Below are positions 1 through 30,965 of a DNA stretch of 30,965 nucleotides, piece by piece (positions within the stretch are counted from its first letter, which is position 1; each line of letters opens with the position of its first letter). Under the pieces are notes generated by a model that saw only the letters and a list, made by a program, of their open reading frames with translations, searched no databases and was not told the origin of the DNA. Made by a program: the position numbers and the translations under genes. The stretch is from a virus. The stretch lies in IMG/VR virus record IMGVR_UViG_3300043420_001514, positions 1-30,965 of that record; one strand, written 5' to 3'.

Positions 1-317
1 GACTTGCTGGCGACTTGCCATGATGCAAGAGCTGCATAAAGTGCCGATTGCTGCTCAGCTGTCGGCTTGTAGCCAATGTTTGGGTCTACTGTGTCTGTTG
101 CATGCTCTTGGCGAACATCTCCCAGGCGCTGCTCGATCTCCGCCTGCGCGGTGGCAATGTGTTCAATTTGGTTGATCAATACCTGATTCCCGCTCACAAG
201 GCCTCGTATTCGCGACTCAATCTTGGAGGCCCATGTGCTCATTGCGTCTAGACGTGCCTCTGCGCTCTGCGCAGGTTGCGCTGCGTCAGTGATCGGCAAC
301 TGTTCAGGCTCGGTCAT
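1..317 (-). CDS. Hypothetical protein, N-terminal part (runs off window start)
   Basis: An open frame begins at ATG 317 on the minus strand and reaches the left edge without a stop, giving 105 codons. The protein starts MTEPEQLPITDAAQPAQSAE and is polar, with an acidic N-terminus followed by a helical, coiled-coil-prone stretch (roughly residues 30-72, rich in Q, E, I, L and A). I do not recognise a family. A promoter-like site with the recurrent GTTCAC palindrome lies 27 bases upstream (344-372), so the gene belongs to the same candidate regulon as the minus-strand cassettes between 14850 and 19630. The open frame, clean composition and placement behind a matched promoter make it a real gene despite the missing C-terminus. 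Confidence 0.7.
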   Translation of the reverse strand, partial: MTEPEQLPITDAAQPAQSAEARLDAMSTWASKIESRIRGLVSGNQVLINQIEHIATAQAEIEQRLGDVRQEHATDTVDPNIGYKPTAEQQSALYAALASWQVASK

Positions 318-343
318 GGAACAAGATTCATTGCTAGGGCCCT

Positions 344-372
344 AAACTAGCACCGTGTTCTCATCCGTGAAC
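344..372 (-). promoter_or_regulatory. Promoter with GTTCAC-type palindromic operator
   Basis: Read on the minus strand, the palindrome GTTCACGGATGAGAAC (372-357) is followed after 7 nt by TAGTTT (349-344), a plausible -10 box, and then by the gene starting at 317. The same arrangement occurs at 15698-15728, 17036-17065, 18988-19017, 19667-19696 and 23879-23907. The operator occupies the place of a -35 element. The plus-strand gene at 378 starts five bases after the palindrome, so a bound protein could also block that gene. Confidence 0.6.
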
Positions 373-377
373 GGTTC

Positions 378-602
378 ATGTCCAAACTTGTTGCCCAGCT
401 GATTCTGGAGGCCGATGAAGAAGGCCCCGTCTGGCGGCTCGTCACCAGTCGCGATTCGATCGCCGATCAAGCCTGGCAACAGCGAGACTCCATCATCCGC
501 CTGGGAGATGGGGCAGCGGCTTTTGAAGTGATCTGGAAAACGGCTACCGGTGACGTGGTCACCCGTCACCAACCCGATCTTCCTGATGCTTTAGCCCTTT
601 GA
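378..602 (+). CDS. Small hypothetical protein
   Basis: A 74-residue protein starting at ATG 378. It is mixed and acidic, with an alternating pattern in its middle (PVWRLVTSRDSI, then AAFEVIWKTATGDVV) that suggests a small beta-rich fold. No family is recognised. It is divergent from the partial gene at 1-317, with the palindromic operator (357-372) in between, and its 3' end overlaps the 3' end of the minus-strand gene 559-1404 by 44 bases. No clear ribosome binding site is visible. The main doubt is whether the antiparallel overlap is genuine. Confidence 0.5.
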   Translation: MSKLVAQLILEADEEGPVWRLVTSRDSIADQAWQQRDSIIRLGDGAAAFEVIWKTATGDVVTRHQPDLPDALAL

Positions 603-1404
603 GTTTCTGGATCAGGGCATTGACCGCGAACTCCTCGTCCCGGATCTGGTCCGCGGACCAGATCCCCATCCCCAACGTGATCTCCCGCAGTTTTCGCAGC
701 CGGGTTTTGTCGCCGGATGGATGCAGCTCAGCCAGCTTGGCCCAGTCCTCCACCAGATCAAGTCCGGCCTGCGTGACCGCAACGCGCAATCGCTTGGCCA
801 GCGAACGCGACAGATCATTGGCCTGTCGCTCTGACAGCAGTGTGATTGCGATCGGCGGCGGCATCCGCCCGATGTAGATCGCAAACAACTCCTCTGGCCC
901 CAAGGGTCCATCGGCGTCCTCAAGGACCAATCCCCTGGCGGCTTCTTCAGCCAGCTTGGATGTCTCCGGCAAGTCGGCCTCCTTGCGCCGCAGCTCTGCC
1001 AGATACAGATTCAATGTGCCAAGGGCATCAAAAATGTCGGCGTTGACCAGCTGCACCGCGCCGTGGCTGATCTTGTGCAGCTGCGAGGTATGAACCCGGC
1101 GCACGGCCGGTCCCCGCTTCCACTGGCTGCTGGCGGTGCTAGGCACCAGACGGGTGGTCTCCTCCGCTATCCAGATGTGGCCGTCATGGCAGACCATCTC
1201 GTTCCGGTCATACTGGCGACCCTCTTGCCAGTTGCTGACGCCGGGCGCCAGATCGTGCCTCATGGCCAGCTCGCACAGCTCAGCCATGGCGCGAAATGAC
1301 CAGCCGCTGCGATTGATCCAGCTGCGGACAAGGCCATAAAAGGCCTCGCGTCCGTTGCTGTCGCGATACAAACGAGGAGCGGTTGTTGCAGGAGTCGCTG
1401 TCAT
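559..1404 (-). CDS. Hypothetical protein, 281 residues
   Basis: The frame opens further upstream, but ATG 1404 is the likely start: the protein then begins MTATPATTAPRLYRDSNG, while the upstream extension is arginine-rich and atypical. The N-terminal third contains a possible helix-turn-helix (about residues 15-40: REAFYGLVRSW, then SFRAMAELCELAMRHDL) followed by a tryptophan-rich patch. The C-terminal two thirds are helical and acidic, ending with EEFAVNALIQKLKGLKH. The conserved look suggests a phage or plasmid regulator or replication accessory, but I recognise no family. It is transcribed away from the replication gene at 1575, leaving a 170-base intergenic region with a hairpin and a weak copy of the palindromic operator. 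Confidence 0.65.
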   Translation of the reverse strand: MTATPATTAPRLYRDSNGREAFYGLVRSWINRSGWSFRAMAELCELAMRHDLAPGVSNWQEGRQYDRNEMVCHDGHIWIAEETTRLVPSTASSQWKRGPAVRRVHTSQLHKISHGAVQLVNADIFDALGTLNLYLAELRRKEADLPETSKLAEEAARGLVLEDADGPLGPEELFAIYIGRMPPPIAITLLSERQANDLSRSLAKRLRVAVTQAGLDLVEDWAKLAELHPSGDKTRLRKLREITLGMGIWSADQIRDEEFAVNALIQKLKGLKHQEDRVGDG

Positions 1405-1508
1405 GCGATGGATCCTAGCCACAGCCCACCAGACGCAAACCCTCTCGCTGCTGTTGCGCGGCAGGAGCGCCGCCAATATGTCCCTGGGGCCGGACAGCCC
1501 AGTACCCT

Positions 1509-1524
1509 GTTCACGTTCAGAGAC
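1509..1524. promoter_or_regulatory. Degenerate copy of the GTTCAC palindrome
   Basis: GTTCACGTTCAGAGAC keeps one perfect half-site (GTTCAC) and a poor second half. It lies in the divergent region between the genes at 1404 and 1575. Neither direction has a good -10 box at the 7-9 nt spacing seen in the strong copies, so this is only a possible operator. Confidence 0.25.
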
Positions 1525-1528
1525 AAAA

Positions 1529-1554
1529 AGACCGCCACGCAGTGCCGGCGGTCT
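1529..1554. terminator. Inverted repeat with A/T flank, possible terminator or leader hairpin
   Basis: AGACCGCC (1529-1536) and GGCGGTCT (1547-1554) form a perfect 8-bp stem with a 10-nt loop. A run of five A precedes the left arm, so a minus-strand transcript would show a stem followed by U residues. For the plus strand it would sit in the leader of the replication gene, 20 bases before its ATG. No minus-strand gene upstream clearly needs a terminator here, so a leader role is equally likely. Confidence 0.4.
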
Positions 1555-1574
1555 GTCCCTCACCGCCAAAAACT

Positions 1575-2906
1575 ATGCCACAGAAAAACCTTGCAGGGCC
1601 TGGTGAGCGCATCACGGTGCATACAACCAACGATCTGCGCAATGCCGTGATCATCCCGAACTCCACTGCCCAGGACGCGAATCTGAGCTGGGCGGCCCGC
1701 GGATTGCTGCTGTTCATGCTCAGCCAGCCGATCAACTGGCAGTTCCACGAAAACGATCTGGTGAACCGCTCGCCGATGGGGCGTGATCACCTGCGATCCG
1801 TGGTGCGCGAACTGGAGGCCGCCGGCTACCTCAGGCGCTCTCGGATGCGCAAGGCCAATGGCGTTCTAGGTGGGCCGACCTGGCATGTCTGGGCCACACC
1901 CCAATCACCGGAATCCACTACAAACACTGACATCTCACCAGCGACTGGAAACCCAACGACGGAAAACCCGTCCCAGGCAAAAACCCGCGTCAGGACAGGA
2001 AAGTCACCTAAGACGGGAAAACCAACGACGGAAAACCCGTCTTTGGCACCAACGACGGGAAATCCGTCCTTGGTGCCAACGCCGGAAAATCCGTCTTTGG
2101 ACAGAACCCGCGTCAGGACAGGGAAGCCACCTAAGACGGGAAAACCAACGACGGAAAACCCGTCTTTGGCACCTGCGACGGGTTTTCCGTCCACATACAA
2201 AGAAAACAATCTTCCTTATGGATTTCCTGTAGAAAGCAATAAACCTCTATCCCCCCCTTCCCTGCGGGAAGGCCCCCCCCTTTCTCCAGCCGAGGGTTGC
2301 GAGGCTGCCCAGGAGCGGGCCGGCGAAGAGCGCGCGCCGCGTGCGGCGCTTACCACCCACAGCCGTTCAACCAACATCTGCACCACCGACCTGGACAGCT
2401 GCTCGCCGTCAGAGACGCCTAGCAGACCCGTGAAGGCTCCTGAACAGCCTCCCGGGTGTACCGACGCCGGGACACCTTCCAGGGGCGGCCTGCAGGGCCG
2501 CACAGGCGCCAGTCCGCTGCCGGCCTATGCCGAGCCGTACCGCGAGCAGCTGATCACCTGGCAGCGAGCCCGCCAGCAGCGCCACAAGGTCAAGCCTGAA
2601 AAGCTCTCCACCCGCTCGCTTTCCGCCCTGGCCTACGCCAGTCAACTGGGAGTTCTGGAGGAGTTCACCAGCCTCGCCGCTGAAGCCGGTTGGTTGTCCC
2701 TGGGCTTCAACGGCTACCGCGCCTTCATCGACGACCTGTTGGCAGAACAAAACGGCGAGCGTTCACGTTCATGCTCGGGGACGCTAGGCTCCCGGCAACC
2801 TGCCACATCCAGGCAGGAGCAGGCCTGTCGCGATGCCGTCGCCAAACTCGACGCCATGGCAAACGGTCAGATCACTAATCCCTTTGCGCCGTTCAACGCT
2901 GTCTAA
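1575..2906 (+). CDS. Replication-initiator-like winged-helix protein
   Basis: A 443-residue protein, taking ATG 1575; an upstream GTG at 1542 falls inside a hairpin. Residues about 20-90 match the winged-helix start of phage and plasmid replication proteins: IPNSTAQDANLSWAARGLLL, then a trimmed helical stretch and RDHLRSVVRELEAAGYLRR. Residues about 122-206 are a low-complexity run of TGKPTTENPSL-type repeats, which at DNA level form an iteron array. A proline- and glutamate-rich linker follows, and a C-terminal helical domain (about 320-390, YREQLITWQRARQQRHKVK) closes the protein. The order of DNA-binding head, repeat-bearing middle and C-terminal domain is that of lambda O-type initiators whose origin lies inside the gene. 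It probably binds the repeats and starts element replication. No helicase or loader is encoded nearby. It heads a chain of tightly packed small genes to 4759. Confidence 0.7.
   Translation: MPQKNLAGPGERITVHTTNDLRNAVIIPNSTAQDANLSWAARGLLLFMLSQPINWQFHENDLVNRSPMGRDHLRSVVRELEAAGYLRRSRMRKANGVLGGPTWHVWATPQSPESTTNTDISPATGNPTTENPSQAKTRVRTGKSPKTGKPTTENPSLAPTTGNPSLVPTPENPSLDRTRVRTGKPPKTGKPTTENPSLAPATGFPSTYKENNLPYGFPVESNKPLSPPSLREGPPLSPAEGCEAAQERAGEERAPRAALTTHSRSTNICTTDLDSCSPSETPSRPVKAPEQPPGCTDAGTPSRGGLQGRTGASPLPAYAEPYREQLITWQRARQQRHKVKPEKLSTRSLSALAYASQLGVLEEFTSLAAEAGWLSLGFNGYRAFIDDLLAEQNGERSRSCSGTLGSRQPATSRQEQACRDAVAKLDAMANGQITNPFAPFNAV
1958..2255. other. Candidate replication origin: iteron array plus AT-rich stretch
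   Basis: Six near-palindromes of the form GACGG-N5-CCGTC (first base once C) start at 1958, 2027, 2054, 2081, 2150 and 2177, so the intervals are 69, 27, 27, 69 and 27 bases. Partial copies (GACGGGAAAACC) lie at 2012 and 2135. Immediately after the last copy, 2192-2245 is clearly AT-rich compared with its surroundings (for example tacaaagaaaacaatc), as expected of an unwinding element. Iterons inside an initiator gene followed by an AT-rich segment is the lambda-type origin design. The spacing in multiples of three also follows from coding constraint, so the origin role is inferred. Confidence 0.55.
1983..2173. repeat. 68-bp direct repeat, two copies
   Basis: The segments 1983-2050 and 2106-2173 are each 68 bases and differ at only two positions by eye. 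Each copy carries one partial and one full copy of the GACGG-N5-CCGTC motif. The near identity points to a recent duplication within the replication gene that kept the reading frame (offset 123 bases, 41 codons). Confidence 0.85.
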
Positions 2907-2909
2907 CCA

Positions 2910-3368
2910 ATGATCAGCCACAGCGATTTCTCTGCCGCGATCACTGGAATGATGCAATGTCTGCCATTCCAGAAAACAATCTCCGGCGATGGCTTGGTGT
3001 TTGCCTGGATCTCCTTCCCGGAAGAAGCCAAAGCAGAACTGGATCTTGTCCACCTGGCCTATGCCTGCACGCAGCGGGTGCTGGATCCTGAGCCGGATCT
3101 CAACCGCGCCATACACATTCAGCTGCTGATGTACCTGTACCCAGTCGTCAATGGCGTGCCGGTGACCAAGCACGGCCTTCGGCAGGACATCAGCCAGCGG
3201 TTGCGGGAGCCTCACGCATTCCATCCGCTCAGCGCCCGCGCAGAGGCGCAGCTCCCTGTGCTACCGCCTGCCCCTGCGCAGCCACCGCAGGAAACAGCTG
3301 ATCAGCGCAAGGCACGTCTGGAGAAGCTCGCCAAGCTCACCCGGAGCGCCACCAATGCCAGCGCCTGA
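2910..3368 (+). CDS. Hypothetical protein downstream of the replication gene
   Basis: A 152-residue protein starting three bases after the stop of the replication gene, so the two are very probably co-transcribed. The first 100 residues look globular, with a hydrophobic pattern (FQKTISGDGLVFAWISF, later IHIQLLMYLYPVVNGVPVT). The tail is proline-rich, then basic (ADQRKARLEKLAKLTRS). I do not recognise the family. The position suggests a replication accessory role, but nothing in the sequence proves it. Its end overlaps the next gene by 14 bases. Confidence 0.65.
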   Translation: MISHSDFSAAITGMMQCLPFQKTISGDGLVFAWISFPEEAKAELDLVHLAYACTQRVLDPEPDLNRAIHIQLLMYLYPVVNGVPVTKHGLRQDISQRLREPHAFHPLSARAEAQLPVLPPAPAQPPQETADQRKARLEKLAKLTRSATNASA

Positions 3369-3660
3369 TCGCTCGCTGCAGCAGGTGGAGCACCAGGCCG
3401 GCCGCACTCTGGCCCTTGGCGTTCTACGCGGCTACTGGAGCCTGGAATGCCTCGACCAACCCTCGGCGGAATGGAGCGCCAACGATCGCGAACGCCAGGC
3501 CTCCAATGCCCGCCGCGTCAGCACCTCCCGCTACACCGCTTGGTTTGGCCCTGGCGAGCCCTATCGCAACCTCGCCCGCGAATGGATCGCCACTCACGCC
3601 AGTGAGTTCGACGCCTTGCTGCAGGAAGAGCTGGACAAAGAAAGCCTTTCGCACCGATGA
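3355..3660 (+). CDS. Hypothetical protein, 101 residues
   Basis: This starts inside the end of the previous gene (ATG 3355) and its stop overlaps the next start, so it is part of a coupled chain. The protein is rich in aromatic and charged residues (RGYWSLECLDQPSAEWS, then YTAWFGPGEPYRNLAREW) and ends in a helical acidic tail. No known family is recognised. The compact overlaps on both sides support it as a real gene. Confidence 0.6.
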   Translation: MPAPDRSLQQVEHQAGRTLALGVLRGYWSLECLDQPSAEWSANDRERQASNARRVSTSRYTAWFGPGEPYRNLAREWIATHASEFDALLQEELDKESLSHR

Positions 3661-4310
3661 CAGAGAGTTCTTTTAAGTGGCTGCAGCCATTGCCGATTCA
3701 GCCTCGCATCGGCGGCTCCTACGTTCTGGCCGATGGCCAGCAGATCACCACGACTTTTCTCAAGGTCGCCAATGCCATGGCTCACAAGGGCTGTCCACTG
3801 GAGGTCCCGCCCGAGCCGATCCGTTCTGCGCTGGCTCACTACCTGCGCCATCGTTTCCATCCAGACAAGGCAGACGGCCCACCCTGGATTCCAACCGCAG
3901 ATCGCTATCACCCCTTCCGCGGCTCTATCGAACCCCTGCTGGCTTCGTACATCTGGCAGCAAGTTCGGGTGATCGCCGCGCCGTTCACTTTTTACCTGCC
4001 CAATCAGGCTGTTGCCGGCTCTGCTGATGCGGTTATCGCCCTTACTGATGGCTCCCTGGCCGTCGCCGCCCTGGTCCACGCCGAGCCGAAGCCATTGCTC
4101 AAACACCGCGTCACCACCCTCCTGGGCGGCTTCATCGCCGCTGCCATCGACACCAGGGCCCTCACGCCAGCCCATGGCATGGCCATTTGGTGCAGTTGCG
4201 GCCAAACCCTGGTTGAGTCCTTCTCGCCCGATCTATGCCTCGGCCGCTGGGTTGAAACCTTCGATTACCACAAAACCGTTTACGGCAAACCAACTTTCGC
4301 TAATGCTTAA
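3657..4310 (+). CDS. Protein resembling an MGME1/RecB-like nuclease with lost active site
   Basis: A 217-residue protein with an ATGA overlap to the gene before it. Residues about 85-165 recall the core of MGME1-type PD-(D/E)XK exonucleases: a helical segment (RGSIEPLLASY), a strand (VRVIAAPFTFYL), the GxxD motif (GSAD, 121-124), a strand where D/E-x-K would sit (about 134-141, LAVAALVH) and a following helix (LLGGFIAAAID). The expected catalytic acid and lysine are replaced by alanine and valine in my alignment. It is therefore either a degenerate nuclease used as a binding protein or an unrelated fold. The family call is tentative, while the gene itself is well supported by context and codon use. 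Confidence 0.6.
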   Translation: MTESSFKWLQPLPIQPRIGGSYVLADGQQITTTFLKVANAMAHKGCPLEVPPEPIRSALAHYLRHRFHPDKADGPPWIPTADRYHPFRGSIEPLLASYIWQQVRVIAAPFTFYLPNQAVAGSADAVIALTDGSLAVAALVHAEPKPLLKHRVTTLLGGFIAAAIDTRALTPAHGMAIWCSCGQTLVESFSPDLCLGRWVETFDYHKTVYGKPTFANA

Positions 4311-4551
4311 CATCCCAGCCGGCACCATCGTCACCAAGCAGAGACGTGGATTGCGCACGGTCTCCATGTATGGACGTATCCTTGGCTCATTCACGCGCAA
4401 GGACGTAACTGGTCGCGTCATTCACTACTACCGCGTGGACCTGATGGAGGCCAACCCATCCGGCTCGCCCCGCCATCGCACCTGGCCCGCGTCACACGTC
4501 ATTCCCGTTGCACCGCCGCCAACCACTGAGGCCTTCGCTGAACATGCCTGA
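4303..4551 (+). CDS. Small basic hypothetical protein
   Basis: ATG 4303 is chosen because it overlaps the stop of the upstream gene by eight bases, although the frame is open much further upstream (shadowing that gene). The 82-residue protein is basic and likely beta-rich in its first half (IPAGTIVTKQRRGLRTVSMY, VIHYYRVDLMEA) with a proline-rich tail. The first half reads like a small SH3-like domain, but no family is recognised. It overlaps the next gene by eight bases as well. Confidence 0.6.
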   Translation: MLNIPAGTIVTKQRRGLRTVSMYGRILGSFTRKDVTGRVIHYYRVDLMEANPSGSPRHRTWPASHVIPVAPPPTTEAFAEHA

Positions 4552-4759
4552 GCAGCCCATACCACTGACCGCGGCTCAGGCGCTTCGAGTGATCGCAGCA
4601 AAAGCCCTTGAGATCAAAAGGGCCAATGGCGAGCTACCTGAGCACTACCCGGATCTCCTCGGTGCTCGGACTGAACTCGACTCGCTTTACAAATTGCAGC
4701 AGCACCGGACGCAACGTGGCGTTGTCCACGGCCCTAAAAGCCCGCTCGTCTTCCAGTAG
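4544..4759 (+). CDS. Small hypothetical protein running into the recombinase gene
   Basis: ATG 4544 overlaps the upstream stop (ATGCCTGA arrangement). The first ~32 residues (MPEQPIPLTAAQALRVIAAK, then ALEIKRANGELPEHY) look like a genuine helical protein. The remaining ~40 residues are read entirely from the antisense of the recombinase 3' end (4634-4759) and look less natural. The original 3' part may have been lost when the recombinase segment arrived. No function is recognised. Confidence 0.45.
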   Translation: MPEQPIPLTAAQALRVIAAKALEIKRANGELPEHYPDLLGARTELDSLYKLQQHRTQRGVVHGPKSPLVFQ

Positions 4760-5968
4760 GAACTGGTAATCCGGCATCAGCCACGGATCCACGATGCGAT
4801 CCATCCGCATATAGGCCACCTGATCCCGCAGATCCAGGATCGTCTTCCGCAGGCTTGGCACACCCTGTTCCTCCAGCTCTTCCAGCTGCCTGATCTGCTC
4901 ACGCAGCCGCGCCTCTTCTGGTGGAATCTCCGGTGGTGCATCCTCAGCCAGCAGCTGTGCCATCTGCTTGGCACGTTGCACAAGTGCCCGCGCCAACTCA
5001 TCCCTCACCCTGTCTTCTCTGACTGTCTTTCCGCATTGGCGGCACGACAGGTTGCGGCACTGGTATCTCGCCGCATGGGTCTGTTTGGCTGGTGTCTTCC
5101 AGCCCATGTACTTCCCGCAGCTACGGCACTGCAGCAGGCTCGTCAGCAGGTGCGCGTTGCCACCCTTCCTCTCCCTGGTCTTCGTCTCCCGCCGCGACAT
5201 CCAATAGCGCATTGCAGCGTTGTATTCCTCTGTGCTGATCAACCGCGGCGCACGGCCCCATTCGACCCGATCCCAGTTGCCAATCGACGTTCGCCCGTAG
5301 CCGATGCCCCCGCGCAGCATCGGATTGCGAACCCAGTTCAATAGGCCCGTCGCTGTTGGCTTCCACGGGAAGTCCTCCGGCAACCTTCTGATCGTCAACC
5401 TGAAGGCCAGCTGATCTGCCAGCAGCTGCTCAAACAGCCACCGTGCTTCCTGCCAGTGCTGGGGGTGCATGGCGGGCTTGCCATCAACTGCCACATACCC
5501 AAACGGCAGCCGCCCCCGTGCCAGATACCCCGCCTCTCTTCTCCGCCTTAAGCCATCGGCGCTCTTCAGCCCGATCATCCGCGCCTGCACCCGGTTCATC
5601 AGGCTGGTAACACCAGCTGACAGCAGCCCGCTCACCGACTGGTTCTCCCATACCTGCCCGAACAGGTCGCGTACTTCTGTCCCAGCAGTCGCGCATTCCT
5701 CCAGAAACTCCATATCGCTGCCGTCCCTGGCCAGCCGGCTCAGGTCAGCCACCAACACACGCCGCACCCGCCCCTGGGCCACAAGCAGCCGCAACTCCGT
5801 CCACCCTGGCCGCTGACCCTTAGACGCACTGCGCCGCTCGCTGATCACCCGGTCAACCCCTAGACGCTCAAACTCGGCCACCTGCATCTCGATGCTCGTG
5901 TCCTGCGCGTCCTGCATCGTGGAAACCCGCGCATAGCCGACCACCATCCGAGAATCCGGCCGGTTCAT
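4634..5968 (-). CDS. Large serine recombinase (site-specific integrase/excisionase type)
   Basis: A 444-residue protein that cuts and rejoins DNA at specific sites through a serine-DNA intermediate. The resolvase domain (about 8-140) has GYARVST with the nucleophile Ser16 and the DLSRLARDGSD motif with catalytic arginines. The recombinase domain (about 145-255) includes ARGRLPFGY. A zinc ribbon (CxxC at 281-284, further cysteines at 304, 309 and 312) is followed by a coiled coil (about 345-390). This is the layout of phage integrases and of cyanobacterial XisF-type excisionases, at the short end of the size range. It probably inserts or excises the element, but neither attachment site is visible. 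The gene is divergent from the ParB-terminase operon at 6026. Its 3' end overlaps the small plus-strand gene at 4544 by 126 bases. Confidence 0.93.
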   Translation of the reverse strand: MNRPDSRMVVGYARVSTMQDAQDTSIEMQVAEFERLGVDRVISERRSASKGQRPGWTELRLLVAQGRVRRVLVADLSRLARDGSDMEFLEECATAGTEVRDLFGQVWENQSVSGLLSAGVTSLMNRVQARMIGLKSADGLRRRREAGYLARGRLPFGYVAVDGKPAMHPQHWQEARWLFEQLLADQLAFRLTIRRLPEDFPWKPTATGLLNWVRNPMLRGGIGYGRTSIGNWDRVEWGRAPRLISTEEYNAAMRYWMSRRETKTRERKGGNAHLLTSLLQCRSCGKYMGWKTPAKQTHAARYQCRNLSCRQCGKTVREDRVRDELARALVQRAKQMAQLLAEDAPPEIPPEEARLREQIRQLEELEEQGVPSLRKTILDLRDQVAYMRMDRIVDPWLMPDYQFLLEDERAFRAVDNATLRPVLLQFVKRVEFSPSTEEIRVVLR

Positions 5969-6025
5969 CTAGGGCTGAGCTGCGCGTGAGGCCATAACTA
6001 AACTACTCCGAGGACTGCTTTCGCT
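5969..6025. promoter_or_regulatory. Divergent intergenic region between recombinase and ParB-like gene
   Basis: These 57 bases must hold both start regions. On the minus strand TAGTTATGG near 5990-6000 could serve as a -10 box. On the plus strand TAAACT (about 5998-6003) could do the same. No copy of the GTTCAC palindrome is present. Confidence 0.35.
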
Positions 6026-6697
6026 ATGGCCACACAGAGGGAAAACGGGGAGGCGCAGGCCACGGCTGCGATTTCCCCTCCACAGCTTTGGGGACAGGTC
6101 GTGGACATGGGCCAAATACAGCCCGATCGCCGCAACGCCCGGCGCCGAACTGAGCGTTCCTCAGCTCTGATCGAAAACAGCCTCTCTGAGTTTGGTGCCG
6201 CCCGTTCGATCGTCATCGACGAGACCGGCACCGTCTTGGCCGGCAATGGCACCGTGGAGGCCGCGGCGTCACTGGGCATCGATCGCGTGCTGGTGGTGCC
6301 CACTGACGGCAACACGCTGGTGGCGGTGCAGCGCACCGATCTGAGCGAACGCCAGAAGCGCCGCTACGCCATCGCAGACAACCGGGCCTCTGATCTGTCC
6401 GAATGGGATGCCCAAACCCTCTCAGAGCTGTCTCAAGAGGATCCCGACCTGCGCCTCGACAGCTTCTTCACCGAGCAGGAGCTGGATCACCTGATGGCCG
6501 ACCTTGCGCCGGAGGAGGGCGGCGAAGAAGAAAAAACAGGCAGCCAGGGGAAGCTGGAGGTAAAACTCGCATTTGAAGACCCGAGCGACTTCGATACATT
6601 CCTGCAAACATTGCAACAGCTCAGTGCTGCGCTGCCCAAGCTGCGCACCACTGAGCAACGGATCCAGTACGTCTTAGACCAGTTCCTCAGTGACTGA
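6026..6697 (+). CDS. ParB/Srx-like domain protein of the phage packaging operon
   Basis: A 223-residue protein. Residues about 25-125 form a ParB/sulfiredoxin-type fold of the phage type: IQPDRRNARRRTE, the helix ALIENSLSEFGAARSIV, the signature VLAGNGTVEAAASLGIDRV (GNGT, 73-76) and RRYAIADNRASDLSEWD. Such proteins regularly precede terminase genes in phages and often carry DNA methylase or nuclease-linked roles, but no methylase domain is fused here. The C-terminal part is acidic (EEGGEEEKT), followed by a small alpha/beta domain (KLEVKLAFEDPSDFDTFLQT). Its stop overlaps the GTG start of the next gene by eight bases. The binding role and the place in the packaging operon are well supported; the exact activity is not. 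Confidence 0.85.
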   Translation: MATQRENGEAQATAAISPPQLWGQVVDMGQIQPDRRNARRRTERSSALIENSLSEFGAARSIVIDETGTVLAGNGTVEAAASLGIDRVLVVPTDGNTLVAVQRTDLSERQKRRYAIADNRASDLSEWDAQTLSELSQEDPDLRLDSFFTEQELDHLMADLAPEEGGEEEKTGSQGKLEVKLAFEDPSDFDTFLQTLQQLSAALPKLRTTEQRIQYVLDQFLSD

Positions 6698-7091
6698 ACG
6701 GCCGCAAAAAGTCAACAGGCGCTGCACTAAGGCCGAGCAGGAATATCGCATTCGCAAACTGATGACATTGGTTAAAAACGGCTGGGACACCAATCAGCTC
6801 CGCCAATACGTCCGCGAGGAATACGGATTGGGCAACAGTGCTGCTCACCGGCTTGTGGACGCTACCTATGACGCCATCGTTGACGGCATGAACGAGCTGG
6901 ACCGCAGGCGCATCAATGCCATCACTCTGGTGCGATTTGAGAATGCCTACCGGCTAGCAGTCAGTCAGCGCAACCCTATGGCAATGATTCAAGCCAATTC
7001 CCATATCGCCAATCACTGGGTCAAGAACGCACCGGAGATCACCACAGGTGCTGCCAATGCCGATGCCGATGACCCGGAGGAGGATTTCTGA
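6690..7091 (+). CDS. Probable small terminase subunit
   Basis: A GTG start at 6690 gives 133 residues, coupled to the ParB-like gene upstream (8-base overlap) and to the large terminase downstream (TGATG overlap). The N-terminal half is basic and holds a likely helix-turn-helix (YRIRKLMTLVKNGWDTNQLR, then QYVREEYGLGNSAAHRLVDATYD). The second half is an oligomerisation-type helix, and the tail is very acidic (DADDPEEDF). Small terminases recognise the phage DNA and load the large subunit. The position and DNA-binding head support this role, although the family is too diverse to confirm by eye. Confidence 0.7.
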   Translation: MTERPQKVNRRCTKAEQEYRIRKLMTLVKNGWDTNQLRQYVREEYGLGNSAAHRLVDATYDAIVDGMNELDRRRINAITLVRFENAYRLAVSQRNPMAMIQANSHIANHWVKNAPEITTGAANADADDPEEDF

Positions 7092-8554
7092 TGCCACGCC
7101 AGGGTCCATCGCTGGTGGAATGGGCGCAGCCGGGCAAGCTGCTGGATGACGAGGGCAGCGCCGCAGAAAAACGCCCCTGGGAGCAGCTGCCCAAAAAATG
7201 GCCCGAGTTTTCCCATGAAACGCTGATTGCATCCGGGGGCAAATATGTGCCCTTCGACCCATACAAATACCAGGTAGATCTGATACGCACGATCCGCAAC
7301 TGCACCAACACCTACGTGCTCAAGAGCCGTCAGACCGGCGTGAGCGAAACCGTGATCAGCTACATGCTCAGTCAGGCTATTCGCAAGCCGGCTTGGACCG
7401 GGGTGGTCTTCTCCAAGACCGGCGACGACGCCTCAGAGCTGGCAGCGCGAATCAAGGGCCAGGCGGCCACCCTGCGGAATCGTTGCCCGAAGTTCTCCAA
7501 GGACTCGATGCGCAAAATCGTCTTTGAAGGAGCTGGCAGTCTCCATTTTCTGCCGCCGACTGAGCGGGCCGCCCGCGGCATCCCCTCGGCCAGCTTCATC
7601 TTGTTTGATGAGGCTGCTTTCATCGATAAGCTCCAGGGCATCGAGACCGGTGCGCTGCCCACCACCTCGATGCTGGGTGATCGGGCCCGGCACGTCTGGG
7701 TCACGACCCCGAACGGTCGATCGGGCCATTTCTCGGATCACTGGCAGGAAGACCACGGCGAGCGGGTGATCGACCCGACACCGATGGGCGCCAGCGGGGT
7801 GCCGCGGCTGCAGATCAGCCCGGACAAGCAGTTCGCCAAAGTCGCGATCCACTACTGCCAGCATCCGATCTACGGGGCGGATCCGGGCTGGGCCGAGTCG
7901 ACCCGGCGGCGGCGTCAGCTGACCATGAAGCAATGGCGTCAGGAGTACGAGCTGGATTTCGCCGCCAGCGACTTCGAGATCTTCAGCCATGAGCTGATCG
8001 CCCAGGCCGAAGCCATGGGCGGCTGGGAGAACCCGCACAGGGGCCATCAATATGTGATGGGGATCGACCCGAACGGTGGCGGCAACGACAATTTCGCGAT
8101 CATCGTCGTAGATGTGTCCACGAGCCCTTGGCGGACAGTGGCGGGCTTCTACGAAAACCAGAGCTCCCGAGACTACGGGTTGCGCCATGCGGCGCGGCTG
8201 TTTGACGAGTATCAGCCAGAGCTGGTGGCGGTGGAGAAAAACGGTGTTGGCGCCGCGGTGGCTGAGGCCCTGGCCATCCTCCGACCGAGCGTGATGGTGG
8301 AGGAGGTCAGTACTACTCAGGTCTCCAAGGTATTGATGACCGATCGCATCGTGCTGCTGCTGGAACAGGGCGAAATCACGATTCCGCCGGACTGCTACAT
8401 CGGCAAGGAAATGCGCAACTTCCGTCAGACCGACAAGGGCAAGCGAGAAGCGGCTTCAGGGCACCACGATGATGCGGTGATGGCCTTGGCCCTGGCCTGC
8501 CATGCCGGTGCGACGCAGCGCCCGCTCGACAGCAGCTGGATTGCTATGGCCTGA
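7091..8554 (+). CDS. Phage terminase large subunit
   Basis: A 487-residue ATPase-nuclease that pumps phage DNA into proheads. The ATPase domain has a Walker A-like motif LKSRQTGVSET (77-87), Walker B FILFDEA (169-175) and the coupling motif VTTPNG (204-209). The RNase H-like nuclease domain shows MGIDPNGG (Asp326), VAVEKNGVG (Glu382) and the terminal HHDDAVMAL acid pair (Asp460/461). All key residues expected for an active enzyme are present and the length is normal. The start ATG 7091 overlaps the upstream stop. It is followed not by the portal gene, as usual, but by a 2.5-kb regulatory insert. Confidence 0.95.
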   Translation: MPRQGPSLVEWAQPGKLLDDEGSAAEKRPWEQLPKKWPEFSHETLIASGGKYVPFDPYKYQVDLIRTIRNCTNTYVLKSRQTGVSETVISYMLSQAIRKPAWTGVVFSKTGDDASELAARIKGQAATLRNRCPKFSKDSMRKIVFEGAGSLHFLPPTERAARGIPSASFILFDEAAFIDKLQGIETGALPTTSMLGDRARHVWVTTPNGRSGHFSDHWQEDHGERVIDPTPMGASGVPRLQISPDKQFAKVAIHYCQHPIYGADPGWAESTRRRRQLTMKQWRQEYELDFAASDFEIFSHELIAQAEAMGGWENPHRGHQYVMGIDPNGGGNDNFAIIVVDVSTSPWRTVAGFYENQSSRDYGLRHAARLFDEYQPELVAVEKNGVGAAVAEALAILRPSVMVEEVSTTQVSKVLMTDRIVLLLEQGEITIPPDCYIGKEMRNFRQTDKGKREAASGHHDDAVMALALACHAGATQRPLDSSWIAMA

Positions 8555-8569
8555 GGCCTGAAAAGCGAA

Positions 8570-8597
8570 AAGGGTTCCGGCGGCAACCGGAACCCTT
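8570..8597. terminator. Strong hairpin after the terminase gene
   Basis: AAGGGTTCCGG (8570-8580) and CCGGAACCCTT (8587-8597) form a perfect 11-bp stem with a six-base loop, 16 bases after the terminase stop. On the plus strand no U-run follows; on the minus strand the stem is followed by TTTTCGCTTTT. It may stop transcription from both sides and is strongest for the minus-strand genes coming from 9412. Confidence 0.7.
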
Positions 8598-8768
8598 CCC
8601 TGAAAAACCAGACCCCCTCGATTTGCAAGCGGGGAGGGATCTGGAACCACACCCGGCGATGCCGGGCCACACCGTTCAGGCTACTGCTGCCAGGCCGATG
8701 TCGCCAGCGACCTGTGACGAGTTTTCGCCCAGGATCATGATGCGGCGAGGGGTAGCCCAAGCTGAGCG
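8598..8768. other. Intergenic stretch without a supported gene
   Basis: No convincing open frame, repeat or promoter was found on either strand. The minus strand contains a short in-frame continuation (about 20 codons starting MILGENSSQVAGDIGLAAVA near 8745) behind the stop of the methylase fragment, but nothing supports its translation. Confidence 0.4.
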
Positions 8769-8933
8769 TTATTCAATGCGCCACACGTCAATGCCGGGTA
8801 CGTCGTAATCCCAGGCCTTGCCCATGAATCTCAACCCATATGGCGGATCAGTCACCACAGCATCCACGCTGCAGTCCGGCATGGTGCGCATCACCTCTAA
8901 ACAGTCGCCGAGGTGAAGGGTGAGCTGGGCCAT
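8769..8933 (-). pseudogene. Truncated DNA methylase N-terminus (DPPYG motif)
   Basis: The 54-residue frame from ATG 8933 starts MAQLTLHLGDCLEVMRTMPD and continues with VDAVVTDPPYGLRFMGKAWDYDVP. This is the opening of an N4/N6-type DNA methyltransferase: the DPPYG catalytic motif followed by the usual GKxWDYDVP segment. It then stops at 8769, whereas intact enzymes run to more than 200 residues. A good ribosome binding site (GGAGG) lies nine bases before the ATG. No continuation of the methylase was found in other frames downstream, so this looks like a deletion remnant rather than a single frameshift. It follows the AbrB gene at a short distance on the same strand. Confidence 0.8.
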
Positions 8934-8977
8934 GACTACACCACCTCCGGCTCAAACACCGTGCTCAGCAACGTCAA

Positions 8978-9412
8978 CTAGGGCACTGCGGCCAAGGCAG
9001 GGTTGCCGGTCAGCTCATCCACGAGCACAGGGGCAGGGCACACGGCTGGGCAGGCCTCGACCTGGTCCTGATTGGCCGGCTTCAGATGGATCAGTTTGAT
9101 CTGGTCCCGGCTGAGGTCGATTTGGAACGTGTCGCCAGGTTGCAGGCCAAGCATCCGCGTATAGGCCTTCCCGATCGTCAGGTTGCCGTTGAAATGCACC
9201 TTGGTGACACTCGACAGCTTGCGGCCGCGGGGGGCGGCCGCATCCGGCAGCAGCCCCTTGGCCTGCAGCACGGCGCGATAGAACTGCGCCGACAATGTGC
9301 GGGTGCGGCCATTGGCCGTCACTTTCGTGTAACCACAAGCCGCCGCCAGCTCTTTTTCCGTGGCGGTGGTATAGCGCTTCAGTGTGGCGAGAAGCTCAGG
9401 CCCGGTGATCAT
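8978..9412 (-). CDS. Cyanobacterial AbrB-family transcription regulator
   Basis: A 144-residue protein of the cyAbrB type. Residues 1-53 have the conserved cyanobacterial head (ITGPELLATLKRYTTATEKE, CGYTKVTANGRTRTL, FYRAVLQAKGLL). Residues about 68-111 are the swapped-hairpin AbrB DNA-binding domain (TKVHFNGNLTIGKAYTRMLG, QPGDTFQIDL, IKLIHL), which in cyanobacteria lies at the C-terminal end. A ~33-residue proline-rich tail beyond it (EACPAVCPAPVLVDEL) is unusual. Chromosomal cyAbrBs control carbon, nitrogen and redox genes; a phage-borne copy could redirect host transcription or act as its own repressor. This is the clearest cyanobacterial marker in the window. Confidence 0.9.
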   Translation of the reverse strand: MITGPELLATLKRYTTATEKELAAACGYTKVTANGRTRTLSAQFYRAVLQAKGLLPDAAAPRGRKLSSVTKVHFNGNLTIGKAYTRMLGLQPGDTFQIDLSRDQIKLIHLKPANQDQVEACPAVCPAPVLVDELTGNPALAAVP

Positions 9413-9528
9413 GGGTAGGGAAAAGACGATTAGCAGATCGTAGTCTTGTAGTCCATCAGAAACAAGCGCTGCGCTGTCCTCAGCGAGTGACAGCTAACGT
9501 CTGTGCCAGCGGCGACCGGACTTCATTG

Positions 9529-9798
9529 ATGGACTGGCCCGACCCGCCCGGTTATCGCCTAACGGCCGATCAGTCCAGGCAGACACGCTATGGCTGGGCC
9601 GTGATCACCTCGCCGCCCAAAACCGACATCGCGGTGATCGCTGTATTCGACTGGCAGGAAGCCCGCCGCACGATGCCGTACCAGTGGCTGAATACCCACC
9701 CTGATCAGCCTGCCAGCGTTGGCGCCACAAAGGCCCTGGCGATGCAGACCTACAAGGCGATTCTCGAGCGGCGGCGCAAGCAAAAGCTGCAGGACTGA
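9529..9798 (+). CDS. Small hypothetical protein
   Basis: ATG 9529 gives 89 residues; the open frame could start at GTG 9487, but the added residues look unnatural. The protein has tyrosine- and tryptophan-containing strands (YGWAVITSPPKTDIAVIAVF) and a C-terminal basic helix (ALAMQTYKAILERRRKQKL). It is the only plus-strand gene in the regulatory insert between terminase and portal. No family is recognised. It converges on the small minus-strand gene ending at 9816. Confidence 0.55.
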   Translation: MDWPDPPGYRLTADQSRQTRYGWAVITSPPKTDIAVIAVFDWQEARRTMPYQWLNTHPDQPASVGATKALAMQTYKAILERRRKQKLQD

Positions 9799-9815
9799 AC
9801 AGCCTCCGCCCTGCG

Positions 9816-9989
9816 TCAGCCCCCGGCGCCGGGCAGGTAGTTCTGGCGCAGCATGGTTGCCACAACACTGTGCTGCAGTTCCATCAGGTCGATCACCTTC
9901 AGAGCGCAGGCCCGGACGCTTTCGATGTCGGTGGCACCTCGCAATTCCTGGCGAATCGCCGCCAGTTGAAAGGCGGTTTCCAAAGGCAT
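9816..9989 (-). CDS. Small conserved-looking protein after the sigma factor gene
   Basis: From ATG 9989 the protein has 57 residues, begins MPLETAFQLAAIRQELRGAT and continues with DIESVRACALKVIDLMELQH. It is almost wholly helical. The frame is open to a GTG at 10052, three bases after the sigma-factor stop, which would add 21 residues and make the two genes tightly linked. Similar short helical proteins occur in cyanobacteria, but I cannot name a family. It probably shares the transcript of the sigma factor, and could be a partner or anti-sigma-like protein; that is speculation. Confidence 0.6.
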   Translation of the reverse strand: MPLETAFQLAAIRQELRGATDIESVRACALKVIDLMELQHSVVATMLRQNYLPGAGG

Positions 9990-10055
9990 CTGGTAGGGCA
10001 CGGCGGTGCAGCAGCTAAGCAATTCTGGCCGCGGTTCGTGATAGCGCTGCACGGT

Positions 10056-11000
10056 TCAATCAAGATCCAGTGGCAGCTGATACAGCCCAGGCTCCTTTCT
10101 GCGCTGTTCCGAATCATCGGCATCAGTGCCGGCCAGTCGCTTCAGTTGGGCGACAGCACTCTTGAGACGCAGCGAAACAGCCTGATGGCTGATTCCCATC
10201 TCCTGACTGATGGCCTTGAGACTGGCCCCCTCTAGGAAACTGCGCCGAACGATCATCTGATCGCGCTCCGGCAGGGTCTCGATGAACACCAGAATCTGCT
10301 CCAGCGCCAGATCGTCCTCCAGGTGCTCCTGGCCGCGCCGTGCATCCTCGCCGCCGATCAGGTCACCTAGAGCGCTGCGGTTGCTGTCCAGCTGGGCCGG
10401 CTTGTCGAGTGAGATCAGACTGCGGCAATGGGCGGCTCGGCGGGCCCGTGACAGCGTGCTGCCTGAAAGCTCCAGTCGGTCGTTCAGCTTTGCATCGGTG
10501 ATCTTTTCGCCCGCCTGGTGCATCCGCATCACTTCGGCGTCGATCTTGCGCATATCCTCCTGCAGATTCACCGGAATGCGGATCGTGTCTGCATTGGCGA
10601 TGTAGCGGGAGATCGCCTGGCGGATCCAGTTGAAGGCATAGGTGGAGAACTGATACCCCCTCGATGGGTCAAACAGTTCCACTGCCCGGATCAGGCCAAA
10701 GGTTCCTTCCTGGATCAGGTCATCCAGCGTGATGGCCGGATGGGTCAATTTGCGGCTGCTGGCAATGTGGACAACCAGCCGCAGATTGCATTCCACCATC
10801 CGGCGCTTGGCTCGCATTCCGGCTCGCTTGACGCCAGGAGGCGCTGCGTCAGGCCCCCCTTCCCAGTCCAGCCAGCGGCGAATTAGTCGAGCAGTTCGCA
10901 TCGACAGGTTTGGCGTCATCACTTGGAAGCGGCCGATGCTGTTGAGGAGCTGCTCGGTGGAATCAGGCACAGCGAGGCGCTGTTGACGGCGGCGTCTCAA
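10056..11000 (-). CDS. RNA polymerase sigma-70 family factor encoded by the element
   Basis: A protein of up to 314 residues. Region 2 is well conserved (about 65-135: [49 protein letters not shown]), with the promoter-melting aromatic residues in place. Region 3 follows (about 140-200), and region 4 holds a clear helix-turn-helix (about 255-288: [20 protein letters not shown]). A 25-residue tail ends in [12 protein letters not shown]. It resembles cyanobacterial group 2 or 3 factors, with a divergent region 1.2. The start is uncertain: TTG 11000 or GTG 10970. The gene is divergent from the portal gene with 89 bases between them, so it could direct late transcription of head genes or its own cassette. 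Confidence 0.92.
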
Positions 11001-11089
11001 CAGTAATGTTTCACACCGTCATCGTCGATGAACGCAAACGTACCTGTCTATGAACGTGATTAGCCTTCCGTAGGCGGCATGGGCGGCAC
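11001..11089. promoter_or_regulatory. Divergent control region between sigma factor and portal gene
   Basis: Two weak relatives of the GTTCAC palindrome lie here: GTCATCGTCGATGAAC (11019-11034) and GTACCTGTCTATGAAC (11040-11055). Each keeps only a TGAAC half-site. TAGCCT (11061-11066) is a possible -10 box toward the portal gene. The -10 spacing rule of the strong operators is not met. Confidence 0.35.
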
Positions 11090-13198
11090 ATGGACGACAG
11101 CGAAGTTCGGCAGGATGGTGTTCTGGTCAATGCCCTGACCGGCATGGGCCTGCAGCAGGATCGGGGCCAGTACACCGGCATTGCCACGCCCAGATTCCTG
11201 AGCGAGCTGGACCTTGATGGGCTCTACCTCAACAGCTGGCTGTGCCGCAGGGTGGTGGATGTGGTGGCTTCCGAAGCCACGCGCAACGGCTGGGACATCG
11301 CCCTGGGGGACGACACCAAAAAGGCCCGCCGGCAGTCCGATGACCTGATTGCCGCCGGGGAAAAGCTACGCATCCGCAAGCATCTGGCCTATGCAATCCA
11401 GATGGCGCGGCTGCATGGTGGCGCCGCGATCATCCTGCTGACCGATGAAGGCGGCCAGCAGAAGCTCGATCAGCCCCTGCGGCCAAACCGGCTGAAGCGC
11501 ATCAAAGGCCTCCACGTCCTGGACTGCTGGCGCATCTGGCCGGCACCGGGCTGGAGCGGTGTTGGCAAACCTGAGCAATACCAGTTCAACACTGAACGCG
11601 ATGGCGACTTGAGGCAGTACGGGCTGGCCGACCTGCAGCAGGTCACCATCCACGCCAGCCGGCTGCTGCGCATTGAGGGAGACAGCATCCCCTGGCGTTA
11701 CAAGAGCCATTTCAAGTGGTGGGGCGTGAGCGTGCTGCAACCCCTGTGGGAGGTCTTCAAGCGCTACGAGACCGGCCAGACCAGTGCAGCGGCGCTGCTG
11801 CATGACTTCGATCAGTTCATTCACAAGATTCCCGGCCTTGGCGGCATGATCACGGCCGGCAATCAGGAAGCCATCACCCGCCGGTTGGAGCTGAACCAGA
11901 TGGCCCGATCGGTCTACCGGGGCCTGGTGCTCGACGCCAATGAGGAGGCCAGCTTCATCACCCGCTCGGCGGCCGGCATCAGCGACATCCTCGACCGGCT
12001 GGTGCAGGAGGTGACCGGGGCCAGCAAATTGCCCCACACCAAGCTCTGGGGCGAGTCGCCTTCAGGCCTGGGTGCCACCGGCCGCAGCGAGGACCGGGCC
12101 TTTGCGCAGGACATCGCCGAGTACCAGGAAGACGTGCTGCAGGAGCCCCTGCGGCAGTTCTACGAGACGCTGATGATGTGCTCGGAAGGGCCTTTCACCG
12201 GTGAGCCGCCGGATGACTGGCGGGTGCAGTTCCGCCCGACGTTTGTGATGACCGACGAGGAGACTGCGACCCTGCGGCAGGCGGTGGCCGCGGCGGACAG
12301 CCAGTACATCAATGCCGGTGTGCTGGCCCCGAATGAGGTGGCCCTGGCCCGCTTCGGGCGGCCGGAGTTCAGCCTCGACACCACGCTGATTGACCGGGAA
12401 TCCGATGGTTCGATCAAACAGGAGGAGGAGCCGGGCATGCCCGAGTTCGGCGGCGATTTCGGCCAGTTTGATGAGGACTTCGGCGCCAAACAGCCTCCGG
12501 CTGCCGCCGGCCCTGCGGGGGTTGGCGGCCCGGCCGCACCCGGCGGCCTGGATGGCCGTGAAACGACAGATGCTGCCGATGAGCCCTGCTGCCAGGCCTG
12601 CGCCCGCGGCGAGCAGTGTGAGGACGACTGCCCGGCGCAGGACGGGGAAGAATGCGGCTGCGAGCACAGTGATGAGAGCAAGGAGAACGATCCGGCCCGT
12701 CACAAGCATCCCGATAAGGTCGGCCAGGTGATGCACCGCTGGAAGCACGGCACGCTGCACAGCGGCACCGGCCGTAAGGGCGAACACCGCGGCCCTGTTG
12801 GCTACCCCGGCGGCCAGAAGCAAGCGATCGCCATTGCGTTGAGCATTGCCGGCAAAGGCAATCGCAAGCGGGGCAAGACTCGCACTGTTCGCACCGATGC
12901 CGTCTGCCTGCCGGCACGGCTAAAGGTGGCTGGCCTGATGGTCGACACGCGGATTGACGGCACCGGTCGGTTGGTGGGGCCCTATGGCCAGCCCACCAGC
13001 TATGAGGCCGTGGTGGGCCAGGGAGACAGCGGTATCTGGGAGGTGATGGACAGCGCCACCGGTGAATGGCTGGCGGTGGTGGGCGTCGCTGACCGGCGTC
13101 TGATCGAGCAGGCGGCGCCGGGCGCCAAGATCCGCCCGCTGGATTCGCTTGATCTGGCTGCGATGGGCATTCGCTGCGATGCCTACTGCGAGCCATGA
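11090..13198 (+). CDS. Phage portal protein (DUF1073 type) with C-terminal extension
   Basis: A 702-residue protein. Residues about 30-440 match the DUF1073 portal family: SWLCRRVVDVVASEATRNGW, MARLHGGAAIILLTDE, the central TGQTSAAALLHDFDQFIHKI, then VTGASKLPHTKLWGESPSGL with the characteristic G-S-P-S-G-L element and RPTFVMTDEETATLR. The portal is the dodecameric ring through which DNA enters the head. Some databases give this family an anti-CBASS (Acb1) name, but the portal core seen here and the neighbours favour a portal. Beyond ~450 the protein is unusual: an acidic and glycine/proline linker, a cysteine cluster (500-525, nine cysteines), a short domain with HRWKHGTLHSGTGRK and GGQKQAIAIALSIAG (about 543-589, a DUF6496-like motif), and a final beta-rich domain. 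The next gene starts within its stop codon (ATGA). Confidence 0.9.
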   Translation: MDDSEVRQDGVLVNALTGMGLQQDRGQYTGIATPRFLSELDLDGLYLNSWLCRRVVDVVASEATRNGWDIALGDDTKKARRQSDDLIAAGEKLRIRKHLAYAIQMARLHGGAAIILLTDEGGQQKLDQPLRPNRLKRIKGLHVLDCWRIWPAPGWSGVGKPEQYQFNTERDGDLRQYGLADLQQVTIHASRLLRIEGDSIPWRYKSHFKWWGVSVLQPLWEVFKRYETGQTSAAALLHDFDQFIHKIPGLGGMITAGNQEAITRRLELNQMARSVYRGLVLDANEEASFITRSAAGISDILDRLVQEVTGASKLPHTKLWGESPSGLGATGRSEDRAFAQDIAEYQEDVLQEPLRQFYETLMMCSEGPFTGEPPDDWRVQFRPTFVMTDEETATLRQAVAAADSQYINAGVLAPNEVALARFGRPEFSLDTTLIDRESDGSIKQEEEPGMPEFGGDFGQFDEDFGAKQPPAAAGPAGVGGPAAPGGLDGRETTDAADEPCCQACARGEQCEDDCPAQDGEECGCEHSDESKENDPARHKHPDKVGQVMHRWKHGTLHSGTGRKGEHRGPVGYPGGQKQAIAIALSIAGKGNRKRGKTRTVRTDAVCLPARLKVAGLMVDTRIDGTGRLVGPYGQPTSYEAVVGQGDSGIWEVMDSATGEWLAVVGVADRRLIEQAAPGAKIRPLDSLDLAAMGIRCDAYCEP

Positions 13199-14553
13199 GT
13201 CAGGAACGCAGGGAACGGCTGGCCCAGGCACTCAGCGATGAGTTGCGGGGCCTGGAGGATGCGCAGATCAAAAGGATCGGGCGGATCTTTGATGCAGCCC
13301 TGAAGGTCACGATCGAGCGGGTCTACCAGCTGCTCGACAACATCGATGCCCAGCCGTGGTACGACCCCAAGACCACGCCAGGCGCCTTTCAGGGATCGAC
13401 GCCTGACGGGCCGGTGCCGATCGAGCCGGTGCAGAAGAACCAGGCGAAGCTCTACCTGGAGGGGCAGTTGCTGCAGGACCTTCGCCGAGCCCTGGATCAG
13501 ATGCAGCTGACGCCACAACAGCTGCAACGGCTCGATCGCGAGCTGGCCACCTTGTTCAACCGGGCCCAGGACCTTGGCACCGAATACGCCACCCAGCTGC
13601 AACGGGAAGAGCTGGAGCCAGCGCTGAGCTCAGCGAATCGGCCGCCGGAGCCTGATCCAGTGCTCAGCCAGTGGCCGGATCGCGAGTACCAGGAGGGGCA
13701 GCGCTTCACCCGTCTGTTCGATTACGCCGGCGCGGTGGCGGCTGCGGAGCGGGACTTCAAGAGCCTGAGCGAGAACTACCGGCAGCAACGCGATGCGGCC
13801 ACCAATGATCACGTCCGCAGGGCCAAGAATTACTACTTCAAGTGGTGGCGGCACTGGGGCGACACCGTGCAGTTCCTGACTGGCCGACAGATGGCCACCG
13901 GGCCAGATCCGCGCACACTCAAGCGGGAACTGCAAAAGGCCATCCCCAACGTGAATGAGGCCTTCCGCAACCGGGCCGAGACGATCGCCCGCACTGAAAC
14001 GCTGCTGGCCAGTGGGGAGGCCCAGGAGCGCAGCTACCGGCAGATGAACGTCGGCTTCGTGCAATACCAGGCCACGTTTGACGATCGCACCTGTGAGTTC
14101 TGCGCGCCGCGCCATGGCTGCCTTTACTGGATCGGCTCCGTGAAGGCGCCAATTCACCCGAACTGCCGCTGCACACTGACACCGGTGACGCTGGAGGCCT
14201 TGGCGCTTCAGAACGCCATGGCGGAGGACGGTGGGCCGAGCTGGGAGGAGGAGGCCCAGAAAACGGCCGCAGCCGCTGAGGAGCATTTCAGGCGGGCCAA
14301 TGGCGAGGACGCCAAGATGCGGCCCATCGGCGGACCGGGCCAGGGGCGCGGAACTGGCGATTTGCCGCTGATGGAGAGGAATGGGTTGCCGGCCACGAAG
14401 CGACGCCAAAGCCTGCCGGTGAGCGATCCGATGAACGCCGGTGCGCAGTCATGGCCAGCGGGAAGCCCGGTATGGGATCCGCGGCGGGGCTGGCTGGACC
14501 CAAGCGCCCGGCAGGCCTACGAGGCGGTGGTGGCTGAGGTCAAGGCCCTTTAA
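13195..14553 (+). CDS. Phage head morphogenesis protein (MuF/SPP1 gp7 type)
   Basis: A 452-residue minor head protein. The diagnostic block is at about 258-328: RNRAETIARTETLLASGEAQ, YQATFDDRTCEFCAPRHG and IHPNCRCTL, with the conserved cysteines 300, 303, 309, 324 and 326 that build the fold. The N-terminal 250 residues are helical and charged, as usual. The C-terminus (about 340-452) is a low-complexity linker with no fused toxin, although MuF proteins often carry one. The protein is expected to sit inside the prohead near the portal and may be ejected with DNA. Its start overlaps the portal stop by four bases. It ends the late unit before the hairpin array. Confidence 0.93.
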   Translation: MSQERRERLAQALSDELRGLEDAQIKRIGRIFDAALKVTIERVYQLLDNIDAQPWYDPKTTPGAFQGSTPDGPVPIEPVQKNQAKLYLEGQLLQDLRRALDQMQLTPQQLQRLDRELATLFNRAQDLGTEYATQLQREELEPALSSANRPPEPDPVLSQWPDREYQEGQRFTRLFDYAGAVAAAERDFKSLSENYRQQRDAATNDHVRRAKNYYFKWWRHWGDTVQFLTGRQMATGPDPRTLKRELQKAIPNVNEAFRNRAETIARTETLLASGEAQERSYRQMNVGFVQYQATFDDRTCEFCAPRHGCLYWIGSVKAPIHPNCRCTLTPVTLEALALQNAMAEDGGPSWEEEAQKTAAAAEEHFRRANGEDAKMRPIGGPGQGRGTGDLPLMERNGLPATKRRQSLPVSDPMNAGAQSWPAGSPVWDPRRGWLDPSARQAYEAVVAEVKAL

Positions 14554-14603
14554 CCGGCTAGGCGTCCTGTTGACCCCTTAATCGGCTTGCCTGGACGCCG
14601 AGG

Positions 14604-14653
14604 AACCGTGCAAACCGTGCAAGTTTCCCGGAATCTGCACGGTTTGCACGGTT
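14604..14653. repeat. Large perfect inverted repeat (18-bp arms)
   Basis: AACCGTGCAAACCGTGCA (14604-14621) pairs perfectly with TGCACGGTTTGCACGGTT (14636-14653), leaving a 14-base loop. Each arm itself holds two copies of AACCGTGC in tandem, nine bases apart. It begins 51 bases after the head gene stop. It lacks a U-run, so it is either an RNA-stabilising or processing hairpin, or a protein-binding DNA site. Confidence 0.9.
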
Positions 14654-14660
14654 GACAGCC

Positions 14661-14839
14661 AAAGGAGACGGCCACCTCCTTTTTCCTGAACGGGAAAGGA
14701 GACGGCGATCTCCATTGAAAAAGAAGGAGACGGCCGCCTCCATTAAAAAAAGGAGACGGTGATCTCCTTTTGCTGAACGGGAAAAGGAGACGGTGATCTC
14801 CTTTTGCTGAACGGGAAAAGGAGACGGTGATCTCCTTTT
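14661..14839. repeat. Six tandem hairpins of the GGAGA-N6-TCTCC type (terminator array)
   Basis: Hairpin units lie at 14661-14682, 14698-14713, 14726-14741, 14748-14771, 14782-14805 and 14816-14839. The last three are identical: AAAAGGAGA, loop CGGTGA, then TCTCCTTTT, repeated every 34 bases with the spacer GCTGAACGGG. Each has a U-run on both strands, as intrinsic terminators do. The first three are diverged (loops CGGCGA, ACGGCCAC, ACGGCCGC). The array lies between the convergent head operon and the minus-strand gene ending at 14850. Confidence 0.9.
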
Positions 14840-14849
14840 CTCGACCCGC

Positions 14850-15254
14850 TCAGTAGGCCACCGCCAGGGCCACCAGCTGCGCCTTGGCCAGGCGTGTGCG
14901 GACGCCGGTGATGCGCCGCAGCTGGGCATTGCTAAGCAGCGCCAGATCGGCGCCCACCACCGCGAGCGGATGCAGGGCCGGCGGCGCTGGCAGCAAAGCC
15001 GGCTGGCGGGGCCGTGCGGCCAGCTTCAGCGGCGGCGGCACCAACCGCGTAGCCCACCAGCGGGCCAGCACGTCGTTGGCGCGGTGCAGGGCGCGGCCGG
15101 TGAACTCGCCAGCCACATAGGCAACGACCGTCAGGGCGATCAGCCCGCGCCAGACGATCTGGCCCACCTCGGCCCAGTCGATCTGGCCATGCAGCCAGCG
15201 GAGGGCCTTGAGGGTGATGACAACAGCGCGACGGGCGCTTTGCAGAGTGATCAT
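14850..15254 (-). CDS. Small membrane protein, function unknown
   Basis: A 134-residue protein with one likely membrane segment (about 33-53, QIVWRGLIALTVVAYVAGEF) after a basic N-terminus, then an arginine-flanked helix, a proline-rich linker and a C-terminal helical part (LSNAQLRRITGVRTRLAKAQ). It is the last gene of the cassette that begins at the operator at 15713. Small membrane proteins in such positions can be lysis or superinfection proteins, but nothing specific is recognisable. The hairpin array follows directly. Confidence 0.6.
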   Translation of the reverse strand: MITLQSARRAVVITLKALRWLHGQIDWAEVGQIVWRGLIALTVVAYVAGEFTGRALHRANDVLARWWATRLVPPPLKLAARPRQPALLPAPPALHPLAVVGADLALLSNAQLRRITGVRTRLAKAQLVALAVAY

Positions 15255-15359
15255 GGATCCACCCGGTTCATGCCGGGGCGAAGAGGATCAGGGGCGTCGG
15301 GAGCGCATCGTTTCCAGCGCTCAACCGACGATGAGAAAAGGTCGTCGCGGGGCCGTCCC

Positions 15360-15560
15360 TCAGCAGTCCCACTCAGCGAGCCGGGCCTTGGCGTCAGCCA
15401 GTTCCGACTCGACCGCATCGACTGCAGCAAGGGCCTCAAGGGCAGCCTGCTGCAGTTGCTCGGTGGAGCGGCACCACGCCGCGAAGGCTTCATCCAGCTC
15501 TGCGATCAGAGCAGCGGTTTCAGCCTCGCGGGCGAGGGCGTTGCGGGTGATGTCGTCCAT
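15360..15560 (-). CDS. Small helical protein
   Basis: The start ATG 15560 is fixed by a strong ribosome binding site (GGAGG, five bases upstream). The 66-residue protein is an alanine- and glutamate-rich coiled-coil candidate (IAELDEAFAAWCRSTEQLQQ, then AALEALAAVDAVESELADAK). No family is recognised. It is the first gene of the cassette behind the operator at 15713 and has a leader of about 130 bases. About 105 bases without a supported gene separate it from the membrane protein gene. Confidence 0.65.
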   Translation of the reverse strand: MDDITRNALAREAETAALIAELDEAFAAWCRSTEQLQQAALEALAAVDAVESELADAKARLAEWDC

Positions 15561-15579
15561 CGGTCCTCCGGTGTGTGGT

Positions 15580-15598
15580 GAGCACCAGGCGGGTGCTC
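15580..15598 (-). promoter_or_regulatory. Leader hairpin before the ribosome binding site
   Basis: GAGCACC (15580-15586) and GGTGCTC (15592-15598) form a perfect 7-bp stem with a five-base loop, about 10 bases upstream of the GGAGG site of the gene at 15560. It may regulate translation or simply protect the mRNA. Confidence 0.4.
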
Positions 15599-15697
15599 TG
15601 TGGTGTGCCTGGTAGAGCCACCACCGGGGCCGGGCGACAGCCCGCGGATTCTTCAGTTGTCCAGGTTCCTTGGGCCCTGGGGCGGGCCCGCGAAGCC

Positions 15698-15728
15698 ATA
15701 CTAACACCAGCCGTTCACGAACGTGAAC
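15698..15728 (-). promoter_or_regulatory. Promoter with perfect GTTCAC palindrome operator
   Basis: The 16-bp perfect palindrome GTTCACGAACGTGAAC (15713-15728) is followed on the minus strand after 9 nt by TAGTAT (15703-15698). The preceding cassette ends at 15749, only 20 bases away, so the site also marks the border between cassettes. Confidence 0.75.
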
Positions 15729-15748
15729 AGGGGCTGAGGAGGCCGTCG

Positions 15749-15943
15749 CTACAGCCGTTCAAATAGCCAGCTGGGCGGCCCGCCCGGCGGCACCAGATAG
15801 CCAAGCTCCTGCGAGTAGCGCTTCCCGCGGCCCGCCAGCCGCCAACCGTGCAGTTCAGCGCCGACCGGATGCTGCCGGGCCCAGTAGTTGACGGCCTGGC
15901 GTGTCAATCCGAGCAGCCGGGCCAGCTCCGGGCCGGTGATCAC
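15749..15943 (-). CDS. Small helix-turn-helix protein (excisionase/MerR-like)
   Basis: A GTG start at 15943 overlaps the stop of the 29-residue frame upstream (GTGA), so I prefer it to the longer frame to 16072. The 64-residue protein opens with MITGPELARLLGLTRQAVNY and WARQHPVG, a classic winged-helix recognition segment, then HGWRLAGRGKRYSQELGYLV. It could be an excisionase or a small repressor. It is the last gene of the cassette that starts at 16980. Confidence 0.6.
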   Translation of the reverse strand: MITGPELARLLGLTRQAVNYWARQHPVGAELHGWRLAGRGKRYSQELGYLVPPGGPPSWLFERL

Positions 15944-16029
15944 CGTTCCAGCCGGTGCCTGCTGTAGCGGCGCCCCCAGCGGTAGTAGCCGTTGGGGGTG
16001 GAGCGGATGGTGATGAGGAGGGGGTTCAT
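15940..16029 (-). CDS. 29-residue coupled mini-protein
   Basis: This short frame (ATG 16029, stop 15940) starts MNPLLITIRSTPNGYYRWG and ends RRYSRHRLER. Its start overlaps the upstream stop (ATGA) and its stop overlaps the next start (GTGA), so ribosomes can pass through all three. The basic, beta-like sequence and double coupling suggest a real peptide. Function is unknown. It may exist mainly to couple translation of the helix-turn-helix gene. Confidence 0.5.
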   Translation of the reverse strand: MNPLLITIRSTPNGYYRWGRRYSRHRLER

Positions 16030-16424
16030 TTGAGCCGCGGCGCTTCGGAGATCGGAAGGGGTACCAGCCCATCGGTGGGGATGTAGACCACGGTCTTCTC
16101 GCCCTTGTCGTTCTGCTCTTGGAGGCCTTGGATGTAGAGCCAGCGGAGGTATGCGTCGCTGCTGCCGAGCTCGGCTTTGAGAGCGGCTATGGCCTGGGCA
16201 CTCCCTTGAGCTTTTGTGATCTCGGCCATTGCTTCGAGTTCGGCTGATTCCTGCTTCGCCTTGGCCTCAAGCACGCGAACTTGACGAGTGCTCTCGGCTT
16301 CCATCAGGGCGGCGCGCCCCCTAAGCGTCCGGTTATAGACACCGAGTTGGGGTGTACCCCAAAGGATGAAAGCAAGGACAGCGACGCTGCTAGTGACGAT
16401 GGCGATGTAGGTGGAGCGGTTCAT
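16026..16424 (-). CDS. Small membrane-anchored SPFH/prohibitin-related phage protein
   Basis: Start ATG 16424 gives 132 residues with an N-terminal membrane segment (about 6-24, YIAIVTSSVAVLAFILWG). It continues with GVYNRTLRGRAALMEAEST, a long charged helix (RQVRVLEAKAKQESAELEAM) and LRWLYIQGLQEQN, then TVVYIPTDGLVPLPI. This matches the compact phage relatives of membrane protease subunits (SPFH class), which keep the coiled coil and the terminal V-Y-(I/V)-P-T motif but lack the SPFH domain proper. It is expected in the inner membrane, where it might modulate host proteases. The frame is open to 16460, but ATG 16424 places the membrane segment right after the start. Confidence 0.75.
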   Translation of the reverse strand: MNRSTYIAIVTSSVAVLAFILWGTPQLGVYNRTLRGRAALMEAESTRQVRVLEAKAKQESAELEAMAEITKAQGSAQAIAALKAELGSSDAYLRWLYIQGLQEQNDKGEKTVVYIPTDGLVPLPISEAPRLK

Positions 16425-16506
16425 AGAGGTCAGAGAGCTTGGTGCGAGTTGGCAGGCCAAGCTGCTTCGGCTGGTTGGAGAGCGGCCTCAGCCGGCGGGG
16501 CGGCCG

Positions 16507-16662
16507 TCAATCGGTCCATGCCTTGCGCTCAGCGGCTGCCTTTTCTGCAGCGGCTGCCTTGCGGGCCCTGACGTGAGCGACCCATTCGTCATGGGTCATG
16601 TTGTCGAGCCAGGGGCAACGGCCCTGAGCATCGGGAACCTGGCGCTGGTAGGGGGCTTTCAT
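16507..16662 (-). CDS. Small hypothetical protein, 51 residues
   Basis: ATG 16662 starts MKAPYQRQVPDAQGRCPWLD and continues NMTHDEWVAHVRARKAAAA with a charged alanine-rich tail. The NMTHDEWVAHVRARK pattern looks like a small conserved helix pair. It is too short to recognise. It overlaps the longer tail of the frame 16589-16759 by 74 bases, so one of the two may be untranslated. Confidence 0.5.
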   Translation of the reverse strand: MKAPYQRQVPDAQGRCPWLDNMTHDEWVAHVRARKAAAAEKAAAERKAWTD

Positions 16663-16759
16663 GGCAGGGTTTGTGTCTTGAGGCTTCAGGGGCCGTGGGG
16701 TCGATGGTCGGTTCGTCCGGGAACAAGACGTTGATCAGCAGGTCGGCGGGGTAGCTCAC
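16589..16759 (-). CDS. Small hypothetical protein, coupled GTG start
   Basis: A GTG at 16759 overlaps the stop of the upstream gene (GTGA), giving 56 residues starting MSYPADLLINVLFPDEPTID. The first half is plausible, while the second half (after about residue 32) overlaps the next gene in another frame and is proline-rich. The coupling is the main evidence, and the C-terminal part is doubtful. Confidence 0.4.
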   Translation of the reverse strand: MSYPADLLINVLFPDEPTIDPTAPEASRHKPCHESPLPAPGSRCSGPLPLARQHDP

Positions 16760-16980
16760 AGCCCCCACGCCTCCGCCGCCCACTGCTTCAGCTCATTGAG
16801 TGTCAGCCAGTTGCACTCAGGGGTGGCATCGCCGCACTCGCGCTGCAGATTGCGGCCGGCCCAGTAATCGACCCAGCAGTGGTAGACGGGCGCCTGACCG
16901 CGCAGGCGGGTGAAATGGATTTTCATGCCGCGGGCGGCGGCGGCTTGACGGACAGCGGTCAGGGTGATGGTGGCGGTCAT
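16756..16980 (-). CDS. Small hypothetical protein, first gene of its cassette
   Basis: A 74-residue protein starting MTATITLTAVRQAAAARGMK and ending in the helix LTLNELKQWAAEAWGL. The middle (YHCWVDYWAGRNLQRECGDA) is aromatic and cysteine-containing. No family is recognised. It lies 56 bases downstream of the best promoter of the regulon (-10 TATGAT at 17041-17036), so it is the head of a six-gene unit reaching 15749. Confidence 0.7.
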   Translation of the reverse strand: MTATITLTAVRQAAAARGMKIHFTRLRGQAPVYHCWVDYWAGRNLQRECGDATPECNWLTLNELKQWAAEAWGL

Positions 16981-17035
16981 GGCGGATGGTGGCGAAGGGG
17001 CAGGCGGGCATCACAGCGGCCGTCCCTGCCCCTCG

Positions 17036-17065
17036 ATCATACATCAGCTGTTCACGTTTGTGAAC
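17036..17065 (-). promoter_or_regulatory. Promoter with GTTCAC palindrome operator
   Basis: GTTCACAAACGTGAAC on the minus strand (17065-17050) is followed after 8 nt by TATGAT (17041-17036), close to the ideal -10 box. The operator overlaps the stop codon region of the upstream gene (stop at 17052-17054), so the cassettes are directly abutted. Confidence 0.8.
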
Positions 17066-17423
17066 GGCCCCGGTCGATGGCGCTTTGCCTCAGGGCTCTA
17101 GCCTTGGCCAGGTATTGGTCATAAATCTCCGGCGGCATTTCGGCTTCGGCCACTTGCTTGAAAAATACGCCCAATGGGAACTCCGCTCTTAAGTCTTCCA
17201 GTCGTCTTTGCCTGGCTTCGTTTGCGGCTTTTCGCATCTGTCTCAGGGATCTGCGCAAAGATATAAGCCGTGCCTTGCGACTGCCAGTGGCATGGCGCAA
17301 GACCTTGTCCACCTCCTGGAGGACGCGATGGCAGTCGTCGGGCGGAACAGCTGCGGCAAGATTCGTTGTATTGATCTTGCGCTTAAGCACGGCAGACCAA
17401 AAAGACCATTTCTCTTCATCCAT
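17052..17423 (-). CDS. Basic helical protein after the Csx16-like gene
   Basis: A 123-residue protein whose ATG overlaps the stop of the Csx16-like gene by eight bases. It is rich in arginine, lysine and alanine (HATGSRKARLISLRRSLRQM, RKAANEARQRRLEDLRAEFP) and likely helical throughout, so nucleic-acid binding is possible. No family is recognised. As the last gene of the cassette headed by 18938, it is a natural functional partner of the Csx16-like protein, though this is only positional. Confidence 0.65.
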   Translation of the reverse strand: MDEEKWSFWSAVLKRKINTTNLAAAVPPDDCHRVLQEVDKVLRHATGSRKARLISLRRSLRQMRKAANEARQRRLEDLRAEFPLGVFFKQVAEAEMPPEIYDQYLAKARALRQSAIDRGRSQT

Positions 17424-17742
17424 CCAGCAGGCTCCTTTCGGTATGAAGCCGACGCACCTGGAAGGTGTTGATTACAGCCCCCGCTGCATCCATCTCTTGC
17501 ACCGTGAGCAGCCCGCGGTTGAAGCGATCTCGATCGGCTCGGTCCAGCCCTGGCATATGAACCTCCGAGACGGTCTGGGCAAAGGCCGCCACCCAGTAAG
17601 GCAAGGTGCCAAAGACATTCCGATGTACCACGCTGTCCGGGGTGGCATAGGGAATCACGGGCCCGCGAATGCCTTTGTCGGCTAGCCACTCGACCAGACT
17701 TTCGTTGCGGGTCACAATCAGTGGATCCGAAAAGTTATACAT
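17416..17742 (-). CDS. csx16: Csx16-like protein (putative ring nuclease/cyclic-oligoadenylate family)
   Basis: A 108-residue protein. It follows the Csx16 (VVA1548) pattern from end to end: LIVTRNESLVEWLADKGI (about 8-25, where family members have TRH-x-G-x-x-EWL), the strand VFGTLPYWVAAFA (43-55, family V-I-G-TLP-x-x-L-A-A), VHMPGLD (61-67) and RGLLTVQEMDAAGAVINTF (about 76-95, family RG-x-EL-x-x-x-x-M). The family is normally found with type III CRISPR systems and has been assigned to ring nucleases, which destroy the cyclic oligoadenylate signal. Here the conserved histidine after TR is asparagine. No CRISPR genes are nearby. In a phage element the obvious role is to blunt host cyclic-nucleotide defence. 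A TTG start at 17748 is an alternative. Confidence 0.78.
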   Translation of the reverse strand: MYNFSDPLIVTRNESLVEWLADKGIRGPVIPYATPDSVVHRNVFGTLPYWVAAFAQTVSEVHMPGLDRADRDRFNRGLLTVQEMDAAGAVINTFQVRRLHTERSLLDG

Positions 17743-17744
17743 GG

Positions 17745-18317
17745 TCAAGGAGATTCAGTGGAAAGGATGTTCTCGATGGCTAGCGCAGCTCGTAACTCTT
17801 GAAGGCCTAGTTCCCCCAGCCCTTTTACTTTTATAGGTGGCTGATCAGACCAATCCTTAAGTTCGTCCGCATAACGAAAACCTGCTCTAAGCAAGGAGTT
17901 TTGGGTTCTTAGTCTTAGCCCCAGGTCTTGTATCGCCACTCTGCGAGGTGCAATAAGGGGCTCGGATGGGCAAGCAGAGTCCGCTTCATAGTGCAATAGA
18001 GCTGCCGCGGCCATCTGGCCATGTTGTTCCAGCCAGCAGGCAATCTCTTCAATAATCTTTCGCGCTTCATTTACCCCCGTGCCGTAAGGCTCGCTTTGTC
18101 GTATAACTTCAGATACACGTCTCATCAAAAAATGGCGAAGATTGATGGACTTTTGGCTATTTAGCTCAAACCCAAGCTCGGTGACGAGTTTTTCAATCCA
18201 AAACCGTGTCAATCCAGTGGCCTCAGCCTGCTGCCGCTCTAGCTGCTTCAGGTCCACCTCAAGGGATGAAAGCCACGGTGGTGGCTGTGGATCGCTCGGG
18301 CGTTTTGCGTCAGTCAT
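17745..18317 (-). CDS. Protein with an RNA polymerase alpha-CTD-like domain
   Basis: ATG 18317 (overlapping the upstream stop by eight bases) gives 190 residues. The N-terminal 120 residues are helical with no match I know (IEKLVTELGFELN, RHFLMRRVSEVIRQ, ARKIIEEIACWLEQHGQMA). Residues about 128-182 read like the alpha C-terminal domain of RNA polymerase: IQDLGLRLRTQNSLLRAGFR, then ADELKDWSD and IKVKGLGELGLQELRAAL, with the helix-hairpin-helix GLGELG element. Alpha-CTD binds DNA UP elements and activators. A free copy could modulate host transcription or simply use the fold for DNA binding. It is directly upstream of the Csx16-like gene. This stretch (17745-18400) looks more AT-rich by eye than its neighbours, suggesting separate acquisition. 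Confidence 0.7.
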   Translation of the reverse strand: MTDAKRPSDPQPPPWLSSLEVDLKQLERQQAEATGLTRFWIEKLVTELGFELNSQKSINLRHFLMRRVSEVIRQSEPYGTGVNEARKIIEEIACWLEQHGQMAAAALLHYEADSACPSEPLIAPRRVAIQDLGLRLRTQNSLLRAGFRYADELKDWSDQPPIKVKGLGELGLQELRAALAIENILSTESP

Positions 18318-18756
18318 TGCGAAGCTCCAGTTCAATCAAAGAAACAATTTCATCAAAAGTTGCAAGCCAGTCATCTTGACATTTGCGTTCGATCAACCAT
18401 GCCTGCACTGCACAGATCGCGGCGCGGGATTCATGCAGGTACAAGTTAGGGTCAGCGCAGGCGCTGGGATGTATCGCTGCAGAAACACGCTCCACCAGCG
18501 AACGATCAGGTTTGGCCGGATCGTTGGGTTCCGCTGGCTGGGCGGCATCCAGCCCGACCTTGAGGCGTGAGCCGGTGCTCAGGATGGTTCGCCGATCGGC
18601 CTCCAGTGCCTCCACGCGGGCGCGGAGTTCAAGGACACAGGACGAAAGCTCTTTCGGGTCCAGGTCGCAAGGGGTGCCGCAGTATTCGCAGACCCACCAG
18701 TGTGTTGTCCCAGGCCCGCCCACGCTGACCGGTGCGCCGCAGCAGTCGGAGATCAT
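18310..18756 (-). CDS. Zinc-ribbon-like hypothetical protein
   Basis: ATG 18756 is supported by a strong ribosome binding site (GGAGGT) and by an ATGA overlap with the upstream stop. The 148-residue protein begins MISDCCGAPVSV, with further cysteines at THWWVCEYCGTPCD (23, 26, 30), forming a probable zinc ribbon. A short coiled coil follows (SSCVLELRARVEALEADRRT), and then a helical C-terminal part (RVSAAIHPSACADPNLYLHE, IERKCQDDWLATFDEI). Phages often carry such N-terminal zinc-ribbon proteins of unknown role. Confidence 0.65.
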   Translation of the reverse strand: MISDCCGAPVSVGGPGTTHWWVCEYCGTPCDLDPKELSSCVLELRARVEALEADRRTILSTGSRLKVGLDAAQPAEPNDPAKPDRSLVERVSAAIHPSACADPNLYLHESRAAICAVQAWLIERKCQDDWLATFDEIVSLIELELRND

Positions 18757-18938
18757 GGGGTTACCTCCAGCCCCTCGCCTTTCAGGCGGCGCCAATACAG
18801 CTCGCGCAGCCCGTAACAGAAAACCTCATTCTGATGGTCTCCAATGGCTTGGAAGTAACGCATTCGTAGCGTCTCCCAGCGCCAGCCCGAATAAAGCAAG
18901 TGCTCAGGGACGGACTCTGTTGGTGTTTTGCGTGGCAT
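18753..18938 (-). CDS. Small hypothetical protein, first gene of the Csx16 cassette
   Basis: A 61-residue protein starting MPRKTPTESVPEHLLYSGWR and containing WETLRMRYFQAIGDHQNEVF and LRELYWRRLKGEG. It is basic and helical and has no known family. It lies 49 bases after the operator-promoter at 18988-19017, and its stop overlaps the start of the next gene. It therefore heads the five-gene cassette that contains the Csx16-like gene. Confidence 0.65.
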   Translation of the reverse strand: MPRKTPTESVPEHLLYSGWRWETLRMRYFQAIGDHQNEVFCYGLRELYWRRLKGEGLEVTP

Positions 18939-18987
18939 AGGTTCAGATACAACACAAGCGGCAACAGCCAGCCGTCACCGCTCACGA

Positions 18988-19017
18988 ACACTACTATGGC
19001 CGTCCACATCTGTGAAC
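18988..19017 (-). promoter_or_regulatory. Promoter with GTTCAC palindrome operator
   Basis: Minus strand: GTTCACAGATGTGGAC (19017-19002), then 8 nt, then TAGTGT (18993-18988). A further half-site-like GCTCACGAACA lies at 18980-18990. The upstream cassette ends at 19037, 19 bases away. Confidence 0.65.
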
Positions 19018-19036
19018 GGCTGTGACCAAAAGAAAA

Positions 19037-19327
19037 TCAGCGGTATAGCCAGCCGCTGGTGGGGCCCACAGGGTCAGCGCCGGCCATGGCCCGCTCGACG
19101 GTGCTGCGGACCCCCTTGGCGGGGGCCTGCCAGCTGGCGGCCTTGAGGATGGCCCCGTCGGTCTTTCGCACAAAGCAGTAGATCGAACGATGGGTCAAGG
19201 CGGCGGCGCCTTGCAAGATGGGCGCCATCCAGATCCTGTCGTAGGTGCGGCCGGGCTGAATGCCGTAGGCATAGCCAACAGGATTGAAGCGATGATTCAG
19301 AAGGTCAACAAAAGCAGTGGCATTCAC
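19037..19327 (-). CDS. Small conserved phage-type protein
   Basis: A 96-residue protein. The pattern GIQPGRTYDRIWM, SIYCFVRKTDGAILKAASWQ and APAKGVRSTVERAM, ending SGWLYR, is one I associate with small proteins of unknown function in phages and plasmids: a single beta-rich domain in which a (C/F)V-x-K-x-(D/T)G-x-(I/V)-(L/Y)-KAASW motif is the core. No biochemical role is known to me. It is the second gene of the cassette starting at 19630, 12 bases after the first. Confidence 0.65.
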   Translation of the reverse strand: MNATAFVDLLNHRFNPVGYAYGIQPGRTYDRIWMAPILQGAAALTHRSIYCFVRKTDGAILKAASWQAPAKGVRSTVERAMAGADPVGPTSGWLYR

Positions 19328-19339
19328 GGCGGTTCTGAT

Positions 19340-19630
19340 TCAGATGGTGGGCAGGTAAACGGTCTTGGAAATGCGCGTGGCGGGGGTGATGCCCACGGTC
19401 TTGCCGCCGCGGGACCAGGCCTGTTTCCAGCGCCGAGCCACAGTCAGTTCGACGACACCGCTCATGCGGTTCCAGGCGGTTGAGCCGATCCCAGCCTTGA
19501 CCCATAGGACTACGGGGTAGAGCAAATCCCCGCGCCCGTCTGAAATCCAACGCTCGTCCATGTCTGGAGTTAGCGCTTCATAGACGGCCCTGGGGCGAGC
19601 AATGGTCATGGTTCGCGATGCGATGGTCAT
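19340..19630 (-). CDS. Small hypothetical protein, first gene of its cassette
   Basis: The likely start is ATG 19630 (MTIASRTMTIARPRAVYEAL, 96 residues); ATG 19609 is an alternative. The frame to 19663 would run into the promoter region. The protein is beta-rich (LLYPVVLWVKAGIG, GVVELTVARRWKQAW, ISKTVYLPTI). The ending K-T-V-Y-L-P-T-I resembles the end of the SPFH-type gene product but is probably coincidental. No family is recognised. The promoter with operator lies 37-66 bases upstream. Confidence 0.6.
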   Translation of the reverse strand: MTIASRTMTIARPRAVYEALTPDMDERWISDGRGDLLYPVVLWVKAGIGSTAWNRMSGVVELTVARRWKQAWSRGGKTVGITPATRISKTVYLPTI

Positions 19631-19666
19631 GCAGGCACCCAATCCGTCAGGGCGTCCCGCCACAGA

Positions 19667-19708
19667 AGCCTACCTCATCTGTTCACGCTTGTGAACGGTC
19701 GTTATCTG
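19667..19708. promoter_or_regulatory. Operator GTTCACGCTTGTGAAC between divergent genes
   Basis: The palindrome is at 19681-19696. On the minus strand TAGGCT (19672-19667) follows after 8 nt and serves the gene at 19630. On the plus strand TATCTG (19703-19708) follows after 6 nt and could serve the genes from 19780. One bound dimer could therefore control both directions. Confidence 0.65.
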
Positions 19709-19779
19709 AATTAGGGAAAAATCTATTGCCTGACCGTCCACGCCTAGGTATGGTCTGCCTGTTGTTCACTGCTGGGACC

Positions 19780-19911
19780 ATGACCCCCAGAGCAGAGTGC
19801 GCCGCGATCATGGCGCCTTGGCTTGCGCTGATGTGCGGCCTGCTGGTCTTCACCTGCTGGCGAGATGCCAAGCCGCTGCCAGCCCCTGTCGCTCAGGTGG
19901 CCGTGCGATGA
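19780..19911 (+). CDS. Small single-span membrane protein
   Basis: ATG 19780 gives 43 residues: MTPRAECAAIMAPWLALMCG, then LLVFTCWRDAKPLPAPVAQ. It has one membrane span (about 10-26). The stop overlaps the ATG of the Gp157-like gene (ATGA), which supports translation. The frame is open to an ATG at 19750, which would add ten hydrophobic residues. Role unknown. Confidence 0.5.
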   Translation: MTPRAECAAIMAPWLALMCGLLVFTCWRDAKPLPAPVAQVAVR

Positions 19912-20471
19912 CGCAAACCACCCAAGAGACCACCAATTCACTTTGGGTGCTCGGCATCGAGGCCCAGGAACTGGCCGCGGCGATCGACCGCCTGGCCGAG
20001 GATCTGGAAAGCCCCGATCCAGCGCAGCAGCAGCAGGCAGTGACCATGCTGGAACAGCTGCTGGAGACCAATGCGCAGCATCTTGATGCGCTGCACAAAA
20101 AGGCTGACGCCTATTGCTATGTGATCGGCCAAAAGCGGGCGATGGCCGATTTCCGCAAGGCCCAAGCGTTCCGGCTGACCGAACTGGCCCGAGCAGAAGA
20201 GCGCCGGGCTGACCGGATGGAGGAGGCGTTACTGCGTGTGCTCACCCGGCTTCAGCCGGGGCAGACTCAGTTCTCCCTTCCGCAGCATGAGCTGAAGTCA
20301 AGGGCTTCAGTTCGCGTGGAGATCACCGATCCCGATCTACTGCCCGCTGAGCTGCTGCGGAGCAAGACCACGACAGCGCCCGACAAAGATGCGATCAAAA
20401 AGCGACTGCAGGCTGGCGACACCGTCACCGGCGCCGAACTGATTGAGGTGAGGTCATGGCGGATCTGCTAA
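19908..20471 (+). CDS. Siphovirus Gp157-like protein
   Basis: ATG 19908 (coupled to the upstream stop) gives 187 residues. The helical N-terminal 100 residues (LAAAIDRLAEDLESPDPAQQ, MLEQLLETNAQHLDALHKKA, then IGQKRAMADFRKAQAFRL) are followed by the family's strand-rich end: SRASVRVEITDPDLLPAELL, DKDAIKKRLQAGDTVTGAEL and a final RSWRI. This is the layout of Gp157 family proteins, which were linked to phage resistance in Streptococcus when expressed from a plasmid. In cyanobacteria they occur as phage or island genes. The final K-x-x-x-AGD-x-V-x-GAEL-x-x-x-RSW is characteristic. Confidence 0.85.
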   Translation: MTQTTQETTNSLWVLGIEAQELAAAIDRLAEDLESPDPAQQQQAVTMLEQLLETNAQHLDALHKKADAYCYVIGQKRAMADFRKAQAFRLTELARAEERRADRMEEALLRVLTRLQPGQTQFSLPQHELKSRASVRVEITDPDLLPAELLRSKTTTAPDKDAIKKRLQAGDTVTGAELIEVRSWRIC

Positions 20472-20647
20472 ACCCCCTGCCCAGCCCGCGGAGGTTCTAT
20501 TTCACGATCAGAGGCGAAAACACCTACCGGGCGGTCCGGGCTTCTAGCTTCACCGAAGCGAAGGCCCTGGCCGCTGAGGAATGGCTGCCCTGCTGGGGGC
20601 GGATTGAATGGATTGGCCACGCAGGCACACCAAGCGATCAGGCGTGA
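20456..20647 (+). CDS. Small hypothetical protein
   Basis: A 63-residue protein overlapping the end of the Gp157-like gene by 16 bases. It contains RRFYFTIRGENTYRAVRASS and FTEAKALAAEEWLPCW, a compact beta-alpha unit in which a strand is followed by a helix, typical of small phage proteins. No family name is known to me. Confidence 0.6.
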   Translation: MADLLNPLPSPRRFYFTIRGENTYRAVRASSFTEAKALAAEEWLPCWGRIEWIGHAGTPSDQA

Positions 20648-20701
20648 TCAACACCCATGGCCGCCATCACTGGCGCTGTTTAGATATTGGAGCTTGCTTA
20701 A
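20648..20701 (+). promoter_or_regulatory. Putative promoter and ribosome binding site for the RHH gene
   Basis: TAGATAT (about 20681-20687) is a possible -10 box, and GGAG lies nine bases before ATG 20702. No palindromic operator of the GTTCAC type is present. Confidence 0.35.
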
Positions 20702-20959
20702 ATGCGCTTGTCAGTCACATTTAGCGACAGCGAGATCAGAACGGTTGAAGCCATCGCCAAGGCCAGTGGCCTAAGCAGAACGGACTATGTAAGGCAGCAG
20801 TCGCTAGGCCGCATCGATGGCACCCGACTGGATGCCGGCTTCTACCGCGACACCGTGGAGTCCTGCGCCCGATTGATCGCCCTGCCCAGGCCACAGCTTG
20901 AAGCCCTTGTGGGGCTGGTCATCACCAGAGTGAAAAGCGCTGAAAGCACAAAGAATTAG
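20702..20959 (+). CDS. Ribbon-helix-helix DNA-binding protein
   Basis: An 85-residue protein. The N-terminal 40 residues have the pattern RLSVTFSDSEIRTVEAIAKA, SGLSRTDYVRQQSL: one strand, two helices and the G-L-S-R/T-D-Y-(V/L)-R turn, as in ribbon-helix-helix repressors and relaxase accessory proteins. The C-terminal half is helical (DTVESCARLIALPRPQLEAL, VGLVITRVKS). It may be an antitoxin, a mobilisation accessory factor or a regulator, and is a candidate binder of the palindromic operators. Its stop overlaps the stop of the convergent minus-strand gene by four bases. Confidence 0.7.
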   Translation: MRLSVTFSDSEIRTVEAIAKASGLSRTDYVRQQSLGRIDGTRLDAGFYRDTVESCARLIALPRPQLEALVGLVITRVKSAESTKN

Positions 20960-21123
20960 CGTTCTGGCGGGCCTGGGTTGTTGGCCAGCAGGATCTGGAG
21001 CATCACCTCGGCCTGCCAGCGCTGTTGGTGAATTGCGCTGCGACCGCCCCTGCTGGCTCGCCAGGCCAGGCTTCCGTCAGGCTGGGTGATTTGCTTCAGG
21101 GTCACGGGCTCCAGATCCTGCAT
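20956..21123 (-). CDS. Small hypothetical protein with structured leader
   Basis: ATG 21123 gives 55 residues: MQDLEPVTLKQITQPDGSLA, then WRASRGGRSAIHQQRWQAEV and MLQILLANNPG. The ribosome binding site (GGGAG) lies seven bases upstream, within one arm of the perfect inverted repeat at 21125-21158, so translation could be controlled by that hairpin. No family is recognised. It converges with the ribbon-helix-helix gene. Confidence 0.55.
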   Translation of the reverse strand: MQDLEPVTLKQITQPDGSLAWRASRGGRSAIHQQRWQAEVMLQILLANNPGPPER

Positions 21124-21124
21124 G

Positions 21125-21158
21125 GCAGCTCCCTACGGGTTTTAACGTAGGGAGCTGC
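21125..21158. repeat. Perfect inverted repeat in a divergent intergenic region
   Basis: GCAGCTCCCTACG (21125-21137) pairs with CGTAGGGAGCTGC (21146-21158), 13 bp with an eight-base loop. It lies between the minus-strand start at 21123 and the plus-strand start at 21202, and includes the ribosome binding site of the former. Confidence 0.85.
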
Positions 21159-21201
21159 GTTCTTGTGTTTCTACAGTGAGCCAAAGCATTCAAGAATCGC
21201 A

Positions 21202-21459
21202 ATGGCAGACGACCTCAGCTTTGCAAAGCATGGCCTTGCTGACTGGGCGCGGAGCAATGGCATCTACCAGATCCGGGATGTGCTGACCCAGGCAGCGTCA
21301 ATGGCGGGCAAGGCCAGTAGCGGCGAGGATCTGGCAAGCCTGCTCTTGGCGGAGCCCGCCCCATCGACGGCTGCCAAGGCCCCGGCCGCTGCCCCAAGCT
21401 CGACCTCCGAGGAAACTGCGTCTAAGGACAGCACCAGGGTCAAGGCCGTCAAGAAGTAG
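21202..21459 (+). CDS. Small hypothetical protein heading the effector series
   Basis: ATG 21202 is preferred (MADDLSFAKHGLADWARSNG, 85 residues); the frame is open from 21163. A short helical N-terminal part (IYQIRDVLTQAASMAGKASS) is followed by an alanine-, proline- and serine-rich low-complexity tail ending in VKAVKK. Such an ordered head with a long flexible tail is typical of small virion or scaffold-like proteins, but no family is recognised. It precedes the cysteine-module proteins on the same strand. Confidence 0.55.
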   Translation: MADDLSFAKHGLADWARSNGIYQIRDVLTQAASMAGKASSGEDLASLLLAEPAPSTAAKAPAAAPSSTSEETASKDSTRVKAVKK

Positions 21460-21467
21460 AGAAAGAA

Positions 21468-21489
21468 AAGGAGCCATACTGTGATGTGA
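21468..21489 (+). promoter_or_regulatory. Shine-Dalgarno followed by a start-stop (ATG TGA) mini-frame
   Basis: AAGGAG (21468-21473) is ten bases before ATG 21484, which is directly followed by TGA (21487-21489). The real gene starts at ATG 21500, and its frame is closed upstream by TGA at 21482, so no earlier start fits the strong ribosome binding site. A minimal AUG-stop frame can control translation of the gene behind it. Confidence 0.35.
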
Positions 21490-21499
21490 CCGTGCCGCC

Positions 21500-22363
21500 A
21501 TGACCGTTCTCAACGAGATGGCCCGCCTGGTGCGGGACGAGCTGCTGACGCTGATTCAACCCGTCACGCTGCTGTCAGTCAACCCTGAGCGCAAAAGCGG
21601 TGCGGTAAGCGGCCGATTTCGGAGCAGTGGAATGCTTTTCGACTACAGCATTAGAGGTAACCGGGTTTCCTACAGGCCCGCTGGTAGTCGCTTAGATAGC
21701 GGCACTGCGGCAGCAGAGCTCTACGAAACAGTCGCCGAAGCCTGGCAGTTGGCATCGGAACTCGCTGAGGCGGCCGAACGCCTTGACACCCGCTGCCAAA
21801 AGCCAGACGGCACGATCTATGGCACCGCCGGCAAGTGCAAGCAGGGCCGTGAGCTGCGCCAGCGCAGCAGCGCCAAGCCGTCGTCCTCTGCGGGCGGGGC
21901 CGCAAAACCCAAAGCGAAAAAAACCGGCGCGAAAAAGCGTCAGAGCAAAAAAGCCCCTGATGAACGATTGGCGCGACTGGCAAAGCAAGAGATTTACGAA
22001 AGACTGGGTGCTTTTAGCGAGCAAGACAAGCTGACACCAGCTCAAAAGCGCACCCACATGCGGAGAGCGTTAAGTGCCGCAAAACGCCGCTACAGGGCAG
22101 GCGAAGATGCACCAAAGGATTTGCAGTCTCCTACGCATACGCCAAAGGCGCCAAGGCCCTACAGGAAATCCAGAAAGCCAAAGCCTGTAGCCGATCCTGG
22201 GCGCCTGCAGAAACTACAAAAAAGGGAGCTTGATAAAGCGTTTGGGTCAGGCGGCACTGGAATCGCCAACTTCAACACGATGCCCGCCCGTCAAAGAAAC
22301 AAGCTCCACGATGCGGCATTACGAAAAGCCCTCCGTGCCTACAACGCAGGGGAGGCAGTGTGA
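21500..22363 (+). CDS. Cysteine-module protein with basic C-terminal repeats
   Basis: A 287-residue protein. Its first 65 residues (VTLLSVNPERKSGAVSGRFR, then MLFDYSIRGNRVSYRPAGS) are related to residues about 335-372 of the 1181-residue protein at 24236, sharing the VSYRPA element. A helix then leads to the type A cysteine module: AAERLDTRCQKPDGTIYG and GKCKQGRELRQRSS (Cys99 and Cys113). A lysine/alanine linker follows. The C-terminal half holds two copies of a basic domain (about 160-202 and 239-285), each running from L-x-K-x-E through a turn to AYNAGE or RYRAGE. It shares the helix-RLDT-cysteine tag with all the large proteins downstream. I know no function. A DNA- or capsid-binding role is possible from the charge. 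Confidence 0.7.
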   Translation: MTVLNEMARLVRDELLTLIQPVTLLSVNPERKSGAVSGRFRSSGMLFDYSIRGNRVSYRPAGSRLDSGTAAAELYETVAEAWQLASELAEAAERLDTRCQKPDGTIYGTAGKCKQGRELRQRSSAKPSSSAGGAAKPKAKKTGAKKRQSKKAPDERLARLAKQEIYERLGAFSEQDKLTPAQKRTHMRRALSAAKRRYRAGEDAPKDLQSPTHTPKAPRPYRKSRKPKPVADPGRLQKLQKRELDKAFGSGGTGIANFNTMPARQRNKLHDAALRKALRAYNAGEAV

Positions 22364-23865
22364 TGAGAGTGCCTGAAAGGAGCCAAGTGCGCCTAGACGC
22401 ATTGCGTGAGCGAGCCGCCCATGCAATGCGTCTGGCAAGCCAAATGCGGCAAGGCACTCGTTGCAAGCGGCTTATGGAGCCACGGAAAGACTCCTACATG
22501 CAGGGTTTCCGCGAAGTCGTTAGCCGCCTGGATACACGCTGCCAGAAGCCTGACGGCACGATCTATGGAACCAGCGGCAAATGCAGGCAAGGCCGCGAGC
22601 TGCGTCGGAGAACCAGCGCCGATGGCCCCGGAGAGGGCAGGGCCTTTGCCGAGCAGTACGGCATGAAGTATTCGGCCGCCAATGAGCGGGTTGTCAGGCG
22701 GGCCCGCAGTGTCCCGGATGAAGCCTGGAACGAGCTTCCGGTCAAGAGCCTGCCCCATGGCACACAGCTGCAGGCCAACGAGAAAACCCTGAAGCTCAAG
22801 CCGATCAACAAGGTCGTTTCGGGTCGGGAGCCATTCCGAGAGGGCTACGTCACCAAGCTCTGGCAGGACGGGCGCGGACGGCTGCACGTTGCCGATGGCC
22901 ACCACCGGGTTGCCATGTATCACGCCTTGGGCAAGGACATGCCGGTGCGGATCATGTCGGAAGCCGATTACAAGCGGCTCAGCCGGCGTCGTGACAGCTG
23001 GAATGACAACCGCCTGGACACCCGCTGCCAGAAGCCTGACGGGTCGATCTACGGCACCGCCGGACGCTGCCGCCAGGGGCGCGAGTTGCGCCAGCGCAGC
23101 AGCACTGATCCCAGTAAGACGCCCACCACCTACGACCGGACGCCACCAGCCAACCCGCCCTACTGCTGCAACAAGCAGGTGGAGAAGGTTACCAAGGCGC
23201 TTCGGGCCCGCATCGCCAAGCTGGAGCCGGCCATGTCGGAGGAAATGATCGGCCTGGCCAACAAGCACGGGGCCAAGCTGGATGGGTTTCCGTACCGACT
23301 GAAATCGGAGAAAAGCCTGGGCAGAAAGATCGAAAATGAATACAAGTCCGACGAGTTTGGGGGTGATATAGAGAAGTGCGCCAACGCGATGTCGGACGTG
23401 GTGCGCTACACAATCAAAACAACAAACGAGAGATACACCGACACTGTTGAAAACGTGCTCTCTGATCTTAAGGCGAAAGGCTACGAGGCGCGGGTGAAGA
23501 ATTACTGGGAAGAGGGCCAGCCCTACAGGGGCATGAACGTGGCCCTGACCAGCCCAGACGGCCTCAAGGTGGAGCTGCAGTTCCACACGCCGCAGAGTCT
23601 CTACGTCAAGGAGAAGACCCACAGGCTCTACGAGGACTACCGGGTGGAGAAAAACGATGCCAAGCGCCGCAAGCTCTACGACGCGATGGTGCGGATCACG
23701 GACAAGCTGATCCCGCCATGGGGTACGGCCACCAATGCCGGCTCCCGGTCGCCCCAGGTGCGAGACTTGGCCCGTAACTCCGCACGAGAGCGCGAGCGGT
23801 TGCTGAGCATCGGCAAGCGCAAAAAAATGGGCTTCCAGACTGCCAAGGAAGCGGGGCTGACGTAG
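22363..23865 (+). CDS. RelA/SpoT-like nucleotidyltransferase with two cysteine modules and a ParB-like domain
   Basis: ATG 22363 (GGAGG eight bases upstream, overlapping the previous stop) gives 500 residues. Layout: helix; type A cysteine module (Cys60, Cys74); ParB-like domain (about 125-200: VKSLPHGTQLQ, VADGHHRVAMYHALGKDMPV); second type A module (Cys222, Cys236); then about 265-455 a RelA/SpoT synthetase-like domain. In the last I see RLKS (Arg312, Lys314), MSDVVRY (Asp345), YRGMNVAL and VELQFHT (Glu404, Gln406), plus KEKTHRLYE (His420). These are the equivalents of the pyrophosphokinase active-site residues, so it is probably active. The domain occurs in alarmone synthetases and in toxins that modify nucleotides or tRNA. 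Among phage head genes a toxin role is most likely. No hydrolase domain is present. Confidence 0.8.
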   Translation: MRVPERSQVRLDALRERAAHAMRLASQMRQGTRCKRLMEPRKDSYMQGFREVVSRLDTRCQKPDGTIYGTSGKCRQGRELRRRTSADGPGEGRAFAEQYGMKYSAANERVVRRARSVPDEAWNELPVKSLPHGTQLQANEKTLKLKPINKVVSGREPFREGYVTKLWQDGRGRLHVADGHHRVAMYHALGKDMPVRIMSEADYKRLSRRRDSWNDNRLDTRCQKPDGSIYGTAGRCRQGRELRQRSSTDPSKTPTTYDRTPPANPPYCCNKQVEKVTKALRARIAKLEPAMSEEMIGLANKHGAKLDGFPYRLKSEKSLGRKIENEYKSDEFGGDIEKCANAMSDVVRYTIKTTNERYTDTVENVLSDLKAKGYEARVKNYWEEGQPYRGMNVALTSPDGLKVELQFHTPQSLYVKEKTHRLYEDYRVEKNDAKRRKLYDAMVRITDKLIPPWGTATNAGSRSPQVRDLARNSARERERLLSIGKRKKMGFQTAKEAGLT

Positions 23866-23878
23866 CGACGCCCAGAGC

Positions 23879-23927
23879 GTTCACGAACATGAACGCAGTG
23901 CTACACTGATTGCGGCCCCAGTGGGCC
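23879..23927 (+). promoter_or_regulatory. Promoter with GTTCAC palindrome operator and leader hairpin
   Basis: GTTCACGAACATGAAC (23879-23894) is followed after 7 nt by TACACT (23902-23907). In the leader, GGCCC and GGGCC form a five-pair hairpin followed by TTTC (about 23914-23930). It is the only strong copy facing the plus strand and serves the gene at 23952. Confidence 0.75.
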
Positions 23928-23951
23928 TTTCATTCGTCAAGGAGGTAACCA

Positions 23952-24164
23952 GTGGCTTTCAAATACTGGTGCAGGCTCCGCGGGAACAAGCCCGTGATCC
24001 TGTTCCGCATGAGCGCCGAGGGTGGCGAGGAAGTGCTGAACATGGACGGCTGGGGGCCTGCTCCTGGCAGCTACGAGGACATCCTGGAGGGCAGCTTTGA
24101 TTATCAGCCGATCGGCGAGAAGCTGGCACGCGACTACTTCCCCAAAGGATTCGTTGAAGGGTGA
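23952..24164 (+). CDS. Small acidic protein with its own operator-controlled promoter
   Basis: A GTG start at 23952 with an optimal GGAGGT five bases upstream gives 70 residues: MAFKYWCRLRGNKPVILFRM, then EVLNMDGWGPAPGSYEDILE and KLARDYFPKGF. It is a compact, mildly acidic protein without a known family. It lies 86 bases after the RelA/SpoT-like gene and is the only gene in this region with a promoter of the accessory regulon, so it can be made when the effector series is silent. That pattern would fit an antitoxin or immunity protein for the RelA/SpoT-like protein, but this is inference. Confidence 0.65.
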   Translation: MAFKYWCRLRGNKPVILFRMSAEGGEEVLNMDGWGPAPGSYEDILEGSFDYQPIGEKLARDYFPKGFVEG

Positions 24165-24235
24165 TAGTTGCTGCGCTTGAGCGTGCATCAATCCTGGCGC
24201 AAGAATGCAGCCAAGAGCCATAGCAGCAGCAGAAC

Positions 24236-27200
24236 ATGAGCCAGGTGATCGCCGATCTTGAACGCCGCCTGGCTCGACTTGATGCCCGCGCCAAAGCGGC
24301 CCCGGCCGGCCAGCTGGGCCTCGACCTGACCGGCGGCGGCGGAACCGGCAAAGGTCAGCCCTGCGGCCAGGGGTGGATCTCTAAGGACAAGACCTGCCAG
24401 AAGGGCGCCGGCGGCGGCAGCTACAGGCCAACGCCACAGGTGAAGGAAGGCCTCAGCATTAAGCCCATGGTCAGCGGCGAGATTGAGTATGACGTTGCTG
24501 CTGAACGCAAAAAAAACAAGGGCGCTTCAAAGTTTTGGCGTTCCAGCCGTAATGGCCGACCGGCGTATTCTCATTACTTCCGTGATCGGCAGGCTGTTGA
24601 ACACTGGATGGCGGAAGATAGTGCGCAAGCTGATGCCGACCTAGAAATCGGCTCTGACAAGCGCCGATCAAAAGAATGGCAGGCGGAGTTCAAGCAGAGC
24701 TACAGCGACCATCGTCTGATGTACGCGAATGCTTCCGACTACGACTTGCTTGAGAGCGCGGAGCGTTGGGTTGGCGCGGGCAAGGCGACCCGTGGCGGCA
24801 CCGCGATCGACGTGCGGATTGGCGGGAACAAGCACTCCCGGCCGATACGGGAAGGCTTCTTTGCCGCCAGCGCTGAGCCGGTGCTCACCAACCCAGGCCG
24901 CACAGATCCCGGCTTGGCGCCCAAGGCCAAGCCCCAAGGGCTGAGCGCCCAAGACGTGATCACGAGCAAGCGGCAGGGCGAGTTTGCCCGCCAGCAGCAG
25001 CAGGCTGCCAAGGCTGCTGGTGATCAGCGCGGTGCGGCGGCATGGCGCCAGCAGGAACGCAAGGCCGAGCGAGCCCGGCTACAGACCGCGATGCAGGGCA
25101 ACAGCCAGAGCCAGACATCGCTGTTCGGCGTCACCGAATACGACGAGACCCTGCCTTTGTTCGGCCGGAGGGATTCTGTAGACCGGGTGAGCCGGCTACT
25201 GGGGCAGGTGCTGTCCGAGTACCTGCCAAAACCACAGGTGATCGAGTGGGACGCCAGCCAGGGCACCACCCATGGGCGGGTGGTCTCCGAAGGCCTGCTG
25301 TACGGCTTCCGCTGTGATGCCGATTCCGTGAGCTACAGGCCCGCCTGGAGTGGCATCAACGAACGGCAGTGGGAATCCAGATCAGAGGGCTTCCTCCAGG
25401 CTCGCTACCCAGAGATGAGGCTGGACTTCAAGTTCAACCAGAAACGCAGCAAGCGCAAGTGCAGCAAGGGGTACGGCTGCGGCAATGCCTGCATCTCCAT
25501 GAACAAGGAATGCCGGGTGCAGGCCAAGAACGCCATCTCCAAAGCGCGGCTTAAGGCTCTGCGGGCCCTGGCGATGGAGGGCGATGCCACGGCCGCGCAG
25601 AAGGCCCGTGACGTGCAGATGCAGCGGGACGAGAAGGCTCAGGAGCTCAAGGGCGACCGCCAGGTGGGCAAGCTCAAGAAAATGCTGGAAGACCCGCGCA
25701 TCGCTGAGCTGGTCCGCACCGGCAGGCTGCCGGCAGAGGAAGGCAAAGCTGAGCAGGCGGCACCCAAGCCCGGCGACGTTCGCAACGTGACTCCCGATGG
25801 CATCGAGGTGGATCCCGATCGGTTCCAGTACAAGATCGGCAGCTCCGCCACCGGCGAGGTCGGGTCGCTGTCTGGCGTGCGGCGCTGGGATCCAAATCTG
25901 GCCGGCGTTATCAGCGTCTGGCAAGACCCTGATGACGGCAAAACCTATGTGGTGAACGGCCACAACCGCCTGGCGCTGGCCCGGCGCCTGGGGGCTGAGA
26001 ACGTCACCGTGCGCTACCTGGATGCACCGGATGCCCGCACCGCCAGGGCGATCGGTGCCAAGCAGAACATCGCTGAAGGCGCAGGCACCGAAACCGATGC
26101 GGCCAAGTTCTTCCGCGACACCGGCATCAAGACTATGGAGCAGGTCGAGGAGCAAGGTCTGCCGCTGCGCAGTGGCAAAGCGGAGAAAGGCCTGGCCCTG
26201 GCCAAGCTGCCCGAAGAGATGTTCCAGGACGTGGTGCAGGGCCGCCTGCGGATGCGGCAGGCCGCACTGATCGGCGCCAGCGGCCTGGATGAGGACAAGC
26301 AGCGCGAGGTCTACAAGGTCATCAAGAAGAACCCCAAGATTCAGGACGAGACCCTGGGCGAATATGTCGAGCAGCTCGCATTCTCGGAGCGGCAGAAGCA
26401 GACCACCCTGGATCTGTTCGGTGAGGATGAAACGTCAGTTGACACCGGCCTGGCCAGGGCCGACCTGACCAAGAGCATCAAGAAAACGCTGTCGCAGGAG
26501 GCCCGGCTGCTGGCATCGGTGAGCAAGAGCCAGAAGGCAGTCGAAATCCTGCAGGAGAAGGGCGGCAACGTGATCAACGTGGGTCAGAGCCAGGAGAAGG
26601 CCGGCGAGGCCAACACGGTGCTGCGCCTGTTTGACCAGCTGAAGCTCACGACAGGCCCGATCAGCTCGGCACTGGATCAGGCCGCGGCGCGAATCACGGC
26701 TGGCGAAAGCCGGTCGGCTGTGCTGAAAGAACTGCGCGAGCAGGTGGTGCAGGGCATGGATGAGGAGCTGCAGCGCCTGGGGCTCAAGCCGACAGGAGGC
26801 GACAGCACCAGCCGCGAGGCTGAGTCGATGAGCATGTTTGACGCTGCTGACCGGATCGCAGAGATTGAGGCCCGCATTGATGCGGCAAAGCGCAAATGCA
26901 ACACCGGTTACGCCTGCGGCAACAGCTGCATCTCACCGGCCAAGGAATGTCGCTCAGAGGGCAAGGCCAGCACCGGCAAGCAGCGCCTGAAGCGCCTTAA
27001 GAATCTGGCCGCCGGGGGAAAGACCGGCCGTGGCATCGGTCAGCTGCGTGGCGGCGCTGCAGCGGCCAAGGCGGAGGAGATCAACGCCTTGCGATCAGCC
27101 AAGGCAGCCCAGCTGCGCCAGCAGCGTGCCAAGCGACCCGGAGCCGGCCCGGCCCGTGAGCGCGGTGGCGCCCTAGTGGTCAGCGGCGGCCGTGGCCTGC

Positions 27201-27781
27201 AGACCCAGGGGCCGCCCGATCGCAACGGCACCAAGCGTCGCGGCGGGCTGGCCGATACCCTCAAAGCATCTCTTGATCAGATGAAAGCAGCCGATGCTCG
27301 CCAGTTCGGCCTGATCGCTGAGCAGCTGTTTGAAGCCAGCTGGAGTCTTGAGAAAAATGGCCGCTACAAGGGCATGAACAAAGGGCAGGCCAGGGATTCG
27401 TTTAAGCAGGACTTCATGCGCCAGATGCAGGCCCAGCAGGCTTCGCCAGAGGCCAGGGCCCGCTCGCAAAAGCTGCAGGAGAAAGCAGCCAAGAGCGGCA
27501 GCGTCGCTGGGGCGATGAAGGCCATCATCGAGGACATGAAGGCGGGCGACCAGCGCCTGCAGGAGATCGGCGAGAAGGCGATCGACTTGCGCCTTCAGGC
27601 CTTTGAGCTGGAGCAGCAGGAGGGCAACGCTTTGGGCACGCTGGGCGGCGGCTCCACCCGCCGGCGGCTGCGGGGGACAAGCCGATCGATGGGGAGACGG
27701 AAGGACTCGCCGGATCGTTTTGACGCCGCGGTGGGGCGACTGCTGCAGCTTGCAGCCAGGGTCGAGACCGGCGTTGCGTGA
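24236..27781 (+). CDS. Large multidomain polyvalent protein with three cysteine modules and a ParB-like domain
   Basis: A 1181-residue protein. Order of parts: N-terminal helix RRLARLDARAKAAPAGQLGL and type C module QPCGQGWISKDKTC (Cys43, Cys54); a charged domain; about 335-372 the VSYRPA domain shared with the protein at 21500; type B module KRKCSKGYGCGNACIS with NKEC (Cys409, 415, 419, 426); about 523-740 a ParB-like domain (IEVDPDRFQYKIG, TYVVNGHNRLALARRLGAEN, AIGAKQNIAEGAGTETDAAK) of the kind found in large polyvalent phage proteins; a helical region; second type B module (Cys888, 894, 898, 905); and a long charged helical tail. Polyvalent proteins travel with phage or conjugative DNA into the next host. 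No enzymatic domain beyond ParB-like is recognised. The stop overlaps the GTG start of the metallopeptidase gene. Confidence 0.75.
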   Translation: MSQVIADLERRLARLDARAKAAPAGQLGLDLTGGGGTGKGQPCGQGWISKDKTCQKGAGGGSYRPTPQVKEGLSIKPMVSGEIEYDVAAERKKNKGASKFWRSSRNGRPAYSHYFRDRQAVEHWMAEDSAQADADLEIGSDKRRSKEWQAEFKQSYSDHRLMYANASDYDLLESAERWVGAGKATRGGTAIDVRIGGNKHSRPIREGFFAASAEPVLTNPGRTDPGLAPKAKPQGLSAQDVITSKRQGEFARQQQQAAKAAGDQRGAAAWRQQERKAERARLQTAMQGNSQSQTSLFGVTEYDETLPLFGRRDSVDRVSRLLGQVLSEYLPKPQVIEWDASQGTTHGRVVSEGLLYGFRCDADSVSYRPAWSGINERQWESRSEGFLQARYPEMRLDFKFNQKRSKRKCSKGYGCGNACISMNKECRVQAKNAISKARLKALRALAMEGDATAAQKARDVQMQRDEKAQELKGDRQVGKLKKMLEDPRIAELVRTGRLPAEEGKAEQAAPKPGDVRNVTPDGIEVDPDRFQYKIGSSATGEVGSLSGVRRWDPNLAGVISVWQDPDDGKTYVVNGHNRLALARRLGAENVTVRYLDAPDARTARAIGAKQNIAEGAGTETDAAKFFRDTGIKTMEQVEEQGLPLRSGKAEKGLALAKLPEEMFQDVVQGRLRMRQAALIGASGLDEDKQREVYKVIKKNPKIQDETLGEYVEQLAFSERQKQTTLDLFGEDETSVDTGLARADLTKSIKKTLSQEARLLASVSKSQKAVEILQEKGGNVINVGQSQEKAGEANTVLRLFDQLKLTTGPISSALDQAAARITAGESRSAVLKELREQVVQGMDEELQRLGLKPTGGDSTSREAESMSMFDAADRIAEIEARIDAAKRKCNTGYACGNSCISPAKECRSEGKASTGKQRLKRLKNLAAGGKTGRGIGQLRGGAAAAKAEEINALRSAKAAQLRQQRAKRPGAGPARERGGALVVSGGRGLQTQGPPDRNGTKRRGGLADTLKASLDQMKAADARQFGLIAEQLFEASWSLEKNGRYKGMNKGQARDSFKQDFMRQMQAQQASPEARARSQKLQEKAAKSGSVAGAMKAIIEDMKAGDQRLQEIGEKAIDLRLQAFELEQQEGNALGTLGGGSTRRRLRGTSRSMGRRKDSPDRFDAAVGRLLQLAARVETGVA

Positions 27782-29208
27782 GCCGCATTATTCCGCTGCT
27801 GATGCGCCTGGACGCCCTGGAGCATCGACTCGATGCCAGACGCAAGGCCATGGCCGCAGAGGGCCAGCTGGACCTGTTTGGTTCTGGCCCCGGCACCGGT
27901 CAACCCTGCGGGCGGGGTTGGATCTCCAGGGACAAGAACTGCCGGATCGGCGAGGGCAACGCCAGCGGACCCAGGGACACTGCTGCCCCCTTCTCAGCCA
28001 AGACGATGGAGGCGATCGTTTCTGGCATTGAAAGCCGGACGTTCAACCCGCCAGCGGCTCGCCATAACGGCACTGACCTGGCGCTGAGCCTGCAAAAACT
28101 CGCTGAGCAAAACAACGAGGCCGGCATCAATGCTCGCAGCGCCATGGCGTTTATGGATGAGGCTGGGGCGATCGTGATGATTCAGCCCAAGCGCAAGTTT
28201 GGGCCAAAGGAGATAGAGGCAAACAAACCGATGCCAATATGGGACGCGAGCAAAAGCATTGAAGACAATATGCAGCGCTTGAACGAATACATGACGGAGC
28301 GCGAGAACGGTGCTAAGCGGATCACAAACTTTGCAAAACGGATGAATCTTTGGCCGAAGGAATTGATTGAAGCCTGTGAGAATGACAAGTCGCCGGTCTG
28401 CAAGGATCTAGCGTATTCGATGCGGACCGCACTGGGCCAAGAAGAAGCGATGGCCAAATACAGGCACACAAGGAAAGTTCTAGCCGATGCCATCAAAACG
28501 GCAGAGAAAAATCCTAATGACGCCATGGCACTGGCGGCGGTCGGCACTGCGTACAAAGATGTTGTGATGATGAGCTTCACGGACGGCCCCGATGAAGTAT
28601 TTGGCGCAGCGAAAAGTGCGCTGGATTCGGTGCTTGTCCGCGACACCGTTGACGGCATTTACTTCGGCATGGGCAATGTCTACTGGAAGGCTTCCATGGC
28701 CGGGATGCCAAATGCCGCGCTGAATCCTGATGATGTGAACCCAGTGGCCATGGGTGCCAGTATCCGCAACACCCTGGATACGCGAGACAAGCATGCCGAG
28801 TTCACTTTCGGCTCGTCTATTGGCATGTCTCCATCTGAGAGGGCGCTGAGTACGCACCTGCATGAACTGGGTCACATGATTCACGATTTCAGCTCTCGGA
28901 CTGTTGAGCCAGGCGTGGCGACCGAGGGCAATCAGGTCACCTACCCGTCAAACGGCACGCGGATTGCGCCGCCGGCCATGGAGAAGCTGATCGCAGCCGG
29001 CACGGCAGGAGGCCCTACCAGCTACTCCAACACCAACGTGGCAGAATTATTCGCAGAGTCATTTGTTGCCTATGTCACGGCGCCTGATGCCCTAAAGCGA
29101 TACAACAGAGAGCTGCATGACTGGGTGGATGCCATGGTGACCAAAGCACGCGAGAATGCGGTCAAGGCCAAGGGCGCCACCGTTCACATCAAGAACTACG
29201 CCACATGA
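27778..29208 (+). CDS. HExxH zinc metallopeptidase with cysteine module
   Basis: A GTG start coupled to the upstream stop (GTGA) gives 476 residues. The N-terminus (LEHRLDARRKAMAAEGQLDL, then GTGQPCGRGWISRDKNC; Cys44, Cys55) is clearly homologous to the N-terminus of the protein at 24236. The C-terminal domain has STHLHELGHMIHDF with the HELGH zinc motif (362-366), followed about 55 residues later by NVAELFAESFVAYV, whose Glu423 or Glu427 is the likely third ligand, as in gluzincin-type peptidases. The middle (about 75-330) is helical and unrecognised. Metallopeptidase domains of this kind occur in MuF-linked and other phage-borne toxins. It probably cleaves a host or phage protein. Confidence 0.8.
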   Translation: MSRIIPLLMRLDALEHRLDARRKAMAAEGQLDLFGSGPGTGQPCGRGWISRDKNCRIGEGNASGPRDTAAPFSAKTMEAIVSGIESRTFNPPAARHNGTDLALSLQKLAEQNNEAGINARSAMAFMDEAGAIVMIQPKRKFGPKEIEANKPMPIWDASKSIEDNMQRLNEYMTERENGAKRITNFAKRMNLWPKELIEACENDKSPVCKDLAYSMRTALGQEEAMAKYRHTRKVLADAIKTAEKNPNDAMALAAVGTAYKDVVMMSFTDGPDEVFGAAKSALDSVLVRDTVDGIYFGMGNVYWKASMAGMPNAALNPDDVNPVAMGASIRNTLDTRDKHAEFTFGSSIGMSPSERALSTHLHELGHMIHDFSSRTVEPGVATEGNQVTYPSNGTRIAPPAMEKLIAAGTAGGPTSYSNTNVAELFAESFVAYVTAPDALKRYNRELHDWVDAMVTKARENAVKAKGATVHIKNYAT

Positions 29209-29534
29209 GTGAGATGCTGCTGTCAAAAGCGATCGGCCTGATCCAGGCGGCCACTGCTAAGCCCGCGATCGACCGGGCTGCAGCTCTGCAGTGGAAACTG
29301 CTCCATCGGGCGGCCAAGGGCGAGGTGAAGGCGCAGATCGGTTCTATGGCAGAGGCGCTGCTGGTGGCTGCTGTCAGCCCTGATGACCGCTGGTGGATCA
29401 GCGCTCTGCTGAAGATCGACGCATCGGTGCCATCGACTCAGATCGGCCGCCAGATGCAACTGGCCGAGGCTGAAAAGCGCAGCACCGAAGCGCTACTCGC
29501 GCAGCGCGGGGCTGCAGCGACCACGTCTCTGTAG
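29205..29534 (+). CDS. Small helical protein coupled to the metallopeptidase
   Basis: A 109-residue protein starting in the stop of the metallopeptidase gene (ATGA). It is alanine-rich and helical (LLSKAIGLIQAATAKPAIDR, LLHRAAKGEVKAQIGSMAEA) with one tryptophan pair (DDRWWISALLKID). It lacks the cysteine module of its neighbours. The strict coupling suggests a partner, chaperone or inhibitor of the peptidase. No family is recognised. Confidence 0.6.
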   Translation: MSEMLLSKAIGLIQAATAKPAIDRAAALQWKLLHRAAKGEVKAQIGSMAEALLVAAVSPDDRWWISALLKIDASVPSTQIGRQMQLAEAEKRSTEALLAQRGAAATTSL

Positions 29535-29568
29535 CGGCGCAATACTGCCTCAGATAGATTCAGCATTC

Positions 29569-30965
29569 ATGGCCGCGGCAGTCCAGCAACGTCAATCACT
29601 GCTGGATGCGTTTGAAGCCCGGCTGGATGCCGTCAAACGCAAGTGCAACACCGGCTACGGCTGTGGCCGCACCTGTATCTCGGTGCAGAAGGAGTGCCAG
29701 AAAGAGGCTGGTTCAGCCATCAGCAAAGAGCGGATCAGCAGGCTGCAGCAGCTCGCCCGCGGGGAGATCAAACCCAAAGGCATTGGCGCAATCAAGCCAG
29801 GCGATGCGGCGGCTAAGGCTGAGCAGCTGACGCAAGCCCGCGGCGCCAAGGCGGCCGAGCTGCGCAGCGGCAGGCAGCAGGCCCAGGCGGCCAAGGCCAA
29901 GGCGGCCGCAAAGGCCAAAGGGCCCAGGGCGGACGTGAAACCCGTCAGCCAAGACGACGATTACAAGTTTGCTCGCAAGTCGGCGGTGGGGAATGCCGGT
30001 GAAGACCTGGCCAATTCAGCGCGGCACAAGCGCAACGCCTTTCGCACGATCGATGAGGCCGAAGCATCGGGGCAGGCCGAGAAGTTGATCACGCGGGACA
30101 ACTTGCTCAAGAACTTCCCGGTGGACCTGATCACCGGAACTGAGCCAACCAACTGCCTTTCCAGACTGGAGAGCCACTACTGCCTTAAGGCCTTCCCTGG
30201 CCTGACAGCTAAGGCAGTCACGGACTACATCGAAGGTGAGCGTCGCAGGCAAGCGCGGGGGCAAACCACCTATGGCGGTCGCACGACGGAGGCGGTGGAT
30301 GAAAAGAAGCTGCGTAAGCAGTATTTCGACGCTTTCCAGTCGGTTCGCGACTTTGTTGAGGCCAACAAAGACATGCCGGCTGGTGAGATGCGCTCGGCTC
30401 TGACCAAGCGGCTGAGCGAGCTAATCAGCCGGTATCGCAAGACTGAAGGCCAGGGTTACCAGCGCACCCACGCGGACCCGTTCAACCCCGTGGCCAATGC
30501 CCTGGTGGACATGCAGAAGCGCCTGACCAAGCGCGGCAGCACAAGCGTTTACGGGCAGATGGATGCGTTCGCCAAGGCCCTGGCCGCCGATGTTGGCGCG
30601 GACTGGCGCCAGAACCCGGCCAAATCCATGGGGCGTGCGGCAGAAGCAGTCAGCAAGATCATGGAAGGCTCCACCCTGGCCGCGGCGTTCGGCAAGGAAG
30701 GCACCGGCAAAAAGCGCTTCAGCGCGGCCGATCTGTATGTGGCGCCCGCCCGGCGGGTTGGTGGTCGCAGCGTCGGCGGCTCCGTTGAGGCCGCCACTGA
30801 GCAGATCATCAAGCGATCAGGCTTCCGCGGCCTGCAGTACGGCAACTCCGTCACAGACGACGAACGCAAGCATCACGTCCAGAAGGCTGCCGAGTCCATG
30901 GTGGATCTGGCGGACATCCTGGAGTTGCCCGATGAAGCCATCAGCCTGAAAGGCACGCTGGGCTT
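29569..30965 (+). CDS. Cysteine-module polyvalent protein with LPD1-like domain (runs off window end)
   Basis: ATG 29569 opens a frame that stays open to the window end (465 codons). It begins with a helix and type B module: FEARLDAVKRKCNTGYGCGR, then TCISVQKEC (Cys26, 32, 36, 43). A lysine/alanine-rich linker and a helical middle region follow. The last visible part (PARRVGGRSVGGSVEAATEQ, FRGLQYGNSVTDDERKHH, MVDLADILELPDEAISLKGT, LG) matches the start of the LPD1 domain of large polyvalent phage proteins, which usually continues into AFGARG and a HEW-type metallopeptidase motif. The active-site half therefore lies outside the window. It is separated from the previous gene by 34 bases. Confidence 0.8.
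   Translation, partial: MAAAVQQRQSLLDAFEARLDAVKRKCNTGYGCGRTCISVQKECQKEAGSAISKERISRLQQLARGEIKPKGIGAIKPGDAAAKAEQLTQARGAKAAELRSGRQQAQAAKAKAAAKAKGPRADVKPVSQDDDYKFARKSAVGNAGEDLANSARHKRNAFRTIDEAEASGQAEKLITRDNLLKNFPVDLITGTEPTNCLSRLESHYCLKAFPGLTAKAVTDYIEGERRRQARGQTTYGGRTTEAVDEKKLRKQYFDAFQSVRDFVEANKDMPAGEMRSALTKRLSELISRYRKTEGQGYQRTHADPFNPVANALVDMQKRLTKRGSTSVYGQMDAFAKALAADVGADWRQNPAKSMGRAAEAVSKIMEGSTLAAAFGKEGTGKKRFSAADLYVAPARRVGGRSVGGSVEAATEQIIKRSGFRGLQYGNSVTDDERKHHVQKAAESMVDLADILELPDEAISLKGTLG

Follow-up and report, generated by a model that had tools for sequence, protein, structure and literature searches.

The locus considered here raises the question of whether a cluster of short palindromes, embedded in the coding sequence of a predicted replication initiator, is the replication origin of the phage that carries it. 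The DNA analysed (the window) is the whole of an IMG/VR virus record, 30,965 bases in length, and the contig has a GC content of 62%. A serine integrase gene (4634-5968, minus strand) and a gene for a ParB-like protein (6026-6697, plus strand) both adjoin the terminase genes, as in a temperate phage; the gene order around these genes is kept in about ten contigs. The host is probably a cyanobacterium, as suggested by the similarity of TerL to that of Cylindrospermopsis phages (33%) and by the presence of a relative of the initiator, of DNA-binding type II and C-terminal type B (see below), in Synechococcus phage KBS-S-2A; a scan of genome contigs with the C-terminal alignment, seeking the host, found no relative. 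Rfam and tRNA scans of the window gave nothing, the ORFs downstream of the initiator (2910-4310) had no Pfam or PHROG match, and no helicase-loader or P-like gene was recognised near the initiator. The initiator gene is laid out as follows:

1575-2906, plus strand: replication initiator (replisome organizer) gene, 443 aa, assigned from PHROG and 80alpha gp20 matches
1596-1910, plus strand: N-terminal winged-helix DNA-binding domain, from an AlphaFold2 model and structural matches
1953-2192, plus strand: duplicated four-box unit, copies 1953-2069 and 2076-2192, 87% identical
2192-2250, plus strand: AT-rich stretch, putative DNA unwinding element, from GC content and conservation
2256-2272, plus strand: hairpin CCTTCCC-TGC-GGGAAGG, a few bases downstream of the AT-rich stretch
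2514-2903, plus strand: C-terminal domain (type A), 31-61% identical across eight contigs

The first ~110 residues of the 443-aa protein match phrog_4707 (1.9e-16) and phrog_428 (6e-14), with a weaker match to the O-like phrog_345 (8.6e-8). The DNA-binding domain is 38% identical both to that of 80alpha gp20 (tblastn E 1e-16) and to that of TP901-1 Rep (tblastn E 2e-6). No Pfam family was detected in the protein at E<=0.1, including RepA_N (PF06970) and Phg_2220_C (PF09524), the latter scoring 1.1e-31 in 80alpha, and a PDB sequence search with the DNA-binding domain gave no match. The AlphaFold2 model of this domain (pLDDT 81) has three helices and a beta wing. Among solved structures it most resembles the RepA_N plasmid initiators: the best VIA-align matches were 4pql (Z 9.2), 4pt7 (Z 8.5) and 5kbj (Z 8.5), with other winged helices just under these three at Z 8.0-8.4. 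We take all three structures to be staphylococcal RepA_N initiators.

The sequence-only reading had described six near-palindromes of the form GACGG-N5-CCGTC between the DNA-binding head and the C-terminal domain. These were recovered with the same intervals (69, 27, 27, 69 and 27 bases); five are exact (at 1958, 2027, 2054, 2150 and 2177), the sixth, at 2081, has a single mismatch (GCCGG...), and there is no further exact copy anywhere in the 31 kb. Two weaker GG-N5-CC boxes, GACGGGAAAACCAAC, which had gone unreported, lie at 2012 and 2135, so that the whole array consists of eight GG-N5-CC boxes:

1958-1972: box 1, GACGGAAAACCCGTC, exact
2012-2026: weak box, GACGGGAAAACCAAC (GG-N5-CC)
2027-2041: box, GACGGAAAACCCGTC, exact
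2054-2068: box, GACGGGAAATCCGTC, exact
2081-2095: box, GCCGGAAAATCCGTC, one mismatch
2135-2149: weak box, GACGGGAAAACCAAC
2150-2164: box, GACGGAAAACCCGTC, exact
2177-2191: box, GACGGGTTTTCCGTC, the exact reverse complement of GACGGAAAACCCGTC, coding for TGFPS

The repeated unit is about 120 nt long and the two copies are offset by 123 nt. The array is far beyond chance expectation: ACGG-N5-CC occurs seven times per 250 nt within it and at most once per 250 nt elsewhere in the contig, and when the window was scanned for perfect palindromes with 5-bp arms and spacers of 2-9, every one found had a spacer of 5 (5 vs 0).

The peptide encoded by the boxes had been noted as low in complexity, and it is indeed a TENPS / TGNPS / TGFPS repeat. 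It had also been proposed that the DNA rather than this protein sequence is under selection, and four independent tests bear the proposal out: it is the DNA, and not the peptide, that is selected in the box array. When codons were shuffled synonymously (5000 trials, counting perfect boxes), the five perfect boxes of the window compared with a mean of 0.17 and a maximum of 3 in the 5000 shuffles; for the relatives pooled, 18 palindromes were seen against 5.4 expected (maximum 13). Synonymous variation in the repeats, for which a comparison among relatives had been put forward, pointed the same way. In L019, L025 and L027, three syntenic contigs that keep the window's boxes, the proportion of four-fold sites that are identical was 25/30 for the boxes and 12/13 for the AT-rich and hairpin part, compared with 15/44 for the DNA-binding domain and 27/61 for the C-terminal domain (37/43 vs 42/105; Fisher P = 2e-7). 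The remaining two tests concern how the boxes are read. The box at 2177 is inverted relative to its neighbours and is translated as TGFPS instead of TENPS, and in the cyanophage PaV-LD a motif nearly that of the window, ACGGACAAACCGT and variants of it, occurs in all three reading frames, giving peptides as different as TDKPS, HGQTV/NGQSV and QRTNR. The boxes of 80alpha are likewise in a different frame from those of the window. The bare GG-N5-CC count was less informative: under peptide-preserving shuffles 128 were seen against 94 expected, and because fixed-peptide shuffles explain much of the count, what is due to the peptide and what to the DNA can be told apart only in part. For the window gene alone, synonymous shuffling gave P 0.08, and since the bare count discriminates poorly gene by gene the palindrome test was preferred. 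As a separate observation, four-fold sites at 2291-2500 are also conserved among the same three contigs (15/17) even though nucleotide identity there is low; codon bias may be the cause.

The AT-rich stretch reported directly after the boxes is present as described. Positions 2192-2245 are 33% GC in a contig of 62% GC and fall within one of its two lowest-GC 54-mers; the other, at 18331 (31% GC), is in the structural gene region. Nucleotide identity among L019, L025 and L027 over 2192-2290 is 97%, compared with about 70% in the two domains. Hairpins comparable to that at 2256-2272 occur in the same position in L019, L022 and L026. The folding z of the window hairpin is not significant (-0.5; relatives -2.2, -1.5 and -3.0), and its role as part of an origin is suggestive only. 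The C-terminal domain is shared by eight contigs that bear differing DNA-binding domains, and is presumed to recruit the host helicase or primase. It had no match in annotated phages, and its model, helical and of low confidence (pLDDT 64), gave no structural match.

Origins inside initiator genes have been published for TP901-1, 80alpha and RepA_N plasmids (PMC8965321, PMC5499656, PMC5703833), and comparison with these systems helped to place the window. In TP901-1, ORF13 (Rep) is reported to bind direct repeats within its own gene, and these to act as ori (PMC8965321). The replisome organizers TP901-1 Rep and Tuc2009 Rep2009 have an in-gene ori, and TP901-1 Rep, like the window initiator, combines a homologous DNA-binding domain with repeats inside the initiator gene; unlike those of the window its boxes are few and AT-rich (GTGG-N5-CCAG), its host is a firmicute and its C-terminal half is not recognisably related. 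For 80alpha, ORF20 could not be complemented in trans, and ORF20 together with ORF21 drives plasmid replication (PMC5499656). The gene for gp20 resembles the window in its homologous DNA-binding domain, an annotated rep_origin inside the gene, and AACGGTAAAACC boxes followed by AT-rich DNA, and differs in its Phg_2220_C domain, its box frame and the DnaC-like loader gene that comes next. The lack of Phg_2220_C in the window protein bears on subtype and not on membership of the TP901-1/80alpha group, since proteins with this DNA-binding domain differ in their C-terminal domains. In the RepA_N plasmid pSK41, the Rep boxes are central in rep and the linker is dispensable, and the hybrid plasmid pPR9 is a natural exchange of N-domain and ori with the C-domain constant (PMC5703833). 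The Rep proteins of pSK41 and pPR9 resemble the window initiator in the position of the boxes in a central linker and in the logic of exchange, and belong to the family nearest to the predicted fold of its N-domain; these are plasmids rather than a phage, and the window protein lacks a PF06970 match. Within cyanophages, a close parallel was CPKG_00028 of KBS-S-2A (Synechococcus WH7803), annotated as hypothetical, which also has a DNA-binding head, CCCCCAAAAGGTGG repeats and a C-terminal domain, although the head is of type II, the boxes are different and the C-terminal domain is of type B.

The sequence-only reading had called the array a possible lambda O-type origin. The architecture of that proposal holds, with head, iterons, AT-rich stretch and C-terminal domain in one gene; lambda ori likewise has iterons, an AT-rich stretch and a palindrome, in that order, inside the initiator gene (PMC7466680). 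The family assignment does not hold: Phage_rep_O (PF04492) did not match the window protein, whereas the control, lambda O, matched at 5.7e-36, and for this reason the label of lambda O homologue does not suit the protein. The iterons also differ (CCCTC...GAGGG in lambda, GACGG-N5-CCGTC in the window), as does the surrounding gene content, with no P-like gene recognised here. On sequence similarity, the window initiator belongs with the TP901-1/80alpha replisome organizers and is lambda ori-like in its predicted working.

The spacing of the boxes proved to extend well beyond the window. The counts covered a non-redundant set of 36 sequences related to the DNA-binding domain, drawn from phages, prophages and metagenomic contigs, with TP901-1 Rep and 80alpha gp20 among the relatives (plasmid homologues exist and were left out). 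The 220 nt that follow the domain held 127 GG-N5-CC motifs against 46 expected (z 16); a spacer of 5 was by far the strongest, with smaller peaks at 4 and 11 (z about 4). Neither the domain codons of the 36 relatives (25 vs 51 expected) nor the DNA further downstream, beyond 300 nt (40 vs 46), was enriched; the same held for 12 paralogues from Streptomyces (32 vs 51), and five individual relatives (L013, L130, Clawz, L004 and L137) showed no excess. Streptomyces genomes contain many paralogues of the domain without GG-N5-CC boxes (L067, L079-L134).

Among cyanophage-like contigs, natural exchanges were found that separate the two ends of the protein. Of those with the C-terminal type of the window, L019, L025 and L027 keep its DNA-binding type and boxes, L022 and L026 have a different DNA-binding domain (PF13730) and CCCC-n-GG boxes, and L054 has a third box type. 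Conversely, L042 carries the DNA-binding type and boxes of the window on another C-terminal domain, the one found in KBS-S-2A, whose own boxes are of type II. DNA-binding types I and II each occurred with both C-terminal types, A and B, so that all four pairings were present. Box type follows the DNA-binding domain and not the C-terminal domain. A scan with C-terminal type B gave 43 loci with at least five box types, and in 19 type-II/B genes box similarity correlated with that of the helix-turn-helix (r 0.84) far better than with that of the C-terminus (r 0.23); in a partial Mantel test 0/5000 permutations were as high. In L181 and L177 the DNA is mostly 93-100% identical on both flanks of a divergent block of ~260 bp. 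The block starts at the recognition helix and ends with the last box, and identity within it drops to 52-70%; beyond it, the two again have the AT-rich stretch and hairpin in common. Part of the correlation is linkage, because recognition helix and boxes adjoin in the DNA, although linkage does not touch the evidence from cross-phylum spacing or reading frame. Comparison of these sequences indicates that the box array travels with the recognition half of the DNA-binding domain, the two behaving as a single specificity cassette that can be exchanged while the C-terminal domain is conserved.

The region from 1958 to about 2272 is, on this evidence, very probably the phage replication origin, lying inside the initiator gene. 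This reading is supported by the position of the origin in the homologues TP901-1 and 80alpha, and by the spacing signature, the DNA-level selection, the exchanges and the low-GC stretch. The N-terminal winged-helix domain, identified by homology and modelling, would bind the palindromic GACGG-N5-CCGTC boxes; several initiators may next gather on the array of eight boxes, and the strain would melt the neighbouring AT-rich DNA (2192-2250), by analogy with lambda, SPP1 and pSK41, and the C-terminal domain would bring in the host helicase or primase. The low-complexity peptide would be mainly a by-product of binding-site DNA in a tolerant linker.

Palindromic sites and a winged helix, a fold found in many repressors, would also suit an operator, with the boxes serving autoregulation or a polymerase block and the origin lying elsewhere. 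We consider this very unlikely: the boxes are 380-600 bp inside the gene and not at a promoter, they are followed directly by DNA that is among the lowest in GC of the contig, the origin is in this position in both homologues, 80alpha and TP901-1, and the contig has no second box cluster. That the repeats are simply a low-complexity protein linker, grown by slippage or duplication and devoid of DNA function, is harder still to believe; it would account for the 123-nt duplication and for much of the simple motif count, but not for the synonymous-shuffle result, the conserved four-fold sites, the inverted box, the three-frame encoding in PaV-LD or the exchange of boxes together with the DNA-binding domain. 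We give least credence of all to a centromere or a packaging or recombination site, for example one used by the ParB-like protein or the serine integrase. Both genes are in the window; they are, however, 65-98% identical in syntenic contigs that include L022 and L026, whose boxes are entirely different, and box type tracks the DNA-binding domain of the initiator.

An origin preferred on these grounds would be a sharply defined candidate for a phage group, probably cyanobacterial, for which we found no described origin. In the papers searched, which gave partial coverage, there was no iteron origin in a cyanophage and no description of a family-wide spacing rule or of cassette exchange in cyanophages; in-gene origins as such are already known, and the spacing rule and the exchange might be the less expected parts. 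More broadly, we lean slightly towards the view that this family, which spans many phyla and both phages and plasmids, relies on a common recognition grammar, with GG-N5-CC dyads placed in the linker-coding stretch, and that recognition helix, wing and boxes in the cyanophages form a single exchangeable origin-specificity cassette. If so, a single helicase-recruiting C-terminus would, through the cassette, serve many replicon types, and its exchange could possibly allow escape from incompatibility or superinfection interference. The preferred reading of the window also explains the widespread TENP/TGKP-type repeats of phage initiators, as read-through of DNA binding sites, and paired natural exchanges such as L181/L177 are a ready data set for relating recognition-helix residues to iteron choice.

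Two further features of the type B genes were noted. The linkers of L168-L188 contain AACAAGAACCCA repeats, and in this family a conserved perfect hairpin, GGCGCAAGCGCC, directly follows the iterons, where lambda ori has its palindrome. In marine-looking contigs (L153-L166, L183, L187 and L190), the type B domain is preceded by a third N-terminal type (MPSVSLRLTDAQVSWLDAQT..., ribbon-helix-helix-looking), and an inverted repeat, GCTGATAAAACCGAGC...GGTTTTATC, replaces the iterons; this is possibly another type of origin.

Follow-up and report, generated by a model that had tools for sequence, protein, structure and literature searches.

A palindrome, GTTCAC-N4-GTGAAC, recurs at promoters of a viral DNA stretch of 30,965 bp (the whole stretch analyzed, hereafter the window) and probably serves as operator for a repressor, dimeric and encoded by the phage itself, which is most likely an immunity repressor and would silence a recombination gene and a set of accessory gene cassettes. 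The basis of this reading is the sites themselves, their linkage to promoters, their conservation in related viruses, their variable and paired placement, the transfer of one cassette and the lysogeny of one relative. The phage encodes a serine integrase and a cyanobacterial AbrB-like protein; it is probably temperate and tailed, with picocyanobacteria of fresh water as its likely hosts.

Six promoter-linked palindromes in the window

When the window was scanned with at most one mismatch allowed, the palindrome was found at six places only. The three exact copies precede cassette 4 (15713..15728, minus strand, GTTCACGAACGTGAAC; -10 box TAGTAT after a gap of 9 nt), cassette 3 (17050..17065, minus strand, GTTCACGTTTGTGAAC; TATGAT, gap 8) and cassette 1 (19681..19696, minus strand, GTTCACGCTTGTGAAC; TAGGCT, gap 8). 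The copies with one mismatch are located in the leftward promoter of the ERF gene (357..372, minus strand, GTTCTCATCCGTGAAC; TAGTTT, gap 7), before cassette 2 (19002..19017, minus strand, GTCCACATCTGTGAAC; TAGTGT, gap 8) and before the gene at 23952..24164 (23879..23894, plus strand, GTTCACGAACATGAAC; TACACT, gap 7). The first-pass annotation had listed the same six sites, each followed after 7-9 nt by a -10-like box; all six boxes were recovered and no further site was detected in the record at up to one mismatch. The reversed control pattern had no match in the whole record.

The ten fixed bases, GTTCA-N6-TGAAC, occurred four times exactly and six times with up to one mismatch, compared with 0.0 and 0.47 expected from first-order Markov shuffles of the record, and in 60 shuffles no palindrome of any arm and spacer recurred more than twice. 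With two or three mismatches, 16 matches were found versus 9.4 expected, which is near background; therefore, only the strong sites are informative. A TANNNT box, which has a background frequency of 0.37% at this distance, was present 7-9 nt downstream of every palindrome on the same strand as the gene that follows, and the sites lie 40-153 nt upstream of genes. Both arms of the palindrome are equally conserved. The left arm, TTCACG, is located about 17 bp before the -10 box and shares four of its six bases with TTGACA.

A separate scan of IMG/VR for the operator followed by a -10 box returned more than 100 matches, one per stretch except for one record with two overlapping matches. We read these as chance matches and rejected them as real sites.

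Antisense cassettes and other genes under the operator

The block at 14850-19700 consists of four antisense cassettes of small genes, all on the minus strand. It stands after a minor head gene and ends in six tandem hairpins with T/A runs (14662..14844); these hairpins separate the cassettes from the head operon and are probably a two-way terminator. Cassette 1 comprises gene A (19340..19630) and gene B (19037..19327), which encodes a DUF7717 protein (PF24835, E=5.5e-12). Cassette 2 comprises gene A (18753..18938), gene B (18310..18756; 45% identical to a homolog in L127), gene C, encoding a protein like the C-terminal domain of the RNA polymerase alpha subunit (alpha-CTD; 17745..18317; PF03118, E=1.8e-6), gene D (17416..17742) and gene E (17052..17423), and its genes overlap by 4-8 nt at 17416/17423, 18310/18317 and 18753/18756. 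The product of gene D is Csx16-like (PF09652, E=1.1e-5, 26 bits against a cut-off of 25; PADLOC Csx16, E=3e-5) and is a candidate cA4 ring nuclease that may act in counter-defence.

Cassette 3 comprises gene A (16756..16980), gene B (16507..16662), gene C (16026..16424; 47% identical to a homolog in viral contig L137) and gene D (15749..15943). The product of the last is a small HTH_17/YdaS-like protein with weak HTH scores, below the cut-offs, and corresponds to the C-terminal end of KilA-N proteins of relatives (74-76% identity), among which that of L146 matches PF04383. In cassette 4, a leader of about 150 nt separates the operator and -10 box from gene A (15360..15560), which is followed by gene B (14850..15254). 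A search of Rfam gave no match for this conserved leader or elsewhere. As the first-pass annotation had described, a cassette stops 20 nt before the next operator (15749), inside it (the stop codon of 17052..17423, in the operator at 17050) or 19 nt before it (19037).

Two operators lie outside the block. One precedes a single small gene on the plus strand (23952..24164). The other precedes the gene for an ERF-family ssDNA-annealing recombinase, whose N-terminal part (3..317, minus strand) runs off the record; its syntenic homolog in L146 matches PF04404 (E=4e-10), and the gene after ERF in relatives encodes a protein ending in an SSB-like acidic tail, DDDIPF. The earlier proposal of one promoter-linked operator type was thus borne out, with the operator common to all cassettes and an early phage gene. 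Further, the phage has a sigma-70-family factor (10056..10970, minus strand; PF04542, E=1.5e-17). The promoter of this gene carries operator-like sites in relatives, and a degenerate one in the window (11040).

The operator in related viruses and alternative readings

In the intergenic DNA of related viral contigs, GTTCA-N6-TGAAC had 11 matches with up to one mismatch. In the same DNA, 59 permuted palindromes had a mean of 0.42 and a maximum of 4 matches, and other spacings of the same half-site had 0-4. The motif scan that the first-pass annotation had proposed limited the sites in the record to six and found them enriched between the genes of relatives. In the relatives, the looser palindrome precedes several cassettes as well as the ERF operon, and it also stands ahead of the sigma-factor gene and the alpha-CTD/ThyX genes. 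Its inner bases are R6/Y11, as against C6/G11 in the phage of the window.

The placement of the site relative to the -10 box varies: it lies downstream, or upstream with a gap of 2, 4, 6, 7, 8 or 9 nt. In the ERF promoter of four distinct relatives, two operators flank the -10 box; in one of them (G004) GTTCAAGATCCTGAAT-N6-TAGGGT is followed within 10 nt by GTCCAATGCTCTGAAC. G004, G005 and G006 have the site at their alpha-CTD promoters as well, immediately behind the -10 box (TAGGCT or TAGCCT), where it probably spans the transcription start. It had been suggested earlier that the operator replaces a -35 element. The position of the left arm agrees with this in the phage of the window, although not as a strict replacement, whereas in relatives the site is found in the spacer or downstream of the -10 box and the suggestion does not hold.

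The operator, leader and two-gene unit of cassette 4 (15360/14850) is found in relatives at another locus, after terL, and on the opposite strand, complete with an operator and a leader of this kind. The units had earlier been proposed to be gained or lost as modules, and this is a visible case of accessory cassettes moving together with their operator. At the place corresponding to the cassette block, G006 has another antisense block. No operator was found near the DUF7717 genes of relatives, and none of this type at Csx16-like genes in another phage lineage. In a second TerL clade (21 contigs, 64-65% identity) there was no enrichment over the reversed control except in G016, with six scattered matches. 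Synechococcus phage S-CBS4 (69 kb), whose portal is the nearest among named phages, had four one-mismatch matches and no recurrent palindrome in common.

Three contigs represent one phage as prophage (G006), attP form (G007) and attL form (G008), with integration in a recQ-like gene. The phage family can therefore form lysogens, as seen in this relative of the window's phage, and a repressor is to be expected. Alignments of TerL and integrase with GTDB representative genomes found no relative and no integrated copy.

These data bear on what binds the palindrome. It could be the site of a phage activator, or a -35-like element read by the phage sigma factor (10056-10970), with the six promoters forming a middle or late class that is turned on in the course of infection. 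The distance of the left arm from the -10 box in the window resembles that of a -35 element, and the phage has genes for an alpha-CTD-like protein and for a sigma factor of its own. However, one sigma region 4 would not need two equally conserved arms, and in relatives the site occupies the spacer or the region downstream of the -10 box, where activators and -35 elements fail. Further, S-CBS4 and the second TerL clade lack the site, though some members of that clade have a sigma gene. The variable offset in relatives, frequently with paired copies flanking the -10 box, suits a repressor, and we consider an activator site or a sigma-factor element quite unlikely. A host regulator hijacked by the phage is improbable; the AbrB-like gene indicates that regulators are exchanged with the host, but the difference in inner bases between the window and its relatives suits a co-evolving phage protein, and we know of no regulator in cyanobacteria that has this site. 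Recurrence by chance, or an artefact of promoter shape, would accord with the near-background count at two or more mismatches, but hardly with six sites, each with its TANNNT box, where fewer than one was expected; the independent, spacing-specific enrichment in relatives refutes it, and we regard it as most improbable.

A lytic-phase autorepressor, Cro-like or Aca-like, which would shut early and accessory promoters later in infection, is unlikely, if somewhat less so. Aca proteins repress acr operons via operators overlapping their promoters, and the present operators likewise overlap early promoters and those of counter-defence-like genes. Small HTH proteins are also available, namely the cassette 3 product (15749-15943) and an XRE protein in G006, the only match above the cut-off when relatives were searched for HTH_3. 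Against this, the G006 gene is accompanied by a palindrome of its own with another spacing (GTTCC-N5-GGAAC), G011 has GTTCA-N6-TGAAC-like sites and no HTH_3 match, and the cassette 3 protein represents only part of a KilA-N family protein and scores weakly as an HTH.

A candidate repressor and comparison with known systems

From the sequence, we infer that the palindrome-binding protein is a repressor that maintains immunity. Bound at the core promoter, it would block RNA polymerase, and the variable offset from the -10 box suits such steric repression. It would keep the recombination operon that runs leftward (ERF, SSB-like) silent in the prophage, along with the four antisense cassettes and the single-gene unit of this phage; in relatives, the operons of the sigma factor and of alpha-CTD/ThyX would be silenced as well. 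Infection or induction would release all operator-controlled units together, and each cassette, having its own copy of the operator, could move without loss of control. The operator is located at promoters of ERF (window and four relatives), sigma and alpha-CTD/ThyX genes (relatives), which are early lytic genes to judge from their functions. A point against an immunity repressor is that a single operator per cassette may allow only partial repression.

The gene at 559..1404 (minus strand) is a candidate for this regulator: in its product an XRE-like HTH can be recognized by eye, combined with a beta insert that resembles CBM5/12. The gene is flanked by the ERF operator on one side and, on the other, by the divergent gene for a replication initiator (1575..2906, plus strand; PHROG 4707 and related, E ~1e-16), an arrangement seen in five of five distinct phages covering the region; this is the position of lambda cI, and we counted it in favor of a repressor role. 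The AlphaFold2 model (pLDDT 82) is helical around the insert, where the XRE domain would be. Foldseek matched only the insert of this model, and Pfam detected no HTH in the protein. Alignment using hhalign with an insert-less HTH-like protein (G011:8356-8904; predicted structure with pLDDT 42) gave E=3e-4 and a probability of 38%. Between 559..1404 and the replication gene there was no clear full operator, only half-site-like sequences. The chance that this gene encodes the operator-binding protein is about even; the record is a fragment, and the regulator may therefore lie outside it.

Tentatively, the operator might also be a portable docking unit for cassettes, and the repressor a new type with its XRE domain split by the CBM5/12-like insert. 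Counter-defence and accessory cassettes would be acquired with the immunity operator or inserted beside it, and whatever genes entered the accessory sites would thereby at once be silenced in the prophage and freed at infection. If the repressor reading is right, lysogeny control and counter-defence are joined in one sequence-readable code in an uncultured, probably picocyanobacterial, phage group. Every palindrome-bearing promoter would then belong to the early or silenced set, and uncharacterized accessory genes, including possible anti-CRISPR genes, could be listed by sequence.

A close parallel is Bacillus phage SPbeta, in which SPBRE, a repeat of about 15 bp, is present in promoters of many, mostly uncharacterized, prophage genes and was seen by sequence long before its protein; one master repressor, MrpR, which has a tyrosine-recombinase-like fold, binds it and keeps lysogeny (PMC10516654). 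Here too an element of about 15 bp is repeated at promoters of phage genes. In contrast to MrpR, the product of 559..1404, a candidate only, is XRE-like with a CBM5/12-like insert and lacks the tyrosine-recombinase fold, and unlike SPBRE, the operator heads antisense cassettes within structural genes, one of which occurs at two loci with its operator.

The lambda CI operators OL and OR are palindromes at early promoters in triple clusters. The present sites are likewise palindromes at early promoters, paired around the -10 box in relatives, and the candidate repressor gene likewise lies between a recombination operon and a divergent replication gene. However, there is no triple cluster, many distant single-site promoters drive accessory genes, and the candidate's own promoter has no clear operator. 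The first-pass annotation had compared the sites with the stoperators of mycobacteriophage L5. Stoperators of Cluster A phages, to which L5 belongs, are likewise sites of a repressor type that are dispersed over a phage genome, but they are 13 bp long and terminate elongation (PMC6550527, PMC9283540), and are asymmetric and for the most part point one way with respect to transcription (PMC6550527). The present sites are instead perfect two-arm palindromes overlapping core promoters, all with TANNNT boxes. Thus, the shared, promoter-linked operator and the mobile units of the earlier interpretation stand, whereas the likeness to stoperators and a general replacement of the -35 element do not.

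As in anti-CRISPR/Aca operons, small counter-defence-like genes lie under a palindromic operator; here, one operator type serves several operons and a core phage gene, and no Aca-family regulator was identified. Typical phage morons have their own promoter and terminator and are expressed from the prophage. The cassettes resemble them in being accessory genes of variable content with their own promoter and terminator, antisense among structural genes, in a block inserted between genes conserved in relatives. Unlike morons, they are multi-gene units apparently tied to an operator shared with an early lytic gene, which suggests that they are not expressed from the prophage, the opposite of typical morons.

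Operator sites in the window and in related phages

The palindrome sites of the first-pass annotation, with their coordinates, -10 boxes and distances to gene ends, were all reproduced on re-examination. In the 30,965-bp window, a virus contig from IMG/VR, GTTCAC-N4-GTGAAC with at most one mismatch occurred at six sites only (357, 15713, 17050, 19002, 19681 and 23879), and its ten fixed bases, GTTCA-N6-TGAAC, occurred six times versus 0.47 expected. TANNNT lay 7-9 nt from all six operators, compared with 0.37% of positions, and the operator overlies the -35/spacer region. Behind the operator at 357 is a leftward gene, the homologs of which belong to the ERF recombinases (PF04404); in relatives, the ERF homolog is followed by the gene of an SSB-like protein. 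The operator at 23879 is a single site heading one plus-strand gene. By inspection, the protein encoded at 22360-23865 has ParB/nuclease-like and RelA/SpoT-like regions and cysteine-rich DTRCQKPDGTIYGTAGKCRQGRE repeats, which resemble those of large late proteins encoded nearby.

We then counted the operator in the intergenic DNA of 12 viral contigs found by TerL (81-95% identity), leaving out the window and duplicates; genes were called with a simple codon-usage caller written for this analysis. With at most one mismatch, GTTCA-N6-TGAAC gave 11 intergenic matches, whereas 59 other permutations of the arms gave a mean of 0.42 (maximum, 4) and other spacer lengths between the same arms gave 0-4. 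When two mismatches were allowed, there were 42 matches versus 8.3 (maximum, 22). The sites preceded the same functional units, namely the ERF operon, the sigma-factor gene and the heads of accessory cassettes, as well as an alpha-CTD gene accompanied by thymidylate synthase and dCTP deaminase genes. The inner bases were C6/G11 in the window phage and its nearest relative, L125, but mostly R6/Y11 in the remaining relatives, a difference that we infer would be explained if operator and regulator diverged together.

Cassettes behind the operator

The ParB-like, terS, terL, portal and minor head genes lie on the plus strand, unlike the serine recombinase gene (4634-5968); the replication gene occupies 1575-2906. 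An AbrB-like cyanobacterial regulator gene (PF14250; 8978-9412, minus strand) is situated between terL and the sigma gene, and this gene and the nearest named phages suggest a cyanobacterial host. Directly after terL is a DNA methyltransferase remnant with a DPPY motif (8769-8933, minus strand).

The block at 14850-19700 is antisense. It consists of four cassettes, and each has a single operator at its head and contains two to five small genes. Cassette 2 contains a Csx16-like gene (17416-17742; PF09652, barely above the cut-off) and an RNA polymerase alpha-CTD-like gene (17745-18317; PF03118). Csx16 degrades cA4, the type III CRISPR messenger, and is present in just 2 of 28,114 phage genomes (PMC12409355); a counter-defence role for the predicted Csx16-like product is therefore plausible. 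Relatives of this gene (56-64%) were found in another phage lineage (L185-L190; TerL 42% in L187), directly behind a conserved ~357-aa gene and without the operator. Stand-alone alpha-CTD-like proteins are also encoded by G003, G004, G005 and G006, viral contigs used for comparison; these phages, like that of the window, also encode a sigma factor, and the alpha-CTD-like proteins could redirect the host polymerase.

Cassette 15360/14850 was also found, together with its ~150-nt leader, on the plus strand directly after terL, behind an operator, in the contigs G004, G007 and G010. In G006, the site after the minor head gene carries another antisense gene set than in the window, and an operator-like sequence with two mismatches overlaps its first start codon. 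These two cases support the proposal that the units are modules: gene content varies behind an operator that keeps its leading position, and at least one unit has moved with its operator. The leader (15560-15712, minus strand), which is GC-rich, 140-150 nt long and located between operator and first gene, is recognisably conserved in the same three contigs. It matched no Rfam family and is possibly a structured RNA.

The antisense block is closed by six tandem hairpins, AAGGAGACGG-N-ATCTCCTTTT (14662-14844), spaced 26-34 bp apart between convergent operons; the array is partly present in L125 too. For probable terminators, this number in a row is unusually high. An 18-bp perfect inverted repeat, AACCGTGCAAACCGTGCA ... 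TGCACGGTTTGCACGGTT, is located at 14604-14653.

Lysogeny and the candidate regulator

Where the contigs G006 (70,829 bp), G007 and G008 overlap, their identity is 100%. G007 links both ends of G006 beside the recombinase gene; in G008, one of these ends is connected to a recQ-like gene, which is interrupted there (G008 1-1486 / G006 70829). Together they represent a prophage with attP and attL, integrated in the recQ-like gene; its attP is flanked by the serine recombinase gene and the parB-like gene. An immunity repressor should therefore exist in the phage family.

The placement of the operator in relatives suggests a repressor. It lies two bases ahead of the -10 box at G010 16695 and immediately behind it at G004 21438, G005 6254 and G006 62726, and in the ERF promoter of relatives the -10 box is flanked by two operator copies. 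This variable position fits steric repression but suits neither an activator nor a sigma element. Among described systems, the SPBRE/MrpR regulon of SPbeta (PMC10516654) comes closest in its logic. The likeness to L5 stoperators suggested by the annotation did not hold, as stoperators are asymmetric and chiefly in one orientation (PMC6550527).

By position, the gene at 559-1404 (minus strand) is the best regulator candidate: in each of the five distinct phages whose contigs cover this region, it has the operator of the recombination operon on one side and the divergent replication gene on the other. In layout, the nearest likeness is lambda, which resembles this arrangement of operators and candidate repressor. 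The AlphaFold2 model (pLDDT 82) comprises two helices, a small beta domain and two further helices; by inspection, the modelled helices apparently fit an XRE domain that carries the beta domain as an insertion ahead of its recognition helix. Foldseek recognised the insert alone; at weak E-values, it related the insert to a chitin-binding fold of the CBM5/12-like kind. Profile comparison with an insert-less HTH-like protein of contig G011 gave E=3e-4 and a probability of 38% over the second half of the domain. Together, these findings are suggestive of a regulator. It is possible that the regulator is instead encoded outside the window record, or that it is a repressor of the lytic phase.

A further XRE gene lies antisense in the structural region of a relative (L142 19700-20000; G006 39700-40073) and has at its start codon a palindrome of a different kind from the operator, GTTCCTGAGCGGAAC; gp021 of Synechococcus phage S-CBS4 is an analogous antisense repressor gene.

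Follow-up and report, generated by a model that had tools for sequence, protein, structure and literature searches.

A gene for a Csx16-like protein in a viral genome raises the question of what such a protein might do away from type III CRISPR loci, where, according to PMC12409355, Csx16 is a cA4-specific ring nuclease. The gene considered here lies in an IMG/VR virus record of 30,965 bases (hereafter the window), in which an initial annotation had picked out a Csx16-like open reading frame in a phage setting. This reading frame (17416-17742) proved to be real: it encodes a protein of 108 residues on the minus strand, and its homology to Csx16 is upheld via its relatives. These fall into two types that we distinguish by the residue at motif I, namely asparagine in the N type, to which the window protein belongs, and histidine in the H type.

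The csx16-like gene and its phage

The features of the window that bear on the gene are the following:

17416-17742, minus strand: csx16-like gene, N type, 108 residues (ATG at 17742, stop at 17416-17418)
Landmarks in its protein: Asn13 (motif I), Tyr32 (site of the second His), His40, GTLPYW at residues 45-50
C-terminal landmarks: Arg-rich helix at residues 68-75, TVQEMDAAGA at residues 80-89
17745-18335, minus strand: gene upstream in the operon; its C-terminal half resembles the helix-hairpin-helix domain found at the C-terminus of RNA polymerase alpha (PF03118, 27.9 bits)
17052-17423, minus strand: downstream gene, 123 residues, function unassigned, no Pfam match above cut-off
18310-18795, minus strand: first gene of the cluster, 161 residues, function unassigned, as read from the sequence
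1542-2906: putative replication initiation protein
4634-5968: serine recombinase
7091-8554: terminase
10056-11000, minus strand: phage-borne sigma-70 factor, between the terminase and portal genes
11090-13198: portal protein (PF06381, E 2e-70)
13195-14553: Mu-F-like head protein

The source is a tailed phage, possibly incomplete, and no tRNA genes were found in the window. The csx16-like gene is embedded in a tightly packed minus-strand cluster, with its ATG 2 bases past the stop of the 17745-18335 gene and its stop in an 8-base overlap with the start of the 17052-17423 gene, an arrangement suggesting that these genes are probably co-translated. A search of viral contigs recovered no relatives of the 17745-18335 gene, while the 18310-18795 gene has weak relatives (35-40%) at 5 viral loci of related phages.

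Several further observations concern the rest of the window. On the stretch that separates the head gene from the minus-strand cluster, a 34-base unit occurs in five near-tandem copies (14660-14849), and every copy includes a short palindrome (AAAAGGAGA...TCTCCTTTT); having no spacers, these copies are ruled out as a CRISPR array. The putative replication initiation gene contains a 117-base direct repeat with 87% identity (1953-2192), which could be an origin. The record, short as it is, codes for two proteins with portal-family matches, the second match being to a PHROG portal family (E 1e-54) within an ORF of 1181 residues at 24236-27781. A 501-residue protein at 22360-23865 has PHROG head-morphogenesis matches and, in NCBIfam, a match far below cut-off to the C-terminal part of the XopAD/skwp model. 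Finally, PADLOC scored the sigma-70 factor as MzaA (E 3e-25), likely a cross-match of sigma-like regions, and its CARF model also touches this protein (E 0.004).

A divergent phage clade of Csx16

The window protein matches the Pfam profile Cas_VVA1548 (PF09652) over residues 9-96 with 26.0 bits (E 1.1e-5), narrowly (by one bit) above the cut-off of 25, and two PADLOC Csx16 models with E 3e-5 and 3e-4. Scans against NCBIfam up to E=1 and PHROGs up to 0.1 gave no match. Thus, of the profile match to Csx16 that had been proposed, the part resting on Pfam and PADLOC stands, but NCBIfam, the expected home of the named model, returned nothing. Likewise, all three blocks of the proposed Csx16 motif order are present, but the gap from VTR to VEWL is of 4 residues (VTR-NESL-VEWL) and not 5. 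The match of the window protein is thin taken singly, and what settles the homology is that the profiles of its relatives align. In full-length profile-profile comparisons the N-clade profile matched Csx16 sets from cells and archaeal viruses (P 2.4e-12 and 6.3e-10), and phage-borne H-type Csx16 with P 2.2e-25 and 45% identity. PF09652 scores are 20-32 bits in the N clade and 63-78 bits in the five phage H-type proteins scanned; among the 21 of 25 N-type records that were checked, 15 passed the cut-off, 4 fell short of it and 2 gave no match. A chance motif match was considered and rejected as an explanation. To judge from these comparisons the window protein is a divergent Csx16 homologue, and the H-type phage proteins are plain Csx16, fully canonical in appearance.

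Scans of viral contigs recovered 25 further IMG/VR contigs with N-type relatives and 5 with more distant relatives, a further scan adding one more of the latter (L130). A viral-contig scan with a cellular Csx16 query found none; hence, the H-type phage members were reached only through the N clade.

Examination of motif I across these sets revealed asparagine in the window and in 24/24 N-type relatives covering the site (the 25th, L007, is partial and without motif I), with Asn13 being invariant in 16/16 distinct N-type rows. Arg-His occupies these positions in 24/24 site-covering cellular Csx16 proteins recovered by a Pfam-profile search of 369 genomes of one class (25 matches less the partial L100; L086 is the same gene as L051), and in the Csx16 of the viruses Drs3 and PhiF3. 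It is also present in all 37 pattern-found cellular loci (39 less the partial L071 and L076), which we set aside as evidence because one of the two search patterns contains RHPGA. The six phage H-type contigs all keep the histidine, as Arg-His or, in L124 and L125, as Lys-His. The Arg-His that typifies Csx16 at motif I is accordingly lacking in the window protein and its N-type relatives alike. The asparagine after TR in place of histidine had been noted in the window protein by the initial annotation, which did not foresee that a whole conserved clade in phages would be marked by it, nor that the ordinary His type would occur in other phages.

Other positions have changed as well. The second conserved histidine of cellular Csx16 (His29) is Tyr in 13/16 distinct N-type rows, including the window, and His in the remaining 3/16. 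The clade displays a new invariant set, comprising Asn13, PYW and Arg68/71/73, and the old polar set is lost; it retains the motif-I Trp, GxxP and, in 15/16 rows, RG, with the segment DRDRFNRG-LTVQEMDAAGA being strongly kept.

In a tree of 51 rows (16 N-type, 5 H-type, as L125 equals L124, and 30 others chosen by hand) the 16 N-type rows lie on one branch with support of 100/100, its stem measuring 1.28 changes per column. The phage H-type protein of L122 is nearest to the N clade with support of 91/81, below the program's mark for firm support, and a single clade of all phage rows is neither shown nor rejected (p-AU 0.454). As read from this tree, the motif-I histidine was replaced once, in the single origin of the N clade. 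The five closest N-clade pairs gave dN/dS of 0.034-0.124; comparisons that involve the window itself are close to saturation or beyond it (pN 0.23-0.35, pS 0.61-0.95). The N clade is under purifying selection, and the pseudogene reading is ruled out by the dN/dS of 0.03-0.12 in close pairs. One replacement followed by tight conservation points to a changed function and not to decay.

AlphaFold2 models were built for the N type from its full set of 16 distinct rows (mean pLDDT 85.4, pTM 0.75) and for cellular Csx16 from 19 of the 37 rows (mean pLDDT 96.8, pTM 0.86). The two have an identical order of strands and helices, the N type having its middle helix shortened and an Arg-rich helix (68-75) added. 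In VIA-align searches with the N-type model all scores were weak (Z under 5), the top row being the Crn2 domain of Csx1-Crn2 (8y7g; Z 4.2, 75 residues, rmsd 3.0 A), followed by Cam1 (Z 4.1) and Cad1 (Z 4.0); cyclic-oligoadenylate proteins fill 12 of the top 14 rows, and 19 among the best 50. With the cellular Csx16 model as a control, the leading matches were resolvases and a lobe of a ribose-binding protein (Z 5.9), ahead of Crn1 (4.7) and Cam1 (4.6). Foldseek searches against PDB and viral models gave nothing at E<=0.001. By sequence, the sole match of the N clade to a solved structure under 0.001, a designed TIM barrel, spans 24 residues and was taken as chance; the cellular Csx16 query found none. 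The predicted fold thus agrees with a CARF-like one, which is unproven.

Gene contexts, distribution and probable host

The initial annotation stated that none of the neighbours is a cas gene, and this holds for what was searched. PADLOC named no Cas protein other than Csx16 among 20 window ORFs, no CRISPR-like array was found in the window, and searches of 32 viral records that carry csx16 (the window included, and many of them fragments) with Cas10 and Cas1 profiles gave no matches. By these profiles, placement in a type III CRISPR locus, a feature of Csx16, was not seen in any of the 32 records, and a phage-carried CRISPR locus is ruled out by the lack of Cas1, Cas10 and an array.

Related phages, several of about 70 kb, have terminase, portal and sigma-factor families in common with the window, and in most of them the csx16-like gene directly follows a DUF932 gene. 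Of 18 DUF932 relatives found, 17 were counted (the contig of L120 ends at the DUF932 gene); the slot behind it holds the csx16-like gene in 12/17 and lacks it in 5/17. In the latter five loci, with DUF932 70-78% identical, other small genes occupy the slot, and the csx16-like gene was not found anywhere on their whole contigs. This present/absent pattern indicates that it behaves as an accessory gene. The window differs from the related phages in that the gene is placed elsewhere, in the minus-strand operon. The small ORFs in the csx16-less slot (L115-L119) include a 133-residue protein without a Pfam match, which suggests this slot as a place to look for other candidate counter-defence genes.

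The six phage-like H-type contigs (L121-L125, L130) have an intact Arg-His or Lys-His Csx16 in varied placement, for instance beside terminase-portal genes in L124 and beside tail genes in L130. Cas1 and Cas10 were not found in them, and their Csx16 proteins are likely to be ordinary viral cA4 ring nucleases.

At the sensitivity used, the N clade is virus-only. A pattern-based search of genome_contigs recovered no N-type relatives, and an N-type search of the 369 genomes of one class gave one 40-residue match (E 4.5e-4) that is probably due to chance. Among 50,697 phage records the window protein matched only two Drs3 entries, both H-type, and an N-type relative had no match. Against plasmids, the window protein gave one weak match, to a Csx16 of Allomeiothermus. 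A protein annotated as Csx16 on an Allomeiothermus silvanus plasmid (L033, 5644-6429), encoded beside conjugation genes, contains two tandem Csx16-like units, the second reading THQ instead of TRH.

The host is likely a cyanobacterium, as suggested by the affinities of three window proteins, despite psbA (PF00124), sought as a cyanophage mark, being found in 0/11 records. The nearest isolates by terminase infect Cylindrospermopsis and Nodularia (identities of about 30-34%), those by sigma factor are the Synechococcus phages S-CBS1 and S-CBS3 (34-37%), and the best model for the serine recombinase, well under its cut-off, is XisF, which we take to be cyanobacterial. The recombinase was not found in plasmids.

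Possible functions and comparison with known systems

The initial annotation proposed that a phage-borne Csx16 would extend the anti-defence role of viral ring nucleases. This was in part anticipated: phage Csx16 as such is already known, having been reported in 2 of 28,114 phage genomes (PMC12409355), the two in question probably being those of Drs3 and PhiF3. Neither a Csx16 clade without the histidine nor a Csx16 acting as a sponge is described in the available portions of PMC12409355, PMC12830947 and PMC13148439. An anti-defence role is still the most economical reading, but the label of ring nuclease is too strong, with Arg-His, the family's most constant pair, gone clade-wide and the second His changed to Tyr in the window.

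We tentatively favor, at somewhat less than even chances, a phage counter-defence protein that derives from a ring nuclease and would more likely bind cyclic oligoadenylate than cut it. The ancestor would have been a Csx16 cA4 ring nuclease, in which the phage lineage swapped the Arg-His of motif I for x-Asn on one branch. The protein would adopt a small CARF-like Rossmann fold, probably as a dimer, bind cyclic oligoadenylate, most likely cA4, from a presumed host type III CRISPR system, and keep the bound signal away from the effectors; with the motif-I histidine gone, it would act mainly by sequestration, as a sponge, in place of the usual cleavage. We infer the sponge behaviour from the loss of this histidine only. 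The motif-I histidine of Csx16 is itself presumed to be catalytic; PMC12409355 nowhere uses 'mutat', 'catalytic' or 'active site'. That N-type Csx16 would bind and not cut is suggested by analogy with two Csx15 proteins described in PMC13148439: in CliCsx15 the H13A change, in the same motif, abolished cleavage and affected cA4-driven assembly less, and the orphan PfCsx15 acts by sequestering cA4. The cyclic-oligoadenylate proteins among the best fold rows also speak for this reading. Against it, the motif-I histidine of PfCsx15 was needed for cA4-driven assembly (PMC13148439), the fold scores are low, and the cellular control model has resolvases among its leading matches. Moreover, each residue in the polar signature of Csx16 (Arg, His, His) has changed, so that cA4 binding need not have survived. 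Hence, a different ligand, chemistry or role retains real weight.

A fuller version of this proposal, which we consider possible but doubtful, is that a captured ring nuclease turned into a non-cleaving sponge in phages probably of cyanobacteria, with its ligand face rebuilt (Asn13, PYW and the Arg-rich helix) and two histidines gained elsewhere, so that the N type would bind the same signal that the H type cuts.

These histidines also bear on the view, in our estimate rather improbable, that the N type is still a ring nuclease with which the phage would destroy the signal, either through in-line attack by a 2'-OH that Asn13 and further residues hold in position or with the help of a relocated histidine (His40 or His42). 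His40 is invariant in 16/16 distinct N-type rows and His42 present in 15/16; in the H-type phage rows the first of these sites is Gly or Arg, the second Val or Arg. The nearest relatives are the fully canonical-looking H-type proteins, and Crn1-type ring nucleases use Ser at the motif-I site (PMC13148439). Yet His42 is Asn in the window itself, His40 apparently lies at a strand start away from the motif-I loop, going by strand order, and Arg-His is otherwise invariant in the family.

It is also unlikely that the clade represents a regulatory or structural phage protein built on a captured Csx16 and unconnected with defence. The constant position beside the DUF932 gene in related phages would fit such a role, and the strongly conserved segment DRDRFNRG-LTVQEMDAAGA might serve as a protein interface; nevertheless, the gene is missing from slot and contig in 5/17 sister phages, and the window copy sits elsewhere. 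A switch of ligand, with the clade binding or degrading another defence signal (CBASS or a related cyclic nucleotide) via the Csx16 fold, seems quite improbable, for while the long stem and the exchange of the old polar set for a new invariant one would suit it, the nearest relatives are ordinary Csx16.

If the sponge reading is true, ring nucleases and sponges would not always be separate inventions, as one would be traceable into the other, and a single family would offer both states and bridge sequences. It would also add counter-defence against type III signalling to cyanophage-like phages. The matched pair of N and H types is suited to asking whether the motif-I histidine is catalytic in Csx16.

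AcrIII-1 (Crn2) is a viral ring nuclease directed against type III signalling. A Crn2 relative is the top, albeit weak, fold match of the N type (Z 4.2), but Pfam and PADLOC scans of the window gave no sequence match to it. PfCsx15 and CliCsx15 (PMC13148439) resemble the N type as CARF-like cyclic-oligoadenylate proteins, and binding without efficient cleavage is what we propose for the N type; they are of a different family, and PfCsx15 keeps its motif-I histidine. With cellular Csx16 the N type shares whole-length homology, the order of strands and helices, the motif-I Trp, GxxP and RG (15/16), but it lacks Arg-His, the second His (13/16 rows) and a CRISPR locus, and has the shorter middle helix and the extra Arg-rich helix. 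The Csx16 proteins of the methanogen viruses Drs3 and PhiF3 and of the six IMG/VR H-type contigs are, like the N type, virus-borne with no cas genes found nearby. The IMG/VR H-type proteins, the nearest relatives of the N clade, further share with it a C-terminal block of the PAEMDAAGA type, but keep the motif-I histidine (preceded by Lys in L124 and L125 and by Arg in the others) where the N type has asparagine.
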